This document shows positions 1 through 64,000 of a stretch of 64,000 bases of DNA, in pieces. The stretch is taken from the NCBI GenBank assembly GCA_014055465.1, contig WIAF01000010.1, positions 1 through 64,000 on the forward strand, given 5' to 3'. The notes under the pieces were generated by a model. That model did no database searches and had not been told where the DNA came from. It saw only the letters and a program-made list of their open reading frames with translations. Each line of letters starts with the position of its first letter. Within the stretch, counting starts at the first letter, position 1. This DNA comes from Nitrospira sp. CR1.1 (GTDB taxonomy: Bacteria > Nitrospirota > Nitrospiria > Nitrospirales > Nitrospiraceae). The position numbers and the translations under genes were made by a program.

Positions 1-375
1 CACGCGGCGATCGGGATCGAAGGGGTTGTGCCCTATAGTTACGCGATGGAGGCGACCATGTTCATCGATCAGAATGGCGCCGTGTCCGGGCGTTTGACGT
101 TGACGAAGGATCTGTTGCTGACCCAACGGCTCATCCTCCAGGGCCGGCTTGAGACCAACGCTGCTGTACAGCGGGTCGAGAAATTCACCACAGGCTCGGG
201 CTTGAATAACCTCGAATTCGGGGTGCGGCTGCGCTATGAAATCCGGCGGGAATTTGCGCCTTATGTCGGCGTCTCACTCGAACGCAGCTTTGGCGAGACG
301 GCCACGTTGGTGCGCCAAGAGGGTGGTGATCCCAGCCAGGTGCGATTCGTTGTGGGTGTGCGGGCATGGTTCTAA
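1..375 (+). CDS. copB: Copper resistance protein B, outer membrane (C-terminal part)
   Basis: Reading frame 1 is open from the first base of the window to a TAA at 373-375, so the gene begins outside the window. About 124 residues are visible. They align almost residue for residue with the C-terminus of the complete CopB at 33875-34801, sharing segments such as FIDQNGAVS and RFVVGVRAWF. CopB/PcoB proteins are outer-membrane beta-barrels that work with the multicopper oxidase CopA in periplasmic copper resistance. The alternating short strands and terminal Trp-Phe fit a barrel whose last strand ends in an aromatic residue. By analogy with the second copy, a copA probably lies just to the left. 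Confidence 0.85.
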   Translation, partial: HAAIGIEGVVPYSYAMEATMFIDQNGAVSGRLTLTKDLLLTQRLILQGRLETNAAVQRVEKFTTGSGLNNLEFGVRLRYEIRREFAPYVGVSLERSFGETATLVRQEGGDPSQVRFVVGVRAWF

Positions 376-447
376 GACGTGGCTCGGAGCGCGACGCTGT
401 GCCGGTTTGGGGCACGCTGTCAATAACCGATGATAAGCTGGGAGTCC

Positions 448-624
448 ATGAAACACGACAAAGAAATGGATCGCGTGTGCGGGATGTGGATTGAGAAGAG
501 CACGGCGCCGCTCACCAGCGAGTATCACGGGGAGACCTATTACTTCTGCACGAAGGAGTGCAAGGAGCAATTCGACCAGAATCCTGAGCGGTACATGAAA
601 GGGTTCGAGGGCCGCAAACCCTGA
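448..624 (+). CDS. YHS domain protein
   Basis: This 58-residue protein carries a metal-type YHS/TRASH-like pattern: a Cys in DRVCGMWIE, then YYFCTKECKEQF about 25 residues later, and a conserved PERY near the end. YHS domains are small Cys-containing metal-binding modules often found with copper transporters or P-type ATPases. I chose the ATG at 448 because GGGAG lies just upstream; an in-frame ATG at 430 would add six residues. It lies between copB and a cytochrome gene cluster. A role in metal sensing or handover is inferred. Confidence 0.75.
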   Translation: MKHDKEMDRVCGMWIEKSTAPLTSEYHGETYYFCTKECKEQFDQNPERYMKGFEGRKP

Positions 625-663
625 AGCAATCGGCCTGTCGGACGTTGCCTGTGGGAAAATAGC

Positions 664-1374
664 ATGACACTCCGAAGACTGACGCTGCCCCTCAAAGTCC
701 TCGCGAGCGTCTTTCTGCTCACGATGGGCATCGCCTATCTCTTCGCTTTGACTTACCTCTATTTGATCGATGTGGAACCGCATACGAAGCATGGGATGGG
801 ACTCGTTGCGGCTGTGATCATGAAATATTACGGACAGCGGGATACGACGAAGCTCGAAGCCGCCCTGCGAGGCCCGATGGCCGAGTATCTCAGCGATGTG
901 CAGAGAAAACAGCTCATCCAGTGGATACGACAGGGCGCGGGCGAAGCCGATTTCGTGAAGATTCAGCCGATCCTCACGCAGGCGTGCGCGGAATGTCACA
1001 GTGCATCCGCTGGGACCGGGTTGCCGCCACTGACCTCCTATGCGGAAGCCTCCACCTACACTGAAGTGGACCTTGGCCAATCTATCAAGTCGCTGGTGCG
1101 GGCCTCCCATATTCATCTGTTCGGCATGAGCTTCATCTTTGTGCTGACAAGCCTCATCTTTGTCTTCAGTGAGATCCCCGCCTCCGTTCGGGCCCTTCTC
1201 GTGGCGATTCCCTTCCTCGCCATCTGGCTGGATATTGGGTCCTGGTGGTTTACCAAACATAACCCGATCTTTGCCTACATCGTGATCGGTGGAGGCGTGC
1301 TGATGGGACTATCCTTAGCATTGCAAATTGGGGTCTCGCTTTATGAGATGTGGTTCGCTCGGGAAAAAGCTTGA
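664..1374 (+). CDS. Membrane-anchored c-type cytochrome
   Basis: This is a 236-aa protein with one N-terminal membrane helix (about residues 12-34), a periplasmic segment, and three further hydrophobic helices in the C-terminal half (about 145-168, 173-192, 203-227). A single haem-binding CAECH motif is at residues 108-112. Polar HxxH-like positions near RASHIHLFG could contribute further metal or haem ligands. It starts a group of three cytochrome genes that follow one another on the same strand with short gaps, probably one operon. The electron donor and acceptor cannot be read from the sequence. Confidence 0.75.
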   Translation: MTLRRLTLPLKVLASVFLLTMGIAYLFALTYLYLIDVEPHTKHGMGLVAAVIMKYYGQRDTTKLEAALRGPMAEYLSDVQRKQLIQWIRQGAGEADFVKIQPILTQACAECHSASAGTGLPPLTSYAEASTYTEVDLGQSIKSLVRASHIHLFGMSFIFVLTSLIFVFSEIPASVRALLVAIPFLAIWLDIGSWWFTKHNPIFAYIVIGGGVLMGLSLALQIGVSLYEMWFAREKA

Positions 1375-1407
1375 TCCGCTGTTGTTCACACATGGGAGAA
1401 CAGACAA

Positions 1408-1875
1408 ATGGTAACCAAAGATCGTCGATCGACAACAAGGAACCGCGGTGTATTGCTCAGGACGTTGGTGGTCATCGGATTTCTGCTCTGTCTGGGCTGG
1501 GCTTTCGCGATGGCGGATGAGGGAGCTGAGGAGGCCATCCCACCGGAGTATGCCGGAAAAGTCATGCCAGCAGGAATGGGTGACGATTCCAAAGCACCTG
1601 GAGCAGGAAAGGAGATTTACGAGGGCAAGGTGAATCAGGAGGTCAACTGCGCCCGGTGTCATGGGAACGACGGCAAGCCGACCAAGTTGGGAAAGGGGGC
1701 TCCGGATCTTTCGGATCCAGCGATGAGCAAGAAGCATTCAGATACGAGGTGGTTCTGGCGCATCTCCGAAAAGAAGTCCGGCTCGAAGATGCCTGGATAC
1801 AAGGACAAGTTAAGTGAAGAGCAGCGGTGGCAGGTGATCGCATATCTGCGCATCTTGGCCCAGTCGGGCAGGTAG
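1408..1875 (+). CDS. Class I c-type cytochrome
   Basis: This is a 155-aa secreted protein with an N-terminal hydrophobic signal or anchor (about residues 15-36) and one haem motif, CARCH, at residues 81-85. The downstream KMPGYKDKLSEEQ stretch supplies the likely axial Met, and WQVIAYLRIL forms the C-terminal helix typical of cytochrome c domains. It is the middle gene of the 664-3111 cytochrome group, 33 bp after the membrane cytochrome and 24 bp before the next gene. It probably shuttles electrons in the periplasm. Confidence 0.85.
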   Translation: MVTKDRRSTTRNRGVLLRTLVVIGFLLCLGWAFAMADEGAEEAIPPEYAGKVMPAGMGDDSKAPGAGKEIYEGKVNQEVNCARCHGNDGKPTKLGKGAPDLSDPAMSKKHSDTRWFWRISEKKSGSKMPGYKDKLSEEQRWQVIAYLRILAQSGR

Positions 1876-1899
1876 GACCGCTTTGGAAAGGGAGCGAGC

Positions 1900-3111
1900 A
1901 TGAAGAAACCACTGCTACCGGTGACCATTGTACTAATGCTCGTGGTGTTGGCCGCCGTGGTGCTGTCGTCCGCTCGGCGGGCGTCGGCTATTCCCGTCTT
2001 CTCACGGGAACATGGGCTGAAATGTAGTGATTGCCATGCGCCGTTTCCATTGCTGAATGAGTTCGGGATGGAATTCAAGCAACGAGGATTTCGATTGCCG
2101 GGCGAGAATGGCAAGTATCCGTGGGAGCTGAAGAGTCTGCCCCTCTCCGTGATCGGCTCCATGCAGTATCTCAACGCGCATGAGGACGATCCCGTGACCA
2201 AAGCGCGGCGGTCTACGATCAGCAAGGCGGAGATCGAGGAAATCGAGCTCATGGCGGCCGGGACCGTTGCGCCGAAGATCGGGTTTCTCGCCGAATTTGC
2301 GCAGGAGGTGGCGGAAGGGGGAGCATTTGGGAACGAGCAGGTCTGGATGCAATTCAGCGACGTTTTGCCCGCCAGTGTGCTGAACGTACGTGCGGGCAAG
2401 ATGCTGAACGAACAGTACTATCTGTCGCAGAAACGGCGGTTGCTCTTCCAACGGTACTTGGCGCCGGTGACGTTCAACGTGACCGGTGCTGAGCTGAACG
2501 GTTTTTGGTCCGGCCTGCGGTACGCCGCCGGCGTCGTCAATGACGAGCGAGAGGAAGGGGTGAACACCCCGGCGGTCAACCTGGACAAGAAATTCCAAGG
2601 GTTCTACGCTTGGGGAAACTACACCTTGTGGGACCACATCGTCGGCATCAGGTATATCAACACGAAAGCCAATTCCGACCAGCCCTCCCCGATCATTGAT
2701 GGCCGGACTCGGCAGCAGTTGGACGCAACACTGAATCTCCGTTTTGGTAGAGGCCAGGTCTTACTCGGCTACTACTACAACTGGGCTATTGGGGGAATCT
2801 ATAAACAGGACCGGCGCAACTACCTCGTCGAGGGCATCCTGGAAGTGCTCCCTGAGAAACTCTTCCTGGACGCTCGCTACGAGATGCAGGATACTGGGCT
2901 GGTGTTCGGCAGTCCCAACAATCCCGTGAAGGCCAACGGAACCATGGTGACTGCGCACGCCTCCTATTATGTGACGGAAAACGTGCGGGCAGTACTTGAG
3001 TTTACTAAGGTGAGCGGCGAAGGACTGGACGTCCAGCGGATCGGGGAACCCAACACCGTCGCGGCAAGTAGCCAAGAGCGTTACCTGGTCGGCATTCATT
3101 TCGCCTTCTAG
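1900..3111 (+). CDS. Outer-membrane porin-like protein with N-terminal haem motif
   Basis: The 403-aa product has a signal peptide (about residues 1-30 ending ASA) and then a CSDCH haem motif at residues 42-46 followed by APFPLLNEFG. The remaining about 330 residues look like beta-barrel strands: alternating aromatic and polar residues, many Tyr/Arg/Asn, and an end in HFAF. This architecture (short haem domain fused to a barrel) suggests an outer-membrane electron conduit or porin-cytochrome. It closes the cytochrome operon. The ATG at 1900 follows GGGAGCGAGC. No further haem motif is visible, so long-range electron transfer would need partners. Confidence 0.7.
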   Translation: MKKPLLPVTIVLMLVVLAAVVLSSARRASAIPVFSREHGLKCSDCHAPFPLLNEFGMEFKQRGFRLPGENGKYPWELKSLPLSVIGSMQYLNAHEDDPVTKARRSTISKAEIEEIELMAAGTVAPKIGFLAEFAQEVAEGGAFGNEQVWMQFSDVLPASVLNVRAGKMLNEQYYLSQKRRLLFQRYLAPVTFNVTGAELNGFWSGLRYAAGVVNDEREEGVNTPAVNLDKKFQGFYAWGNYTLWDHIVGIRYINTKANSDQPSPIIDGRTRQQLDATLNLRFGRGQVLLGYYYNWAIGGIYKQDRRNYLVEGILEVLPEKLFLDARYEMQDTGLVFGSPNNPVKANGTMVTAHASYYVTENVRAVLEFTKVSGEGLDVQRIGEPNTVAASSQERYLVGIHFAF

Positions 3112-3328
3112 CGCCCGACGACCATGCGGGTACCACATCGAAGGCAGTGGTATGCCCGACGTGGGGCAAAAGTGTTTGGCCAATGGTGCCGCTTCTGCAT
3201 CGATCCGTGGTGAGGGCCGCAGGCCTCTAATGCTGTAGACGCATCCACCAGTGAGCATGCAATCACGGCGGGATATCGACGGTGCTGAACAGCTGGCGAG
3301 CCCTCTCTTATAAGCGCTGGAGGTTTCA

Positions 3329-5389
3329 ATGGACCCTATGACACATCATGATCACGGACAGATGTCCGACCCTCACGCGGGCCACCAGATGTCGCGCGAC
3401 CATTCGAACCACGACCGCCACGCGGGCCATTCCGTGGCGATGTTTCGCGATAAATTTTGGTTGAGTTTCACCCTCACCATTCCTACCGTCTTCTGGTCGG
3501 CTGAAGTCCAGCAGTGGCTGGGTTACACGGCGCCCTCCTTCGCTGGCTCTAGATTTATTCCCGCCATCTTCGGCACCGCCGTGTTCCTGTATGGCGGCCT
3601 CGTGTTCGTGCGGGGGGCCCAGGGCGAGCTGGCCGACCGCAAGCCGGGCATGATGACGCTCATCAGCTTGGCCATCATCGTCGCGTTCGGGACATCGCTG
3701 GCTGCGACACTCGGCCTTTTCGCGATCGAAGTGTGGTGGGAACTCACCTCATTGATCACGATTATGGTGTTGGGCCACTGGCTCGAAATGCGAGCCATTG
3801 CGCAAGCTCGCGGCGCGGTCACAGCCCTCGCCGCGTTGTTGCCGGATACGGCTGAGCGGGTCACCGGCGCAGAAATCCACACGGTTCCATTATCGGAATT
3901 GCACCTGGATGACGTGGTCCTGGTCCGGCCGGGAAGCCGCGTTCCGGCGGATGGCGTCGTCGTCGAGGGCGCCGCCGATGTGGATGAGTCGATGATTACG
4001 GGCGAGTCGAAATTGATTTCGAAGGGGCCAGGTGCGAACGTGATCGCGGGGACGGTAGCCGGTGGTGGGAGCCTTCGGGTCCGCCTCACCGCCGTCGGCG
4101 AGCAGACCGCCCTCTCCGGCATCATGCGGCTGGTGGCCGCCGCCCAAGCGTCGAGCTCTCACACGCAAGCCCTGGCCGACCGTGCCGCCGCCATCCTGTT
4201 CTACGTGGCTATTGCTTCCGGCGTGATCACATTCGTGGTCTGGTGGTTGATGGGTGACACGCAACATGCCTTACTCAGAACAGCCACCGTCCTCATCATT
4301 GCCTGCCCCCACGCATTGGGGCTGGCGATTCCGTTGGTGATCGCCATCTCCACCTCACTCGGGGCGCGGAATGGCCTCCTCGTGAAGGATAGACTGGCCC
4401 TCGAACGGGCCCGCCTGTTGGACATGGTGATCTTCGATAAGACCGGCACGCTCACGCGCGGTGCGCCCGCAGTCACCAGCATCGCGGCTGCGCCTGGGAC
4501 GTCGGAGTTCGACTTGCTTGCGGTAGCCGCTGCGGTCGAGGCCAATTCCGAGCATCCGTTGGCCAAGGCCATTGTCGAAGAAGCCAAACGTCGGGGTGCG
4601 CGCCAAATGCAAGCGGCCGCCTTCGAAGCGCTGGCAGGACGAGGGGCACGGGCAATGGTGGACGGCAAGAGCATGGCCGTCGGCGGACCGCGCCTGTTGG
4701 CCGAGGCCAAGGTTGTGGTGCCTCCAGAAGTTGAGAAGGTGACGAGTGCCTGGGCGTCGGAAGGAAGGACCGTCCTGTATGTGATCGCGGAAGGACGACT
4801 GCTCGGAGCGCTTGCTGTAGAAGACGAGATCCGGCCCGAGTCGCTTGAAGCTGTCACCGACCTGCATCGGCTCGGTATCCGAGTTGCCATGATCACGGGA
4901 GATGCGAAACCCGTGGCAGAGTCCGTCGCCCGGCGCCTCGGGATCGATGAGGTCGCAGCTGAGGTGCTTCCCGGCGACAAGGCCGCGGCTGTCAAGCGGT
5001 TTCAGGCAGGCGGCAAGCGGGTCGCCATGGTGGGAGACGGCGTGAACGATGCCCCGGCATTGGCCACCGCCGATGTCGGTATTGCGATTGGCGCGGGAAC
5101 CGATGTTGCCATCGAATCCGCTGGCATCGTGCTCGTGCGTAGCGATCCGCGTGACGTGGTGGGAGCCATTGAGCTCTCCCGTGCGACCTACCGGAAGATG
5201 ATTCAAAACCTTGTGTGGGCGACCGCGTACAACCTGGTTGCCATCCCGGTCGCCGGGGGCCTGTTCGTCCGCTGGGGATTCGATCTTCCCATGAGCGTGG
5301 GGGCCGTCGCGATGAGCGCGTCCACCATCATTGTGGCACTCAATGCGCAGTTGCTGCGCTACCCGAGTCTCAGGCGTCAAACCACTTGA
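3329..5389 (+). CDS. P1B-type copper-transporting ATPase, CPH (CopB) class
   Basis: The 686-aa pump has a His/Met-rich N-terminus (HHDHG, HAGHQM, HDRHAGHS within the first 40 residues) instead of a CxxC domain. The membrane metal motif is CPH at residues 326-328 (IIACPHALGL). The phosphorylation site DKTGTLT begins at D370, the phosphatase motif is TGES, and the hinge is GDGVNDAPAL. CPH together with a His-rich N-terminus is the signature of the P1B-3/CopB group, which exports copper (Cu+/Cu2+) or silver from the cytoplasm. It sits alone after a 217-bp gap from the cytochrome operon. Confidence 0.93.
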   Translation: MDPMTHHDHGQMSDPHAGHQMSRDHSNHDRHAGHSVAMFRDKFWLSFTLTIPTVFWSAEVQQWLGYTAPSFAGSRFIPAIFGTAVFLYGGLVFVRGAQGELADRKPGMMTLISLAIIVAFGTSLAATLGLFAIEVWWELTSLITIMVLGHWLEMRAIAQARGAVTALAALLPDTAERVTGAEIHTVPLSELHLDDVVLVRPGSRVPADGVVVEGAADVDESMITGESKLISKGPGANVIAGTVAGGGSLRVRLTAVGEQTALSGIMRLVAAAQASSSHTQALADRAAAILFYVAIASGVITFVVWWLMGDTQHALLRTATVLIIACPHALGLAIPLVIAISTSLGARNGLLVKDRLALERARLLDMVIFDKTGTLTRGAPAVTSIAAAPGTSEFDLLAVAAAVEANSEHPLAKAIVEEAKRRGARQMQAAAFEALAGRGARAMVDGKSMAVGGPRLLAEAKVVVPPEVEKVTSAWASEGRTVLYVIAEGRLLGALAVEDEIRPESLEAVTDLHRLGIRVAMITGDAKPVAESVARRLGIDEVAAEVLPGDKAAAVKRFQAGGKRVAMVGDGVNDAPALATADVGIAIGAGTDVAIESAGIVLVRSDPRDVVGAIELSRATYRKMIQNLVWATAYNLVAIPVAGGLFVRWGFDLPMSVGAVAMSASTIIVALNAQLLRYPSLRRQTT

Positions 5390-5714
5390 ATCAACGGCGT
5401 CGGGAGGGGGAGGTACGGAGCGGCCTAGAACGGATTGTCAGTAAAAGCCTGTCGCGCGAGTTATGACAGCACGCAGTATCCTTCTTGTAATGGTGTAGAG
5501 CCTGCGTAAACACAGACCTCCTATGTGGGCCTTGGCTAATCTGTCCTCCTAACGGACGGATTGCGCCGCGGAGGCCAACAGCGGGAAGGGGAGATGCTTG
5601 TTTTGTGGGCTCAGCTATTAAGTCTTTACCAATAGTGGCTTCAAGTTCCGCAGCACTGTCGTGGTCTTCATTTTGCACTTCGACTTCTGATAATTTTAAC
5701 AAGGAGGCTCTCTC
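5390..5714 (+). other. Intergenic stretch, no gene seen
   Basis: About 325 bases between the ATPase and the decayed copper-storage gene. I see no convincing reading frame, tRNA or terminator hairpin. The last 30 bases become AT-richer and carry an AAGGAGG ribosome-binding site that belongs to the pseudogene that follows. Confidence 0.5.
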
Positions 5715-6083
5715 ATGCATCAGGATCAGCGGCGTTAAATCAGGACGCCAAGAAGTGAATCGCCGCGTGTGTCGCATGCGCACAGATCTGCAACGAGTGC
5801 AGTGATGACATGATTGGGTTGCCGGCGGATAAAATCGCGATGATGCAGCGCTGTATCCGATTGTGCAGGGACTGCGCGGCAATGTGTTTGCAATCCGCCG
5901 CATTAATGACCAGTGCGTCGGAGCTCTCTCAGCGGATGTGCCAGTTCTGCGCCGAAGCTTGCGATATATGTGCTGAGGAACGCGAACGGCATGCTAAACA
6001 TCATGACTTATGCGGACCCTGCTCAAGAGTCCCGGCGGTGCGCGGGAGCGTGCAGAACAATGAGTTCGGTCCACGCCGCCTGA
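5715..6083 (+). pseudogene. Four-helix-bundle copper-binding protein (Csp/DUF326-like), frameshifted
   Basis: A strong ribosome-binding site (AAGGAGG) precedes ATG 5715, but that frame stops after seven codons (MHQDQRR). A second frame, open from the stop at 5756, reads CVACAQICNEC, then RCIRLCRDCAAMCLQSAALM and CQFCAEACDICAEE. This regular Cys spacing is that of Csp-type proteins, which bind many Cu(I) ions. Near 6012 the Cys pattern moves to another frame (RRCAGACRTM, stop at 6081-6083). At least two frameshifts therefore separate recognisable pieces. The downstream part of the middle frame (to 6295) has no family-like sequence. It was probably a copper store that has been lost, unless the indels are assembly errors. 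Confidence 0.65.
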
Positions 6084-6334
6084 CTGGTCGCCCTTGTTTG
6101 CTCAAAGTGTCCCGTTGGGGCTGCGCCTTACGGACTGCCCCAGCGGTCCCACCCGGACACAAACGACAACCATCTAGCCTTCCTTTCAGAATGAGTACTG
6201 GATACCGAAAGGGTGACGCGCGTTTGTGGAAAGTCGTCAGACGCCGGTCACCCAGGCGGGCTTCTACTGGTCGCTGCAGGAATCGCAGCCGATAGATGAA
6301 GAGATGGCCCTGCGGAGCGAGCTGCAGCAGAACG

Positions 6335-7783
6335 ATGTTGAATCACCCGTTCGTGCAATATCTTGTCGCAATATTGTGCAGTGCCGGGGCGCTGCTCGCC
6401 GGCACCGCCCTGCATGCCACGTGGCCGGACTGGCGTTGGCAGCATGAGCCGCTGCATTCTACGATAGAGGCCGTGGGAGGTCTCGTCGCCATTGCGATGG
6501 CGATGGTGTTGCTCCACACACACGACAAATGCACCGCTGGCAAATATTGCGCGCTTGCCGCAGGATTACTCGGCATGGGAATTTTTGATGAGTTTCATGC
6601 GATGGCACGACCAGGCAACGGATTCGTTCTATTTCGGAACATGGCCAGCTTGGCCGGTGGGATGGGCTTTCTGCTGGTCTGGAGAGCGCATACCCCAGCT
6701 GGTACATTTGAGCTGCGCTGGCTTCCGTGGGTGATCGCGACCGGTTCATTGTCGGTCGGAATGTGGTTCCTGGTGTTCCCTCAATACATACCTGAGATGG
6801 TGCGGAATGGCGAGCTGACTCCGACAGCGGTCGCCCCGCAAAGCATCGCGTGTGTGTTGTTTCTGCTCGCGGCTGCGCGCTTTCTGTGGGACTTCCGCCG
6901 TTCAGAGAGGTCAGAAGATGCATTGTTCGCGAGCCTCGCTCTCCTCTTCGGTCTGGCCGAGTTTTTTTTCATGTATTCGATTCCCTGGGACAATCGCTGG
7001 TGGTTCTGGCATTCTATACGCCTGATGGCCTGTCTACTTGCCTTGGCATACATTGGCCGAAGCTATTTTCAGGTGACCCTCGACTTACAGTCATCCCTCG
7101 CACAAAACATCCGCGGCAAAGAAACGCTAAGTCAGAGCGAGGGCCAGATCCGCCACATACTCAATGAACGCGAGCGCATGGCTCAAGACCTGCATGACAG
7201 CACCATTCAGTCCCTCTTCGCGATCAGCCTCAACCTCGAACGGTGCCAACGTCTGGTATCTACCATCCACCAAGATGTTGGCATGCAGTTGGGCACAGCC
7301 GTGGCGGGCCTAAAGGCGGTTATCCGGGACCTGCGGGGGTACATTGGCGGTTTGGAGTCTACGATCCCTAACGGACCCACATTCGAAGCGGCGCTGACTT
7401 CATTAGTCAACGACATGAACCATTCATCCCAGCTTCATTTCCGATTGCACGTGAGCCCCGAGGCTGCAGACCGATTGACTCCGGAGCAGGCGGCGCAGCT
7501 CCTCCCTATTGCCCGCGAAGCCATGAGTAACAGTCTCCGTCACGCCGCCGCTCACACGACCATCCTCACGCTTCAACTGTACGACGGAGTGGTCCCCCTG
7601 ATGGTGGATGATGATGGAGTCGGATTCAATGCCGGCACGGTTCACAGGCATGGTCACGGACTGAAGAATATGGAGAAACGCGCCAGGACGCTGGGTGGCC
7701 GCTTTGAAGTCACGTCAGATCCAGGCCATGGAACACGGATAGTCTGTGATCTCCCTCAGGAGCGTAATGAAGCCGCCAGCTGA
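6335..7783 (+). CDS. Membrane sensor histidine kinase, NarX/HisKA_3 type
   Basis: The N-terminal half is a membrane sensor with about seven hydrophobic helices. It is followed by a HisKA_3 dimerisation domain with the phospho-acceptor His in ERMAQDLHDST (His 287 from this start) and an HATPase domain with DDDGVGFN and GHGLKNMEKRA. The product is about 482 aa; an in-frame ATG at 6296 would add 13 residues and neither start has a strong ribosome-binding site. The stop overlaps the response-regulator start by 17 bp, so the two are co-translated partners. The signal is unknown. The His/Cys near the second helix (LLHTHDKC) could sense metal, which fits the surrounding island. Confidence 0.85.
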   Translation: MLNHPFVQYLVAILCSAGALLAGTALHATWPDWRWQHEPLHSTIEAVGGLVAIAMAMVLLHTHDKCTAGKYCALAAGLLGMGIFDEFHAMARPGNGFVLFRNMASLAGGMGFLLVWRAHTPAGTFELRWLPWVIATGSLSVGMWFLVFPQYIPEMVRNGELTPTAVAPQSIACVLFLLAAARFLWDFRRSERSEDALFASLALLFGLAEFFFMYSIPWDNRWWFWHSIRLMACLLALAYIGRSYFQVTLDLQSSLAQNIRGKETLSQSEGQIRHILNERERMAQDLHDSTIQSLFAISLNLERCQRLVSTIHQDVGMQLGTAVAGLKAVIRDLRGYIGGLESTIPNGPTFEAALTSLVNDMNHSSQLHFRLHVSPEAADRLTPEQAAQLLPIAREAMSNSLRHAAAHTTILTLQLYDGVVPLMVDDDGVGFNAGTVHRHGHGLKNMEKRARTLGGRFEVTSDPGHGTRIVCDLPQERNEAAS

Positions 7784-8432
7784 AACGAAACGAATTCGGC
7801 TCTTGCTCGTGGACGATCACGAAGTCCTTCGTATTGGCCTGCGGACCTTGTTCACCGAAGCCGGAGCATTTCAGGTCGTCGGCGAAGCCGGCACGATGGC
7901 CACTGCTGTGGCTGAAGCCGCGAGACTGAAGCCGGAGGTCGTCCTGATGGACGTCAGGCTTCCGGATGGGAGCGGGATCGACGCATGCCGTACGATTCGT
8001 GCCGATCACGAGGGCACGAGGGTACTGTTCCTGACCTCCTTCGCGGATGATGACGCCGTGCTCGCCACGATATTGGCCGGGGCCAATGGTTTTCTCCTAA
8101 AAGAGGTGAGTAGCGAGCAGTTGATCCAAGCCGTCAAGACGGTGGCGTCTGGACGGTCTATCCTGGATTCGGCTGTTACCCAGCGGGTGCTCGCCAAGGT
8201 GCGCTCCGTGTCCAGCGCAGCACAGCACGAGACACGCGACCCCTTATCACCGCAGGAAGAACGGGTATTGGCCTTAGTCGCGGAAGGCAAGACCAATAAA
8301 GAGATCGCTCTGTCATTGAATTTGAGCGACAAAACCGTCGGGCACTACCTCGAAAATATCTTCCAGAAACTGCAGGTCACTCGTCGCGCGCAGGCAGCCG
8401 TGTATTTCACCCAGCAACAGTCGAAGCAGTAG
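7767..8432 (+). CDS. NarL/LuxR-family response regulator
   Basis: This 221-aa regulator has a receiver domain with the acidic pair VDD near the N-terminus, the phospho-acceptor Asp 62 in VLMDVRLPDG and a conserved Lys in FLLKEV. A LuxR-type helix-turn-helix follows (LSPQEERVL to KTVGHYLENIF). The ATG at 7767 is preferred over the upstream in-frame codon at 7746 because AGGAGCG precedes it. It is the partner of the overlapping histidine kinase. A hairpin and repeated TTCCCCT motifs lie immediately downstream, before the DsrE gene, and could include its target. Confidence 0.92.
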   Translation: MKPPAETKRIRLLLVDDHEVLRIGLRTLFTEAGAFQVVGEAGTMATAVAEAARLKPEVVLMDVRLPDGSGIDACRTIRADHEGTRVLFLTSFADDDAVLATILAGANGFLLKEVSSEQLIQAVKTVASGRSILDSAVTQRVLAKVRSVSSAAQHETRDPLSPQEERVLALVAEGKTNKEIALSLNLSDKTVGHYLENIFQKLQVTRRAQAAVYFTQQQSKQ

Positions 8433-8436
8433 GGGC

Positions 8437-8464
8437 ATCTTCCCCTGCCGAGTAGGGGGAAGAT
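8437..8464 (+). terminator. Hairpin after the response regulator
   Basis: Five bases after the response-regulator stop, ATCTTCCCCT (8437-8446) can pair with AGGGGGAAGAT (8454-8464) with one bulged G. The T-run afterwards is weak, so this may be a terminator or a protein-binding palindrome. A third TTCCCCT copy occurs near 8484. Confidence 0.45.
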
Positions 8465-8569
8465 TGTTCCATTATGGAAGCGTCTTCCCCTATCCGCCCA
8501 TCTGCATGCGCCGTACGATACGCGCACGAGCTCGATTTACATCGCGCTAATCATACTAAGGAGGTTGTC

Positions 8570-10307
<1,738 letters not shown>

Positions 10308-10393
10308 CATCAAAGACAGTTGCTTCCCCCCGAACACTAGACCATTCGCTTGGAAGTGCCACTGTGCTGAGTGGGCCTCAGGGGAGGGGGGCC

Positions 10394-10640
10394 ATGACCC
10401 GGAAACGGCACACGGAGGAACAGATCATTGCCGCTCAAGGATGCCTAAGCGGGCATGGGGGCCCAGAGCTCTGTCGCAAGCACGGGATCTCGGACGCCAC
10501 GTGCTATAAGTGGCGGGCGAAACATGCGGGCCTGGAAGTCATCGATGTGAAGAAACTCTGCCAGCTCGAAGACGAAAACCGGCGGTTGAAGCAGAGGGTG
10601 GCGGAGCAGGCGCTGGACATCCAAGCGCTGCTTGTGGGAG
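10394..10640 (+). pseudogene. IS3-family OrfA remnant
   Basis: The frame starting MTRKRHTEEQIIAA carries an OrfA helix-turn-helix (LCRKHGISDATCYKWRAKHAG) and the leucine-zipper start (LCQLEDENRRLKQRVAEQALDIQALL). That is the normal end of OrfA, but the sequence then loses similarity. The end of the matching OrfB is found 1.6 kb downstream at 12225-12497, with an IS110 in between. Confidence 0.75.
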
Positions 10641-10722
10641 ACCGTGATCCTCGACAACGTACTATAGGCGGAAAGCAAGCACGCCGTGCGGACAGATCTC
10701 TCCTGTGCCGTCGGAACGGCCA

Positions 10723-10734
10723 CTCTGCACGAAT
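10723..10734 (+). repeat. 12-bp direct repeat flanking the second IS110 (copy 1)
   Basis: CTCTGCACGAAT occurs here and again at 12199-12210. The second IS110 transposase (10864-12150) lies between the copies, and IS3 relic pieces lie outside them. The repeat may mark the IS110 insertion boundary, although IS110 elements usually share only a short core at their ends. Confidence 0.4.
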
Positions 10735-10863
10735 CGGCCCACACCCCCCAATGGTCTTCCACGGTTTGTGAGGCACTGCTCACCATAGTGATACAAGGTC
10801 CTCGTTCAGGCCTTGACCGTACTTCACACAGCAGGCAGCCCCAGTGGAAGCTCCGAGCATTAT

Positions 10864-12150
10864 CTACGAGGTCAGTGCCTGCCTCGACGGCCCACGCGAA
10901 CGGAGTGCTCCACTGGGAGGGAGTGCCTCAAAGTACGGCCGATAGTCGGTCCCCGTCTTGATCAGGCCATGGGCTACGCGTGCCACTTTGGCGGCGACGG
11001 CACAGAGGGCCTTACGTTTCCGATCCGGATTCTGAGGATCGGCCTTGATATACCGCGCATACTTTTCGCGAAACGTATTCTGACGCATCCGGACCGCCCC
11101 ATTGGCAGCCATCCAGAAGGCATAGCGGAGTCGCGCATTCCCATGCTTCGACAGCCGGCTTATCCCACGGAACTGGCCGGACTGCTGCGTGCTGAGATCG
11201 AACCCGCAGAACTTGAGGAATTGTCGGTGATGCGGAAACCGGCGCAGGTCCCCGGCTTCGGCCAAAATCGTAAGGGCGAGAATCGGCCCCACGCCCGGTA
11301 AGGTGCGGAGCCGGTGATAGTCGGGATGGGACTGAAGCGCCTGGTCGGCCTGGTGCTCAATCGCGGCCCGGGTGGCACACAGGTGCTGGTGTTCCGCCAG
11401 CATGACACGGAACATCTGAATGGCTTCGGAGTCTTCCGCCACGGCGAGCCCAATGCTCTGATTCGCAGTGGCGTAGAGATCAGCAAGGAACCCGCGTTTA
11501 TTGACTTTGCGGCCTACCACCGTCCACGCCTCGTGCTCAAATACATCCTGGGAATAGCGGGTGATAGCGGCGGGACAGGGAAACCGATGCAGCAGTTGCG
11601 TAAACCACTGCGCGCGCGAGTTCGTGTAGTACCGTTCGGCCTCCGGGAAATACAACGGGAGGTAATGGGTCATGATGCTATGCTGGACCTGCACCTTCCG
11701 CAGCGAGATCTGATAGTGGGTCTGGGCGAGTTCCTGCAGATCATTCATGGCGTGCACGAGCGGATCGTGATACCGCTGGGTCACACCGGTTTTGAGCAAA
11801 TGGAGCAAGACTTGTGTGTCCTTCGGATCATTCTTATCCCAGGAGTTGTAGAGCGCATCCCGCGTGCGCGCCACCGCGAGGGAGGAAAGCAGGCGTAGCT
11901 CGAAGCCGCATTGGCTCAGATAATAGGCCAGGGGGCGATGGTAGTTGCCCGTGGCTTCAAACCCAATGAGGACCGGCGGCTGAAAAGCGTGGAGCCGGTC
12001 GCGTAATGCCACAAAGTCTGGCAGGCAGTTTCTGACTCGCCATCGTTGTCGGCGTCCGGTCGATGGCTTCACCAACACTTCATGCACCAATTTCGCCACA
12101 TCAATCGCCACGAAGGTACCATTCTGTGTGGTTGTAGAACTCGCGATCAT
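10864..12150 (-). CDS. IS110-family transposase, second type
   Basis: This 428-aa protein is oriented opposite to the first IS110. The DEDD domain is present (VAIDVAKLVHEV, IGFEATGNYHR, KNDPKDTQVLLHLL), as is the Tnp2 domain (LPGVGPILALTILAEAG, CGFDLSTQQSGQFRG, LSKHGNARLRYAFWMAA). The length is normal and no stop interrupts it. It lies between the OrfA start and OrfB end of an IS3 element, so it probably inserted there. A bridge RNA would be expected in the non-coding flanks, for example 12151-12198. Confidence 0.93.
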   Translation of the reverse strand: MIASSTTTQNGTFVAIDVAKLVHEVLVKPSTGRRQRWRVRNCLPDFVALRDRLHAFQPPVLIGFEATGNYHRPLAYYLSQCGFELRLLSSLAVARTRDALYNSWDKNDPKDTQVLLHLLKTGVTQRYHDPLVHAMNDLQELAQTHYQISLRKVQVQHSIMTHYLPLYFPEAERYYTNSRAQWFTQLLHRFPCPAAITRYSQDVFEHEAWTVVGRKVNKRGFLADLYATANQSIGLAVAEDSEAIQMFRVMLAEHQHLCATRAAIEHQADQALQSHPDYHRLRTLPGVGPILALTILAEAGDLRRFPHHRQFLKFCGFDLSTQQSGQFRGISRLSKHGNARLRYAFWMAANGAVRMRQNTFREKYARYIKADPQNPDRKRKALCAVAAKVARVAHGLIKTGTDYRPYFEALPPSGALRSRGPSRQALTS

Positions 12151-12224
12151 CGGATGCCCTCCTCCTAGAGTGAGTTGCTGCGCGGCATTCTAGTGGAGCT
12201 CTGCACGAATGATGATGCTGGTTC

Positions 12225-12497
12225 CGCTTATACTACGGCCCTGAATTCGCCGGCATGGCGTTGGATGCCTGGGCGGCCCAGCACGGCTCAACGGCAAGTT
12301 TCGAGATGAGTGTCTCAACGAGCAACTGGTTTCTGACGCGACGGGAAGCGCAGCTCGTGATCGAAGCCGGGCGGCGGGAATACAATGAGGAGTGGACGCA
12401 CAGGCTCCATTTGGGATGTGACCTCCCAGGAGTTCATCAACACCTAGCAAAACGGGCCCACATGGCACAGGAGTCAACTTCGTTGGCGGTGGTGTAA
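12225..12497 (+). pseudogene. IS3-family OrfB C-terminal remnant
   Basis: The frame reads YYGPEFAGMALDAWAAQHG, then NWFLTRREAQLVIEAGRREYNEEWTH. This matches the DNGPEF and REYNEERPH landmarks at the end of IS3-family OrfB integrases. The DDE catalytic Asp of DNGPEF is lost, upstream sequence is missing, and the final LGxLTP segment is diverged. It is the other half of the relic at 10394-10640. Confidence 0.75.
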
Positions 12498-12676
12498 CAA
12501 ATGGGGGAAGGTCGTGCCACGCTTATGACAGGGCAAGACATCTGTACTTTGCCCTTCCCGTCCGAATGTCATGAGTTTGACCAATGGGTAGGTTGCGCGT
12601 GACGGTCCGTTGACGCTCGTGCAAGGCTGCTCTCGATCAAATACCATACGTACGCCTTGCCAGCCTCATTAAACGA

Positions 12677-12692
12677 TGGCCTACAATTTGCT
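12677..12692 (+). promoter_or_regulatory. Candidate sigma-54 promoter upstream of flgB
   Basis: TGGC at 12677-12680 and TTGCT at 12688-12692 are spaced so that the GG and GC doublets are 12 bases apart, matching the -24/-12 consensus. The site is 165 bp upstream of the flgB start. Sigma-54 control of flagellar rod genes is known in several bacteria. The rest of 12498-12856 shows no gene. Confidence 0.4.
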
Positions 12693-12856
12693 TGTCATCC
12701 ATTGGATGCGTTCGAAGCATTAGCACAGTGGGACAGCGTAAGCTCTGTGAAACCGATGCTGCGCAGTGCTCTCACTCTGAAGCGGGATGGCTAGTCGCTA
12801 CCCAGTGCGACAGGATGTCGCTCCAGTTACCTATTCGGATGTTGGAGGAGGAATCC

Positions 12857-13261
12857 ATGGACATCTTTGGCGACACGATGAAGATCCTCGAGCGGACTCT
12901 TGACCTGAGAGCGGCTCGCCAACAAGTTATTGCCTCGAACATCGCCAATGAAGAGACTCCCGGCTATCGTGCCAAAGAGCTGCGGTTTCAGGATGCCTTG
13001 GCTGCTGCTAGCCAGCAAGCAGGGCACCTATCGGTACGCGTCACTCACGAGGGTCATCAAAATTCATTGGGCTTCGGAACACCGGTGCGCGGGCAGATCG
13101 TCGACGCGCCGAGCGGGGATTTGCCACTGGACGCAAACTCAGTCAATTTGGAAATGGAGATGGCAAAATTATCCGATAATGCGCTGCAATACAATACCGC
13201 CGCCCAGATTATCGCGAGGGAATTTCGAGGCTTGCTCAGCGCTATCCGCGAAGGTCGCTAA
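12857..13261 (+). CDS. flgB: Flagellar basal-body rod protein FlgB
   Basis: The 134-aa protein has the normal FlgB length. It starts MDIFGDTMKILERTLDLRAARQQV with the rod-protein consensus ASNIANEETPGYRAKELRF and ends with the amphipathic IIAREFRGLLSAIREG helix. The ATG at 12857 is preceded by GGAGGAGGAATCC. FlgB is the most proximal rod subunit exported by the flagellar type III system. In most genomes flgC and fliE follow it directly. Here the next 110 bp hold nothing and a restriction-type gene on the other strand follows, so this is an isolated copy or the end of a disrupted operon. Confidence 0.92.
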   Translation: MDIFGDTMKILERTLDLRAARQQVIASNIANEETPGYRAKELRFQDALAAASQQAGHLSVRVTHEGHQNSLGFGTPVRGQIVDAPSGDLPLDANSVNLEMEMAKLSDNALQYNTAAQIIAREFRGLLSAIREGR

Positions 13262-13372
13262 CTGTCGAAACAAAACATTCAAAAGTCGAAATTGTCTCCA
13301 GCCTCGCAGCTTCGCGCCGAAATTCCTCTTTCCTCAGCTCCTGAAGGCTCAGTGTGACGCCAGTACAGGTTG

Positions 13373-14653
13373 TTAGTGAACCGTGCCTCCGAACGTTGCG
13401 GTACGCGCGATTTTGTCGAGGATTGAGCGATCTTCACCAAATTTACACAACGCCTCGCAGTGTTGGCAGAGCTCGTCGAAGGGAATGAAGGCGAAAGCAA
13501 TATCGGCCAAATCCCTACGGAAGGCCGGGCGCGCAAACTGCGCCATGACCTCTTTCTCCCGGTGGCGCGGAGCCACGAGGTAGACCGTGCAGGTACCCTG
13601 GGGAATCGAGCGCACCAAATCCTCTAAACGGAGGATGCCGGAATAAATGGACGTGCTTTTTTCCACCTCGAATGCACTGACGATTTCTCCAGTCTCCGGT
13701 CTCAACCAGATCACGTCGATCAGGCTCACGGTGTCCATGACATCCGATGAGCAGCCTGAGAGAGGCAGGTCAGGCACGGTTAACAGGGTAAACGACTGAC
13801 CGTCATGCGAGCGATGGCGGTCATTGCGAGCCACATACACTGCGTACTTCAGGGCGCGGCCGATTTTGATGAGCAAGTATTGGATCCGCGTGTGTTCGCT
13901 CTCTTCCTTCTGCTCCGACAGAACATCTGCATGCCGCATGCGAGCCGCCTTCTCGGCCTTCGTCTTCTCGGCTGCCAGGACAACCTGCACATTGCCTTCA
14001 ACCAATAAGCGACCGGTGCCCAGCTCAAAAAGTAATCCAGCGAAAGCGCCCAGATCTTTGGAGAGACGATCGCGCATAGCGGCGTTCGTGCGCATAATGA
14101 CCTCGCGCATGGCCAGATAACTCTCCCATGAGCCGAGTTTCTTTTTGTCACCGAACAAGGCGTTGAAACCGTTGACCATTGCCGTATTGAAAGGCGGGAC
14201 AATAGTCGGATGTAAGAAATAGACGATGTTGCCCACAGCCGGCCCCAGACCTTTAATCTGCGCGGCCGCGAGCCGGCTCATTTCGGCTAAGACTTGCTCC
14301 TCGCGTGTCGCCGCGAGGCATGCCTGGAGAAAGGCGGCAAATGTGCGCTTGTTGTTCTCATTTTCATAGATGTCCGGGATGCGGAGTTTGGGCTTCCAGA
14401 AAAACGGATGAGCGGCCCCCTCAAACACCTGCTTTTGTTCGGTAATGGCCGCGAGCACGACCTCCAACGGTGATCCTTTGAAATCCGTGCCGAATGTTCC
14501 GGCCGTAATACTATCGACGGTGTCTTGCACACCTTGTCGAATGGCACGGAAGGCTTTTAACCGGTCCTCGCTGCTGATGAACCAGGTGTTGTAGACCGAT
14601 TCCTTGTCTGCCTTATAACGGTCAATGAGTTCGGTGAGTATCGTCAATTCCAT
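13373..14653 (-). CDS. Restriction-endonuclease-like protein with PD-(D/E)xK motif
   Basis: This is a 426-aa protein. The C-terminal part contains a PD-(D/E)xK-type core: DVIWLRPETGE, then the strand SAFEVEKSTSIYSGILRL, where Glu-x-Glu-Lys is the likely catalytic group. The N-terminal about 230 residues are helical and resemble DNA-binding or dimerisation regions, with no further motif recognised. There is no methyltransferase beside it, so a solo restriction or defence nuclease is inferred rather than a full restriction-modification system. It lies between an orphan flgB and copper-related genes and is probably a transferred gene. Confidence 0.6.
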   Translation of the reverse strand: MELTILTELIDRYKADKESVYNTWFISSEDRLKAFRAIRQGVQDTVDSITAGTFGTDFKGSPLEVVLAAITEQKQVFEGAAHPFFWKPKLRIPDIYENENNKRTFAAFLQACLAATREEQVLAEMSRLAAAQIKGLGPAVGNIVYFLHPTIVPPFNTAMVNGFNALFGDKKKLGSWESYLAMREVIMRTNAAMRDRLSKDLGAFAGLLFELGTGRLLVEGNVQVVLAAEKTKAEKAARMRHADVLSEQKEESEHTRIQYLLIKIGRALKYAVYVARNDRHRSHDGQSFTLLTVPDLPLSGCSSDVMDTVSLIDVIWLRPETGEIVSAFEVEKSTSIYSGILRLEDLVRSIPQGTCTVYLVAPRHREKEVMAQFARPAFRRDLADIAFAFIPFDELCQHCEALCKFGEDRSILDKIARTATFGGTVH

Positions 14654-14947
14654 CCCGTCCCCTTCGAATGCTGTGGTACAAGCGGCACTAAGCTATTGTC
14701 AAACGCCGGGGGCGAAAGATTGGCCATTGAACGAGGAGTTGTCAATATCATCCACGTTTCATTGGGCCGAATATACCTGACGATCGCTGCTCGTAGCTAG
14801 TCCGGGCCGGCCGATCGAAAGGACGGACATAGCGTCTGACTCAACAAAGCTGAGCGAGGAGCGGTACTCATCGTCAGTGGACGGATTGCAGGGCACTTCC
14901 CAACCAGAGCGGAACCTTGTACCGCCAGATCCATTCGCGATGGTTCG

Positions 14948-15745
14948 CTACTCCTTGTACATGAGCAGCTGGAAGCCGATGAGCAGAATGAGGCTTGCCC
15001 AGACGAACTCCCAGCCGTTCCTCTTCTGTGTGGCGGTCGGACGCCGGGAGAACAGTCCACGAGCGTTGTCTCCAATGAGTTTACAGCCGCCGGCAGCGAC
15101 GGCCATGGTGCCCATCACCGCATGATGAAAGGCGATCGTGTGGGCCGACGGATGCGGACCATGGCTGTGCAGAAACAACATCATCCCTCCGACGATGGCA
15201 AAGGCGGGCAGCGGAACAGCCCAGCCTTGGGGTGCGATCCGCCCCAACCTTCGCACGAGTTCAATAGTGCCGACTGCGACAAGCAAGATCGCATAAACCT
15301 TGTGCTGGATTGTTTCCCAGTCTCGTGAAAAGAATGTGTCAGCAAACGATCGAGGACCGATCGGCCAGGCATCGTGGTCGCTCCAACCCAGCAGATACCC
15401 CCCGAACCCTAACATGCTGAGGGGGAGTAAGAAACGGCCCTTTCCTAGGAAGGGCGACTTTCTGGTGCTTAGTATCTCGCTCAGTCCTATCAGGATGACG
15501 CTCCATCCGGCTAGCTGGTGGTTGAACTCTGAATAGGCTTTGCCTTCCGATGATCCCTCCCAAATGCCGGCCCCCGTGGTAGGGGTGTCATGCTGACCAG
15601 AGAGCATGTCGGTTGCACTTAAGGCCGGCGCAAGTACACATGTGAACAGCTGAAGAATGAGTGGCAGGCTCAATGCAATGGCTTGTCTGCCTAGAACATG
15701 ATTCAGCAAAAAGCTCCTTGACATTTTCTGGTCACAGCGTATCAT
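14948..15745 (-). CDS. Multi-pass membrane protein of unknown function
   Basis: The 265-aa protein has a signal-like N-terminus and about six further hydrophobic helices. His residues cluster at helix ends (EFNHQLAGW, LHSHGPHPSAHTIAFHHAVMG) in a way that could bind copper or haem, as in CopD-like or cytochrome-b-like membrane proteins. I do not recognise the family. It is divergent from a His-rich small membrane protein that starts only about 5 bp away, so one of the two starts is probably further in (ATG at 15722-15724 for this gene). A metal-related role is inferred from location. Confidence 0.55.
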   Translation of the reverse strand: MIRCDQKMSRSFLLNHVLGRQAIALSLPLILQLFTCVLAPALSATDMLSGQHDTPTTGAGIWEGSSEGKAYSEFNHQLAGWSVILIGLSEILSTRKSPFLGKGRFLLPLSMLGFGGYLLGWSDHDAWPIGPRSFADTFFSRDWETIQHKVYAILLVAVGTIELVRRLGRIAPQGWAVPLPAFAIVGGMMLFLHSHGPHPSAHTIAFHHAVMGTMAVAAGGCKLIGDNARGLFSRRPTATQKRNGWEFVWASLILLIGFQLLMYKE

Positions 15746-15750
15746 GCGCC

Positions 15751-16008
15751 ATGCTCAACGTGGTATTCGTGTGCTTGCTGTCTCTCTTGCTACTGTGCAT
15801 GATCCCAGTAATGGGAAGCGGTCCGCACCACTCGGGTCACATGCACCATGACGACACCGCTTCGTGTGCTACCTGCATGATTTCAATCGACTTGTCAATG
15901 CTTCTCTTGCTGTTGAGTCTTCTAGGGCTTGCCACATCGGTTGTTTTTGTGGGTCCGAAACTGGTCCCTCCGCACTCACCGTTTCATCCTCCACGCTTCC
16001 AGTCTTGA
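15751..16008 (+). CDS. Small His-rich membrane protein
   Basis: The 85-aa frame has two hydrophobic helices (about residues 3-20 and 50-70) separated by a metal-ligand-rich loop, HHSGHMHHDDTASCATCM. The His, Met and CxxC-like residues suggest copper binding at the periplasmic face. Comparable small secreted or membrane proteins precede both RND efflux operons in this window (21013 and 35929). Function is unknown, and the start is uncertain because the frame is open upstream to 15661. Confidence 0.45.
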   Translation: MLNVVFVCLLSLLLLCMIPVMGSGPHHSGHMHHDDTASCATCMISIDLSMLLLLLSLLGLATSVVFVGPKLVPPHSPFHPPRFQS

Positions 16009-16108
16009 CGATTCTCTAGCAGCTCTCTTAGCGGCGGCTGCCTTTAGTGAAGGTAGCCCGCGGTCGATTCGCGTTCACTTTGCGTGACGCGTCTCGACAC
16101 CTTCACAG

Positions 16109-16255
16109 GCGCAGTCCATCGACGCACTGACCACGTTCATCAAGGGAGGAACGTTTGTCGTTCCTGGAAGTAATGGTGCCCAAGAGGCCGGGACGCTGCT
16201 GAGGGCCTACGGCTATCGGCGTCAGAGGGATGACGTTTGGATATTGCGTCGGGCG
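16109..16255 (+). pseudogene. Remnant of an AglD-like flippase gene
   Basis: This segment translates to SIDALTTFIKGGTFVVPGSN followed by GAQEAGTLLRAYGYR. That is close to the C-terminal region of the complete flippase at 28355-29383 (SIDALSTLIKGGTWFIPGS). No start or upstream domain is present, and the end is scrambled. It occupies the same position relative to the following four genes as the intact gene does in the second module copy, so it is a decayed paralogue. Confidence 0.7.
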
Positions 16256-16366
16256 AGGAACTGTCATGGACTGGCGTTGGGGTGCTGTGCCCGGCGTTCG
16301 CGATGCCGGCGGAACGGTTGCGTGAACGAACGAATCGCTCTTACTCAGGCAGCAAGGAGAAGTCAC

Positions 16367-16657
16367 ATGGCAAGACGAATTCTCCAAATCAGTCCCGCCG
16401 ACGGCTGGCATGCCGTCTATGCCATTCGTCCTGACCGCAACAGGAATAATCCGGTCTGGATTGCTCCGTTGACTTGTTGGGCGCTGGTCCATGAGGAAAG
16501 GGTGCGATTGGTCGTGGGTCTCGATTGCACCCTCTCATTCTGCGACCAGGGCGACAACTTTCTCGGCTACCTCCCACCGGGCGGGAAAGCCGACACGTGG
16601 AAGGAGAAGGCGCTTCATTATCTTCAACATCCGGAAAGACATCAGCCCCATGCCTAA
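16367..16657 (+). CDS. Conserved hypothetical protein, module copy 1
   Basis: The 96-aa protein starts at ATG 16367 behind AAGGAGA. It has an N-terminal ILQISPADGWHAVYAIRP segment and a central VVGLDCTLSFCDQGDNFLGYL motif with two Cys. It is strongly similar to the protein at 29606-29902. No known domain is recognised. It always precedes an RRM protein gene here, which suggests a shared task. Confidence 0.7.
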   Translation: MARRILQISPADGWHAVYAIRPDRNRNNPVWIAPLTCWALVHEERVRLVVGLDCTLSFCDQGDNFLGYLPPGGKADTWKEKALHYLQHPERHQPHA

Positions 16658-16726
16658 GATGAAGAATACCGGCACGGACGCGGTTGTCTGGGGTGACTTC
16701 GCTGACAGGACAACCGTTGAGGACGG

Positions 16727-16942
16727 ATGGCAACGCTACTGTTCGTTGAGGGCTTCCCGGAGGCCTTTACAGATCAAGATCTCTACAACCTTTTTGCTGT
16801 CCATGGGCGCGTGATATCCGCGAGAGTAGTCAGGGACCTTAGACAAGAATCGCTTCGGTATGGATTTGTGGAGGTAGCCTCAAACGCTCTCCATCGAACA
16901 TGGCTCGAAGGGAACTCTCTCATCGTCAGCTTCTCACAATAA
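16727..16942 (+). CDS. RRM-domain RNA-binding protein, shortened
   Basis: The 71-aa protein is a single RNA-recognition motif. RNP2 is LLFVEGFPE near the N-terminus and RNP1 is the RYGFVEVAS segment; the end LIVSFSQ is typical of bacterial RRM proteins. Compared with its 79-aa paralogue at 29973-30212 it lacks eight residues of helix 2 (the EEAVRAQA region), which may destabilise the fold. Bacterial RRM proteins bind single-stranded RNA. The role within a metal island is unknown. Confidence 0.75.
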   Translation: MATLLFVEGFPEAFTDQDLYNLFAVHGRVISARVVRDLRQESLRYGFVEVASNALHRTWLEGNSLIVSFSQ

Positions 16943-17065
16943 GAGAAGTGTACACCAAGAAATTGGTCATGAGTGACCAGGAGAGGGCCACGGACCTCAT
17001 TCGTTCGTCGTTATGGTCCGCGTCCAAGATCGCGATAATTGGTTTCCGAGGAAGGGAGTTTAGCA

Positions 17066-17482
17066 ATGACCATTCGAGCCGGCACAGTCTTCGTGCTCTT
17101 TTTAGTCGCCGCGGTAGGCAGTGGATGTCAGTTATGGCAAGGCCCGCTGTTGTCTGCGCCGTCAACCGCAGATGGCTTGGCCGCGCGGCACAACGAAGCA
17201 GGGATGCAAGCGTACAAGCAAGAGCAGTGGAACCGAGCGAAGGAACAATTTGAGGCAGCAGTCAAGGCAGCGCCGTCGCTCGCGGAAGCCCATTACAACC
17301 TGGGCATGGTGTTATATCGGCAAGGAAAGGATGCCGAGGCCAAGACGCACTTCCTGAAGGCGGCTGCGTTAGCGCCTGAGAACGATGTGATACAGAACGC
17401 ACCTCCGTTAACGAAAGTGAAGGTGCCATCCAGGCAGGACGGATTTTCGGGTATGTCCGACGGACACAGCCATAGTCATTAA
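17066..17482 (+). CDS. TPR-repeat lipoprotein, module copy 1
   Basis: The 138-aa protein starts at ATG 17066 behind GAAGGGAG. It has a lipoprotein signal with its Cys in VGSGCQLW and two tetratricopeptide repeats (NEAGMQAYKQEQWNRAKEQF; AHYNLGMVLYRQGKDAEAKTH). It ends in a His-rich tail, DGHSHSH, that could bind metal. Paralogues lie at 30417-30836 and 34972-35400. TPR lipoproteins usually scaffold envelope complexes; the His tail suggests a link to copper. Confidence 0.75.
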   Translation: MTIRAGTVFVLFLVAAVGSGCQLWQGPLLSAPSTADGLAARHNEAGMQAYKQEQWNRAKEQFEAAVKAAPSLAEAHYNLGMVLYRQGKDAEAKTHFLKAAALAPENDVIQNAPPLTKVKVPSRQDGFSGMSDGHSHSH

Positions 17483-17595
17483 TGAACGGACATCCTCCGA
17501 TTTCGTGGGAGGAAGGTGAATGCCAGGAGAGGGCCGTTTAGAGAATGCGCTAATGAGAGAGTGGAGCCGAGGGGGGAGAACATCTATGGGCAAGG

Positions 17596-18399
17596 ATGAG
17601 TAGCGCGAGCGTCGTCTTATTGCCGGGGTTATTTGCCGGGGCGTGGATGTGGGACCGCACGCGAACGTGCCTCTTAGCACAGGGGTATCGGGTGCTGGCG
17701 GTCCCTGACCCCTTGGCCTTGCTCAATCTCGGTTCCCCGTTCAGCGACACATTGATCTCCAATTTGCGAGGCCATGTCAGTCGGTACTTGGATCAAGGCC
17801 GTATCGAGAAGGCAGTACTCTGCGGAAATTCTCTCGGCGCGTTGGCGGCGCTGGACTTTGCCTTCCATTTTCCGAAACGCGTGAAGGCGCTGGTCATCAG
17901 CGGCGCGCCCGGTCTACCGTCTCCTCAGAATGCTACGGCAAATTCGCCACTAGCCATCACCGTCGAATCCGCCTATGCCGTCGCTGACCTACTCTGCTAC
18001 GACCGAGCTTGCCTGACCGACGAAAGAATCGAAACCACATTTAAGCTTCTGGCTCATCGGAAAGTCCTCGTGAACATCGCCCGGGCGCTCAGAGCGGCGC
18101 GAAACTATGACGTGCGCGGCATCCTTCCTCACCTCGACTGTCCTGTGTTGATGATTTGGGGAGTTCATGATCGCGTGACGCCGGTGGAGGAATGGGAGCA
18201 TGAAATTCGCCTGGTAAAACAGGGGACGCTGAGGAAAGTACACAATTGCGGCCATTGTCCCATGTTGGAGCAGCCGAACCAGTTCAATGCCTTACTCCTT
18301 GAGTTTCTGAACCAGTGCGCTGAAGCAAAGCGACTAAAGGGGCCTGCCTTCCCAGGGGACGATGACGCGCACACCTGCAAGGAGGGTCCGGTTGGATAG
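17596..18399 (+). CDS. Alpha/beta-hydrolase, module copy 1
   Basis: The 267-aa enzyme has the complete catalytic triad of the alpha/beta-hydrolase fold: nucleophile Ser in LCGNSLGALA, Asp in IWGVHDRVTP and His in NCGHCPMLEQP. The oxyanion region is LLPGLFAGAWMW. The substrate is unknown. It closes the first copy of the five-gene module; the corresponding gene of copy 2 (30982) is frameshifted near its catalytic His. Confidence 0.8.
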   Translation: MSSASVVLLPGLFAGAWMWDRTRTCLLAQGYRVLAVPDPLALLNLGSPFSDTLISNLRGHVSRYLDQGRIEKAVLCGNSLGALAALDFAFHFPKRVKALVISGAPGLPSPQNATANSPLAITVESAYAVADLLCYDRACLTDERIETTFKLLAHRKVLVNIARALRAARNYDVRGILPHLDCPVLMIWGVHDRVTPVEEWEHEIRLVKQGTLRKVHNCGHCPMLEQPNQFNALLLEFLNQCAEAKRLKGPAFPGDDDAHTCKEGPVG

Positions 18400-18591
18400 A
18401 CTGTATGCGAGAGATCAACATCAAGGCACGTCATGACCCGACATCTGGATCGCCGTGATCTCAGGACACTCGGTTCGTAAGGTGACTGAGATATAGTCAG
18501 AAGTTGTGGAACGAGGTGAATAGGTGGCGTACCTTTCTGGGTGAACAACACCCGAACACACCGGCTGGCAGACCGGGGAAAGGCACGCCGA

Positions 18592-19866
18592 TGATGACGA
18601 TAGTCCGAACGTCGGAGGGAGCGCAAGAGCGTGAACAGGCGGTGGCGACGGCGCTGGACGAGTTGGCTCGAGAAGAGGCCCGCCGCATGATTCTGGCAGC
18701 CTTGGAGATCGAAGTGGAAGAGTACTGGCAGCAGCACCGTGACGCCCGCGCCCCCCGCGGCCATGCCTTGGTCGTCCGCAACGGGCAGGCTCGGCCGCGT
18801 CGCCTGAGGTGGGAGCGGGAACGATGACGATTCGAGTGCCTCGTGTGCATGATCGAGGAACGTCGACGGAGTCCGGCACACGTTCACCAACCAGATCCTG
18901 CCGCCCTATGTGCGCCGCTCCCCCAAGGTCAGTGCGGTCCTGCCGCTGCTCTACCTGTATGGTTTGTCCAGTGGAGACTTCCAGGAGGCCCTGCCGGTGC
19001 TGCTGGGGGAGGACGCGGCCGGGCTCTCACCCGCAGCGATCACGCGGCTGACGGCCACCTGGCGGACCGAGTATGACCAGTGGCGTCGCCGCTCTCTTGC
19101 CGATCGCGACTTCATCTCTATCTGGGTGGACGGGGTCCATTTCAACATTCGGCTGGAAGATGATCGCTTGGCGGCCTTAGTCGTGGTCGGCGCGCGCCCC
19201 GATGGGACCAAGGAGGTGATCGCATCGAGGATGGCTATCACGAGAGCACGGTGAGTTGGCTCGCCGTGCTGCGCGACCTTAAGGCCCGTGGCATGCCGCC
19301 CCCAGCCGTCGCCATCGGCGACGGGTGCTCGGCTTCTGGGCCGCCTTGCGAAACGTCTGGCCCGAGACGCGGGAGCAACGCTGCTGGGTGCACCGCATTG
19401 CCAACGTGCTGGATAAACTCCTACCCGGCTCCAGCCCCAGGCCAAACGAGCCTTACACGCGATGATGTATGCGGAGAGCCGGGCCACTCGAAACCGCGAT
19501 CCATCGATTCGCCCAGGACTATGAGGCGAAGTATTCCAAAGCCGTGAAGTCCCTAGTCACCGACGTCTCCCGGCTCCTGACTCACTTCGACTTCCCGGCC
19601 GCGCACTGGAAGCATCTCGGGAGCACCAACCCAATTGAGTCCACCTTCGCCACGGTGAAGCTCCGCACGCGAGTGACCAAGGGGCCGGCTCGCGCACCGC
19701 GGGACTGACGATGGCGTTCAAGCTGCTGGAGGCCGCGCAACGTACCTGACGTCGGCTCGATGCGCACGACCTCCTCCCGCTCGTCCGCGCGGGCGTCGCC
19801 TTCAAGGATGGGCAGTTAGTGGAACGACCGGAGCACCGAGCAGAGAATAACACTGGAAGGGTGGCC
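18592..19866 (+). pseudogene. Degenerate IS256/mutator-type transposase
   Basis: Pieces of a mutator-family transposase lie in several frames. One N-terminal piece has EREQAVATALDELAREEARR. Next come LLYLYGLSSGDFQEALPVLL and FISIWVDGVHFNIRLEDDR, which includes the first catalytic Asp. The C-terminal piece reads AHWKHLGSTNPIESTFATVKLR. Frame changes occur near 18825, 19240 and 19460, and a stop interrupts the end. The order and spacing are those of an intact IS256-type gene. Confidence 0.85.
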
Positions 19867-21012
19867 GCTTGATCACCCTCATCCACAACTCTTGACGATA
19901 TCTCGTCTTCTGGGCCAGATTTGTGCGTTGGGGAGAAATGCTGGGGGTAGTGGTCAAATATCTTGGTCATGATTTTGGGAAATACCTTTGCAATGAGTCC
20001 TGTTCTGATAATCAATGCAGTAAATGCGACAATCTGATCCATTGGATCCTCTTATCGAACCGTTTCCCCCTCTCGCTCCGCAGCTCTTGCGCAATGGCGA
20101 GCTGAATCTCAGCGGGGAGTTGCGGGAGGTCGTGGTTGAAAAAATGGTTGAGAGCCCTCGCGTGAGGCTACGTCGACCCCGTAGCGAGCGGCAATATCTT
20201 TATAGACGTGCATGGGAGTTGACATCACGGTCTCCGCTCATGTCTTTCGCACAACCTTGCTCTGAACGAGACGCCATGGCCACTAATTCCGTGAAGGCAG
20301 AAGATCAATGTTGGCAGGCCGCATCTGAACGTTTCCTGCGCTTGCGCAATGTCCAACTGATCCAATAGCACCGTCTCTGGCCGCCCTGTGACCTTTCGTG
20401 GCGCCACAGCCTCAGATGACGCTTCATTCTGGAGACTATAATGATGCAAAGGTAGAAACGAGTGCAACAAAGAGGGAGCCCATTGTGTCCGTAGCGATGC
20501 TGCAAGAGTCGAGAGGAGGAAGAGCATGACGCGCAGTGATGACCATATGTCTGACAGCACTCTCTTTTACGTGCCGTGAGGTGGGATGGGAAGTGGACTA
20601 GGAAAACACTCCGTAACCAGTATAACCAAGGACAATAAGCACAGGCCGAACCCTTTCCGGCGTAATGAGGAACGACCAGGACGTAGCATCGGCAAACAGA
20701 AGATTTAAATCAGTGAGCCAGTTCCTGTCTCGAAGCCGACTAGGTCCCTGAGAGTAAAGGACGTTTTTCTTCAATGTAAAAGTTTGGTCTTGAAAGTAAA
20801 CAAATTTGTCTACCTGCTCCGGAGCAATACAAAGGGGCAAAATACTGGGTTTTTAGCAATGTATAGTAAACGAGTTTATTTTTTATCTATACCCGCGCAT
20901 GCTTGATCAGCATGTGGGTGGATTGGGCCAGACTTGACGTGACTGCTACGAACTGATAAACGTCACGTTGAGAGTCGCGAGAAGCGCGCTTGTGAGAGGG
21001 ATATTCGGTCTC
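19867..21012 (+). other. Long non-coding stretch with one repeat remnant
   Basis: About 1.1 kb holds no convincing gene. It contains a repeat shared with the 47.1-kb region (separate entry). From about 20580 onward the base composition becomes AT-richer, and a minus-strand frame at 20598-20840 exists but has no recognisable features. The AT-rich bases around 20860-20895 could hold the promoter for the following small gene and the cus operon. Confidence 0.5.
20075..20215. repeat. Degenerate repeat shared with 47107-47235
   Basis: Blocks such as CTCTTGCGCAATGGCG, CAGCGGGGAG, ATGGTTGAG and CCGTAGCGAGCGGCAAT occur here and, with small changes, around 47107-47235. At 47 kb the minus strand reads a short peptide (VYHDIATRYGVDVTSRES). 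Both copies look like remnants of one small gene. Confidence 0.5.
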
Positions 21013-21369
21013 ATGATTTCACGATGCTCCACACGGTACGTGGCGCTGGTGCTCTTCTTCACCTTGTGTCAGGTGATCGGGACGATGTGCGTCTTGCCCG
21101 ACATTTCCGTCGCGGAAGAGACGGCGGCGCTCGTAGAAGAGGTAATGACCTGCCCGATGGACGGAACCACGATGTGTCCGCCGTCGGCGACCTCGTCGCC
21201 GGAACGCCAGGGAAAACATAGCGCGGTCGCAGATGTTGATTGTGCCACGCTCCTCCTCAGCCCTTCCACAGATCTCACAACCCTCGCAGTCCAGACTCTG
21301 TGCTCATGGAGTAACGCGGTTTCCATTGTTCCACTCTCCATAGATTCTTCTTCGGTCCTCCGAATCTGA
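21013..21369 (+). CDS. Small secreted protein preceding the cus operon
   Basis: The frame encodes about 118 aa from ATG 21013 (in-frame start at 20968 possible). It has a hydrophobic signal, YVALVLFFTLCQVIGTMCV, then a Cys/Met-rich segment VMTCPMDGTTMCPP. Similarly sized membrane or secreted proteins precede the second RND operon (35929) and accompany the 15.7-kb gene pair. The family is not recognised. The Met/Cys pairs fit Cu(I) binding, which is inference. Confidence 0.5.
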   Translation: MISRCSTRYVALVLFFTLCQVIGTMCVLPDISVAEETAALVEEVMTCPMDGTTMCPPSATSSPERQGKHSAVADVDCATLLLSPSTDLTTLAVQTLCSWSNAVSIVPLSIDSSSVLRI

Positions 21370-21470
21370 TACCACATCTCCATTTCCTTCTCGCCGCTCC
21401 GCTTCCTTGAGTTGAGCGGGCGATCCATCATTATCGGTTCTCTCTATTCATGCCTTCCGGAGGTGGTGTC

Positions 21471-22808
21471 ATGACGCGAGTATTCCGTCGTCATAATCTG
21501 CGTCTCCTTTTTTGGGGTGTGGTTCTTTTCCTTCTCACGGGAGTGACGGTGGCGCACGCGCGTGAAGAGCAAAACGGTTCCCTACCCGCAGGGGATAGCC
21601 ATAACCTGAGCGGTCCAAGGATCAGTCTCCCGACTCTCATTGAAGAGCTCGAAGCAGCGAATCCAGAGATCAAAGCCACCCATCAACGTTGGGAAGCAGC
21701 CAAAGCCGTCGTGCCGCAAGTCCAGACGCTCCCTGATCCAAAAGTTCAGCTTGGGTATCAGCGGATGCCGATGATGGAGCCACTTCAAGGGACGATGTAT
21801 GGTCTTGCGCAGGAAATTCCCTTTCCCGGAAAACTGCGACTCCGAGGGGAGGTGGCGACCCGGGAAGCTGAGCGGCTGGAGCAGGAGTATGTTGCGACGC
21901 GGCTGCGATTGATCGCCCGGCTGAAGCAGACCTATTTCGATCTGCATTTCATTCACAAAGGCATTGAGATCGTGGAGCGAAACAGGCAGCTGCTGGTGCA
22001 GTTCGAGAAGACGGCGAAGGCCCGCTACAGTGTGGGGCAAGCAGCCCAGCAGGACATCTTCCGCGCCCAGGTGGAGAGCTCGCGAGTCCTCGACCGGCTC
22101 GCCGTGCTTGACCAACAAAAAGAGAGTCTGCACGCCGAGATCAATCGTCTCCTGAATCGTCCTCCGGCTGGGCCGCTCGGCACTCCGGAAGAGATCCAGG
22201 TCACGCTCCTGACCGTGCCGTTGCCGGACCTGAGTCAGCGGGCCGAGGCCTTCTCTCCCATCCTGATGGCCTCCATGAAGGGTGTGGAACGTGGGCAGCA
22301 AGCGGTCTCGCTCGCCCGTCGACAGTACTTTCCGGACTTTGACATTAGTGCATTAGGCCTGCGGAACGATCTCATCCATGACAACGGCTACCAGGTGATG
22401 CTCGGGATTAAAATCCCGCTCTTTTACCAAACGAAGCAACGTGAAGGCGTGAGGGAGGCCGCTGCCGGCTTGAGCAGTGCGCGCGAGGAGTTTACGGCTA
22501 CGCGCCAGGACGTCCTGTTCCAAGTGAAGGATTCGTTCGTCCAGGCGCAGCGCGCAGAACGCTTGGTGACGATCCTACGCGATGCGATCATTCCACAGGC
22601 CACCCTGGCTCTGCGAGCCTCGCAATCGAGTTACGCCGTGGGCAAGGTGGATTTCCTTACGCTCTTGAACAGCCTGTTGACGTTGCAAGACAGTGAGTTA
22701 GAGCTCCATGGGGAGATGGTCTCACATGAGAAGGCGCTCGCGCGGTTGGAAGCCATAACCGGTGGGCCATTGACCGAGGGAGTCCAGGAAGGAATCCACA
22801 TCCAATGA
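21471..22808 (+). CDS. cusC: TolC-family outer-membrane efflux protein (CusC-like)
   Basis: The 445-aa outer-membrane factor has a signal peptide (to about AHA) and two OEP repeats (PEIKATHQRWEAAKAVVPQ; LVTILRDAIIPQATLALRAS). The P-rich strand LPDPKVQLGYQRMPM is typical of metal RND outer-membrane factors. The ATG at 21471 follows GGAGGTGGTGTC. Its stop overlaps the start of the adaptor gene (ATGA, 22805), so the operon is translationally coupled. It forms the exit duct of the pump encoded by the next two genes. Confidence 0.88.
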   Translation: MTRVFRRHNLRLLFWGVVLFLLTGVTVAHAREEQNGSLPAGDSHNLSGPRISLPTLIEELEAANPEIKATHQRWEAAKAVVPQVQTLPDPKVQLGYQRMPMMEPLQGTMYGLAQEIPFPGKLRLRGEVATREAERLEQEYVATRLRLIARLKQTYFDLHFIHKGIEIVERNRQLLVQFEKTAKARYSVGQAAQQDIFRAQVESSRVLDRLAVLDQQKESLHAEINRLLNRPPAGPLGTPEEIQVTLLTVPLPDLSQRAEAFSPILMASMKGVERGQQAVSLARRQYFPDFDISALGLRNDLIHDNGYQVMLGIKIPLFYQTKQREGVREAAAGLSSAREEFTATRQDVLFQVKDSFVQAQRAERLVTILRDAIIPQATLALRASQSSYAVGKVDFLTLLNSLLTLQDSELELHGEMVSHEKALARLEAITGGPLTEGVQEGIHIQ

Positions 22809-24133
22809 CTCCTCGGGCTTTGTCTATCGGCCTGGCACTGCTGCTGACTGTGGGGCTCACCCTGGGGTGGTGGTGGACAACCGTGGATTCTACGTCGACA
22901 CCTCCAGGCGAGCGGCGTGAGACGACCTCGACCCATGAGGCTATGCCTGGCGTGGGGAATCCGGGTGAGCAGCCGGGATCCCCCGAGCAGGTTCAGACCG
23001 AAGGCACGGCATCCTCTCCGGAGAGTACCGCGCCCACCGTGAGGATCCCGCCCGAGCGGTTACAGACGATTGGTGTGAAATTCGAGGAGGTCACGCAACG
23101 CCCGCTCGAAAAAGTCATTCGCACGGTCGGCCGAGTAGAGATCGATGAGCGCCGCCTCGAACGGGTGAATCTCAAGCTCGCCGGCTGGATTGATCAACTC
23201 GCCGTCAGCGCCATCGGAGATCACGTCACGAAGGGGCAGAGTCTCTTCACTATTTACAGTCCCGACTTGGTCGCTACCCAAGAGGAGTATCTCCTGGCAC
23301 TTCAGAGCGTCCAGGAACTCGGACAGAGTGAATTTCCAGAAGTCGCTCGAGGCGCTCAAGATCTGCTCGAAGCGACACGGCGCCGGTTCCAGCTGTGGGA
23401 TATCACGGAGGACCACATACACGAGCTTGAGAAGACCGGCCAAGTGCTAAAAACGCTTCCCATCCATTCGCCGATGACCGGGACGGTCATCCGGATGGAG
23501 GCGCGGAAGGGCTCGTATGTCAGTCCCGGCACTGAGCTCTATATGATCGCCGACCTTTCCAGCATCTGGGTCCTCGCCGACATCTACGAGTATGAGTTGC
23601 CCTCGATCAAGATCGACCAAAGCGCGACGGTCACGCTCTCCTATGATCCCCGCACGAAGCTGCATGGTCATGTCGCGTTCATCTATCCAACCCTCGATCC
23701 CAAGACTCGGACCGCCAAGGTCCGGTTCGAGTTGGAGAACTCCGGCGAAAAGCTGAAGCCGGACATGTATGCCAACGTGGAGATCAAGATCCCCCTCGGG
23801 ACACAGGTCGCGATTCCGGACGGAGCCGTCGTCAATACGGGGCTCCGTAAAGTGGTCTTTGTGGACAGAGGACAGGGCAAGCTGGAACCGCGAGAGGTTC
23901 AAGTGGGAGACAAAGTCGAGAACGCTTATGTGGTCGAAAGCGGACTCCGCTCTGGAGAGCGTGTCGTGACGTCGGCGGCGTTCTTGATCGATTCCGAAAG
24001 CCAGTTGCGCTCCGCGCTCGGGATGATGGGCATGCATGGCATGGACATGGGCTCACCACCTTCCACGGCACCGTCCGGCATAGCCCAGCATGGACAGGGG
24101 CCGATGGAGGGAATGGCCGGTATGAAGCATTAG
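22805..24133 (+). CDS. cusB: RND periplasmic adaptor (CusB-like)
   Basis: The 442-aa membrane-fusion protein has an N-terminal anchor, a beta-barrel/lipoyl arrangement with VNLKLAGWIDQLAVSAIGDH and PIHSPMTGTVIRMEARKGSY, and a coiled-coil hairpin (about residues 165-215). The C-terminal tail is Met/His-rich (MMGMHGMDMG, GPMEGMAGMKH), suited to hand Cu(I)/Ag(I) to the pump. It overlaps the TolC gene by 4 bp and lies 28 bp before cusA. Confidence 0.9.
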   Translation: MTPRALSIGLALLLTVGLTLGWWWTTVDSTSTPPGERRETTSTHEAMPGVGNPGEQPGSPEQVQTEGTASSPESTAPTVRIPPERLQTIGVKFEEVTQRPLEKVIRTVGRVEIDERRLERVNLKLAGWIDQLAVSAIGDHVTKGQSLFTIYSPDLVATQEEYLLALQSVQELGQSEFPEVARGAQDLLEATRRRFQLWDITEDHIHELEKTGQVLKTLPIHSPMTGTVIRMEARKGSYVSPGTELYMIADLSSIWVLADIYEYELPSIKIDQSATVTLSYDPRTKLHGHVAFIYPTLDPKTRTAKVRFELENSGEKLKPDMYANVEIKIPLGTQVAIPDGAVVNTGLRKVVFVDRGQGKLEPREVQVGDKVENAYVVESGLRSGERVVTSAAFLIDSESQLRSALGMMGMHGMDMGSPPSTAPSGIAQHGQGPMEGMAGMKH

Positions 24134-24161
24134 GCAGGGACACCGGCACAGAAGGCACGCG

Positions 24162-27100
24162 ATGATCGGGAAAATCATTGAATACAGCGCCCAGAATCGG
24201 TTCGTCATAGGGTTAGGCATCGCCTTCTTCACCGCATGGGGAGGGTGGGCGTTGTTACATACGCCGCTGGATGCCATCCCAGATCTCTCGGATGTACAAG
24301 TGATCGTCTATACCGAGTGGGAGGGCAGAAACCCGACGCTCATTGAAGAACAGATTACCTATCCGATCGTATCGCAAATGCTCTCGGCTCCTCGCGTCAA
24401 AGTCGTACGGGGCGTTTCCTTCTTCGGCTATTCGTTCGTCTACATTATTTTCGAAGATGGGACGGATATGTATTGGGCGCGATCTCGTGTCCTCGAATAC
24501 ATGGCTGGAGCGCTCAGGCGGTTGCCGCAAGGCGTGGTCCCCGTCTTGGGACCCGACGCGACCGGTGTCGGATGGGTGTATCAGTATGCGCTTGTCGATC
24601 GCAGCGGCCAGCGGAGCCTCGCGGAGCTGCGGACGTTACAAGATTGGTATGTTCGCTATTGGCTCAAAGCGGTCCCCGGCGTAGCGGATGTGGCCAGCCT
24701 CGGAGGATTTGAAAAACAGTATCAGGTCCAGCTCGATCCGACGAAGCTCCTCGCCTACAACCTCTCGATTCGCGACATCATGGAGCGGATTCGGGACAGC
24801 AACAATGACGTGGGAGGCCGAGTCGTCGAGTTCGCCGGCGCCGAATTTATGGTGCGCGGACGAGGGTATGTCCGATCCATTCAGGATATCGAACAGGTGG
24901 CCGTCGGCACCAATGCGAAGGGGACGCCCATCCTCGTCCGCGACATCGCGACGGTGGCACTGGGGCCGGAAATGCGCCGAGGTCTCGCTGATCTCGATGG
25001 GAGTGGGGACGTGGTCAGTGGGATCGTCATTATGCGGTTCGGCGAGAACGCGATGAAGGTCATTGAACGGATCAAGGCGAAGATCGCCGAAATCCAACCG
25101 TCGTTACCCCACGGCGTCGAGTTCGTGCCCACGTATGACCGCTCGGATCTGATCCTTCGATCGATCGCCGCGTTGAAGGAGAAACTACTCGAGGTCATCC
25201 TGGTCGTCAGCCTGGTCTGCCTGGTCTTTCTCTTCCATCTCCGCTCAGCGTTGGTCGCTATTCTGACTCTGCCGATTGCCATTCTGCTCTCATTTTTGGC
25301 GATGTACTATCTCGGCCTCCCCTCGAACATTATGTCGCTGGGCGGCATTGCGATTGCAATCGGTGCGATGGTTGACGCCGGCATTGTCATGATTGAAAAC
25401 GCGCATAAGCGCCTCGAAGACGTGCCGGATCTGTCGTCTACAACTCGGGCGCGGGTGATTCTCGAGGCGGCGAAGGAGGTGGGAAAGCCACTGTTCTTCT
25501 CGTTGCTGATTATCACCGTCTCTTTCCTCCCCGTCTTTACCTTGGAGGCGCAGGAAGGGCGCCTCTTTAAACCGCTGGCCTTTACGAAGACCTTTTCGAT
25601 GTTCTTCGCGGCGTTGCTCTCGATTACGCTGATGCCCGTACTGATGGTACTGCTGATCAAGGGACGGATTACGCCGCTTGTGAACAATCCTCTCAATCGC
25701 CTGCTGGTAGCCGCCTACGAGCCCGTCGTCAAGCTGGTACTCCGATTCCCATGGGTAACGGTGCTGTTGGCCTTCTTCGCGCTGGCCGGGTCTCTTCCGG
25801 TGTATGAGAAGCTCGGCTCGGAATTCATGCCCCCCTTGAATGAAGGGACGATCTTATACATGCCCGTGGGTCTTCCCGGCCAATCCGTGACCGAATCGAG
25901 CCGCCTGTTGCAGATCCAGGACGCGTTGTTGAAGCAGTTTCCGGAAGTCGAGCGCGTCTTCGGAAAAGCGGGCAAAGCGGATACCGCGACCGATCCCGCC
26001 GGCCTGGAGATGTTCGAGACAGTGGTCACACTGAAACCCGAAACACGGTGGCGCCCCGGCATGACGTGGGAAAAATTGATCGATGAGATGGATCGCCAAG
26101 TCCAGCTTCCGGGCGTCATCAATGCTTGGACAATGCCAATCAGGGCGCGGACCGATATGTTGACGACCGGCATTCGAACTCCGGTCGGCATTAAAATTTC
26201 CGGACCGGACCTTGACGTCATTGAACGGACGGGGACAGCCGTGGAAATGGCGATCAAGAGGGTTCCAGGGGCTCGCAACGTGTACGCGGAGCGGGTGACC
26301 GGCGGCTTTTTCTTAGACTTCCGTCTGAAGCGGGAAGAAATTGCCCGATACGGTCTGACCATCAGCAACGTGCAGGATGTGATCGAATCGGCCATCGGCG
26401 GACGTGTCATTACGACGACCGTGGAAGGCCGGGAACGCTACACCATTAACCTGCGTTATGCCTCGGAATTGCGCGACGATGAAACGCGGTTGAGTCGGGT
26501 GCTCGTGAAGACCCCGGAAGGGAGCCTGATCCCGATGTCACAATTGGCAGAGATTGTCCGAACCCGCGGCCCGGCAACGATTCGCAGCGAGGCCGGTCTG
26601 TTAACAGGCTATGTGTATGTCGATGTGGCCCATCGTGATGTGGGCCGGTTTGTGAACGACGCGAAGGCGGCCGTCGCGAAAGAGGTCACATTGCCGCCGG
26701 GCTATATCATCTCCTGGTCAGGACAGTACGAATATATGCAGCGAGCGGCCGAGCGGCTTCGATTGGTGATTCCTTTAACGGTCTTTCTGATTTTTGTCCT
26801 CCTCTACTTCAATTTCGACTCCGTGACGAAATCGTTGATCGTGATGTTGTCGGTGCCCTTCGCGTTAATCGGTAGCGTCTGGTACCTGTACCTCCTCGAG
26901 TACCACGTCAGCGTGGCGGTCTGGGTCGGCATCATCGCGTTGGCGGGAGTGGCGGCCGAAACAGGCGTGCTCATGATCGTCTATCTCGATGAAGCCTATG
27001 AGAAACGGGTTCAAGAAGGCCGCATGCGCACGCGAGCGGACCTGTATGAGGCGGTATTGGAGGGCAGCGTGCAACGCGTGCGGCCCAAGACGATGACCGT

Positions 27101-27344
27101 GGTGGCGATTATGGCCGGACTCTTGCCCATCATGTGGAGCCATGGCGCGGGGACGGACGTGATGCAACGGATTGCCGCCCCGATGATCGGTGGGATGCTC
27201 ACGTCCGCAATCCTGACGCTGCTGGTCATCCCCGCGATTTACATGCTCTGGCGCTGGCACGGGGACGTGAAGTACCGCCTCCGACCCGTTGAAGCTGCAC
27301 CGTCTCGGTCCGTGGTGACTGATCGAGAGGGAATCCCGATATGA
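24162..27344 (+). CDS. cusA: HME-RND pump, Cu(I)/Ag(I) type (CusA-like)
   Basis: The 1060-aa inner-membrane RND transporter starts MIGKIIEYSAQNRF and contains the HME landmarks PLDAIPDLSDVQVIV and WVYQYAL. The TM4 motif is GAMVDAGIVMIEN (about residues 401-413), the version that family surveys assign to monovalent cation (HME4, CusA) pumps; the divalent type uses DFGxxxDG. Twelve membrane helices and two large periplasmic loops fit. With CusC and CusB it exports Cu(I)/Ag(I) across both membranes. Confidence 0.92.
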   Translation: MIGKIIEYSAQNRFVIGLGIAFFTAWGGWALLHTPLDAIPDLSDVQVIVYTEWEGRNPTLIEEQITYPIVSQMLSAPRVKVVRGVSFFGYSFVYIIFEDGTDMYWARSRVLEYMAGALRRLPQGVVPVLGPDATGVGWVYQYALVDRSGQRSLAELRTLQDWYVRYWLKAVPGVADVASLGGFEKQYQVQLDPTKLLAYNLSIRDIMERIRDSNNDVGGRVVEFAGAEFMVRGRGYVRSIQDIEQVAVGTNAKGTPILVRDIATVALGPEMRRGLADLDGSGDVVSGIVIMRFGENAMKVIERIKAKIAEIQPSLPHGVEFVPTYDRSDLILRSIAALKEKLLEVILVVSLVCLVFLFHLRSALVAILTLPIAILLSFLAMYYLGLPSNIMSLGGIAIAIGAMVDAGIVMIENAHKRLEDVPDLSSTTRARVILEAAKEVGKPLFFSLLIITVSFLPVFTLEAQEGRLFKPLAFTKTFSMFFAALLSITLMPVLMVLLIKGRITPLVNNPLNRLLVAAYEPVVKLVLRFPWVTVLLAFFALAGSLPVYEKLGSEFMPPLNEGTILYMPVGLPGQSVTESSRLLQIQDALLKQFPEVERVFGKAGKADTATDPAGLEMFETVVTLKPETRWRPGMTWEKLIDEMDRQVQLPGVINAWTMPIRARTDMLTTGIRTPVGIKISGPDLDVIERTGTAVEMAIKRVPGARNVYAERVTGGFFLDFRLKREEIARYGLTISNVQDVIESAIGGRVITTTVEGRERYTINLRYASELRDDETRLSRVLVKTPEGSLIPMSQLAEIVRTRGPATIRSEAGLLTGYVYVDVAHRDVGRFVNDAKAAVAKEVTLPPGYIISWSGQYEYMQRAAERLRLVIPLTVFLIFVLLYFNFDSVTKSLIVMLSVPFALIGSVWYLYLLEYHVSVAVWVGIIALAGVAAETGVLMIVYLDEAYEKRVQEGRMRTRADLYEAVLEGSVQRVRPKTMTVVAIMAGLLPIMWSHGAGTDVMQRIAAPMIGGMLTSAILTLLVIPAIYMLWRWHGDVKYRLRPVEAAPSRSVVTDREGIPI

Positions 27345-27768
27345 CCTCAACGAGAAGACGTCCCTGCCTGGGCACCGGTGTCCTGTCATCTTCCCTTCGT
27401 GTCGAAAACGATCCTGACATCGAGTTGCGTGGACTCGATATCGACCGACGGAGGCTGACCCGGGTGCGAACAAGCTGGAACAGGCACACACGCCTGTGAG
27501 GGGGATGGGGAGCTGCCTTCACCTTGCGGTGGAGAGTGTTCGTGGGATTGCGCCTGGTCGAGTCTGCTCCTGCATCGCTTGGCGCGCGAGACAGGTGGCG
27601 ATCATTGCAGGAAGGCTGTGTCTCTTGGGTATCTTGCGACCTAACGGAAAACCAATGCTGACGCACGTCTTCAAGGAATTCAGACGCAAGGATTTGGCCG
27701 TCCAAGGCGCACCGGGGCATACCTAGTGCTAGGCCTCGATACGCACAGGTCCAGGGTGGGGGAATGAG
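27345..27768 (+). other. Intergenic stretch after cusA
   Basis: There is no supported gene in these 424 bases. Open frames exist on both strands but none has a family-like sequence or ribosome-binding site. The last 20 bases carry AGGGTGGGGGA, the ribosome-binding site of the next gene. Confidence 0.5.
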
Positions 27769-28179
27769 TTGCGCACCATGAGGCGGCACATACAACTGGC
27801 GGCAGGTGTCGTAGTGCTGTTCGGAGCGCTCGGTTTTGGCTATTGGTGGGGGCAAAGCATGAAACCTGTCGAGATGATTCGCGCCCAACTCCGCGCGATC
27901 GACGAGGGAGAGTACCCCCGGGCGTATGACTATTTATCCTCCACCGCGAAGGCCAAGCTGTCCTTCAACGAATTTGTGGCGCTCATCCAGAACAACAATG
28001 TCGTCGCGGAAACACGCAATAGTAGCTTTCTGTCACGGAGCATGAACGGCGCCACCGCGACCATTGGTGGCATTCTGGAAGGGTACGGACTCGAGGTGAG
28101 CGAGGCCCGGTACATCGTGGTGAAGCAAGGTGACCAGTGGAAGATCGAGAGCTTTGAGTGGGGACCTCCACGTCGGTAA
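27769..28179 (+). CDS. Membrane-anchored DUF4864/DUF4878-like protein
   Basis: The 136-aa protein has one N-terminal helix (about residues 8-27, with GFGYWWGQ). A compact NTF2-like domain follows: VEMIRAQLRAIDEGEYPRAYDY, then YIVVKQGDQWKIESFEW at the end. Such lumazine-binding or NTF2-like domains are generic ligand-binding modules. The TTG at 27769 fits the ribosome-binding site GGGGGA best; an ATG at 27778 would shorten it by three residues. Function is unknown. Confidence 0.6.
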   Translation: MRTMRRHIQLAAGVVVLFGALGFGYWWGQSMKPVEMIRAQLRAIDEGEYPRAYDYLSSTAKAKLSFNEFVALIQNNNVVAETRNSSFLSRSMNGATATIGGILEGYGLEVSEARYIVVKQGDQWKIESFEWGPPRR

Positions 28180-28354
28180 CGCACAAGGCGCGAAGGCCAA
28201 CGTTGTTGAGAGCCCGCTCACGTTCTACCAAGCAAGGTGGCCTGGCGCTATTTTCACGCGTCCAAGAATGTCCGTTACGCGTCTCGACCTCGTAAGCCGA
28301 TGCGCTCGCGCACGGCTGCCTAGGTGACGTCTTCATCTTCGAAAGGGTGCACGC

Positions 28355-29383
28355 ATGTCACCGGTGCTCTCATCGTATGCCGTTAGAGGGGCCCTGCTTG
28401 TTCTAGGCTTGGTGACCTTGATGGGCCTCGTCGTCCATATCGGTCCAGACAGGATCTACAGAGCCGGAGCCAGCCTCGGTGCCGTAGGAGTCGCGGTGAT
28501 GCTCTTGCCCTCCACCGTCATGTATCTCCTTGATTGCCTCGGCTGGCGATTCACCTTAGGACAGTACGCTGTCGCTGTCCCATTCTCACGGCTCTTTGTG
28601 ATCCGGACGGCCGGTGAGCTCGTGAACGCAACCACACCGACGGCCTATCTCGGAGGAGAGCCTCTGAAGGCCCACTTGCTCAAACAGTACTCCATCCCCA
28701 TAGTCGAGAGCTTAGCGTCCGTCATCGTCGCAAAAACGACCATGACGATTGCGCAGATCGTCTATATTCTTCTTGGCATTGGTCTAGGGGTGTGGATGCT
28801 CTTTCCATCGAGATCGACACCGGCTGACACCGCTTCAATCCTGGCCGCTACCCTGAGTGTCACTCTCCTCCTGTTTGGGACCGCCCTGTTTATCCTGATT
28901 CAACGCCGGGGTCTCTTCACCGTGCTCTTTGGCACTCTGGAGCGATGCCGGATTCGAGTTGCCGCGCTGGAAACCAGACGTGAAAGACTGCTCGCGCTCG
29001 ATGAATCCATCGTGGGGTTCTACACCCGAGCGCCAAGGTCGTTCTTTTTCTCGACCACCTTATTTCTTGCGGGCTGGTTGGTGGAAGCCATGGAGGTCTA
29101 TGTGATTCTTCTGTACCTCGGAGAGCCGATTGACGCGATGACCGCCTTATCGATTGATGCCTTGTCGACCCTGATCAAGGGCGGGACGTGGTTCATTCCC
29201 GGAAGCGTGGGGGCACAAGAAGCGGGAAACCTGATGCTGTTGAGGACCTTCGGCTATACCGACGTGACGGGGATGACCTTCGCCTTGGTTCGACGGGCGA
29301 GAGAACTGGTGTGGATTGCCATTGGCGTGCTCTGTTTGGCGTTCATGACGTTAGGGAATAGGGCCAGCATCCAGGCAGAATGA
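28355..29383 (+). CDS. AglD/LPG-synthase-like flippase membrane protein
   Basis: The 342-aa protein has about eight hydrophobic helices and the landmarks of the lysylphosphatidylglycerol-synthase membrane region (UPF0104) family: LVNATTPTAYLGGEPLKAHLLK and FIPGSVGAQEAGNLMLL. This family is thought to move lipid-linked substrates across the inner membrane. It heads the intact second copy of a five-gene module; the equivalent gene in copy 1 survives only as a fragment (16109-16255). Confidence 0.8.
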   Translation: MSPVLSSYAVRGALLVLGLVTLMGLVVHIGPDRIYRAGASLGAVGVAVMLLPSTVMYLLDCLGWRFTLGQYAVAVPFSRLFVIRTAGELVNATTPTAYLGGEPLKAHLLKQYSIPIVESLASVIVAKTTMTIAQIVYILLGIGLGVWMLFPSRSTPADTASILAATLSVTLLLFGTALFILIQRRGLFTVLFGTLERCRIRVAALETRRERLLALDESIVGFYTRAPRSFFFSTTLFLAGWLVEAMEVYVILLYLGEPIDAMTALSIDALSTLIKGGTWFIPGSVGAQEAGNLMLLRTFGYTDVTGMTFALVRRARELVWIAIGVLCLAFMTLGNRASIQAE

Positions 29384-29605
29384 ATCACACAAAAAAGGAG
29401 CTCCAGCGTCTTGAAGGATCCAGCCGTACATGAATGTGAAGCATGACGGGGAGGGCTGACAGAGAAGCTCAATGAAACGTGGATCTGTTGGTGGCCGATC
29501 ACACGCCAGACGATGTACTCCGCTCACCGTTCGCGATGAGCGGTGCTCTGTGCGACGCCTCCGAAAAGGAGACGAAGGAGAAGGGACATGAGCGAGAGGA
29601 GACCC

Positions 29606-29902
29606 ATGCAGTCAGCACGCAAGATTCTCCAAATCATCCCAGCCAACGGCTGGAATGCGCTCTATGCGATCCGTCCGGAAGAAAACAAGAATGATCCGGT
29701 CTGGGTGTCACCGTTGGCCTGTTGGGCCCTCGTGCAGCAGGAGAACGTGCGATATGTGGTGGGCCTCGATTGCACCCTGTCGTTCTGTGATCAGGGCGAC
29801 AACTTCCTTGGGTATTTAGCGCCGGGCATGCCATCTGACACCTGGAAAGAGCAGGCGCTTCGGAATCTTCAGAATCCCAAGAGAAATGGGAGCAATGTCT
29901 AA
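29606..29902 (+). CDS. Conserved hypothetical protein, module copy 2
   Basis: The 98-aa protein is paralogous to 16367-16657. It shares ILQI-P-A-GW, an AIRPEE/AIRPDR segment and VVGLDCTLSFCDQGDNFLGYL. The ATG at 29606 gives the best N-terminal match to the paralogue; ATG 29588 behind AAGGAGAAGGGAC is also possible and adds six residues. No domain is recognised. Confidence 0.7.
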   Translation: MQSARKILQIIPANGWNALYAIRPEENKNDPVWVSPLACWALVQQENVRYVVGLDCTLSFCDQGDNFLGYLAPGMPSDTWKEQALRNLQNPKRNGSNV

Positions 29903-29972
29903 GCCGAACCGTGCGGACCTGGACCTGGGCGGCCTTGGCGGTCTTCGCAGCAGAGACGAAATGTGAGCTGAC

Positions 29973-30212
29973 ATGGGGAAGAAACTCTTTGTCGAGGGTT
30001 TTCCGGAGTCCGATACCGATCAACAGCTCTACGATTTATTTGCTCCGTTTGGCCAGGTGGTATCCGCCAGAGTGGTCAGAGGGCATCGAGGGGAATCCCT
30101 GCGGTTCGGGTTTGTGGAAATGGCCTCGGACGAAGAAGCGGTCCGAGCCCAAGCGGCACTGCACAGAACCTTACTAGAAGGGCACTCTCTCATCGTCACC
30201 TTTGCACAGTAG
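29973..30212 (+). CDS. RRM-domain RNA-binding protein, module copy 2
   Basis: The 79-aa protein is a complete single RRM. RNP2 is KLFVEGFPE, RNP1 is RFGFVEMAS, helix 2 is EEAVRAQAALHRT and the final strand is LIVTFAQ. It differs from copy 1 (16727) mainly by retaining helix 2. Bacterial RRM proteins bind single-stranded RNA and are often cold- or stress-related. Its repeated link with a Cys-containing hypothetical protein and a TPR lipoprotein is unexplained. Confidence 0.82.
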   Translation: MGKKLFVEGFPESDTDQQLYDLFAPFGQVVSARVVRGHRGESLRFGFVEMASDEEAVRAQAALHRTLLEGHSLIVTFAQ

Positions 30213-30416
30213 GAGAACCCGTCATGCACAAGAAGGCCGAGCAAGGGGCGAGGTAGAAGACGATGGACTCCGTTTTAGTGGTCGGTATCCCGCTCCATCT
30301 TCTTCGGCATCAGTGGAGTGTCAATGTGTATTCTGGTCTGTGAGACTGGGCGATTGGGTAGAAATGACAGAGTGTCATGATCGCACACTTTACCCCCGGC
30401 TGAGAGGAATCCAGCG

Positions 30417-30836
30417 ATGACGACCCGAGCGCGCACGATGATCACCTTGTTCATAGCCAGCGCAACAATCAGCGGATGCCTTTTGTGGCAAGGCCCACTC
30501 TTGTCTGCGCCGTCACATGCGGATGCCCTCGCCGCGCGTCACAATGTCGTGGGGATACAAGCGTACAAACAGGAGCAGTGGGATCGGGCCAAAGAACATT
30601 TCGAGACAGCGGTCAAGATTGCGCCGTCGCTCGCGGAAGTGCATTACAACCTGGGCATGGTGTTGTACCGGCAAGGGAAGGATGCCGAGGCCAAGCCGCA
30701 TTTTCTGAAAGCGGCGGCATTGGCGCCAGAGAACGACGTCATCCAGAGCGCGCCGCCGTTCAGCAAAGTGGAGGCGCCATCCAGGCCCAGTGGACCTTCA
30801 GGCATGTCCGACGGCCACGGGGGGCACAGCCACTAG
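30417..30836 (+). CDS. TPR-repeat lipoprotein, module copy 2
   Basis: The 139-aa protein has a lipobox Cys in ISGCLLWQGP, two TPR units (GIQAYKQEQWDRAKEHFETA; VHYNLGMVLYRQGKDAEAKPH) and a His/Gly tail, DGHGGHSH. It is highly similar to 17066-17482. It lies between the RRM gene and the alpha/beta-hydrolase gene, in the same order as copy 1. Confidence 0.75.
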   Translation: MTTRARTMITLFIASATISGCLLWQGPLLSAPSHADALAARHNVVGIQAYKQEQWDRAKEHFETAVKIAPSLAEVHYNLGMVLYRQGKDAEAKPHFLKAAALAPENDVIQSAPPFSKVEAPSRPSGPSGMSDGHGGHSH

Positions 30837-30981
30837 GCTGGATGGCGCGGCGAACTTCAGCGCGCCCCTTGATCCGGCACCTGGCTCTTCGCGCTGGGCA
30901 TCGGGGTGCCACCAGATGGCCCTGTGCTCGCGGACAGACTCGCAGGGCGAGGATCATGGCCCGTCGCCACCGTGAAAGAGA

Positions 30982-31797
30982 ATGCTTCATATGAAGGAAC
31001 CATCGAGCCTACAGCGATCAACAAGGGTGAACGGTGCGGTGCTTCGCTACACGGTTGAGGGGAGGGGGGTTCCCGTTCTCGTCATTGGATCTGCCGTCTA
31101 CTATCCGCGAACCTTCTCTCGGCAGCTCAAGGACGTTTGCCGATTGGGGTTCATGGACGTTCGGCATTTTGCCGAGACCGATGATTCGTTCAGCCCGGAG
31201 AGGATGACCTCGAACACCTATATAGACGACATCGAACATGTTCGTGCCGAGGTCGGATTCGAGCGAGCTGTAGTCGTTGGCCATTCGCACCATGGCAATC
31301 TCGCGCTCGAGTACGCGAAGCGATATCCATCGAAGGTGTCCCATGTCGTCCTCCTTGGGTCTCCGCCCTGTGATGTGAAAGGCACGCTCGCAGGGGCACA
31401 CGAATACTGGGCCAGTCATGCGTCGGACGCGCGAAAGGCGGTGCTCCGGGAGAACTGGGCCAGACTTCGCTCGGGGAAGCTTGAGGCGATGGCACCGAAG
31501 GATGCCTTTATTGCACGGTACATCGCCGACGGTCCGAAGTATTGGTATGACCCAACCTACAACGCCTCGCTGTTGTGGCTGGGCATGCCGGTCACTATGG
31601 AACTCGTAACAGTGTTCCGAAGTTTCTTCGCGCAGTATGAGTTATTGTGGAATCCAACGCTGTTGAGGGCGCCGGTTCTCGTGGTGATGGGGCGTCATGA
31701 TTACGTGGTGCCGCACGTACTTTGGGACACGGTGCTGCCAAGACTGCAGCATGTCTCGTTTCACTTGTTCGACCAGAGTGGCACACGCCACAGTTAG
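30982..31797 (+). CDS. Alpha/beta-hydrolase, 3' end frameshifted
   Basis: The frame shows nucleophile Ser in VVGHSHHGNLAL and Asp in VMGRHDYVVP, and ends DQSGTRHS. Near 31780 the continuing similarity moves to another frame, which reads HTPQLEQQTLFDQVFLEWLRQD and stops at 31904. That matches GHCPMLEQ in copy 1 and holds the catalytic His. One base therefore appears to be missing after AGTGG. The product as written would lack the catalytic His and be inactive, unless this is an assembly error. Confidence 0.7.
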   Translation: MLHMKEPSSLQRSTRVNGAVLRYTVEGRGVPVLVIGSAVYYPRTFSRQLKDVCRLGFMDVRHFAETDDSFSPERMTSNTYIDDIEHVRAEVGFERAVVVGHSHHGNLALEYAKRYPSKVSHVVLLGSPPCDVKGTLAGAHEYWASHASDARKAVLRENWARLRSGKLEAMAPKDAFIARYIADGPKYWYDPTYNASLLWLGMPVTMELVTVFRSFFAQYELLWNPTLLRAPVLVVMGRHDYVVPHVLWDTVLPRLQHVSFHLFDQSGTRHS

Positions 31798-31946
31798 AGC
31801 AACAGACGCTCTTCGATCAGGTATTTCTTGAATGGCTCCGACAGGACTCCTGTACGAGCCGTGTAAGCACGTGCGTGAGCGCGGGGGCTCTGCGATCGGA
31901 TTGACGAAGTCGGGACCCATTGCAATCTGAACGGAGGAGAGGCGGA

Positions 31947-33788
31947 ATGATCCCGGACTGTATTTCGAGACGTCTGTTATTGAAGCGCGCCGGCGTGTTG
32001 GGTCTGCTGGCCGCCGTGGAGCACCTGATTCCCGCCTGCACCTGGACAGAGGCCACCGCCAAGACTCGTTCGCACATCGGTTCACAGACGCCGCTGAGCG
32101 GAGACATGATCGATCTGACGATCAGCGAACAGCTGTTTCGCGTTGACGGTCGAAGAAGAACTGCGATCACGATCAACGGGACCATCCCGGGTCCCGTGAT
32201 TCGTCTGAAAGAAGGGCAGACCGCCACACTGCGTGTCACTAACCATTTGGCGGAACCTACCTCGATTCACTGGCACGGGTTGCTCGTGCCGCCCGAGATG
32301 GATGGCGTACCGGGGGTCAGCTTCGGTGGCATCCCGCCCGGCATCACATTTACCTATCGCTTTCCGATCCAGCAGAGCGGCACGTATTGGTTTCACAGTC
32401 ACTCCGGCGGTCAGGAGCTCCTGGGCGTGTACGCGCCGATGATTCTTGACCCTGTCGAGCCGGACCCGTTTCAGTATGACCGCGAGTATGTAGTGATGCT
32501 TTCGGATTGGACGTTCGAATCACCAGAACCCCTACTCTCCAATCTCAAAAAACAAGGGGGCTACTATAACTTTCAGAAGCGCGCCGCGAGGGAGTTCTTT
32601 GCCGACATCGCGAGGTCCGGTCTCCTGCCGGCACTGGCCAACTATTTGAGTTGGGACCGGATGCGGATGGACCCGACGGACTTCGCGGACGTCACCGGAT
32701 ACACCTTCACCTATCTGATGAACGGCCTGTCGCCTGTCGGCAATTGGACAGGGCTCTTTCAGCCGGGGGAGCGGGTACGTCTGCGCTTCATCGATGCGGC
32801 GAGCATGACCTTCTATGACGTGCGCATCCCGGGACTCAAGATGACGATCGTGCAGGCGGATGGGCAGAACGTCCAGCCCGTCGTGGTGGAGGAGTTTCGC
32901 ATGGGACCGGCCGAAACCTACGATGTCATCGTCGAACCGGTCGTGGATCGCGCGTACACCATCTTTGCCGAGACGATGGATCGCAGCGGCTTCGCACGGG
33001 GCACATTGGCAACGCGCCCAGGCATGAGTGGGGAGATCCCAGAACGCCGACCCCGCCCGCTCCGTACGATGGAAGATATGGGAATGAGTATGGAAGGCAT
33101 GGACATGGACGGGATGAACATGTCGGGCATGAAGAAACACTCGGACGGGAGCGCCATGCAGATGCCCGGCATGGGGCCGCACCGTGAGATGCCGAGCATG
33201 CAGTCATCAGCCGACACGCCAAAGATGGAGCACATGCAGCACGGTTCAGACATGCAGAAGATGCCTGACAGTCACGAGATGCCGGGCATGGAGAAGGGCC
33301 ATCCACGCCGCTCGAAGATTCCCGGGGCGGAACCGGTCAAACATAGCCCCGACGATCACGGCCCCGGCAATCAAACAGTGGCCGAGTATTCGCAGAACCG
33401 CATGGCGGAACCAGGAAGAGGACTGGAGGACAGTGCCCGCCGCGTATTGCTCTATACCGACTTGAAAAGCCTGGCGCCCTATCCAGACCAACGTGAGCCG
33501 GAGCGGGAAATCGAGCTCCATCTCACGGGTCACATGAACCGGTACATGTGGTCGTTCGACGGCAAGAAATATTCAGAAGCTCGCGAGCCGATTCGTTTCC
33601 ACTACGGCGAGCGCCTGCGCCTCACGTTCGTGAACGATACCATGATGGAGCATCCGCTCCATTTGCACGGGATGTGGATGCATTTGGAAAATGGCGCGGG
33701 CGAATACTTGCCGCGGAAGCATACCGTCGTCGTCAAGCCGGCCGAGCGGTTGTCCGTCGCCGTCACGGCGGACGCTCCGGGACGCTGA
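31947..33788 (+). CDS. copA: Multicopper oxidase CopA, cut short by in-frame TGA
   Basis: A twin-arginine signal (SRRLLLKRAG) exports the folded enzyme. Copper ligands HWHG, HSHSGGQ and HPLHLHGMW are present, as is a long Met/His-rich insert (about residues 370-460, MSMEGMDMDGMNMSGM) typical of PcoA/CopA. The frame stops at TGA 33786-33788, where the next in-frame codons read AFHCHLLLHMEAGMFRVVEV, the last ligand motif. This continues to a TGA at 33876-33878 that overlaps the copB start. A Trp codon (TGG) is expected at the stop. The 613-aa product would lack ligands for the type 1 and trinuclear centres; full length would be 643 aa. Confidence 0.9.
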   Translation: MIPDCISRRLLLKRAGVLGLLAAVEHLIPACTWTEATAKTRSHIGSQTPLSGDMIDLTISEQLFRVDGRRRTAITINGTIPGPVIRLKEGQTATLRVTNHLAEPTSIHWHGLLVPPEMDGVPGVSFGGIPPGITFTYRFPIQQSGTYWFHSHSGGQELLGVYAPMILDPVEPDPFQYDREYVVMLSDWTFESPEPLLSNLKKQGGYYNFQKRAAREFFADIARSGLLPALANYLSWDRMRMDPTDFADVTGYTFTYLMNGLSPVGNWTGLFQPGERVRLRFIDAASMTFYDVRIPGLKMTIVQADGQNVQPVVVEEFRMGPAETYDVIVEPVVDRAYTIFAETMDRSGFARGTLATRPGMSGEIPERRPRPLRTMEDMGMSMEGMDMDGMNMSGMKKHSDGSAMQMPGMGPHREMPSMQSSADTPKMEHMQHGSDMQKMPDSHEMPGMEKGHPRRSKIPGAEPVKHSPDDHGPGNQTVAEYSQNRMAEPGRGLEDSARRVLLYTDLKSLAPYPDQREPEREIELHLTGHMNRYMWSFDGKKYSEAREPIRFHYGERLRLTFVNDTMMEHPLHLHGMWMHLENGAGEYLPRKHTVVVKPAERLSVAVTADAPGR

Positions 33789-33874
33789 GCGTTCCATTGC
33801 CACCTGCTGTTGCACATGGAGGCCGGGATGTTCCGGGTCGTTGAGGTAGCGGACGACCCGCGAGCGAGATCCTC

Positions 33875-34801
33875 GTGAGTGTTTCCTTACGAGCCGTGCT
33901 TGTGGTGCTTCTGGCGTGCCTCTGCAGCACCTGCATCGACTCGACGGTCCTTGCGCAATCTATACTCCAGTTCCCCATAACTCCGCTTCGATCGATGATG
34001 ACGGATACAGTCTCAAGCTCAAAGGCTCAAGCCGGTTCTACTTCGTCCCAGGGGTCTATACCCGTCGGCCCTTCCGCCCGGCAAGAACGGACATCGCCCA
34101 ATTTATCCTCGCCAGGTGGCTGGCCGCCTCCCGTGAATGATCAGGAGAACCGCCTCTACGCCCTCGTTGACGTCCTCGAATACCGCCCAAGCTCTGGTGG
34201 AGGCCAACGTCCGAGCGACTACCGGTGGGACGTCGAGGGGTGGTACGGCGGAGACTACAACCGAGTCTGGTTCAAAAGCGAAGGGCAACGGGATACGGCA
34301 TTCAAAGCGGACTACGACGTGGACTTTCAGCTGCTCTATGGACGGTTCATCCAGAAGTATTACGATTTTCAAATCGGCTCTCGCGTCGAAACGCAGACGT
34401 TTCGCGGGCGCAATGTAACCCGTGGGCTCGCGTCAATCGGGATCGAGGGACTCGTGCCCTACAGCTATGACCTGGAAGCCAATATGTTCATCGATCAAAA
34501 CGGCGCGGTTTCTGCGCGCCTCTCGCTCACCAAAGATTTGCTCCTGACGCAACGACTGATTCTCCAGACCCGTGTTGAAACCAACGCGGCCATTCAGCGA
34601 GTCGAAGAATTCACCACCGGCTCCGGGCTTAACAACCTCGAATTCGGAGTGCGTCTACGCTATGAAATGCGGCGCGAGTTCGCGCCTTACATGGGCATAT
34701 CCCTGGACAAAAGTTTCGGCGAAACCGCCACGCTGGTGCGCCGAGAAGGGGGAGACCCGAGTCAGGTTCGATTTGTTGTGGGTGTGCGGGCGTGGTTTTA
34801 A
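33875..34801 (+). CDS. copB: Copper resistance protein B, outer membrane
   Basis: The 308-aa protein has a signal peptide (to about LAQS), a variable linker and a CopB/PcoB beta-barrel (RLYALVDVLEYRP, YDVDFQLLYGRFIQKYYDF, ending VVGVRAWF). The GTG start overlaps the original copA stop as GTGA, so copA and copB were translationally coupled. CopB acts with CopA in the outer membrane. It is closely similar to the partial gene at the left edge of the window. Confidence 0.9.
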   Translation: MSVSLRAVLVVLLACLCSTCIDSTVLAQSILQFPITPLRSMMTDTVSSSKAQAGSTSSQGSIPVGPSARQERTSPNLSSPGGWPPPVNDQENRLYALVDVLEYRPSSGGGQRPSDYRWDVEGWYGGDYNRVWFKSEGQRDTAFKADYDVDFQLLYGRFIQKYYDFQIGSRVETQTFRGRNVTRGLASIGIEGLVPYSYDLEANMFIDQNGAVSARLSLTKDLLLTQRLILQTRVETNAAIQRVEEFTTGSGLNNLEFGVRLRYEMRREFAPYMGISLDKSFGETATLVRREGGDPSQVRFVVGVRAWF

Positions 34802-34971
34802 TCGAGAAATGGAAATTGACATGGCCAGCCGAAGAAATATTTTGCCGCAACACGGGATCGTTCGAGTCGGGTTCGCGAGGGGCAGGGCATGGAGCTCTCC
34901 CGTCCCTCCGATCGCTTGCTCGTGTGGACCATCATCGGCTGGCCGGTGAGATTGTAAGAAGGGAGGAAGTG

Positions 34972-35400
34972 ATGTCATTCACTAGTCACAGGTTTCACGT
35001 ATTGCTGTTCGTGATGGTGGCGTCGGTAATCGGCGGGTGCGCGTCAACGCCGAAGTCCGCACAGACAGTGCTACCGGCACCAGCCGGCACGAGTGCCGCT
35101 GCGGTCCGCCACCATGACGAAGGCATTCTCGCCTATCAGCAGGGGCAGTGGGAGAGCGCGAAGCAACATTTTGAGGCGGCCATTGCAGCATCCCCAGAGT
35201 TGGCCGAAGCGCACTACAACCTGGGGATGGTCTTGTACCGCCTTGGAGCACTGCGTGAGGGAGATGCGCATTTCATCACGGCGGCAAACTTGGCGCCGGG
35301 GGACAAAATCATCTGGAATTCACCCCCTCTCGCTGGCGTGTCAGTTCCGGAGAAAGAGAGCAAAATGCCAGGTCACGGAGGAGGCGGGCATAGTCACTGA
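34972..35400 (+). CDS. TPR-repeat lipoprotein, third paralogue
   Basis: The 142-aa protein starts at ATG 34972 behind GGGAGGAAGTG. It has a lipobox Cys in VIGGCAST, TPR units (HHDEGILAYQQGQWESAKQHF; AHYNLGMVLYRLGALREGDA) and a His-rich tail (GHGGGGHSH). It is more diverged than the other two and follows copB rather than an RRM gene, supporting a role linked to copper rather than to RNA. Confidence 0.75.
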   Translation: MSFTSHRFHVLLFVMVASVIGGCASTPKSAQTVLPAPAGTSAAAVRHHDEGILAYQQGQWESAKQHFEAAIAASPELAEAHYNLGMVLYRLGALREGDAHFITAANLAPGDKIIWNSPPLAGVSVPEKESKMPGHGGGGHSH

Positions 35401-35928
35401 CGAGGTTGTGCTGAGAGGGGGCAGAAAGGCTACATGTGCACGTGTCACGGTGCAGAGGCAGATGTTCCCGCGTGAGACTAGGTCTGAGCCTCTTGCTTCA
35501 CAATGGAAAGAATGGATGTTGCGATGACACCACGAAGGTCAGGCACTCACGGGCGCGTACGTTGGCTTTTACCATTATGGCCATAGTTCAGCATGCCCAT
35601 ACGTTCCGCTGTCGGCATGAGCGGCGCTCGGTGTTCACCATCGGGGTGTGGATCAACAAGCCGTTGTTATGGGTGAGGAAGGATCGGCACTTCTTCAGGA
35701 TCCAGAACGCTGGCTGCTGGTGTTTGTGATCGGCGCCTTACCCCGTTGGCCATGAAGACTGGAAACGACTGCGGCGACTATCCCATCCGACCAGAGTTGA
35801 CCCGTACTTGACCGTTCGAACTGAGCCTGGCAGAGTCAGAGGCTTCTGACGATAGTGGGAGGGGCGAAGAATGTGTAACTTTGGGGAGGGGCTATGTTAT
35901 ATATGGGTTACACTCAGAGGCATAGCTG
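35401..35928 (+). other. Intergenic stretch, no gene seen
   Basis: These 528 bases hold no gene I can support. The frame 35436-35729 has no domain-like sequence. An AT-rich element (TATGTTATATATGG, 35893-35906) lies 23 bp before the next start and is a possible -10 region for the second RND operon. Confidence 0.45.
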
Positions 35929-36243
35929 GTGTTGAAAGGGCGAACAGAACATGTGCTCCTGGTCGTACTGGTTCTCCTCCTCGGAGTCCAATTGACTGGT
36001 TATACCTGTCTTGGTGAGTGGCAAGTCGGGTCAGCCGTGGGTCTCGTCGAAGCCGTGGATCTTTCCCCATCTCCCGATGGGGCCGTGACAGATGACGGGT
36101 GCCCCTGCCATTTTGTGTTCCAGTCCGTGGCCCTTCCCGCTCCTGAAATTATCTCTCCCTTCGCAGATGATGTCGTCTTGACTTCTACATTGTTCGCGCC
36201 GACCTTTGTCGTGGTCCTCTTCCATCCTCCGCTGAGTCTCTGA
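35929..36243 (+). CDS. Small membrane/secreted protein preceding the czc operon
   Basis: The 104-aa frame (GTG start) has an N-terminal hydrophobic helix (VLLVVLVLLLGVQLTGYTC), a middle DDGCPCHFVF motif with closely spaced Cys and His, and a second hydrophobic C-terminal segment. Size and position match the small protein before cusC at 21013. The CxCH group is a plausible metal site. The family is not recognised. Confidence 0.5.
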   Translation: MLKGRTEHVLLVVLVLLLGVQLTGYTCLGEWQVGSAVGLVEAVDLSPSPDGAVTDDGCPCHFVFQSVALPAPEIISPFADDVVLTSTLFAPTFVVVLFHPPLSL

Positions 36244-36322
36244 CTCTTCGCAACTAGCCGTTCTCACAATTGATCAGCAGGCGAAGCATTGCCCTGTGAT
36301 GCAGGCAATGGGGAGGACCCTC

Positions 36323-37576
36323 ATGCAACACAAAACCGTGTGTCTTGTTGGCATTATCTCGCTACTCGGCAGCATCTGGTGCGGGGAGTCAGCGCCCGCC
36401 AACGCTAATACAGGTGTATTCAAGCTCGAGGAAATCATTGAGCTTGCGTTGAATCGGAACCCGGCAATGGCCGGCGCGGCAGCCGCTGTCAAGCAGAGTC
36501 GGGGAGAGCGAACCGCGGCTGGTGCATATATGAATCCGTCGATTAGTGGGACAGCGGGACGTGGGGCGATCACGGATCCAAGAACGGGCGTCGTCATTCT
36601 TGAGCATCAAGTGACCATTGAACAACCCGTGGAGTTGCCGGGGAAGCGTCGGGCCCGCCAAGGGGCCGCTGACGCGGGTCTGGCGGCGGCCCAGGCGGGA
36701 GTCGAGCATACACGACTGACGGTGCTATCCGATGTCAAAGTGGCCTTCTATCAGCTATTGCTGGCGCAACGAGACGTCGAACTGACGATCCAAAACCTGG
36801 CGACGATGCAAGAGATCTTTCACATGATCAAAGCTCGGGTCGATGCGGGCCAAGCGAGACCGTTTGAAGCCGTGAAAGCGAGCGTCGAACTGCAGAAAGC
36901 CGAAAAAGATCTAAGCCGGAGCCAAAATGGGTTGGTCGTCGCACGGGCCCGAGTCGACGTGCTGACAGCCGGGGCGCTGGGGAAAAACTTTGTGGTGGGC
37001 GGGGACTTTTTGTCGTTCCCCCAGGAACTCGCGTTAGATGAACTGACGGCGCGTTCGCTGGAATCGCATCCGATGCTCCGGAGACTCACCAAGCGGATCG
37101 AACAGGCTGAGCACAGCATTGTGCAGGAACGGGAGTCCCGCCTTCCCTACATCGCCGTCTCGGGTACGTACATCCGGGAAGCCGGCAATCAAGATTTCCT
37201 CATGGGGTTGAGGATTCCTCTTCCTCTGTGGTACCGGCGGCAGGGGGAAATCGAAGCCGCCTTGGGGGCAAGGGAACGTACCGAAGCGGAGCGAATGTCG
37301 GCGCAGAATGAGCTGGTGAGGAACGTGACTGAGCAGGTCCAGGGAGCGCAAACGGCGCGGCAGCAGCTCGACGTGTTTGAAAAGGGATTGTTGAAGCAAG
37401 CGGAAGAGGCGCTCAGGATCGCCCGGATCAGTTTCAAGCAGGGCGCGGCCAGCCTATTAGATGTGATTGACGCACAACGCGTCTCCCGCCAGATCCTGCT
37501 GGAGTATGCCCAGGCACGGGCCGATCTGTCTGTCGCTCTGGCGAGGCTGGAACGCTGGACGGGAGACCTTCAATGA
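36323..37576 (+). CDS. czcC: TolC-family outer-membrane efflux protein (CzcC-like)
   Basis: This 417-aa outer-membrane factor has a signal peptide ending near PANA and two OEP domains (LEEIIELALNRNPAMAGAAA; EALRIARISFKQGAASLLDV). I chose ATG 36323 because GGGAGGACCCTC precedes it; frames starting at 36296-36308 are possible. It overlaps the adaptor frame (ATGA, 37573). It is only distantly like the CusC of this window, which fits a separate pump with a different substrate. Confidence 0.87.
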   Translation: MQHKTVCLVGIISLLGSIWCGESAPANANTGVFKLEEIIELALNRNPAMAGAAAAVKQSRGERTAAGAYMNPSISGTAGRGAITDPRTGVVILEHQVTIEQPVELPGKRRARQGAADAGLAAAQAGVEHTRLTVLSDVKVAFYQLLLAQRDVELTIQNLATMQEIFHMIKARVDAGQARPFEAVKASVELQKAEKDLSRSQNGLVVARARVDVLTAGALGKNFVVGGDFLSFPQELALDELTARSLESHPMLRRLTKRIEQAEHSIVQERESRLPYIAVSGTYIREAGNQDFLMGLRIPLPLWYRRQGEIEAALGARERTEAERMSAQNELVRNVTEQVQGAQTARQQLDVFEKGLLKQAEEALRIARISFKQGAASLLDVIDAQRVSRQILLEYAQARADLSVALARLERWTGDLQ

Positions 37577-37674
37577 GCTGGTTGACGGATTTCTTTAGGG
37601 CAGGCGCGGAAACCAGGCTCATTCTGGCTGACCCCTCATGCCACGCCGGTGGTCTTCCAACCAGGAAGTCTCCC

Positions 37675-38913
37675 ATGAGCCAGAATATGTTCGTTCTAGT
37701 GGTGTCTTCCCTCATCGCTGTTGTCGTAGGTTGTAACGAGCGCAAGATCGAGCCACCGCCGCCGAAGACAACGGCCGAGCAGGAGCCAGGCAAGGCTGCT
37801 CATCAGACTGGCAATACTCTTCCACAAACTGAGACCAGGGCGCCACACCAATTGACAGTCTCACCTCAGGCACTCGAAGGACAAACGTTCCAGACCGCCG
37901 TCGTTGAACGCCGAGTCTTCCGGGATGAAATTCAAGCCACTGCGACCATCAAGCCGAACGAATATCGGCTGTTCCATCTCAGTCCCCGAATCGAAGGCCG
38001 AGTGATTAATGTCATGGCAGAGCTCGGTGATCAAGTTAAAGAGGGGCAGCCGTTGGCGTTGTTCGACAGCATTGAGCTAGGACAGAAGAAAGCAACCTTT
38101 CTCCAAGGTGTGACCAATCGCGATGTGGACACTCGCAACTACTCCCGAGAGAAAGGCTTGTTCGAGCAACGCATTTCCTCGGAGAAGGAATATGTGGAAG
38201 CCAAGGGCACCTATGAGAAAAGCATGGCGGCCTATCGGGCCGCCTACGAAGCCCTGCGGCTCGTGGGCCTTTCGGACGATGAAATCAAAAAGATCGGCTG
38301 GAGCGGGAAGGGGAAGGCTCTCTCCTCCTTCGCGCTGGTGGCTCCACAAGCAGGGACGGTGATCGAGCGGAACATCACGCGTGGTGAACTGCTGACACCG
38401 AAGGACAATGCCTTCACCATCGCGGATCTTTCCACCGTCTGGATCCTCCTCGATATCTATGAACAGCATCTGGCCGCTGTCAAAGTCGGGAGCGAGGTGG
38501 AGATCACCGTGGACGCATATCCGAAGGAGAGATTTCGCGGGAAGATCGCCTACCTCGGTTACGTGCTGAATCCGGATACACGAACCGTCGATGCACGGGT
38601 CGTGATTGCAAACCTCGACCGCCGTCTGCGACCCGGCATGTTTGCCCGAGCGGCCATCATTCTTCCTAGCACGCAAGAGGATCAACAGGTCTTGATCATT
38701 CCCCAGGACGCCATTCAACAGGTCGACGAGAAGCCGGTGGCATTTGTGGAGGAGCGCCCGGGCGCCTTTACGGTCAGGCCGGTTGTCGTCGGTCGCAAAT
38801 CGGGAAAGGATGCGGAGGTACATTCCGGCTTGGCCGAAGGCGACCGGGTCGTCACTCACGGATCCTTCTATCTCAAATCCATTCTCTTGAAGGAACGGAT
38901 CGCGGGAGACTAG
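37675..38913 (+). CDS. czcB: RND periplasmic adaptor (CzcB-like lipoprotein)
   Basis: From ATG 37675 the 412-aa product has a lipoprotein signal with Cys in VVVGCNER. A membrane-fusion protein follows: LFHLSPRIEGRVINVMAELGD (lipoyl half 1), coiled-coil hairpin (about residues 120-190), APQAGTVIERNITRGEL (lipoyl half 2), and a beta-barrel. The frame is open back to 37573, where ATGA couples it to the TolC gene, but the lipobox supports the later start. It lacks the Met-rich tail of the CusB at 22805. Confidence 0.85.
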   Translation: MSQNMFVLVVSSLIAVVVGCNERKIEPPPPKTTAEQEPGKAAHQTGNTLPQTETRAPHQLTVSPQALEGQTFQTAVVERRVFRDEIQATATIKPNEYRLFHLSPRIEGRVINVMAELGDQVKEGQPLALFDSIELGQKKATFLQGVTNRDVDTRNYSREKGLFEQRISSEKEYVEAKGTYEKSMAAYRAAYEALRLVGLSDDEIKKIGWSGKGKALSSFALVAPQAGTVIERNITRGELLTPKDNAFTIADLSTVWILLDIYEQHLAAVKVGSEVEITVDAYPKERFRGKIAYLGYVLNPDTRTVDARVVIANLDRRLRPGMFARAAIILPSTQEDQQVLIIPQDAIQQVDEKPVAFVEERPGAFTVRPVVVGRKSGKDAEVHSGLAEGDRVVTHGSFYLKSILLKERIAGD

Positions 38914-38939
38914 CCAGAGAATCGTCAGAGGAGCCACTC

Positions 38940-41900
38940 ATGTTGAACTCACTCTTTGAATTTTCGCTGCGCAACCGATTTCTCGTGCTGGTGTTTGTGG
39001 GCCTCATTATTGCCGCCGGCGTCTATGCCATGCGGAAGTTGCCGATCGATGCCGTGCCCGACGTGACGCCGAATCAGGTGCAAATCCTCACCGACTCGCC
39101 CGGCTTGGGTCCCGTTGAGGTCGAGAAATTCATTACCTTTCCCGTTGAAACGGCGCTGTCGGGGTTGCCCGGTATCACCCTGATCCGCTCGGTGTCCCGT
39201 TTTGGGCTGTCCGCCGTCACCGTGTACTTCGAGGAGGGCATGGACATTTATTTCTGCCGGCGACTTGTCATGGAACGCCTGCCGCGGGCGCGGCAGGCCA
39301 TTCCACCGGGATTCGGTAATCCCGAGATGGGCCCGATTTCGACGGGATTGGGGGAGGTCTTCCAGTTCGAGGTCAAGGGCCAAGGCTTTTCCCTCATGCA
39401 GCTACGCACGATTCTTGATTGGGACATCGCCTTGAAGTTGCGGTCCGTTCCGGGTGTCGTTGAGGTGAACAGTTACGGAGGGGAGCTCCAAGCGTACGAA
39501 GTGGTGCTCGATGCGAGCAAATTGGTGGCGTATAAGATTCCGATCGGCCGGGTCTTCGAAGCAATCGAACGCAATAACGCCAATGCCGGTGGCGGATACA
39601 TCGTGCACGCGCAAGAGCAGTATCTGATCCGCGGCGAGGGGTTGGTGCAAACGTTGGAGGACCTCAACAATATCGTCGTGGCGACGGGGCACGACGGGAC
39701 GCCGATTACCATTCGCAATATCGCGCAGACCCGTTTTCAACCTCTAATCCGGCAGGGAGCGGTGACCCGGGACAAAGGCGGTGAAGTCGTGACGGGCGTA
39801 GCCCTCATGCTTATCGGCGAAAACTCCCGGGTCGTCGTCAACCGCATCAAGGCGAAGCTTACGGAGATCCAAAAATCGCTCCCGCCGGGCGTGACAGTCG
39901 ATCCCTACTATGACCGAACCGATCTGGTGCGTACGACCATTCAAACGGTCGCCACCAATCTGACCGAAGGCGCCCTTCTCGTGATCGCCGTCCTGTTTCT
40001 CCTGCTAGGCAACCTTCGGGCCGGCCTCATCGTGGCCTCGGTGATCCCACTGTCGATGTTGGTCGCACTCACCGGCATGCTCGCCGCTGGCATATCCGGC
40101 AACCTCATGAGTCTGGGGGCCATCGATTTCGGTCTCATTGTCGACGGGTCGGTCGTCATGATTGAAAACATCATGCGGCATTTGGCTGAGCGGCGAAAGG
40201 AGGTACGGGGCCGACTTGGCCACGACGAGATCCGGCAAGTGATTCTGCGATCCGGCCGGGAGGTCCTCCGCCCGATCTTTTTTGCCGTCGGCATTATTAT
40301 CATCGTTTACCTGCCAATTTTGACGCTGCAAGGCGTCGAGGGAAAGATGTTCCGACCGATGGCGCTGACCGTCATCTTCGCGCTCGTGGCTGCGCTCGTC
40401 CTCGCGTTCACGGCGGCTCCAGTCTTCGTGAGCCTGTTCTTGCGCCAAGAAGTTCGTGAACAAGAAACGTGGGTGGTGCGCTGGGCCAAACGGATCTACC
40501 AACCGCTCTTGTCCCAGACCTTCCAGCATCCGGCGATCACCGCTACCGCTGCCGCTGTCATTTTTTCCGGCAGCCTGGCGCTCGCGTCGGTGCTGGGGGC
40601 GGAATTTATTCCCAAGTTGGATGAGGGCGCGATCGCGCTGCAAGCCTGGCGGTTTCCCAGTGTGGCCTTAGAGGAATCCGTCAAGAGCACGACCCGGATC
40701 GGGCAGATTCTGGGGCAGTTTCCAGAGGTCGCCACCGTAGTCCCGCGAACCGGTCGTCCAGAGATTGCCACCGATCCAATGGGAGTCGAGGTCAGTGACG
40801 TGTATATCATCTTGAAGCCCAAGTCGGAATGGAGGACGGCTCACACGAAAGCGGAGCTGATTGAGGCCTTCGATCGGGCGTTGAAGGCGGCGGTGCCCGG
40901 CACCATCTTCAGTTACTCTCAGCCCATTGAGTTGCGGGTGCAGGAGCTGATTGCCGGAGTGCGTTCCGATATCGCCATCACGATTTTCGGCGAAGATATG
41001 GACACGCTTAAACGCCTGGGCGATCAGGTGGTGCACGTGGTCTCGGGGGTCCAGGGGGCCGCGGACACCAAGGCCGAACAAGTTGCGGGCATGCCGTACC
41101 TGCGAGTCATCATCAACCGCGAGGCGATCGCTCGCTATGGCATCAACGCCTCGGAGATTCTCGGGACCGTCGAAGCCCTCGGTGGACGTGTGGCGGGGCA
41201 GGTCGTCAAAGGCAATCAGCGCTTCTCCATTCAGGTCCGCTTTCGGCCAGAAGATCGGAGCAATTTCGATCGGATCAAGGACATCCGGGTCGCCGATCCT
41301 TCAGGGCGACAGATACCGCTCAGTCAGCTTGCCGACATTCGGACGGAGACCGGTTTGGCGCAGATCAGCCGGGAAAATATTCACCGGCGTCTGGCGGTGG
41401 AAACCAACGTCCGAAGCCGGGATTTAGCGAGTTTCGTGGCCGAGGCGCAGCGAGCCGTGGAAGCCCAGATCCCCCTACCAAAAGGCTATTGGATCGAGTG
41501 GGGAGGACAGTTTCACCAATTACAGGAGGCGTCCACACGGCTGGCGATCGTCGTCCCGATCACGTTGTTTCTCATCTTCGTGCTGCTCTATTCGACCTTC
41601 AACACGGTCGGGCCGGCGATGCTGATTTTTCTGAATGTGCCACTGGCCGCCACCGGCGGCATCATCGCCCTGGCGCTCCGCGGCATGCCCTTTTCGATTT
41701 CGGCCGCGGTCGGGTTTATTGCGCTGTTCGGAGTCGCGGTCCTCAACGGCGTCGTCCTGATGGCCTACATCCTCGATTTGCAGAAACAGGGCCTGTCGCG
41801 TGCGGAAGCCGCTTCGCAAGGCGCCATGATTCGTCTGCGTCCGGTGCTGATGACGGCCTTGGTGGCCAGCCTCGGGTTTGTGCCGATGGCCCTCTCGACC

Positions 41901-42086
41901 TCCGCGGGGGCGGAAGTGCAGCAGCCGCTCGCGACCGTGGTTATCGGTGGACTCGTGACCTCCACGGCCCTGACTCTTCTAGTGCTGCCGACCTTGTATG
42001 TGTGGGAAGAGCGCCTGCGAGAAGCGTGGGCCCAACGGAGAGGGGAAGCCAAAGAAGTGCCAGTGCCTTACGGACAAGAAGTGTAG
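38940..42086 (+). CDS. czcA: HME-RND pump, divalent-cation type (CzcA-like)
   Basis: The 1048-aa RND transporter starts MLNSLFEFSLRNRF, with PIDAVPDVTPNQVQI and LGEVFQFEV. The TM4 motif is DFGLIVDGSVVMIEN (about residues 396-410), the charged version that family surveys link to divalent cations (Zn, Co, Cd or Ni; HME1/2-type) and unlike the GAMVDAGIV version in the CusA at 24162. The window therefore encodes two pumps of different specificity. The gene lies 26 bp after czcB. Confidence 0.9.
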   Translation: MLNSLFEFSLRNRFLVLVFVGLIIAAGVYAMRKLPIDAVPDVTPNQVQILTDSPGLGPVEVEKFITFPVETALSGLPGITLIRSVSRFGLSAVTVYFEEGMDIYFCRRLVMERLPRARQAIPPGFGNPEMGPISTGLGEVFQFEVKGQGFSLMQLRTILDWDIALKLRSVPGVVEVNSYGGELQAYEVVLDASKLVAYKIPIGRVFEAIERNNANAGGGYIVHAQEQYLIRGEGLVQTLEDLNNIVVATGHDGTPITIRNIAQTRFQPLIRQGAVTRDKGGEVVTGVALMLIGENSRVVVNRIKAKLTEIQKSLPPGVTVDPYYDRTDLVRTTIQTVATNLTEGALLVIAVLFLLLGNLRAGLIVASVIPLSMLVALTGMLAAGISGNLMSLGAIDFGLIVDGSVVMIENIMRHLAERRKEVRGRLGHDEIRQVILRSGREVLRPIFFAVGIIIIVYLPILTLQGVEGKMFRPMALTVIFALVAALVLAFTAAPVFVSLFLRQEVREQETWVVRWAKRIYQPLLSQTFQHPAITATAAAVIFSGSLALASVLGAEFIPKLDEGAIALQAWRFPSVALEESVKSTTRIGQILGQFPEVATVVPRTGRPEIATDPMGVEVSDVYIILKPKSEWRTAHTKAELIEAFDRALKAAVPGTIFSYSQPIELRVQELIAGVRSDIAITIFGEDMDTLKRLGDQVVHVVSGVQGAADTKAEQVAGMPYLRVIINREAIARYGINASEILGTVEALGGRVAGQVVKGNQRFSIQVRFRPEDRSNFDRIKDIRVADPSGRQIPLSQLADIRTETGLAQISRENIHRRLAVETNVRSRDLASFVAEAQRAVEAQIPLPKGYWIEWGGQFHQLQEASTRLAIVVPITLFLIFVLLYSTFNTVGPAMLIFLNVPLAATGGIIALALRGMPFSISAAVGFIALFGVAVLNGVVLMAYILDLQKQGLSRAEAASQGAMIRLRPVLMTALVASLGFVPMALSTSAGAEVQQPLATVVIGGLVTSTALTLLVLPTLYVWEERLREAWAQRRGEAKEVPVPYGQEV

Positions 42087-42252
42087 GACGAGAACATTCT
42101 CGAGGCCGAAACAATGAGGGATGATCCTCATGGGCATCGTGCGAACGTGAATGACTTCTGGCTCAAGACTTTCGGCCCAAGCTCTTCACGAATGTCGAGC
42201 TCGAGCATTAGGCAGTGGGCGGGCGCTCCCTAGACAGGACTCAAGAAAAGAC

Positions 42253-42687
42253 ATGAACTTCAGGATAAAGTCACGCGGCGCAATCAGGCTTTTGGAAATG
42301 GTTATTGGATTCGCAGTTGGGTTATTCCTCGGCTGCACAACCATCCATCAAGCGCCCCATGTTTCTCTTGCCGAAACACTGATTGGTAAATCGAAACAGG
42401 ACCTTCTTGCCTGTGCCGGGAGTCCCCTTCGAGAAATCCCAACAGCCGAGGGAATCGTGCTGAACTACTATGCAGAGGCGCCGATGTTTGAAGAGTCGTT
42501 CATGGGCTCTAAAGGGAGCAGATCAGGGAATCATCATGGGTGTTGGGTGAGGATCAGCCTCCGTGAGGATCTGTTCATAGGGGTCGAATACAAGTCCGTC
42601 CCGACTCCTGGTATCGCCGACGACCATTGCGACGAGATCTTCAAGACTGTGCGCAATAGCTTTTCAAGGAACCTTGAGCACGCGTAA
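42253..42687 (+). CDS. Small lipoprotein of unknown function
   Basis: The 144-aa protein has a signal with lipobox Cys in GLFLGCTTIH. A compact domain follows: LAETLIGKSKQDLLACAGSP and a NSF-rich end, resembling the SmpA/OmlA-like small lipoproteins. Three further Cys (LACAG, GCWVR, DDHCDE) are present. The ATG at 42253 is preferred; ATG 42298 would place the hydrophobic region right at the N-terminus. It lies 3' of czcA on the same strand. Confidence 0.6.
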   Translation: MNFRIKSRGAIRLLEMVIGFAVGLFLGCTTIHQAPHVSLAETLIGKSKQDLLACAGSPLREIPTAEGIVLNYYAEAPMFEESFMGSKGSRSGNHHGCWVRISLREDLFIGVEYKSVPTPGIADDHCDEIFKTVRNSFSRNLEHA

Positions 42688-42926
42688 GTAGCATAGAGCA
42701 GGGACCTATTCCTGAATGCCCTTTGGGTGGTGGTGAGCCGATCCGGTCGCCGCTCTTGTGATCGACCGGTCAATGCGAAAGAAGGAGTCGAAGCGGTCCC
42801 GGCGAAACGTGTCGTGACTGGTTACTCTGGGGTGCCCGCGTACTGTCCATTCATGATCGCAGTAAGGACCTGCAGCTGGGAAAACTCAACAGGAAGAGGA
42901 AGCGTCCCAAAGACGCAAGGAGAGGA

Positions 42927-43640
42927 ATGCGCGACAAGAGGAGGGAAAGAGCAGAAATGTCTTCACAATCAACACCTGGTAGAGAACGAGCAACCTTCCT
43001 GCAACCAACGTTGATCAGTAACTTGGAGGAGCGTCGCGCGAGTATCCTCAGACGCGGCCGACGGCTGGAATACTTTACTATCGCCTATAACAGCCTCGAA
43101 GGGTTGATATCGGTCGTGCTGGGGCTGATGGCCGGCAGCATCGCCCTAGTCGGGTTCGGCATTGATAGCGTGATCGAGGTCACATCAGGCGCTGCCTTGC
43201 TCTGGCGGCTACACGGAGACAAAGACGACGCACAAAGTGAACGCAAGGAAAGAATCACTCTTCAAATCGTGGGTGTCTGCTTTCTGATCCTGGCAGTCTA
43301 CGTCAGTTATGACGCAGTGACCTCGCTTCTCAATCGAGAAGCGCCCGAAAGAAGCGTTTTGGGCATCATCCTGGCCATCGCTTCCTTGATTGTCATGCCC
43401 TTGCTCACCCGCGCGAAACGACAAGTTGCTCGGGAAATCGGCAGCGTGGCGATGACGGCCGATGCGAAGCAGACTGAATTTTGTGTCTACCTCTCAGCGA
43501 TCCTACTCGGCGGACTCCTGCTGAATGCTTGGGTTGGCTGGTGGTGGGCCGACCCTGTTGCCGCCCTCATCATGGTGCCGATCATCGTAAAGGAAGGAAT
43601 CGAGACTTTACGGGGCGAAACATGCTGTGAAGACCTATAG
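42927..43640 (+). CDS. CDF-family cation efflux membrane protein
   Basis: The 237-aa protein has about six membrane helices. YNSLEGLISVVLGLMAGSIA and GFGIDSVIEVTSGAALLW match the first CDF signature, and a second site region is MTADAKQTEFCVYLSAILLGG. CDF proteins exchange cytoplasmic Zn2+, Co2+, Fe2+ or Mn2+ for protons. The usual cytoplasmic C-terminal domain is missing; the protein ends soon after helix 6 with RGETCCEDL, so it is a short form. ATG 42927 follows AGGAGAGGA; ATG 42957 is an alternative. Confidence 0.85.
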   Translation: MRDKRRERAEMSSQSTPGRERATFLQPTLISNLEERRASILRRGRRLEYFTIAYNSLEGLISVVLGLMAGSIALVGFGIDSVIEVTSGAALLWRLHGDKDDAQSERKERITLQIVGVCFLILAVYVSYDAVTSLLNREAPERSVLGIILAIASLIVMPLLTRAKRQVAREIGSVAMTADAKQTEFCVYLSAILLGGLLLNAWVGWWWADPVAALIMVPIIVKEGIETLRGETCCEDL

Positions 43641-43874
43641 GCTGTTGAGACCGCACAGGAGGAAGGGCGAATATTAGCCCAGTGAATTTAACGAGATGAC
43701 ATCATCAAGGCTGACTTGGACAATTTCCCCCAGGATCGCTTTCCAGAATGTTCCTTCGCGTTAATGCAACGCAACCCAATCTGACCCGGATACTTCGCAA
43801 GCGAAAGGGGGTGTTCCTCATGGTTTGTGGCGATCCATCATAGACAACCACTTTGTTAAAAGACCTAGAAAAGC
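43641..43874 (+). other. Intergenic stretch after the CDF gene
   Basis: No gene or clear regulatory site is visible in this segment, which separates the metal island from a zone of gene fragments. Confidence 0.4.
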
Positions 43875-44084
43875 CTAAAAGCGGCCTGGCGCGCATCGCC
43901 CGCCCTGGCGCGAGAGTTCTAAAGATCTTGAAGGAGTTGTGATACCGAGGGACAGAATCGAACTGTCGACACCAGCCTTGCTTGAGGGGCCACCACCTGA
44001 TGGCACGTCACGTGTTTTCTTCATAGAACGGACTTTCTTATGTGTTCTTCTGCCTCCTCGGAAGACCTCTTTGTAGGTTGTCAT
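43875..44084 (-). CDS. Small ORF coupled to the arsC fragment
   Basis: A 69-codon frame whose ATG (44082-44084) overlaps the stop of the arsC fragment as ATGA. Apart from the coupling there is no family-like sequence; it is rich in Ser, Gly, Arg and Lys. It may be a degraded neighbour of arsC. The DNA also holds a tRNA T-arm-like stem that I rejected as a tRNA. Confidence 0.25.
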   Translation of the reverse strand: MTTYKEVFRGGRRTHKKVRSMKKTRDVPSGGGPSSKAGVDSSILSLGITTPSRSLELSRQGGRCAPGRF

Positions 44085-44290
44085 GTTGTTAACTCTTCGA
44101 CGCGCTTCCTGAGCAGACAAAAAGCCTCGTCAAAGGCCGCCTCGATTTCGGCGTCAGATCCAATCGCTTTGGCCGGATCGGGCGTGCTCCAATGCAGCTT
44201 TGTTGGCTTCCTCGGAAATAGCGGACAACTTTCACCAGCGGCCTGATCGCACACCGTAATCACGAGATCAAGGATTGATTCGCAAACAGT
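44081..44290 (-). pseudogene. arsC: Arsenate reductase (ArsC, LMW-phosphatase type) C-terminal fragment
   Basis: The frame reads DLVITVCDQAAGESCPLF, then LHWSTPDPAKAIGSDAEIEA and ends LLRKRVEELTT. These are the second catalytic-Cys region and C-terminal helix of thioredoxin-type ArsC. The N-terminal P-loop (CxxNSxRS) is absent upstream (above 44290), so only the last third survives. It points to a former arsenic operon at this edge of the metal island. Confidence 0.75.
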
Positions 44291-44540
44291 CGAGGTAGGT
44301 GATTTTATTGTCTACGCTCGATATGAGCGCCTGAAGGTCGGCGAGAAACCCTACCCACCATTCAAGCTAGCTGAAATTGTGGGGGCAAACGAGCGAACCG
44401 ATGCGAGGATGGGGTTTCACTACGAGGCGTGGGAGAAGCCGTTTCGCATCCAGACTGACCGGTGTGAGGGCCGTTGACCAACTCCCGCCCTCATGTGACA
44501 ATACCCACCAGGTCTCTAGGAGATCGCGAATGAACGCTGA

Positions 44541-44726
44541 TACGAGAGCTGGGCCGAAACGCTGGATGTCCTGGCCGACCCGGAGGAGATGGAGGCGATT
44601 CTGGAGGGTGAGGCCGATGTCCGCGGTGGCAATGTCGTGTCATTCGTAGACGCGTTTAGAGAGCCGCTGAAGAAGAGCTCGAACCCCAAAAAAACCAAAG
44701 GCCCGGATAAAGATCCGAGCCTTTGA
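44541..44726 (+). pseudogene. Phd/YefM-type antitoxin fragment
   Basis: The frame reads YESWAETLDVLADPEEMEAI, then LEGEADVRGGNVVSFVDAF, which is the C-terminal half of a Phd/YefM-type antitoxin with an extension. No in-frame start precedes it and no toxin follows. Its stop lies in the terminator hairpin just downstream. Confidence 0.5.
44697..44724 (+). terminator. Bidirectional-looking hairpin terminator
   Basis: AAAGGCCCGGAT (44697-44708) and ATCCGAGCCTTT (44713-44724) form a 12-bp stem with one mismatch and a four-base loop, with A-rich bases before and TTT at the end. It lies at the end of the antitoxin fragment. Confidence 0.6.
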
Positions 44727-45187
44727 TCCGGCTTGCGCTCTGCGCAACCCCCCGGGCAACACCCCTAAGTCACCACATGCTTTCGCTTGGGTGGCGCGCT
44801 CGCGATCACCACTCTGAGAGCCGTTAGTGCGAAATGCGTCTTGTTTTTTATGCCGGTCAGCCCATCACCCATGTGAGCAGCTTACTGTCGACGCTGACGG
44901 TGGTCGTCCGGTTTCGCTGGCTCACATGGTGGAGTGTATTATAGGCTGGCAAGAGGCGGGGAGAAAGTAGAGAAGGAAGGAGCTCAATGTACACACTCGA
45001 AGGTTTGGAGAACGCGAGAGAAGAGCTTCGTAAATGGGACGACAGATTTGATCGGTACACGGGAAATAACCCAGATAAGTATCAATCAGATATTCGAGCA
45101 GCCAGATCAAAGGTCCGACTCATCGAATCCGAACTCAAGCGGACAGGCGCTCTCCCCATGACTGACGAGGAGAAGCTTCATGCTGCA

Positions 45188-46252
45188 CTAGTGGCCTGTA
45201 ACAGGTAATTGTGTACCGATGCGCCGAGATGGATCACAGTATTTCCACTTCACGATCTTGGGGGCCTTATTGTAGTGGCGGATGTAGCGCATCAGTTTCT
45301 TGTCGAGGTCCTTCACGGACGTGAAGACGCCCCGTGCGATCACATCACGCTCGATCTTGGCGAACCAGAGTTCGACCTGGTTCAGCCACGACGAGTAGGT
45401 CGGCGTGAAATGCAGATGCACCGTCGAATGGGTCTGCAGAAACTCGGTGACCCGCGTGGTCTTGTGCGCCGAGAGGTTGTCTGCAATCACATGGATCTCC
45501 AGGCCCTTGGGTTGATTGGCCACGAGGTCCGTCAGGAACGCGATGAATTGCTCGGAGGTGTGGCGGTCGGCCGTCTTGCCGAGCACCTCGCCCGTTTTGG
45601 TATTGAACGCGGCATAGAGGGAAAGCGTGCCGTGCCGGTAATATTCGAAGCCATGCCGTTCCGCCCGTCCCGGCGACAAGGGCAGCACCGGATCCTTGCG
45701 GTCCAAGACCTGGATCGCTGTTTTCTCGTCCACACAAAACACCGCTGCATGCTGCGGTGGGTTCAGATAGAGGCCGATGATGTCAGCGGCCTTTTTCTCG
45801 AAGTCCGGGTCAGTGGACGCCAGATATCGCTCCAGCCGCTGGGGCTGGAGCCCATGCTTCGCCCAGACTCGTGCGACCCGCATATGGCTGACCCCGAGCT
45901 GGGCCGCAAGCTTGCGAGTGCTCCAGTGCGTCGAGCCGTCGGCTGGCGCCCGTCGTGTGGCCTCCAGGATGCGGGCTTCCATCTGAGGAGTGTGCCGCAG
46001 GGGAGCTTGCCCGCGATGACGACTATACAGCCCGGCCAACCGCTCAGCGGCAAACCGCTGGCTCCAGGTCGCCACAAAGCCTCGGCTACACCCCACGGCG
46101 TGACACACGGCATCCCAGGTCGCCCCCTCAGCCAGGAGCAGAATCACGCGGGCTCGCCGAGCGGTTTCGGCCCGCCCGGTGCGGCTCCTCGCTCGTCTGG
46201 TGAGTTCCATTCGTTCCCGTTTCGTCAGGACCATCGTGTTCTCCATGAACAC
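45188..46252 (-). CDS. IS630-family transposase
   Basis: The 354-aa protein has an N-terminal helix-turn-helix with ARRARVILLLAEGATWDAVCH and a winged-helix/HTH_29 region. The DDE domain shows catalytic residues in VFCVDEKTAIQ, IHVIADNLSAHK and SWLNQVELWFAKIER. No internal stop is present, so it is probably active. The TAG stop is made from the duplicated TA and one host base, so the insertion site itself supplies the stop. An in-frame ATG at 46234 would give 348 aa. Confidence 0.93.
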   Translation of the reverse strand: MFMENTMVLTKRERMELTRRARSRTGRAETARRARVILLLAEGATWDAVCHAVGCSRGFVATWSQRFAAERLAGLYSRHRGQAPLRHTPQMEARILEATRRAPADGSTHWSTRKLAAQLGVSHMRVARVWAKHGLQPQRLERYLASTDPDFEKKAADIIGLYLNPPQHAAVFCVDEKTAIQVLDRKDPVLPLSPGRAERHGFEYYRHGTLSLYAAFNTKTGEVLGKTADRHTSEQFIAFLTDLVANQPKGLEIHVIADNLSAHKTTRVTEFLQTHSTVHLHFTPTYSSWLNQVELWFAKIERDVIARGVFTSVKDLDKKLMRYIRHYNKAPKIVKWKYCDPSRRIGTQLPVTGH

Positions 46253-46285
46253 GAGTATAGTCTATAAATGGGTGTTACAGTCCAC
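45191..46285 (-). mobile_element. IS630-family insertion sequence
   Basis: The ends form imperfect inverted repeats: GTGGCCTGTAACA at 45191 and, on the other strand, GTGGACTGTAACA ending at 46285. The element is flanked by the TA duplication expected for this family (45189-45190 and 46286-46287). It is 1095 bp and carries a single intact transposase on the minus strand. It disrupts a small gene that can be restored exactly. Confidence 0.9.
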
Positions 46286-46642
46286 TAGATATGGCATTCC
46301 CAGAAGCGAGGAGCAAAGAGATCGTCGAGTATCAGGGAAAGTACTATCAGCGTCGATACGTTCCACTCGAGAAGAGCCGATCCAGACAGACCGTAACTGA
46401 CTGGGGGAAGGACTGGGTCGAAGTCACGAATAAATAAAAATGGTGAAGCGAGGAGGTACGTTCGAACAGCGAAGGCGCATGAGACATCTTCCCTTGAGCT
46501 CTAAGTGGATCGACGTGCTTGAATCGCGTTCTGACAATCGTGTTTGGTGAGTCGTGAATCCGCCATGCCGTGCAATATACAAAGCGAACGTGTATAGGGC
46601 CAGGGGAAGGCGGGAACTGCATAAGATTGCGAGTGGGGGAGT

Positions 46643-46903
46643 TCAGCGCGGCTTCTTTCGCAGGGCCATTTCCTCTGCGATCAGTTCTGCGGCGCGAGCC
46701 GTAATTTTCTGGCGTCTCGCGGGACTGAGCTTCTTGAGGATTTCATCGTGGGTTACTTCGCAGCCATGTTCAACGCGCATCCGCTCAACCTTGAGTGCAT
46801 GCTCAAGACGTTTACTTCGAACAGATGGGTTGCCCAGGAGATCGAAGATAACCGCGCGAGACCGCGCTGAGAGCGGGAGAACCTTACGACGCTTATTACG
46901 CAT
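46643..46903 (-). CDS. Short XRE-antitoxin-like protein, truncated
   Basis: The 86-aa protein ends with VTHDEILKKLSPARRQKITA followed by RAAELIAEEMALRKKPR. This resembles the N-terminal linker helix found just before the helix-turn-helix of HigA-like XRE antitoxins, but here the protein stops where the DNA-binding domain should begin. The N-terminal half is basic and not recognised. A toxin partner is not visible. It is either a truncated antitoxin or a small regulator that uses only the helical part. Confidence 0.45.
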   Translation of the reverse strand: MRNKRRKVLPLSARSRAVIFDLLGNPSVRSKRLEHALKVERMRVEHGCEVTHDEILKKLSPARRQKITARAAELIAEEMALRKKPR

Positions 46904-47084
46904 ACGGAAATTTTACCAGCCTAGCAGTCTCGAATCCATCCGTACCGCATGCATCGTGTCCTACAGGCCGCGATCGTGGCGGGGCCGCACCGATCATACG
47001 TGTCCATTGGGATGTCGTCTTCTGTGGGATCAAATTGACAAACTGAGCGGGCTTTTTTTCGAGAGGAGCGTCCATAGTTTGTCC

Positions 47085-47270
47085 TTACCGAGGCGCTTCC
47101 CCGTCACGCTTGCGGAGTTCTTGCGCAATTGCGCCCTGCGTTTCAGCGGGGAGCGGGGGGAGGGGATGGTTGAGCGATTCGCGTGATGTCACATCGACGC
47201 CGTAGCGAGTGGCAATGTCGTGGTAGACACTTGTCGGGTTGGCATGAAGGAGGCTTTCGGGATCCATCAC
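47085..47270 (-). pseudogene. Remnant of a small gene also present at 20.1 kb
   Basis: The minus-strand frame reads SVYHDIATRYGVDVTSRES, then AIAQELRKRDGEAPR. Related DNA occurs at 20075-20215. The presence of two damaged copies in different parts of the window suggests a former mobile or repeated gene. Function is not recognised. Confidence 0.4.
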
Positions 47271-47368
47271 TGCATGACTCTGGATGAGCCGTGGGCGTCA
47301 ATCCGGAGTTCATTAGCCTCACTCCTCTGAACCAGGTATCGACTGCGCTCGGCTCTTCTTGCCTTGTC

Positions 47369-48235
47369 TTATCTTTCCTTCGTTCTGTCTGGCCAGGGAA
47401 GCGTACCATCTAATTCTCGACAGTACGGGTCACTATCTTCAGCTTCCTCGCTCGCTGTACTTCCTCTCGCAGACAGAGAATCTTCCTCCAACCAGAGCAA
47501 CGACAACATTCGATCCCATTCAGGCAGATACCGTGACTCCTCATAGAGGGTTCCCCCTCGAGTCCAGTCTTCAAACCATTCTGTCGGATCAACCTCGCAA
47601 GGACCGTCCTGAACAAGCTGGGCTCCTTGCGCTGCCAGCGATGAAGGCGGAACAGGATATCCAGTTTGAACCCAGGCACCCATTTCTCTCAGGGAAGGGG
47701 AACGGGTGGCATACCGAACGATTCCGTGTTCAGACAATACAAAGGTGCATGGATTGGCATTCAGAGCCGAAAATCGTGATCCAGTTGCTGTTAGGGAAGC
47801 CTTAAACTGTTTCCCCAACGCGATCACTGCATCAAACCCGATTTCAGCATCATTGACGAGTGGCCTGAAATGATCAGCGGGCAATAGGATTTCAGCGGCA
47901 AAAATGTCGCAGAGCACTTCGCTTTGGGAACGCTTCGTATAACGTTGTGAGTCACTCTTGCCGGCGTGTTCGTTGGGAAGATCGAGATAAATATGTCCAA
48001 GTTCATGACAAATCGTAAAGCGTTGCCGCTCTTCGAGATGCCCCTTGTTCACAATGATGTGCCACTTGCCTTTGATAGGTAGGGAGTGGCCGGACTCGTT
48101 ATGAGGAATATCCATCTCATCGTGAAGGACGGCGCCAATTGCCTCCACATACAGCTCCATTGAAACAGGAAACATAAGATGGGGAAAGCTCCGTACAAAG
48201 CTACGGGCTTTCATAATGACCGAGGACTCATCCAC
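47369..48235 (-). CDS. ImmA/IrrE-family metallopeptidase (CapP-like partner)
   Basis: The 288-aa protein has the zinc-peptidase motif HELGH (in FTICHELGHIYLDL) and the downstream acidic region EVLCDIFAAEILLP, as in ImmA/IrrE proteases. The about 130-residue C-terminal extension is acidic and not recognised. Its GTG start overlaps the end of the XRE gene, so the two are co-expressed. ImmA-type peptidases cleave their XRE repressor after a damage signal. The pair lies divergently upstream of the MBL/E2-E1-JAB/patatin operon, as CapH-CapP does for CBASS. Confidence 0.85.
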   Translation of the reverse strand: MDESSVIMKARSFVRSFPHLMFPVSMELYVEAIGAVLHDEMDIPHNESGHSLPIKGKWHIIVNKGHLEERQRFTICHELGHIYLDLPNEHAGKSDSQRYTKRSQSEVLCDIFAAEILLPADHFRPLVNDAEIGFDAVIALGKQFKASLTATGSRFSALNANPCTFVLSEHGIVRYATRSPSLREMGAWVQTGYPVPPSSLAAQGAQLVQDGPCEVDPTEWFEDWTRGGTLYEESRYLPEWDRMLSLLWLEEDSLSARGSTASEEAEDSDPYCRELDGTLPWPDRTKER

Positions 48236-48617
48236 CTTCCATAGTCTCCCTAATCTTACGGATCTGTTCGAGCACTCTTCCCCAGGCTTCCCTTCCTATT
48301 GGCCGGCCACGCGATCTCATCCGAGCAGCGGATTCAAAGTCCTCGATAGAAACATTCACGTTTTCCAAAGCATAGTTGAGGAGATCTTCGTCGACAGGCT
48401 GCTGTACCAGGAACTTCAAGATTCTTGCTTTGCGTTCTCCCGGTCGCAGAGCCCGTATCAAGCTATCCACGGTGTCATCCGAGGGATCAGCCTTTTCCCC
48501 TGTCTCCAGCCGGTGCACATAGGCATGGTCGAGATCGGCTAGTTGACCCAATTGTCGAAACGACAGGCCCTTTTCGGTCCTGAGGCGCCCAAGCAATCCA
48601 CCAAACCCTATCGGCAT
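48228..48617 (-). CDS. XRE-family transcriptional regulator (CapH-like)
   Basis: The 129-aa protein has an N-terminal helix-turn-helix (LGRLRTEKGLSFRQLGQLADL, then HAYVHRLETGEK) and a C-terminal helical domain that could dimerise or be cut by the peptidase. ATG 48617 has AAGGGG upstream; a TTG at 48632 would add five residues. It overlaps the ImmA-like gene downstream and faces away from the DUF2188/MBL operon, with repeated TTGTC/GACAA sites between. It is inferred to repress both directions. Confidence 0.85.
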   Translation of the reverse strand: MPIGFGGLLGRLRTEKGLSFRQLGQLADLDHAYVHRLETGEKADPSDDTVDSLIRALRPGERKARILKFLVQQPVDEDLLNYALENVNVSIEDFESAARMRSRGRPIGREAWGRVLEQIRKIRETMEGG

Positions 48618-48624
48618 AGGTCCC

Positions 48625-48682
48625 CTTGACAAGAAAATGAGTTGTCGATACAGTGTTGTCCAGCACTATATGTACAGACAAC
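48625..48682. promoter_or_regulatory. Candidate XRE operator cluster
   Basis: GTTGTC occurs at 48641-48646 and 48655-48660, and its inverse GACAAC at 48677-48682, so the last two form an inverted repeat with a 16-base spacer. A further CTTGACAAG palindrome lies at 48625-48633. The cluster is just upstream of the XRE start and within the divergent intergenic region (48618-48876). This is where autorepression and control of the defence-type operon would be expected. Confidence 0.5.
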
Positions 48683-48876
48683 GCACAATCGGACTTTCGT
48701 TGTGATGTTCACCTTGCTGAATGAACGATTAAGAACGTTTGTCGCCCTACTGAACAACAAAATGTACTCCACGCCACAAACCAATGCAAGCCGTAGGGGA
48801 GTGGAATGGGACCATGCGACCTGCATCAGTGAAAGCGAAGACCGTCAACCGATTCATTAACAAGAAAGGAGAGTTC

Positions 48877-49119
48877 ATGGGGAAAAATGATCGATACGTT
48901 GTTAAGCATGAACATGGATGGGCGGTAAAAAAACCGGGCGCTGAACGGGCGAGCAGCATTCACAGCACGCAGCACGAGGCTGAACGATCGGCAAAAAACA
49001 CCGTTGCAAACCTCGGCGGGGGAGAAGTGAGGATTCAAGGACGCGACGGGCAATGGAGAGATTCAGATACTGTGCCACCCGGCAATGATCCCATGCCGCC
49101 GCGCGATCGCAAACACTGA
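48877..49119 (+). CDS. DUF2188-family small protein
   Basis: The 80-aa protein starts at ATG 48877 behind AAAGGAGA. It matches the DUF2188 pattern: RYVVKHEHGWAVKKPGAERA, a TQ/EA helix (STQHEAERSAK) and a GEVRIQGRDGQW strand, ending DPMPPRDRKH. DUF2188 proteins are small and uncharacterised. It lies 63 bp before the MBL gene on the same strand and is probably the first gene of that operon. It is too unlike beta-grasp proteins to be the missing ubiquitin-like partner and has no Gly-Gly tail. Confidence 0.75.
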   Translation: MGKNDRYVVKHEHGWAVKKPGAERASSIHSTQHEAERSAKNTVANLGGGEVRIQGRDGQWRDSDTVPPGNDPMPPRDRKH

Positions 49120-49182
49120 GGCTGCCGTTATGCCCGCGCCATAGCTCCAACATGATCCAGGCGCTATCAAGAAAGGAACACT

Positions 49183-50340
49183 ATGAGCGATCCACATAAG
49201 ATTCTCTGTTATCCGGTGGGGAATGGCGACACCACGCAAATTATTTTGTCCAACGGTCGACGCATACTGCTCGATTACTCTCACCGGCAAAACGGAGAAG
49301 ATAGAGAAACGCCAGAGATTGATCTCAAGGGGCGACTACAAGAAGAGCTGAAAAACGCCAGGCGAGATTATTTCGACGTGGTTGCCTTCACCCATGCTGA
49401 CCGTGACCACATCCAGGGCAGCACAGATTTCTTCGAACTGCAACACGCAGAAAAATACCAGGGTGAAGGCCGCATAAAAATCCGCTGCTTGTGGGTTCCG
49501 GCTGCGATGTTGCTGGAAGAGGCCGAAAGAGACCAACAGAGTGAAGAATTTTGTATCCTTCGTCAGGAAGCTCGACACCGGCTCCTTGAGGGCAAGGACA
49601 TACTCGTGTTCTCCAAGCCGGATGCGCTCAAGGAATGGCTGGAATCAAAACTCAAAGAACGAGGCGAAGCCGCCAATTCACGCGATCATCTCTTTATTGA
49701 CGCCGGAACCATTGTCCCTGGCTTTGCTCTGGGATACGACGGCGTAGAGTTCTTTTGTCATTCTCCATTCATTAAACACTGTGATGGATTTGACATCGTC
49801 AGAAACTCTGCCGCGCTCGTGTTCAATATCCGCTTTCTCATTGATGGGGCAAGTTATGACTATCTCCATGTTGGGGATGCTAAATGGACCGACATGGAAG
49901 AGATCGTGAATACCACGTGCTATCACAAGAATGACGATCGGCTCACCTGGGATCTTTACAACATCCCTCATCACTGCAGTTACCTGGCCTTAAGTGACGA
50001 GAAAGGTGACAACGAAACCGATCCTAAGCCACTCGTAAAACATCTGCTCTTGCAAGGAAAGAGTGATGCCTACATGGTCAGCTCCAGTAAACCCATTCCC
50101 GATCTGAAGGAATCTTATACAGAGATTCAACCTCCACACATTCAAGCCCGTAAGGCATACGAGAGACATCTTAAGGCAGTTGAGGGCCGGAAGTTTCTTG
50201 TGACAATGGAAGAACCAAACGCGAGGAAACCCGAACCACTTCTGTTTGAGATCACAAGCGGTGGAGTTACTTGGCGCCCATCAACCTCCATCGGAGCTTC
50301 ATCCATCTTGACGTCTCGTCCACCGAGAGCCGGATCATGA
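49183..50340 (+). CDS. Metallo-beta-lactamase-fold hydrolase (ComEC-like)
   Basis: The 385-aa soluble protein starts with the MBL strand KILCYPVGNGDTTQIIL and has the metal motif HADRDH at residues 71-76 (HxDxDH form). Further metal-ligand candidates are the GD pair in YDYLHVGDAKW (about 231-232) and IPHHCSY (about 261-267). No membrane helix is present, so it is the stand-alone MBL type related to the ComEC nuclease domain. The substrate could be a nucleic acid, nucleotide or thioester and is unknown. It overlaps the E2-E1-JAB gene by 4 bp (ATGA). Bacterial E1/E2 gene clusters with an MBL neighbour have been described. Confidence 0.88.
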   Translation: MSDPHKILCYPVGNGDTTQIILSNGRRILLDYSHRQNGEDRETPEIDLKGRLQEELKNARRDYFDVVAFTHADRDHIQGSTDFFELQHAEKYQGEGRIKIRCLWVPAAMLLEEAERDQQSEEFCILRQEARHRLLEGKDILVFSKPDALKEWLESKLKERGEAANSRDHLFIDAGTIVPGFALGYDGVEFFCHSPFIKHCDGFDIVRNSAALVFNIRFLIDGASYDYLHVGDAKWTDMEEIVNTTCYHKNDDRLTWDLYNIPHHCSYLALSDEKGDNETDPKPLVKHLLLQGKSDAYMVSSSKPIPDLKESYTEIQPPHIQARKAYERHLKAVEGRKFLVTMEEPNARKPEPLLFEITSGGVTWRPSTSIGASSILTSRPPRAGS

Positions 50341-52607
50341 ACGAAGACTACTACACCCTTCCTCATTTCCGTGAGTTGGACGACGAGAACCAGCTTACCA
50401 TTCCTCGCGCTCAAGCTCTGCTGACTGCGGTAAGGCGGCAACGTGATTATTCTGTCCGACAACTCCTTCAGACGGAGGATGGCGCCTGTGAATGTATCGT
50501 TGTTGATGTCGAAACCGATGGGGTACCGAAGAACAATCGGCACGGAATTAGATATAGAGAACGATTAGCTCTGTGCGTGCCCATCAACGCCAAAGAATTG
50601 GTCATTGTCCTTGCGCTTCGCAAGGACTTTCCCGCACTCATTCATCAGAATCAGATGCCCCAGAACACACCGAGAAGTCTGTGCCTCTATTTCGAGCCAC
50701 CCATTTCAGTGGCTCGAACATGGACTCCGCAGACCTTTCTCAGGCGAATTCCATGGTGGCTTGAAAATAGTGCAACGGATCAGCTTCATCCCGCAGACCA
50801 GCCCGTAGAACGTCTATTTTTTGTTAGCAGGTATGAGCTAGTGCTGCCTTGGAACCTGGAGCAGCTCCGTACGGACAAAGATCTTCGTTTGATCATTGCA
50901 CATGGTCCTAAACGTCAAAACGGTGGGGGCACATACTTTCTCGAAGCCATCTCGGCAAATAGCCAAGTCTCAAATGGCTCGATCCGGCCCATCGAATTCA
51001 CGCTTCCTGCCATTGTACAAGGTCATATCGAAAGTGACCCTACAACGCTAGGAGAACTAGCCGATCTTCTCGAGAGCCGAGAGATTAACTTTCTTCAACT
51101 GCTCAAGGATACATCGTCTAAACTGGTTGGGGAAATGGGTATGCCTGAGTTCGCAGATGACGTGCTTTCAGTCATCATCCTTAGCATTCCAGTGAGGCGA
51201 GCAGAAGAACGGATAGCAAGAACAATCACGCATAGAGCATTTGTTGTTGGCGTTGGCGCGTTGAAACTTGGCGCTCTTACCGGAGCGCTGTTCTCCCTCG
51301 ACGTCCACGATGGCAAAAAAAACACGAAAACGTATTTCAATGCAGCCGGAGTCTTGGGTGACACATCGACAGCTGAGTGGCGTGACCAGGAAATTTTACC
51401 GATGGAGGTACTGTATCGGAATGACGCCGCTGCGTGCAGGAGACAATCCGGCGTAAGTGATGAAGGTCCTTCCGGAGTATTGATCGGTGCAGGGTCGCTT
51501 GGAAGTGCATTGCTTAATCTATGGGGTCGTTCCGGATGGGGACGGTGGACCGCGATTGACAACGACCATATTAAGCCACACAACCTTACCAGACATACAG
51601 CCTTTGCCCAGCATGTTGGTCATCCAAAGGCAATGGTCGTCGCGGAACTCCATGAGGCAGCGATGCATGGTGCCAGTAGTATTACTCCTTTGCATGCTGA
51701 TGCTTGCGATTTTTCTCAGGCTTCTGTGATGAATGCACTGGCTCCCGCCCAATTGGTCATTGATGCATCGACGTCTCTTGACTATCCCCGCGGTGCAAGT
51801 CAGATCGACAACATAGGCCGACATATAACTGTATTTGTTACGCCCAACGGCCATGCGGCTGTGTTGCTTGCTGAAGATGAAAAACGGAGTATTCGACTGA
51901 GAAGTCTAGAGGCACAGTACTATCGCGCACTAATCCAGGAATCCTGGGGAAAGTCCCACCTTGATGGAATGCACTCCTTTTGGAGCGGTGCGAGCTGTCG
52001 AGATATATCCATGGTGATGCCATACTCCAGAATTATGAGCCATGCCGGCATATTAGCAGAACAGATCCCGATGATATCGCTTCGTCCAGAAGCCGTCATT
52101 CGGATTTGGCAGCGTGATCCCAATTGGGGATCGGTCGTGGTGCATGACTGCCCAGTAGCACAAGAACACCACTTCCAGTTTGGCGAAACAGATCTGTACC
52201 TCGATGAGGCACTAACACAACAACTCCGATCGTGGAGAACTGCTCACATCCCAAATGAGACCGGCGGAGTTCTATTAGGCTACTATGACTTCAACATTTC
52301 TGCAGCAATAGTCGTTGCAGCCCTACCGCCGCCCCCGGACAGCACATCGAGTCCTCATTCATTCGAGCGCGGGGTTGAAGGTGCATTGGACGCAGTACAA
52401 GAGGCATCGCGCCGAACAGCGGGAATTGTTGGTTATATTGGAGAGTGGCATAGTCATCCACCAAAACACTCGGCGTCGCCGAGCCAGCACGACCTCATTC
52501 AGCTCGAGTATCTTGCACGCGGCATGTCGCAAAATGGACTTCCTGCTGTTCAACTGATAGTGGGTGAACAAGACATGCATCTACTTCAGGGCACGATGAG
52601 AGAATAA
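50337..52607 (+). CDS. Single-chain E2-E1-JAB ubiquitin-system-like protein
   Basis: The 756-aa protein (ATG 50337, overlapping the MBL stop) joins three enzyme modules. Residues about 1-170 are E2-like, with HQN, PRSLCLYFEPP (catalytic Cys116) and WTPQTFLRRIPWWLE. About 170-370 is a middle region of unknown fold. About 375-620 is a ThiF/E1 domain with nucleotide loop GAGSLGS (384-390), acidic AIDNDHIKPHNLTRH, and a likely adenylation-transfer Cys554 in SGASCRD. About 625-756 is a JAB/JAMM peptidase with Glu641, HSH 705-707, Ser716 and Asp719. All catalytic motifs are intact. It should activate, transfer and trim a modifier or target, but no modifier gene is seen. It is equivalent to CBASS Cap2 plus Cap3 in one chain. 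Confidence 0.9.
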   Translation: MNEDYYTLPHFRELDDENQLTIPRAQALLTAVRRQRDYSVRQLLQTEDGACECIVVDVETDGVPKNNRHGIRYRERLALCVPINAKELVIVLALRKDFPALIHQNQMPQNTPRSLCLYFEPPISVARTWTPQTFLRRIPWWLENSATDQLHPADQPVERLFFVSRYELVLPWNLEQLRTDKDLRLIIAHGPKRQNGGGTYFLEAISANSQVSNGSIRPIEFTLPAIVQGHIESDPTTLGELADLLESREINFLQLLKDTSSKLVGEMGMPEFADDVLSVIILSIPVRRAEERIARTITHRAFVVGVGALKLGALTGALFSLDVHDGKKNTKTYFNAAGVLGDTSTAEWRDQEILPMEVLYRNDAAACRRQSGVSDEGPSGVLIGAGSLGSALLNLWGRSGWGRWTAIDNDHIKPHNLTRHTAFAQHVGHPKAMVVAELHEAAMHGASSITPLHADACDFSQASVMNALAPAQLVIDASTSLDYPRGASQIDNIGRHITVFVTPNGHAAVLLAEDEKRSIRLRSLEAQYYRALIQESWGKSHLDGMHSFWSGASCRDISMVMPYSRIMSHAGILAEQIPMISLRPEAVIRIWQRDPNWGSVVVHDCPVAQEHHFQFGETDLYLDEALTQQLRSWRTAHIPNETGGVLLGYYDFNISAAIVVAALPPPPDSTSSPHSFERGVEGALDAVQEASRRTAGIVGYIGEWHSHPPKHSASPSQHDLIQLEYLARGMSQNGLPAVQLIVGEQDMHLLQGTMRE

Positions 52608-52609
52608 TT

Positions 52610-53701
52610 GTGCCTTCCAGCATTGCACTCGCTCTATCCGGCGGCGGCATCCGAGCAATGGTGTTCCATCTTGGAGTCATACGACTGCTCGCAGAGCGTC
52701 ACTTGCTCGAGAACGTCGAGCGGATCTCTACGGTATCAGGGGGGAGCTTGCTTGTGGGGCTTATGTTCCAAGCTAACCAGTATCAATGGCCATCCTCAGA
52801 CTACTTTATTGAAGTGGTGTACCCAACTCTTCGTGAGTCACTGTGCAAAACAAGTTTTCAGTGGGGGGCAGTCAGGCAACTTCTCAACCCTGTAAACGTG
52901 CCGTTTCTCCTTTCTCGGGCAAACCTATTGGCGTTAGCGATCAAACAAGAATGGCAGATCGACATCAAGCTATCCGAATTGCCGAGTAAACCCGAATGGT
53001 CCATTAATGCGACAACAGCGGAGAATGGAAAACGTTTTCGGTTCAAGCAAAGCGATATTGGAGACTATCAACTCGGCTATGCTCATCCTGGAAACTTTCT
53101 TCTTGCGAATGCGATGGCAGTCTCGGCAGCGTTTCCCGGAGGGTTCGGGCCGCTACAGTTGGACGCCACCCGCTTTGAGTGGCAAAAACGAGAGTGGAAT
53201 GCGCCCAAGGGCACTGAGCAGTCCGTCGATATCGGCTACAAAGTTCTACATCTATACGACGGGGGCATCTATGACAATCTTGGATTGGAACCATTTTTTG
53301 ATGCAGGACGCAGCAAGGCTAAGCACCCAGGGAACGCGATAATCGTCTCTGACGCTGGACGACCCTTGCCATCCGGCTTCGATTTCCTTGCGCTGAATCC
53401 GTTTCGACTTCAGCGTGTCGCCGACATCATGTCAGACCAGTCTCACGCCTTACGTGTTCGGACCTTCTCACGCTATCTCCAGGAAAGTCCCGGACGGGGC
53501 GCGTTCATGTACATTGGGACGCCTATCGAAGCCACATTACCTTGCAAGTCAGCGACATACGCCTCAAACTTTCCTACAACATTGCGCCGAATTGATTGGA
53601 GGGAGTTTGACTTACTCGCGAACCATGGATATCAGGTCGCCAAACAAGTTGAGCAAGCCTATGGCTTATACGACCACTCAGAAACGAGAGAGAACCGATG
53701 A
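52610..53701 (+). CDS. Patatin-like phospholipase, likely effector
   Basis: The 363-aa enzyme starts at GTG two bases after the previous stop. Motifs are the oxyanion loop SGGGIRAM (10-17), nucleophile Ser43 in STVSGGSLL (the VSGGS form of the lipase elbow), AVSAAFPGGFG, and the catalytic Asp217 in LYDGGIYDNLGLEP. No membrane segment is seen. Patatin lipases degrade membrane phospholipids and serve as effectors in CBASS and related immune systems. Here the gene is the last of the operon and is inferred to be the killing or membrane-damaging output controlled by the E2-E1-JAB protein. Confidence 0.9.
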   Translation: MPSSIALALSGGGIRAMVFHLGVIRLLAERHLLENVERISTVSGGSLLVGLMFQANQYQWPSSDYFIEVVYPTLRESLCKTSFQWGAVRQLLNPVNVPFLLSRANLLALAIKQEWQIDIKLSELPSKPEWSINATTAENGKRFRFKQSDIGDYQLGYAHPGNFLLANAMAVSAAFPGGFGPLQLDATRFEWQKREWNAPKGTEQSVDIGYKVLHLYDGGIYDNLGLEPFFDAGRSKAKHPGNAIIVSDAGRPLPSGFDFLALNPFRLQRVADIMSDQSHALRVRTFSRYLQESPGRGAFMYIGTPIEATLPCKSATYASNFPTTLRRIDWREFDLLANHGYQVAKQVEQAYGLYDHSETRENR

Positions 53702-53733
53702 GGCGACCAGGTCGGGCGAAAGGCTGTAATGTA

Positions 53734-54492
53734 TTATCTTGCGCAAGACGAGGTCCAAACAACCAAACTAAGGGCAAGGTGAGCAGTGATTCTCACCGTG
53801 TCTTCGACGACATCCGTGATGGACGCATTGTTTCCACCAAACCAGACCGTGGCAGGTACCTTTCTGGGCCCCATCGGCTCCTCATCACGCTTGAGAATAG
53901 CCGCCGCTCCGGAATCAACCGGAAGGGTACGTCGCGGCCAACATTGCGCCGCTTTGGCACTGGGACTGAGCTCAAACCAGGCTCGACCGTGCTCACTTGC
54001 ACAAATCAGCGCGGCGGGACGATCTGTCAGTTGGACTAAACGCATGGCAGTCGCAGTGATACTGGTTTCAAATTGTTCCGCCAACCCTCGAACCGTTTCT
54101 AAGGTGAGAGGCTTGTCTTTCAAAAGCGGCTGAAACAAATACTGTGGCAGGAGCAATCCAGCTGCATAGCGATTGGCCACGCTTTCTCTATCACGTCCTT
54201 CCCACTGACACATCAGCTGTTCATGATCGCAAACGAGGGCAACTTTGCCGCGATGCTTCATCCAATGGCCCAATTCATGAGCGGCCGAAAATCTCTTTCT
54301 TGACGTGGTCGCCCGTTGGTCCACTGTGATAATTGCGCGATTGCCGTGACCGATAATCCGTCCTTCACACCCAACAAGCCGTTCGTAGATCACTGTGGCG
54401 CCGCAGTATTGCGCAATGGCTTCGATATCGATGTCACGAGGATCGGTAACGTGTAACGCTTTCAGCAGCGCCTCTGGATCGTCAGCAATCAT
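53734..54492 (-). CDS. ImmA/IrrE-family metallopeptidase, second
   Basis: The 252-aa protein has the zinc motif HELGH (SAAHELGHWMKH), the acidic second motif region ESVANRYAAGLLLPQ, and an extended C-terminus with Cys/Trp-rich segments. It is convergent with the patatin gene, 32 bp apart. It differs clearly from the peptidase at 47369-48235. No XRE gene is adjacent; the nearest upstream genes on the same strand are the 147-aa protein and the sigma-like protein, which may form its partner module. Confidence 0.85.
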   Translation of the reverse strand: MIADDPEALLKALHVTDPRDIDIEAIAQYCGATVIYERLVGCEGRIIGHGNRAIITVDQRATTSRKRFSAAHELGHWMKHRGKVALVCDHEQLMCQWEGRDRESVANRYAAGLLLPQYLFQPLLKDKPLTLETVRGLAEQFETSITATAMRLVQLTDRPAALICASEHGRAWFELSPSAKAAQCWPRRTLPVDSGAAAILKRDEEPMGPRKVPATVWFGGNNASITDVVEDTVRITAHLALSLVVWTSSCAR

Positions 54493-54984
54493 AATTGGTC
54501 GTACAGGAACAAAGAGCCTTATGAGTCCACAGCCATCGCATCACGGAGCGGGAATTCGCCTGACGATCCAATTTGGAGGACATGTGAGATCGCATGGATA
54601 AAGCAGGCAGGTCTCATAGTACTGTACACCCGTCGCGACGGCAAGTTAGCCACGTTTTTATGCCTATGTCTCGATTCAGAAGGCGAGGAGCCAGACCAAC
54701 ATTAAGGATCACAAACCTCTAGAACTTCCGATCCCCTGTAACTATCGGAGCGTCGAAGTAAGGTTGGATTGACTGCGGAGGGTTAAAATGCAGTCTGCAC
54801 CTGATTGCGGTCAAAGGAGGAAGTACCGTGAGAGGCTTTGAGCGACTTCACACATGATTGACGGTGATACTTCGGCGATGGTGCGTCATCAGGGCAGGAA
54901 GGGAAAAGACCCTCGCTGCACTCCGATTCTGGACAGCTCGTGACTGTGGTGTCGCACCTCAACACGTTCGCACGGGTTATCTCC
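54493..54984 (+). other. Intergenic stretch of 492 bases
   Basis: No gene with recognisable features is present. An AAAGGAGGAAG at about 54815 looks like a ribosome-binding site but is followed by only a short frame. A promoter for the second ImmA-like gene is expected in the first 100 bases but I cannot define it. Confidence 0.45.
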
Positions 54985-55428
54985 TTAGGGTTTCTTGAAT
55001 TTGAGAAGGCCCAAGACATAAAGCTGCCGCAAGAGGCTGTCGATGTCTGCCGGCGTCATATCGCTCAGTTTGCGATACTGACCGGTTAGCACTGCGGGTT
55101 TCAGATAGTGATGGTGCGCCAGACAGGCCTTGAGGAGCTGCAACTTATCTTTCATCGAAGTCGGCAATGACAGGCGGTCACGTTTTAGTGAGGTCACCTC
55201 TTTTTGGTACGTCTGGCGGGATTCAGCCAGTGCGTGGTGAGCAGACTCTCCGAGCGCCTCTGCGAACACTCTTGTCGCGCGCTGACCAAACTGTTGTGGG
55301 TCCAAGCCACTTCCCCGAATTTCTTCGTCCAATTCTTCTTCTGAGAGGTTCATAATTGCTTCGGCCTCTAAATCGAGCAGGCGCTCATATTGAGACCAAA
55401 CGTCGTTAGCTTTAGTTTTTGATTTCAT
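54985..55428 (-). CDS. Hypothetical helical protein downstream of sigma-like gene
   Basis: The 147-aa protein is charged and helical (MNLSEEELDEEIRGSG; ESRQTYQKEVTSLKRDR) with a C-terminal LLRQLYVLGLLKFKK. Its ATG overlaps the sigma-like stop (55425-55428), so translation is coupled. No family is recognised. It could be an anti-sigma or adaptor protein, which is speculation from the overlap only. Confidence 0.65.
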   Translation of the reverse strand: MKSKTKANDVWSQYERLLDLEAEAIMNLSEEELDEEIRGSGLDPQQFGQRATRVFAEALGESAHHALAESRQTYQKEVTSLKRDRLSLPTSMKDKLQLLKACLAHHHYLKPAVLTGQYRKLSDMTPADIDSLLRQLYVLGLLKFKKP

Positions 55429-56048
55429 AACAGTCCTTCCAAGTTGCGTTTCCTAATCTTACTCGTGGCGCGTACTATCTGCATATTGTATACGGCGTAT
55501 TGCGGTTTTGTGATTTTTAGCCGCTGGCAGATTTCCGGACCGCTTAAGCCCTCAATTTGAAGCTGAAATACTTTCTCTCCCATGGAGTGTTGGCCTAGAA
55601 GAGCTGCCATGTGACACTTAATCTTGTCCAGAGCGATCTCGCGTCGCTTCAATTCCAACTCTTCTTCCGGATTTGGAAGGGCAGAGCGAAAGTCGTCTGC
55701 GGTCTTCGCCCTCACCTCGTTGTCGATATCTTCTTCATCTTTGGAATTGAGCGAGGAGACAAGGATTGGCTCCTGATACCGTTGACTATTGTGATGCTGC
55801 GCATGGTTACTCACTTCTGATCTGATTACCCAGCGCAGATGATCGCGCATCGAGTATTTTTTGTTCCAGGGCCGCGATCCTGCGAGTGTCGCCTCGATGG
55901 CTTCGTGCACGAAGTCTTCATCCTCCCGCCCTCCTGCCAATACGCCGATGCGAGCCACAAGCTGCCTTGCTAGCCACATTAAGCTCTTGCGTTCCTCTAG
56001 GCTTAGTGCCTCGATGGCGCGTCGGATTTCATCCTGAGTCGCTACCAT
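55425..56048 (-). CDS. Sigma-70/ECF-like helix-turn-helix protein
   Basis: The 207-aa protein resembles an RNA-polymerase sigma factor in layout. An N-terminal region has DEDFVHEAIEATLAGSRPWN and SMRDHLRWVIRSEVSNHAQHH (region 2-like). The C-terminal region has GEKVFQLQIEGLSGPEICQR followed by LKITKPQYAVYN (region 4-like HTH). It is transcribed away from tnsA across a 153-bp gap, so it may control the transposition operon or the downstream genes. Confidence 0.7.
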   Translation of the reverse strand: MVATQDEIRRAIEALSLEERKSLMWLARQLVARIGVLAGGREDEDFVHEAIEATLAGSRPWNKKYSMRDHLRWVIRSEVSNHAQHHNSQRYQEPILVSSLNSKDEEDIDNEVRAKTADDFRSALPNPEEELELKRREIALDKIKCHMAALLGQHSMGEKVFQLQIEGLSGPEICQRLKITKPQYAVYNMQIVRATSKIRKRNLEGLL

Positions 56049-56201
56049 AATTGACTTCGATCCAGAACTCGAAACTGCTGGCTCAAATATTTGTCTACAA
56101 TCGTTCCGTTAAAAAACCGACGAAAGATCAGTATAGCCGAGTATGCCTTAAGGAGAGTTACCTCCGAGGTGGTTAGGATAACACGACAAAGAAGGATGGA
56201 A

Positions 56202-56909
56202 ATGAGAAAAGCGATTTGGGAACAGAAAACGGTCGAACGCGACGGCGTAAAGCCGGTGTGGAACCAACCGCGTGGGAACTATGGAAGTAACTTTTGGCAG
56301 ATGTATAGCCGGAAATTGGATCGAGATGTTCACTTCTACAGCAGTCTTGAGCGCGACCATGGCGTGATCGTCGAAGCCGATCCCACGGTCGCATGGTTCT
56401 GCGAACAACCGCTACGCATCAACATTAAGTTGGACGGCCGGGATCGTGAATCAGTGATGGACATGCTGATCCAGTTCACGGACGGCCGGACGGAATATCG
56501 TGAAGTCAAATATGCGAGTGATGTGCAGCGAGTTGACGATGGCTCTCGAGTGGCTCGGCAATTGGCCGCTCAACGTGAATGGGCGTTTGTCACCGCGAAT
56601 GACTACAAGATCGTCACGGATGAGGAAATCAGACGGAATGCCGTGTTCCTTCGGAACTGGAAACAGATCTTGGCGTATCTCGCCACCTACGCGTCCTATG
56701 ATCTCGCGGAGATTGAAACTCAACTCCTCGCCGCGTTCGACATCGAGCCGTCCTGGTCCCTAAGAGATCTAGAACGTCATATCGCTCGTCCAGACCGTCA
56801 GACGGTAAAGGCCGCGATCTTTCGCCTCATCCATAGTGGTCTGTGCACGGCTCCGCTCGACGTGTACCCGTTGACCAACTCCTTAACCATACAGCGAGGG
56901 ACAAAATGA
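56202..56909 (+). CDS. tnsA: TnsA-like transposon endonuclease
   Basis: From ATG 56202 (GAAGG six bases upstream) the protein has 235 aa. The nuclease core shows Glu50 in FYSSLERDHG, Asp87 in SVMDMLIQF and Glu101-Val-Lys103 in EYREVKYASDV, the E-D-ExK arrangement of TnsA. A helical C-terminal domain follows. TnsA nicks the 5' ends of the element so that TnsAB moves it by cut-and-paste. The frame is open upstream to a TTG at 56091; ATG 56196 is also possible. It overlaps tnsB as ATGA. Confidence 0.88.
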   Translation: MRKAIWEQKTVERDGVKPVWNQPRGNYGSNFWQMYSRKLDRDVHFYSSLERDHGVIVEADPTVAWFCEQPLRINIKLDGRDRESVMDMLIQFTDGRTEYREVKYASDVQRVDDGSRVARQLAAQREWAFVTANDYKIVTDEEIRRNAVFLRNWKQILAYLATYASYDLAEIETQLLAAFDIEPSWSLRDLERHIARPDRQTVKAAIFRLIHSGLCTAPLDVYPLTNSLTIQRGTK

Positions 56910-58846
56910 CGGTATCGAAGTCTCGAATGGATCGCGACTCACTCCCGCCCGATGTGACAGACCTCTCTCACTGGCCGACCGTCGATCTCGCCCTTTTAGA
57001 CGAGAACGATGCAGACCGAGTCGCGAGGCGGATTCAGGCCGTCCGTGCCTATATCGAAGGACAACCCGTTGGAATCCTCTCGAAACAAGCGGCCGTGCCA
57101 CGGCAAGAAGTGTATCGGCTCGTCAAACGTTGCATGAAGTTCCACCCTGACGGCCGAATCTGGGGGTTTCGAGCCCTGCTGCCAGCATGTCGTATCACTC
57201 CCTACGTTCGAACAGCCACGATAGATGGCTCCAGACCTTCTCAGCGGGGAGGGGCAGCTGGGGCGCTCACGATGCTGTTCGACCGATACCCGACGATCCA
57301 AAAAGCGGTGGACTCCTTGTTCCTGAAGAAAGTGAAAGAGCATGTCGTCCAGGAGTCCCGCATGCCGGTCAAGGCGATTCATAAGCACTTCATTGAGAAG
57401 TGTAAGGAAGCTGGCCTGACCGCAAGACACTATCCACTCAACATGAACCATCGGGGGCGGCGTGCGCTGTCGAGCTATCTGAAGCGGCTCTTCAAATCGA
57501 ACCTGAAACAAGCAGTAAAGGCGCGCCATGGGGACGACGCCGCGCGTGCGCTGGCGTCGAGGGAAGCGGGTCCTGACAGCATCGTGACCAGGCCGTTCGA
57601 ACGGGTTGAGTTTGACGGCCATCGGATCGATGCGGTTTGTACGATTGACCTCCCGAATCCCTATGGAGGCATTCAACAGCTTGTCCTTGATCGACTGTGG
57701 CTACTCGCCATCATTGACGTGAAGACTCGCGCTATTTTGGGGTACACCTTGGTGCTAAATCCCGAATACAACGCAGAGGACGTCCTCCGTTGCATCAAGC
57801 ATGCGCTGACGCCCTGGAGACCGATGACCTTAACCATCACCGGATTGAAGTATACGAAGGGGAGTGGGCTCCCTTCAGGAGTCCATGCCGAATGCGCCTG
57901 GGCGTTGTGGGACGAATTATGGTTCGACAACGCCAAAGCCAATCTGGCCGATGCGGTCAGGTCGAATCTCAGTCGAGTAGTCGGATGTGCCATTAATGCT
58001 GGCCCTGTGAAAACCCCTCAGCGTCGACCGTTCATTGAACGGCTCTTTCAAACGTTGGAAGAGAACGGATTTCATCGGCTGCCGTCCACGACGGGCAACG
58101 GTCCAGATGATCCTCGTCGTGACGACCCAGAAGCCGCGGCGCTACGCTGGAATATCTCGTACCAACACCTTGTTGAACTGACCGACGTACTCATTGCTCG
58201 TTACAATGCCGAGCCGCACACGGGATTGGGCAATCGGTCACCGCTCGAGATGCTTGAGTACTTTATTGTGAATGAAGGATGCGAGTTCCGGGCAGTGCCT
58301 GAACAGAAGCGACAAGATCTCGCGCTGCTCCACATCCGCGTTGTGCGGTGTATTCGCGGAGATGTGACGCAGGGGAAGTGCCCCTACGTTGAATTTGAAG
58401 GCGTCCGCTATTACAACGATGTCCTCCGTCACAGTCCAGACCTCGTCGGCGAACACCTCTCGCTCCTCGTCGATCCGGACGATCTCCGCTGTGTCACCGC
58501 GTATCTCGAGGACGGCCGAGAATTTGGTGTGCTCACGGCCCATGGGCTTTGGGGCCGGACGCCACATACGCTCACCGTTCGAAAGGCCATTCATAAACTC
58601 CGAGCTCGAAAGCTGATCTTCTATACGGATAATGAGGACCCGATCCTCGTCTATATGGACTTCCTCAATCAGCAAGCGGCGACGAGTAAGCTGGCGAGGG
58701 GACAGTCGGCAAAACTCCTGGCAGGGCTTCAGGCAGTTCCCCCGACTCAGCCCACGTCGTCGATCGCCGATGTCACAGAGTCGAATCCCCCAGCGTCGTC
58801 CCGCACGGTCTATACCCCCGCCATGAGGAAGACCCGCCTCGATTAA
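56906..58846 (+). CDS. tnsB: TnsB-like DDE transposase
   Basis: The 646-aa transposase belongs to the Mu/Tn7 DDE family. Catalytic residues are Asp237 (VEFDGHRIDA), Asp341 (LWFDNAKAN) and Glu378 (RPFIERLFQTLEENGFH). The N-terminal part has helix-turn-helix regions (GILSKQAAVPRQEVYRLVK) that bind the repeats at the element ends, and the C-terminal tail is the expected TnsC contact. The ATG overlaps the tnsA stop. All motifs are intact. Confidence 0.92.
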   Translation: MTVSKSRMDRDSLPPDVTDLSHWPTVDLALLDENDADRVARRIQAVRAYIEGQPVGILSKQAAVPRQEVYRLVKRCMKFHPDGRIWGFRALLPACRITPYVRTATIDGSRPSQRGGAAGALTMLFDRYPTIQKAVDSLFLKKVKEHVVQESRMPVKAIHKHFIEKCKEAGLTARHYPLNMNHRGRRALSSYLKRLFKSNLKQAVKARHGDDAARALASREAGPDSIVTRPFERVEFDGHRIDAVCTIDLPNPYGGIQQLVLDRLWLLAIIDVKTRAILGYTLVLNPEYNAEDVLRCIKHALTPWRPMTLTITGLKYTKGSGLPSGVHAECAWALWDELWFDNAKANLADAVRSNLSRVVGCAINAGPVKTPQRRPFIERLFQTLEENGFHRLPSTTGNGPDDPRRDDPEAAALRWNISYQHLVELTDVLIARYNAEPHTGLGNRSPLEMLEYFIVNEGCEFRAVPEQKRQDLALLHIRVVRCIRGDVTQGKCPYVEFEGVRYYNDVLRHSPDLVGEHLSLLVDPDDLRCVTAYLEDGREFGVLTAHGLWGRTPHTLTVRKAIHKLRARKLIFYTDNEDPILVYMDFLNQQAATSKLARGQSAKLLAGLQAVPPTQPTSSIADVTESNPPASSRTVYTPAMRKTRLD

Positions 58847-58867
58847 CCTCAGTGAAAGGAGCAATAA

Positions 58868-59836
58868 ATGTCACATGTCCTACACCTAAGACCTTCTGTG
58901 CCTTCTGGAACCCACCCGATCGAAACAGGACGGTATACACTCTTCACGCCACCATTGGGCCGCTTCTGCGACGACCTCAAAAACTGGGTCAATAATCGAG
59001 CGGCAGGTGCCATCGTGACGGCGCCGCCCAGATTTGGAAAATCCAAAGGGATTCGATTTGCCGTCAACGAGTTGCGCGAGGAACTTGGCGCGACGCTCCC
59101 GATCCTAACGTTTTGCTGTCAGGACCATCAGTACCCAACCGAATCACGGTTTTTTGAAAGTCTACTCAGCGATTTCGGTCATAGTCTCAGCCTCCGTGGA
59201 ACCGCCAGCGCAAAGCGGGCACGGGTAATACAGTTTTTGGTACAGGAAGCCTGCGCCAATGACCATCGACGATTGGTGTTGATTGGAGACGAGGCGCAGA
59301 AACTCCGAGAACCCCACTATAAATGGTTGGTCGATATCTATAATGGGCTGGATCGCCACGATATCGCGACAACCGTTGTGCTTGTCGGGCAACCGGAATT
59401 AGTCCATCAACGAGACGCCTTTGAAACGGCCAAGAAAATGCAGATTGTCGGCCGGTTCATGGTACACCTTCACCGATTTGCCGGCCTGCGGAACCAGAAG
59501 GATTTTGCCTACTGCCTGAAGGGCTACGACGATGAGTCCGAGTACCCTGAGGCCAGCGGCTATTCGTTCACACGATATTTCTTTCCCTCAGGATTTGAGG
59601 CGGGATGGCGCTTGGCCGGGGAAGCAAAGGTTCTCTGGGAGGCATTCCAGCATGTGAGGGCTGAGGCCAAGCTACCTGGTAAAGCTGAAATCCCGATGCA
59701 GTACTTTTCACGAACTGTGGAATTCGCGCTCAAGGACTACAGGTCGATGGACGGTGGCCCACCGACCATTTCATTGAATCAGTGGAAAGAAGCCATCGAA
59801 CGTTCTGGATACCGTGATGCGGGGCGATACTTATGA
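58868..59836 (+). CDS. tnsC: TnsC/TniB-like AAA+ ATPase
   Basis: The 322-aa regulator has Walker A APPRFGKSK (residues 52-60, with Ala where Gly is usual at the first position), Walker B LVLIGDEAQ (136-144) and sensor residues near VVLVGQPELV. It assembles on DNA and passes the target choice of TniQ to TnsAB. It lies 21 bp after tnsB behind GTGAAAGGAGC and overlaps tniQ by 4 bp. Confidence 0.9.
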   Translation: MSHVLHLRPSVPSGTHPIETGRYTLFTPPLGRFCDDLKNWVNNRAAGAIVTAPPRFGKSKGIRFAVNELREELGATLPILTFCCQDHQYPTESRFFESLLSDFGHSLSLRGTASAKRARVIQFLVQEACANDHRRLVLIGDEAQKLREPHYKWLVDIYNGLDRHDIATTVVLVGQPELVHQRDAFETAKKMQIVGRFMVHLHRFAGLRNQKDFAYCLKGYDDESEYPEASGYSFTRYFFPSGFEAGWRLAGEAKVLWEAFQHVRAEAKLPGKAEIPMQYFSRTVEFALKDYRSMDGGPPTISLNQWKEAIERSGYRDAGRYL

Positions 59837-61227
59837 GCCAATTGAACGAAGGACATGATCAGATGGTGCCACACACACGATATACGTGGGATGCCAGCCA
59901 ATGCGTTCCGTTTGAGTCCACGTGGTCAATCTTTCAGAAGTTCATGGGGTTTAATGCCTGCGGGGCGCGAGATATTCAGCGCGAATTCGGGCTTGCGACG
60001 AAAAGACACCATCCTCAAAACTGGTCGGATCGGGATCGGAACTTACACGACTGGGGCGCGCTCAATCCGGAGCTCGTGCAGCGCGCACTGAACTTGACCG
60101 ACCTCCACATGAGGACGGCACGCACTGTTGACTATATTCGCCCGGATGAAGCGAAAGTGTTGGCCAGTCGATCCCTTCGCATCTGCCCGAAATGTATCAG
60201 GGGAGGCTTTCATACGCCTCTCCACCAGTTGGTATTCATTCCCCAATGCCCTGTGCACAAGCAACCGCTCCTGAGCATCTGTGTTGACTGCGGTAAGCCG
60301 ACGCCTCTGTACTCTTTGTTGAGGCAGTCATTTTGTAACCCTTATGGGTGTGCTGAATGCGGAGCGGTCTGGTGGCAACGGAGTCGTGTCGGACAGATGA
60401 CAACAGGGGAGCAAGAAGAGCGGTTTCGCGTCATGTCTGAGATCGGGGAGTGGCTCACGAAAAGAAGGGAGGACCGAACGATTGAGGCGCAAATCTCTAA
60501 ATTGGCTCGGTTTATACCAGACGAGCATGAAATTCAGGCCTACGTTCGACGGCTGCCGGAGAGATGGGCGGACGTTTTGGGAGTGAACGTGCCACACCAG
60601 ATTGCTGAATTGCGAGAGACAGATTTACATGTCATGGTGGAGTATACGGCGTGGAGCGTCGATGGATCGAGTTCGTCCGGATTGTTAGACAACAAGAAAT
60701 ATTTCGAGGTGTATCGCGCGATTCGCCGTGCACTCACAAGGCGAGTTCATAAAGCCCACCGCGAGTGCTTTGAAAAAATGGGGCGTGGGATTTGGTTTCC
60801 GGTCACAACCAGAGAAGTGCCCGTTCGGCAATTCTGCCAAGAGGCTTATGCGTTGCTTCTCTGGAGAATGTTTTGGGAAAACATCGATGTTCCACAAAAG
60901 TTCTTTTCGCGGCAGCTCGTACTCATTCATCGTGAGATAGACTTTGTATCGGACCGAATCCCGTCGGACCTCTCTCCAGAGGCTGCCATGCGAATATTCG
61001 GGCTGGAATGTCTGAGAACGTATCGGCGATGTCAGGAGCTTGGGAGCCTGATGCGGCAAAAAGAGCATATCGGTTTCCCGTTGTATCGCCTGAATAAGGA
61101 TCGCGCTGGCGAATGGGTTGTGAAGGTCCCTAAAATCGGAAACAGACAGAAACTCCATTGGTGGTGGCCGAGGCGATGGGAAAAGGCTCTTTCGATTCAA
61201 GACCACGAAGCAAAACGTGCTGCTTAG
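59833..61227 (+). CDS. tniQ: TniQ/TnsD-type target-selection protein
   Basis: The 464-aa protein has the TniQ zinc-finger array CPKC (118-121), CPVH (139-142), CVDC (150-153) and Cys168, CAEC (173-176). A C-terminal half with helix-turn-helix-like segments follows. TniQ proteins choose the insertion site, either a fixed DNA sequence (TnsD-like) or through a CRISPR complex. The long C-terminus and the absence of any Cas gene favour a DNA-binding, site-specific role here. It is the last gene of the transposition operon. Confidence 0.88.
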   Translation: MSQLNEGHDQMVPHTRYTWDASQCVPFESTWSIFQKFMGFNACGARDIQREFGLATKRHHPQNWSDRDRNLHDWGALNPELVQRALNLTDLHMRTARTVDYIRPDEAKVLASRSLRICPKCIRGGFHTPLHQLVFIPQCPVHKQPLLSICVDCGKPTPLYSLLRQSFCNPYGCAECGAVWWQRSRVGQMTTGEQEERFRVMSEIGEWLTKRREDRTIEAQISKLARFIPDEHEIQAYVRRLPERWADVLGVNVPHQIAELRETDLHVMVEYTAWSVDGSSSSGLLDNKKYFEVYRAIRRALTRRVHKAHRECFEKMGRGIWFPVTTREVPVRQFCQEAYALLLWRMFWENIDVPQKFFSRQLVLIHREIDFVSDRIPSDLSPEAAMRIFGLECLRTYRRCQELGSLMRQKEHIGFPLYRLNKDRAGEWVVKVPKIGNRQKLHWWWPRRWEKALSIQDHEAKRAA

Positions 61228-61240
61228 CATGACATGCTAA
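61224..61240. repeat. Perfect palindrome at the tniQ stop
   Basis: TTAGCATG, one base, CATGCTAA. The inverted repeat overlaps the tniQ stop codon and is followed by AAA. It could act as a terminator stem or a protein-binding site. Confidence 0.45.
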
Positions 61241-61671
61241 AAAGGAAGTTGTCGGTGAAGGATATTCCGTAAGAGAGGGCATCGGCCTCATCCAGTGATT
61301 CGCGCGCATCCGACCCGGTTTCAGGCTGCTCTGCATTTTTGCAAAGCTGTTTTTCGCCGTTCTCTCAAAAATCATCTAATTGACTGAGATCGGCACGTAA
61401 GCCTACACTCCGCACCCACAGTCATAAGTATCCGAGAGCAGTTGCTCCTAAAGAGTTTTTCTATTAGGAGGACGGGAAATGAGCATTTTTGTGCGGGTAG
61501 AGGACTGAAATGATTTTGCTTCCAAAGTGTAATAAGATTTAGTTGTTCGGAGTTTAAGGGCAGGGCCTCCGTGCCATGAACGAGGAAGTAAGTAGAGGCT
61601 GCCACGTAAGACCATGACGTCTTCCACTCTGCCCGCGGAGCGGGCCACGTGTTGAGGAGAAGCTGTCTGGC
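61241..61671 (+). other. Non-coding stretch downstream of tniQ with short repeats
   Basis: There is no gene. GCATTTTTG occurs twice (near 61332 and 61480) with related GTTTTTCGC and, inverted, CAAAAATC between them. CTCCTAA (61445-61451) pairs with TTAGGAG (61464-61470). Repeated short motifs downstream of the core genes could be TnsB-binding sites of a transposon end, but I could not find a matching end on the left. Confidence 0.35.
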
Positions 61672-61917
61672 CTAGGAACATCGGAGCGCGTCGATTCTGA
61701 TCAACGCGGTGCGTCTGAGCTGGGGGTGCAGGCACGAAGGAACCCGGGTGGACGTGGTCCACTGCGAGAAGAAGATGTCGAACCACGCCATCCGATGGGC
61801 AGGGTCAGCAATCGCCGCGATCTGGACATAGCATGCGCGGACGACGAGATCGGTAAAGCCGCATTCCACTCCTGTCCGGAGCAGAAGTGCGAGCGGGTGT
61901 GGTGACGGCGGAGCCAT
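61672..61917 (-). CDS. Hypothetical small protein
   Basis: A frame of about 81 codons from ATG 61917, or longer from 61986, overlapping the end of the 67-aa frame next to it. The middle reads ECGFTDLVVRACYVQIAAIA. No family is recognised. With the neighbour it may be one gene broken by a frameshift. Confidence 0.3.
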   Translation of the reverse strand: MAPPSPHPLALLLRTGVECGFTDLVVRACYVQIAAIADPAHRMAWFDIFFSQWTTSTRVPSCLHPQLRRTALIRIDALRCS

Positions 61918-61924
61918 TGAGAGA

Positions 61925-62128
61925 CTAGCTGGGAGGGTCAAGTCGAAGTGTGCCTTTAGCGAGTTGAGCAAAAAGGTGGGACTCACGGGCCAGTTGTTTC
62001 GGATCTCCCTGGTGAAGGTGCGCGAGACAGTCTTTCAGAAATTGCGAGGTGAAGGGATCTCGCAGTAAGGCGGTTTCAACCAGGTGAGGGTCTTCGAGCG
62101 CAATGCGACACAGGTGTTCGAGATGCAT
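61925..62128 (-). CDS. Hypothetical small protein
   Basis: A 67-aa frame, MHLEHLCRIALEDPHLVETA onward, helical with many Leu/His. An AT-richer region precedes it. The family is unknown. It overlaps the frame at 61672-61986, which may be its frameshifted continuation. Confidence 0.35.
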   Translation of the reverse strand: MHLEHLCRIALEDPHLVETALLRDPFTSQFLKDCLAHLHQGDPKQLARESHLFAQLAKGTLRLDPPS

Positions 62129-62244
62129 AGTCTCCGTAATCTACAATCCTGTCTCTGTATTACAGGACAACTATGCATCGATGCGGACACGATGACGCGA
62201 GGGCGTGTAGGAGTGTTGCACCCATCGACATGGGATGCGGGGGA

Positions 62245-62382
62245 TTAGCGCGTCGCTTGCGATGGCTGTGTCCGTTGGAAGTGCGTGAGGCGATCCTTCA
62301 GCAGGACGCCGAGAAAGAGGCTCCACCCGATGAAGTTGAAGCCAATCAGAACTGCGGTGTCGAGATCACAATGTAGATCCAT
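62245..62382 (-). CDS. 45-aa single-span membrane peptide
   Basis: A short frame with GGAAGG five bases before the ATG encodes MDLHCDLDTAVLIGFNFIGW followed by SLFLGVLLKDRL and a basic tail. One membrane helix (about residues 9-27) with a positive C-terminus is clear. The IS1341-type right end stops only 23 bp upstream, so the predicted TnpB guide overlaps its ribosome-binding site. Function is unknown. Confidence 0.45.
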   Translation of the reverse strand: MDLHCDLDTAVLIGFNFIGWSLFLGVLLKDRLTHFQRTQPSQATR

Positions 62383-62385
62383 TGC

Positions 62386-62456
62386 GTCCTTCCAAATACC
62401 ACGCGTTGACATCCTCCCCGGCCTGAAAGCCGGAGATTCCCTCGTGCTCTACCGAG
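62386..62456 (-). ncRNA. TnpB right end with omega-RNA 3' part and guide
   Basis: The minus strand reads a stem CCGGC/GCCGG (62429-62433 with 62418-62422) followed by GGGGAGGATGTCAA ending at 62406. This is the right-end consensus of IS200/IS605-type elements. The omega-RNA scaffold overlaps the 3' end of tnpB, and its guide should be the next about 20 bases, 62405 down to 62386. The 5' limit of the RNA inside tnpB is not defined. Confidence 0.6.
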
Positions 62457-63626
62457 TCACCGAGAGTGGTTCGCACTTCGACGCCGGGTGGCTCGTTGTG
62501 GCTGTCCACGTCGAGTTCTTCTCCCAGCTCCATGCGCGGACACGGTCTGCCCGACCGCCAGGATATTCTTCGCTGCATTGACGTCGCGATCATGGCCTGT
62601 GCCGCACGCGACACACGTCCATTCTCGAACTGACAGCGAAAGTGTTTCGATGCGCTGCCCACAAGCCGAACAGGTCTTACTGGACGGATAGAATCGATCG
62701 ATGTGGACGACCGTCTTTCCGTAGCGCTCGGCCTTGGACTCAATCAAGCGACCGGCTAGGCCGATCGCCGCATCACTCAATGCGCGGGCCAGACGGTGGT
62801 TTTTCGTCATGCCGCGGACATTGAGATCTTCCATGTAGATCATATCGAATCGCTTCACGAGATTCGTCGACAACTTGTGCAACGCATCCATGCGTGCGTT
62901 CCGAATTCTCTCATGCAGAATGGCGATCCGATGCCTTGCGCGAACGCGCCGGCGGCTGCCTTTCTGTTTTTTGGCCAGTCTACGCTGCAGCATGGAGAGA
63001 CGTTTCTGTTCCTGCTCAGCAAGTCTAATATTCTCGATCTTCTCGCCGGTGCTGAGCGTCGCGAGGTGGACTAGGCCGAAATCGAGGCCAACGGATGCGT
63101 TCGACTTCGGCCATTGAATCGGCTCGACGTCGACGACCATCGACACAAAGTATTTCCCGGTCGTCGTTTTGACGATCCTCACAGATGACGGCATCGGAAT
63201 GTCGTCGCGTGTCCATCTGATTTTCAATGTGCCAATCTTGGCGAACGATAAGATCCTATTCGCTCTATCGAGCGTAAAGGCGTTCTTCGTATAATTCGCC
63301 GACTGCCGCAGCGATTTTTTCTTAAACGCCGGATAGCTCGCACGTTTATCGAAGAAATTTGCGAAGGCCGTTTGGAGATCGCGCAACGACTGTTGCAATG
63401 GTACGCAGCTCACGTCTTGCAGCCAGATGGTCTGTGGCCGTTTCTTGAGCTGCGTCAAGCGCCTATCAGTCTCTGCATAGCCGATTTTCTGCTTATCTAT
63501 AGAAAAGCGCTCACTCTTTAAACGCAAGGCCCAATTCCAAACAAAGCGGACGCAGCCAAATGTCTGGGCTAGCTGAATCGCTTGATCGCCAGTTGGATAC
63601 GCACGAAATGTCAACCGATGCTTCAT
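62457..63626 (-). CDS. tnpB: IS1341-type TnpB RNA-guided nuclease
   Basis: The 389-aa protein has the RuvC residues Asp182 (VGLDFGLVHLAT), Glu266 (YMEDLNVRGM) and Asp348 (HDRDVNAAKNIL), plus the zinc-ribbon Cys319/322 (CSACG) and Cys338/341 (CVACG). The N-terminal WED-type start is MKHRLTFRAYPTGDQ. No tnpA is present, so the element is non-autonomous (IS1341 type). TnpB cuts DNA at sites next to its TAM under guidance of the omega-RNA. Confidence 0.93.
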   Translation of the reverse strand: MKHRLTFRAYPTGDQAIQLAQTFGCVRFVWNWALRLKSERFSIDKQKIGYAETDRRLTQLKKRPQTIWLQDVSCVPLQQSLRDLQTAFANFFDKRASYPAFKKKSLRQSANYTKNAFTLDRANRILSFAKIGTLKIRWTRDDIPMPSSVRIVKTTTGKYFVSMVVDVEPIQWPKSNASVGLDFGLVHLATLSTGEKIENIRLAEQEQKRLSMLQRRLAKKQKGSRRRVRARHRIAILHERIRNARMDALHKLSTNLVKRFDMIYMEDLNVRGMTKNHRLARALSDAAIGLAGRLIESKAERYGKTVVHIDRFYPSSKTCSACGQRIETLSLSVREWTCVACGTGHDRDVNAAKNILAVGQTVSAHGAGRRTRRGQPQRATRRRSANHSR

Positions 63627-64000
63627 GTCTTGCAGGCTAGCTTGACCAACACCTCAGGGAAGATGACCGATACGGCGTAATCTTTTTTCATAGCGCCTCG
63701 TGAGTCGAGGGAACGGCTTGGGTGCGAGACTTCAACTCCGTACGGCTCGCCCCTTTGAGAGCAATCAGGGTGCCGGGATTGGGAAGTTGGGCATTTGCTG
63801 TACAAGTCCAACAGAGGTAGTGCCCGTCCGGAAACCTGCAATGCGGCATGTCGTGAGTTGCCCGCGGCCTCGGCATATAGCTTTGACAGGGGAACCTGGG
63901 ATCCCGCTCACCGGGAACTCCGACAGGGTTCCCTCGGAACTCTGTTTTCCACCGTCGAAACGCAAAGAGACAGAGCCATCTCCAGAACATGGCTTGAAGC
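63627..64000 (+). other. Right edge, no supported gene
   Basis: A minus-strand frame (63688-63990) contains CRFPDGHYLCWTCTAN, a short Cys pattern that might belong to a zinc-binding peptide, but no start or family can be supported. The left end of the TnpB element should lie just above 63626 but is not recognised. Confidence 0.35.

What the first reader, a model, noticed from the sequence alone, without database searches (positions are those of the whole stretch)
48228..53701. CBASS-like operon without a CD-NTase: MBL hydrolase, single-chain E2-E1-JAB and patatin under an XRE/ImmA pair
Seen: four same-strand genes (DUF2188, MBL, E2-E1-JAB, patatin); the last three overlap or nearly touch (ATGA at 50337, 2-bp gap at 52608). 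A divergent XRE gene overlaps an ImmA/IrrE peptidase gene. Known: type II CBASS uses E1-E2 Cap2, JAB Cap3, patatin CapV effectors, and in some systems CapH (XRE) with CapP (ImmA-like) control after DNA damage. Here no nucleotidyltransferase is present and an MBL hydrolase takes its place. Inference: an immune system in which the ubiquitin-like machinery activates or restrains a lipase, with the MBL as sensor or regulator. E1/E2/JAB clusters with MBL neighbours have been described; this full gene set with patatin and XRE/ImmA I do not know.
Basis: partly seen in the sequence, partly recalled or inferred. Interest (0 to 1): 0.88.

Follow-up and report, generated by a model that had tools for sequence, protein, structure and literature searches.

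The report
Ubiquitin-like phage-defence operon with lipase
This is a member of a known but little-studied bacterial anti-phage system in which ubiquitin-like enzymes probably attach a nuclease-like protein to other molecules by its tail; relatives show that a membrane-attacking partner gene, here a lipase, is swapped between versions.

Summary
The genes are there as described. The core is not new: the MBL and the single-chain E2-E1-JAB match NCBIfam's "anti-phage 6A-MBL system" far above cut-off (388 vs 220 bits; 669 vs 320), and Iyer et al. 2006 listed the pair as operon type 6a.

Two findings go beyond that. (1) The MBL very probably takes the CD-NTase's place literally, as the protein that E1-E2 conjugates. 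Of 91 neighbouring MBLs, 69 end exactly in Gly and 21 more have it within 5 residues of the end. The tail is disordered in the AlphaFold model and poorly conserved except for a terminal R-A-G, as with cGAS in type II CBASS. (2) Patatin is one option in a membrane-effector slot: of 88 loci, 39 have only patatin, 40 only a small transmembrane protein, 2 both, 7 neither.

The XRE/ImmA pair is CapH/CapP-like. Three genomes, the window's included, carry the whole set beside Tn7-like tns genes.

Conjugation, nuclease activity and lipase activation are inferred. No paper in the library searched holds "6A-MBL".

The parts
47369..48235 (-). ImmA/IrrE metalloprotease, CapP-like
   Evidence: Pfam Peptidase_M78 4.9e-13; PADLOC capP 6.2e-51
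48228..48617 (-). XRE-family repressor, CapH-like (ATG start; an ORF from TTG reaches 48632)
   Evidence: Pfam HTH_31 9.4e-11; PADLOC capH 3e-12
48654..48683 (.). candidate operator: near-palindrome TGTTGTC..GACAAC/G between the divergent units
   Evidence: by eye the best conserved stretch of the non-coding part in 3 of 3 loci compared; reported as an inverted repeat (15-nt arms, 80%) in the two relatives, while in the window the tool paired shifted arms
48626..48654 (+). sigma-70-like promoter match (TTGACA-17-TACAGT)
   Evidence: weak, 2 matches found against 5.3 expected in shuffles
48877..49119 (+). DUF2188 small protein (PADLOC candidate PDC-S16), operon leader gene
   Evidence: Pfam PF09954 9.5e-18; PDC-S16 2.1e-21; upstream of the MBL in 9 of 98 loci, two of them identical
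49183..50340 (+). 6A-MBL MBL-fold protein; ComEC-like metal site H71-D73-D75-H76, D232, H263; disordered tail ending R382-A383-G384-S385
   Evidence: NCBIfam NF058524 3e-116; model pLDDT 91.3, tail mostly under 50; nearest fold ComEC MBL 9ic4 2.8e-13; tail conservation
50337..52607 (+). single-chain E2-E1-JAB (6A-MBL cap2_3): E2 Cys116, E1 glycines 384/386/389, E1 Cys554, JAMM E641/H705/H707/S716/D719 (roles assigned by position and recall)
   Evidence: NCBIfam NF058523 8.7e-201; Pfam; PDB profile hits Cap2 7to3 2.8e-13 and peptidase 9ild 2.9e-11; these residues in 88 of 88 (D719 in 87)
52610..53701 (+). patatin-like phospholipase, oxyanion GGGxR 11-15, Ser43/Asp217 dyad
   Evidence: Pfam Patatin 3.5e-16; dyad invariant in 42 of 42; model pLDDT 89.8, patatin folds in PDB
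53734..54492 (-). second ImmA/CapP-like protease, role unclear
   Evidence: Peptidase_M78 1.4e-12; capP 4.4e-57

Best explanation
A patatin-bearing 6A-MBL anti-phage operon. Proposed working: (1) CapH-like repressor and CapP-like protease keep the operon low and de-repress it on DNA damage (inferred from family). (2) The E1 domain adenylates the MBL's C-terminal R-A-G, passes it to the E2 cysteine and so conjugates the MBL to a target; the JAB domain trims residues after the glycine and removes conjugates (substrate identity strongly inferred; target unknown). (3) Conjugation licenses the MBL, a ComEC-like, probably DNA-cleaving enzyme (inferred). (4) The co-encoded membrane effector, here patatin, elsewhere a small transmembrane protein, damages the infected cell's membrane (inferred); how it is switched on is unknown.
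For: System: NCBIfam NF058524 and NF058523 above cut-off; operon type 6a of Iyer 2006. Substrate: 69 of 91 MBLs (duplicates and a few partial ORFs included) end exactly in Gly and 21 more within 5 residues; the last, L117, has a frameshifted tail. In an 84-sequence subset 83 have [RK][AVQ]G near the end. Controls: 81 of 1120 ORFs without an MBL hit, 9 of 99 E2-E1-JAB and 0 of 46 patatins end in Gly; an R-A-G-like tail occurs in 81 MBLs but in only 2 other called ORFs of 1407 in all. Tail disordered. Same logic as cGAS and Cap2 in type II CBASS (passages of PMC10097602). E1, E2 and JAMM residues conserved in 88 loci. Effector slot: patatin only 39, TM only 40, both 2, neither 7 of 88; at least 7 switches on the tree among the 79 labelled rows. 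MBL fold nearest ComEC; a related defence MBL, HamM, becomes a DNase when cleaved (passages of PMC12799240). Control: CapH/CapP matches and conserved near-palindrome.
Against: No experiment. The C-terminal glycine could partly be inherited, since all MBLs are homologous. One diverged MBL over the family cut-off (L155) and L035 end in Gly but lack R-A-G. Four of 88 loci with full flanks have neither partner by my criteria; L085 has a calcineurin-like phosphoesterase there. TM genes come with a second MBL within 3 kb in 19 of 42 loci; the three second MBLs scanned are PADLOC PDC-M48B, so they may be a separate neighbouring system. The patatin is not recognisably CapV by sequence (no PADLOC hit; no PDB hit). 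The loci are the nearest relatives found, not an even sample, and the tree is a quick one with long branches and no shuffled-label control.
Confidence: 0.62

Rival explanations
1. Two-gene 6A-MBL (MBL plus E2-E1-JAB) is complete by itself, with the MBL nuclease as sole effector. Patatin and TM genes are independent defence genes that ride along in the same islands.
For: Iyer 2006 defines type 6a by two genes. Four of 88 loci with full flanks have neither partner by my criteria. TM partners come with a second MBL in 19 of 42 loci, PDC-M48B in the three scanned.
Against: Patatin lies downstream on the same strand, overlapping by 4 bp in 23 of 41 downstream cases among 98 loci. It is near-exclusive with TM genes (2 both where the margins predict about 20; Fisher 2e-15 ignoring relatedness).
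Confidence: 0.2
2. The conjugated MBL acts as a signal, not a nuclease: conjugation localises it or makes it hydrolyse a small molecule or lipid that then activates the patatin or TM effector.
For: Effectors are swappable, as in CBASS. The second fold match is a phosphorylcholine esterase (1wra).
Against: Sequence and fold are nearest to the ComEC MBL domain, and the related defence MBL HamM is a DNase once cleaved.
Confidence: 0.12
3. The E2-E1-JAB attaches the patatin or another protein, with the MBL merely a regulator.
For: Patatin is co-encoded in 41 of 88 loci.
Against: No patatin of 46 ends in Gly. The core occurs without adjacent patatin in 47 of 88 loci. The R-A-G tail is on the MBL. 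As an acceptor, however, patatin is not excluded.
Confidence: 0.05

Closest known systems
6A-MBL anti-phage system (NCBIfam NF058523/NF058524); operon type 6a of Iyer et al. 2006
   Same: Both core genes, adjacent, with a single-chain E2-E1-JAB; scores well above curated cut-offs.
   Different: The word patatin does not occur in the 2006 paper. NCBIfam shows only names here. I read only passages of the 2006 paper and no paper on 6A-MBL function, so a published account of the tail or of patatin elsewhere is not excluded.
Type II CBASS (CD-NTase, Cap2, Cap3, effector such as CapV)
   Same: E2-E1 and JAB enzymes, a C-terminal Gly on the partner protein, patatin effector, CapH/CapP-type control.
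   Different: No CD-NTase and hence no cyclic-nucleotide signal; JAB fused to E2-E1; MBL in its place; patatin matches no PADLOC model.
MBL pro-nucleases of Hachiman, AVAST, Lamassu and DRT (Science 2025, PMC12799240, passages)
   Same: ComEC-like MBL defence protein; PADLOC RTasMBL, LmuA and Avs1a models match weakly.
   Different: [quoted passage not shown] here no protease domain was found, but a conjugation machine and a C-terminal tag.
Bil and Bub ubiquitin-like pathways
   Same: E1, E2 and JAB enzymes (recalled); Bub operons with CapW, CapH/CapP or CapK/CapS control (EMBO J 2026 passages).
   Different: No ubiquitin-like protein found among this operon's genes by Pfam.

Membership tests
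6A-MBL system | MBL protein over NF058524 cut-off (220 bits) | tested here: met
   388.3 bits
6A-MBL system | E2-E1-JAB in one chain over NF058523 cut-off (320 bits) | tested here: met
   668.9 bits
6A-MBL system | the two genes adjacent | tested here: met
   4-bp overlap at 50337-50340
6A-MBL system | protects against phage | not testable with these tools
   only NCBIfam's name says so
Type II CBASS | CD-NTase in the operon | tested here: not met
   no such domain among the operon genes scanned; no SMODS match in the own genome
Type II CBASS | Cap2-like E2-E1 and Cap3-like JAB | tested here: met
   PDB profile hits Cap2 7to3 and peptidase 9ild, weak NCBIfam Cap3 match; here fused
Type II CBASS | C-terminal Gly or Ala on the conjugated partner | tested here: met
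   on the MBL instead of a CD-NTase; in the window one Ser follows
CapV phospholipase | sequence match to CapV models | tested here: not met
   no PADLOC hit at E up to 1; CapV folds only among general patatin matches
CapH/CapP regulators | XRE repressor overlapping ImmA-type protease, divergent from a defence operon | tested here: met
   PADLOC capH 3e-12, capP 6.2e-51; layout
CapH/CapP regulators | ssDNA-activated cleavage of the repressor | not testable with these tools
   -
ComEC-like MBL nuclease | ComEC-like metal-binding motif and fold | tested here: met
   H71, D75, H76, D232, H263 in 84 of 84, D73 in 83; 9ic4 2.8e-13; motif reading recalled
ComEC-like MBL nuclease | DNA cleavage | not testable with these tools
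   -
Bil/Bub pathways | ubiquitin-like beta-grasp protein gene | tested here: not met
   no Ubl domain among operon genes by Pfam

The most novel reading that the evidence does not exclude
A whole folded enzyme, a ComEC-like MBL, is used as a protein modifier by a ubiquitin-like cascade, and its conjugation, with no nucleotide messenger, triggers interchangeable membrane-destroying partners (patatin or small TM proteins). In one subcluster of second MBLs (PDC-M48B type) 6 of 8 members also end in glycine, namely the 6 that directly follow the E2-E1-JAB, and could be a second modifier.
Probability: 0.4. Interest if true: 0.85.

Novelty: new variant of a known kind. Interest (0 to 1): 0.6.

Why it matters
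It points to the substrate of an E1-E2-JAB system described 20 years ago without a ubiquitin-like partner: the neighbouring MBL. That turns 6A-MBL from an uncharacterised pair into a testable conjugation pathway parallel to type II CBASS. It suggests a general rule that Cap2-like enzymes evolved to tag whichever immune enzyme sits beside them. It also shows CBASS-like swapping of membrane effectors without a cyclic nucleotide, which raises the question of what switches the effectors on.

Tried and rejected
Led nowhere or rejected: the single-protein scan of genome contigs found no relative (the alignment scan worked). Phage genomes: 0 of 50,697 records with a match. Patatin as CapV. A Ubl protein in the operon. 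Transposon ends: the repeat scan gave only weak matches. The GTTGTC palindrome search used a spacing that missed the site. Control with MBL relatives lacking E1-E2: one search gave 3 weak matches, and the 2 whose ends I printed do not end in Gly, too few to count. The PADLOC scan of 127 selected neighbour proteins listed no CD-NTase among the 25 families shown of 331, which does not exclude rare ones.

Rows dropped. Of 16 viral loci only the 8 best (L122-L129) were analysed. Before the 88-locus count I dropped L050 and L053 (same E2-E1-JAB as L049 and L037), L129 (near relative of L083, not identical; its short upstream flank shows no partner) and seven loci with E2-E1-JAB ORFs under 640 aa (L098, L101, L113, L125-L128). 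L038 was left out throughout because its gene is broken in several pieces. The TM families are phmmer clusters with TM segments from a simple hydropathy rule; cluster C1 may be chained, and TM genes within 3 kb were counted, the only one lying over 1.2 kb away in L056, L078 and L092. Of the 4 full-flank loci with neither, L061 has a TM gene beyond 3 kb and L095 an opposite-strand patatin 342 bp away.

Literature: nine full-text searches were answered. One search found no paper with '6A-MBL'; in the other listings I saw, by title and abstract start, none on its pairing with patatin. I saw passages only of PMC1779556, PMC13373217, PMC10097602 and PMC12799240; 'patatin' does not occur in the first, second and fourth. 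Everything else is search listings or recall.

Full report
What is there. A divergent XRE-ImmA pair precedes DUF2188, MBL, E2-E1-JAB and patatin, the last three overlapping or 2 bp apart. A second ImmA gene follows, then two small genes and a Tn7-like set: tnsA and an AAA ATPase (tnsC) over Pfam's cut-offs, tnsB and tniQ only by weak matches and gene order. The own genome holds one copy of the E2-E1-JAB and no SMODS-type CD-NTase.

The organism. A genome of the same class (G408) has a contig of the same length (4,234,406 bases) as the Candidatus Manganitrophus chromosome of L113, which NCBI places in Nitrospiria, Nitrospirota. The window's phylum is therefore inferred to be Nitrospirota.

What it is. 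NCBIfam identifies both core proteins as the "anti-phage 6A-MBL system": MBL NF058524, 388 bits against a cut-off of 220; E2-E1-JAB NF058523, 669 against 320. In 2006 Iyer et al. listed the same pair as operon type 6a, a triple-module E2-E1-JAB protein "almost always next to" an MBL in most operons (passages of PMC1779556). [quoted passage not shown] The core is therefore known. I could not find the work behind NCBIfam's "anti-phage" name: no paper in the library holds "6A-MBL".

Distribution. In this phylum 5 of 395 genomes hold the E2-E1-JAB over cut-off; in the class 6 of 246 hold the MBL over cut-off. Of 72,556 plasmid records 264 match, 168 of them Klebsiella; of 50,697 phage records none. 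A genome scan found at least 468 relatives, of which the best 80 were kept; a viral-contig scan gave 16 loci. I analysed 98 loci: the window, four from genome handles, five from plasmids, these 80, and the best 8 of the 16.

The effector slot. A patatin ORF adjoins the core in the same orientation in 41 of 88 usable loci (in L105, L115 and L118 it lies before the MBL), and a small predicted transmembrane protein lies within 3 kb in 42. Both occur in 2, neither in 7, of which 3 (L035, L100, L123) are cut by the contig end. Downstream patatins overlap the E2-E1-JAB stop by 4 bp in 23 of 41 cases among the 98 loci. The Ser43/Asp217 dyad and the oxyanion glycines are invariant in 42 of 42. On the E2-E1-JAB tree at least 7 changes between patatin and TM are needed (79 labelled rows, quick tree, some long branches, no shuffled control). 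Second MBLs lie within 3 kb in 19 of 42 TM loci, 3 of 39 patatin-only loci and 4 of 7 with neither; the three scanned match PADLOC's candidate PDC-M48B. The pattern resembles effector swapping in CBASS (recalled). By sequence the patatin matches no PADLOC model and no PDB chain; its model has general patatin folds as matches, PlpD first, CapE and CapV further down.

The MBL tail. Of 91 MBL ORFs beside the E2-E1-JAB (duplicates and a few partial ORFs included), 69 end exactly in Gly, 21 have it 1-5 residues from the end, and one (L117) is frameshifted there, its other frame ending in a similar R-A-G tail. In the 84-sequence alignment R382, A383 and G384 are 96, 92 and 99% conserved, while the 16 residues before them average 38% and the folded core 56%. 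The AlphaFold model is confident to about residue 360 and mostly below pLDDT 50 from 369 on. Controls: 81 of 1120 ORFs without an MBL hit, 9 of 99 E2-E1-JAB and 0 of 46 patatins end in Gly, and 2 non-MBL ORFs have an R-A-G-like tail. Of 28 second MBLs in these loci 6 end in Gly, none with R-A-G. Two diverged members, L035 and L155, end in Gly without R-A-G. In type II CBASS the CD-NTase's C-terminal Gly or Ala is conserved where full Cap2 and Cap3 are encoded, not in other architectures, and is the point of conjugation (passages of PMC10097602). E1, E2 and JAMM residues are conserved here (88 of 88; D719 in 87); which cysteine is which is inferred from position. So the MBL is the likely conjugation substrate, and the JAB domain would trim the extra residues, such as the single Ser after R-A-G in the window.

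The MBL's activity. Its profile and fold match ComEC's MBL domain best, with HxDxDH, Asp232 and His263 conserved. A related MBL/trypsin-like-protease pair recurs in Hachiman, AVAST, Lamassu and DRT, and HamM of Hachiman becomes a DNase when the protease cuts it (passages of PMC12799240). Here a conjugation machine may do the unlocking. This is inference.

Control. The XRE and ImmA match PADLOC's capH and capP. In the three loci with the full set (window, L033, L154), a near-palindrome (window 48654-48683) stands out by eye in an otherwise diverged intergenic region. Other loci use WYL proteins (21 of 98), ImmA proteins (15, the window included) or CapS-like genes (5). DUF2188 lies 57-168 bp before the MBL in 9 of 98 loci, two of them identical. 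The same three loci have the tns genes after the defence set.

Verdict. A new variant of a known kind: a patatin-type 6A-MBL operon beside Tn7-like genes. Its relatives give two testable claims that I did not meet in the passages and listings I saw: the MBL's R-A-G tail as conjugation site, and a swappable membrane effector.

Noticed in passing
window 56091-61227: Tn7-like tnsA, tnsB, tnsC and tniQ-like genes beside the operon (tnsB and tniQ below Pfam cut-offs); two other genomes (L033, L154) carry tnsA, tnsB and at least part of tnsC in the same order after the same defence set.
   Followed up: partly
window 53734-56048: Second CapP-like ImmA plus two small genes, one with a weak sigma-70 region 4 match; the trio recurs in L033, L154 and, with a TM-type 6A-MBL operon, in L093. 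Possibly a protease-controlled sigma/anti-sigma switch.
   Followed up: partly
L036, L042, L045, L046, L047, L077: The second MBL (PDC-M48B type) directly after the E2-E1-JAB ends in Gly in these 6 although the residues before it vary; two further members of the subcluster (L061, L091), placed elsewhere, do not.
   Followed up: no
L127 9506-10519 (same ORF in L128): A 4-TM protein beside an E1-JAB remnant without an MBL has SPRAG near its own C-terminus.
   Followed up: no
L034 5213-7522: The MBL gene of genome G246 is split by a transposase-like ORF while E2-E1-JAB and patatin stay open.
   Followed up: no
L039, L063, L064, L065, L091: Four Nostocales loci carry a GHKL-ATPase gene and a 197-201-aa gene upstream that look like CapK/CapS; L091 has a relative of the second gene.
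   Followed up: partly
G094 and G117 genomes (L138-L141): Two genomes with the 6A-MBL operon also hold SMODS nucleotidyltransferase genes elsewhere.
   Followed up: no
L085 10191-11306: A calcineurin-like phosphoesterase gene directly follows the E2-E1-JAB where others have patatin or TM genes.
   Followed up: no
window 62457-63626 and 45188-46252: An IS605 OrfB/TnpB-type gene and a DDE_3 transposase flank the region.
   Followed up: no

Follow-up and report, generated by a model that had tools for sequence, protein, structure and literature searches.

Which protein is conjugated by an E1-E2 enzyme that stands in an operon with no recognizable ubiquitin-like protein? The question is posed by a locus in a 64,000-nt stretch of Nitrospira sp. 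CR1.1 (GCA_014055465.1 WIAF01000010.1:1-64000; hereafter the window, with positions counted from its first letter). The locus encodes cap2_3, a protein with E2, E1 and JAB modules, next to a metallo-β-lactamase (MBL)-fold enzyme, and comprises the following features.

47369..48235, minus strand: CapP-like ImmA/IrrE metallopeptidase with HELGH motif (PADLOC capP, 6.2e-51)
48228..48632, minus strand: CapH-like HTH repressor, divergent from the operon (PADLOC capH, 2.8e-12)
48784..49119, plus strand: DUF2188 protein, accessory; likely start near 48877, where homologues begin (Pfam DUF2188, 2.1e-17; PADLOC PDC-S16)
49183..50340, plus strand: MBL-fold enzyme, 385 aa, ComEC-like, proposed E1/E2 substrate (NF058524.1; ComEC match 9ic4)
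50287..50337, plus strand: predicted disordered C-terminal tail of the MBL, aa 369-385 (pLDDT < 50; invariant R382/G384)
50326-50334, plus strand: Arg-Ala-Gly of the MBL tail, followed by Ser at 50335-50337 (junction read from the DNA)
50337..52607, plus strand: cap2_3, E2-E1-JAB triple-module protein, 756 aa (NCBIfam NF058523.1, Pfam, conserved catalytic residues)
50421..50864, plus strand: E2 domain, aa 29-176, Cys116 at 50682-50684 (Prok-E2_A, 9e-33)
51450..52157, plus strand: E1 adenylation domain, aa 372-607, Cys554 at 51996-51998 (Cap2 structural matches)
52206..52568, plus strand: JAB/JAMM isopeptidase domain, aa 624-744 (Prok-JAB, 7e-12; invariant catalytic residues; Cap3 entry 9ild)
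52610..53701, plus strand: patatin-like phospholipase, candidate effector (Pfam Patatin, 3.5e-16; VSGGS and DGGIYDN motifs)
53734..54492, minus strand: second CapP-like ImmA/IrrE metallopeptidase with HELGH motif (PADLOC capP, 4.4e-57)

A triple-module protein of the 6A-MBL type

The cap2_3 frame is open over its whole length, and its start ATG is the one used by the homologues. The Pfam domains Prok-E2_A (residues 29-176), ThiF (381-478, 2.7e-12) and Prok-JAB (624-744) place E2, E1 and JAB in that order in one polypeptide. An alignment of 75 homologues with 31-77% identity to cap2_3 shows no variation at Cys116, the E1 glycines G384, G386 and G389, Cys554, Glu641, His705, His707, Ser716 or Asp719, and at least 90% conservation of Ser706. 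This conservation of catalytic residues is far beyond chance, and the original prediction, which had read all three activities and their catalytic residues from this single chain, holds; the invariance of Cys116 and Cys554 also answers the check on the E2 and E1 cysteines that it had proposed. We note that in the predicted structure Cys554 lies on a low-confidence loop (547-556, pLDDT < 50).

The architecture had been presented as if it were new, which it is not: Iyer et al. (2006, PMC1779556) described it as operon type 6a, in which a triple-module E2-E1-JAB protein nearly always stands beside an MBL, and NCBIfam holds an equivalog model for it. Against that model (NF058523.1, 6A-MBL_cap2_3) cap2_3 scores 669 bits with a cut-off of 320, and the adjacent MBL scores 388 bits against the model of the specialized enzyme family (NF058524.1, 6A-MBL_enzyme; cut-off 220). 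Judged by sequence families, the locus is a 6A-MBL gene pair, a described bacterial type that is anti-phage according to its NCBIfam name. It shares the two core genes and the domain order of row 6a, and adds DUF2188, patatin and CapH/CapP-like genes to that core. In the literature searched, which lay outside subscription journals and preprints, we found one passing mention and no mechanism for 6A-MBL or triple-module proteins, nor any report of a 6A-MBL conjugate. A passage on what is very likely the same operon class, found downstream of CapK/CapS in 7 cases, itself describes neither a mechanism nor the tail discussed below.

The best structural match of cap2_3 is E. cloacae Cap2-CdnD02 (7to3; Foldseek E 5.9e-24, Z 26.2, 500 residues, model residues 18-607), from a prediction whose alignments left out plasmid rows. 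The E1 domain matches the Cap2 chains 7tqd/7tsx/7tsq over 372/374-607 (Z 25-26), residues 234-477 match Cap2 by sequence profile, and the JAB domain matches the Cap3 entry 9ild; BubCD, from the BubA-BubB-BubCD structures, is a weaker match. In type II CBASS, the C-terminal Gly of the cyclase is first linked to Cap2 as a thioester, after which Cap2 joins the cyclase to lysines. Conservation of the Gly/Ala tip is confined to operons with full-length Cap2 and Cap3, a change of the tip from Gly to Ser or Val abolishes conjugation, and Cap3 cleaves after the tip, also in a linear fusion (PMC10097602; PMC11153139). The present locus shares with type II CBASS the E2-E1 fold with both cysteines, a Cap3-like JAB isopeptidase (fused to the Cap2 part here, separate in CBASS), a patatin effector (CapV there) and CapH/CapP or CapW-like regulators. 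It also shares a partner protein with a conserved Gly/Ala C-terminus; here, however, this partner is an MBL in place of a CD-NTase, and its tip is RAG, often with extra residues. Sequence-family scans found no CD-NTase among the nine neighboring proteins.

The G+C content of window positions 48001-56000 is 51-53%, against 53-61% in the rest of the window, a drop consistent with an island acquired horizontally. A Tn7-like transposition module adjoins the operon (56091-61227) and contains a TnsA-like endonuclease, a presumed transposase of 667 aa without Pfam match, a TniB/AAA protein and a TniQ-like protein. An MBL-E1-JAB-patatin operon carried by a Streptomyces plasmid (L121) likewise stands beside a TnsA-like gene and a Mu-type transposase.

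The C-terminal tail of the MBL

Homologues were gathered from genomes, plasmids and viral contigs; in scans of the genome and viral contigs a single-sequence query found nothing, and an alignment query found homologues. No match to the operon was found in phage records. Across 56 non-redundant MBLs (25-84% identity) only 10 alignment columns are invariant, Arg382 and Gly384 among them, and Ala383 is conserved in 55 of the 56. The RAG motif is present in 86 of 87 MBLs. Its column entropies are 0 to 0.13 bits, as compared with a protein mean of 1.6, and few parts of the protein vary as much as the 20 residues preceding the tip (mostly 1.8-3.6 bits). In the predicted structure (pLDDT 90.5), residues 369-385 are disordered, with pLDDT below 50. 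Such a loose tail with a fixed tip is, as far as alignment and model can tell, the look of an E1 substrate. The earlier statement that the neighborhood has no Gly-Gly tail is therefore literally correct, but it missed the C-terminal Arg-Ala-Gly of the MBL, which is conserved as strongly as the metal site of the enzyme. The NCBIfam model NF058524 spans aa 10-361 of this MBL and leaves the tail out; specialists may already know the tail evidence.

In 57 of the 87 MBLs the protein ends exactly at the tip Gly, and the remaining third or so, including the window's RAGS, carry 1-9 residues beyond it. All eighteen MBLs that overlap cap2_3 by 4 nt have residues past the Gly, the window's own among them, and the extension changes state 13 times on the cap2_3 tree. 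Five MBLs (L024, L037, L041, L046, L087) have a doubled tip, e.g., PPRAGWRAG, PPRAGLESRPLRAG and PPRAGLESRPIRAG. In another locus (L022, ~2590-2640), an apparent acetate-kinase fragment runs into SLPPRAG and a stop before cap2_3, with no MBL found; this junction looks like an assembly error or recombination.

The position of the tip, directly before the next gene, raises the concern that RAG is conserved only through its overlap with the ribosome-binding site or start codon of cap2_3. Indeed, there are few loci in which the two genes neither overlap nor abut, and the start is preceded, at a distance of 5-10 nt, by GG-rich codons. However, across the MBLs every one of the six Arg, four Ala and four Gly codons is used for the motif, which makes such an artefact unlikely. 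RAG persists although the cap2_3 start may precede the MBL stop by as much as 25 nt or follow it by up to 11 nt, and it persists with 1-9 codons after it; the residues are conserved exactly where the DNA varies. We consider this explanation extremely improbable.

More distant MBLs, from plasmids and viral contigs, have the ends RVG, HG, YG or FG, in some cases followed by a few more residues, or else YA. The tip types RAG, HG, YG, FG and YA change six times on a tree of 93 E1-E2 proteins, whose long branches make the deep joins uncertain, and sort by E1-E2 clade, so that each tip type stands beside its own E1-E2. In the YA clade (L097, 4992-8503; L120, 3974-7380), the E2-E1 and JAB are encoded by separate genes, as in CBASS. 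The MBLs of this split variant end in ...YA; that of L120 passes the 6A-MBL model, and the E2-E1 protein of the variant scores 64.5 bits against 6A-MBL_cap2_3, under the cut-off of 320. No MBL of the 6A-MBL family was found without an E1 partner, and the family therefore offers no negative control of the kind provided by CBASS operons that lack Cap2. Avs1a, taken for comparison of the tail, yielded no more than three matches in the phylum, all of them weak and partial.

The fold nearest to that of the MBL is the ComEC MBL domain (9ic4, Z 24.1), followed by the phosphorylcholine esterase Pce (Z 22), with RNase Z and J lower among the structural matches. Since the motifs HADRDH and PHHC are conserved, the MBL is probably an active enzyme. 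Its domain is related to those of the defense MBLs Avs1a, RTasMBL and LmuA, but it scores far below their models (for Avs1a, 28 bits versus a curated cut-off of 420).

Candidate modifiers and substrates

If the MBL were merely a partner enzyme, the modifier could be a separate β-grasp protein encoded elsewhere in the genome. Bub and Bil, which are likewise bacterial E1/E2/isopeptidase modules, carry dedicated ubiquitin-like modifiers, in contrast to the present operon, in which sequence-family searches found no β-grasp modifier. The earlier observation that the neighborhood lacks a β-grasp protein stands in this sense: by sequence family, none of the nine proteins between 47369 and 56048 matched a ubiquitin-like one. 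On the other hand, the two-gene core of MBL and cap2_3 is seen on plasmids and chromosomes of many phyla, with no third gene common to all 6A-MBL loci. Structurally, cap2_3 lies nearest to Cap2, an enzyme that has an operon neighbor as its substrate, and a separate modifier would leave the invariant tip of the MBL unexplained. We therefore regard this reading as unnecessary and improbable. The original prediction had also offered residues 170-370 of cap2_3 as a built-in ubiquitin-like module, a region that the Pfam matches indeed leave uncovered. Against this proposal stand the alignment of residues 18-607 with Cap2 (7to3) in one piece and the Cap2 sequence-profile match within that segment; moreover, the region has no free C-terminus. 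It retains next to no plausibility.

A third possibility is that E1 and E2 conjugate another protein of the operon. The patatin, whose C-terminus had been named as a substrate to test first alongside that of the MBL, follows cap2_3 directly in 45 of 95 loci. Its homologues share the nucleophile motif SGGS (46 of 46) and the DGG motif (45 of 46), but their C-termini have nothing in common, and the gene is missing from half of the loci. About one locus in ten has a DUF2188 gene close to the operon. Homologues of its product beside 6A-MBL operons (L012, L027, L034, L086, L090) mostly end in ...DPxPPKG, a tip that could recommend it as a substrate; those of this genome and two close relatives, however, end in PPRDRKH or PPHDRKH (PPRDRKH in the window), and many operons have neither gene. 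We thus give neither the patatin nor the DUF2188 protein more than a very small chance of being the protein that is conjugated. A PDB sequence search gave no meaningful relative of either protein, and PADLOC lists the DUF2188 family as candidate PDC-S16. Two other apparent features of the loci were set aside: an MBL-cap2_3 fusion (L017, 1144-aa ORF), in which the upstream part is an open frame without MBL similarity, and clusters of antisense ORFs beneath the patatin, which look like shadow frames.

In sum, direct conjugation of a neighbor in the manner of Cap2, which had been among the options first proposed, finds no support for the patatin and is favored for the MBL. The invariant RAG, the predicted disorder of the tail, the sorting of tips with E1-E2 clades and the likeness to Cap2-CdnD02 together make it likely that the MBL is the conjugated protein. 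Against this stands the single MBL without RAG (L052), which ends in RNG...KLG (PSRNGFSTPAPKLG), and the tail could also serve for docking or trimming only, with no transfer to targets.

A CBASS-like working model

With the MBL as the conjugated protein, the 6A-MBL anti-phage operon would work like type II CBASS, with an MBL-fold enzyme replacing the CD-NTase. The E1 of cap2_3 would adenylate the C-terminal Gly of the MBL tail (...PPRAG), Cys554 would take over the tail as a thioester, and the E2 Cys116 would receive the MBL and join its C-terminus to amino groups of targets, from which the fused JAB could cut it off again. Where residues follow the Gly, as the single Ser does here, the JAB would trim the tail first; the cleavage of a linear fusion by Cap3 makes such trimming plausible. 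The MBL would thus be both the attached protein and an enzyme with a ComEC-like active site, and attachment would probably prime or place it, as with the CD-NTase.

The likely killing effector in this model is the downstream patatin or, in other loci, a membrane protein. Small membrane proteins or a second MBL (PADLOC PDC-M48B) are encoded nearby in other loci. Alternatively, the MBL itself may be a toxic nuclease effector that conjugation holds inactive or releases, with the patatin as an independent add-on; this is compatible with the conjugation step. The ComEC MBL domain as nearest fold, with RNase Z and J lower in the list, and the many loci without patatin are consistent with such a role, while the exchange of patatin, membrane protein or second MBL in one downstream slot, like exchangeable effectors, argues against it. 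We see this as a genuine possibility that is nonetheless the less probable side of the question.

Expression would be controlled by CapH/CapP, which may hold the operon off until DNA damage. The genes for a CapH+CapP pair, a divergent HTH protein and an ImmA/IrrE peptidase beside an immune operon, are present here, and a second capP-like gene follows the operon. In other loci, WYL proteins (CapW-like) lie upstream in about 22 and ImmA/IrrE peptidases in about 12. CapW and CapH+CapP are DNA-damage-responsive regulators of immune operons (PMC13373217). Several copies are broken: the operon lies in fragments on a Pseudomonas syringae plasmid (L004), the MBL of G247 (L009, L112, L113) is in two pieces ~1.1 kb apart, and several cap2_3 matches on enterobacterial plasmids (H5, H6, H84, H89) are split around IS3 elements, as if the system were costly.

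A broader reading, which we offer tentatively and consider rather unlikely as a whole, is that an active MBL serves as the ubiquitin-like modifier across the family, with clade-specific tips read by the matching E1-E2 and trimmed by the fused JAB. The MBL would then sit in the signaling seat of the CD-NTase, and its conjugated form would make or destroy a small signal by which exchangeable effectors, patatins or membrane proteins, are turned on.

Row 6a has stood as a ubiquitin-like pathway without a modifier since 2006, and the MBL is now a strong candidate for that part. The question of the conjugated protein is reduced to one residue, Gly384, and is testable in E. coli, since conjugative plasmids of Klebsiella and E. 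coli commonly carry members of the 6A-MBL family. The tail analysis also leads us to expect that an E1-E2 module can be directed to another, quite unlike enzyme through a match to its short C-terminal tip.
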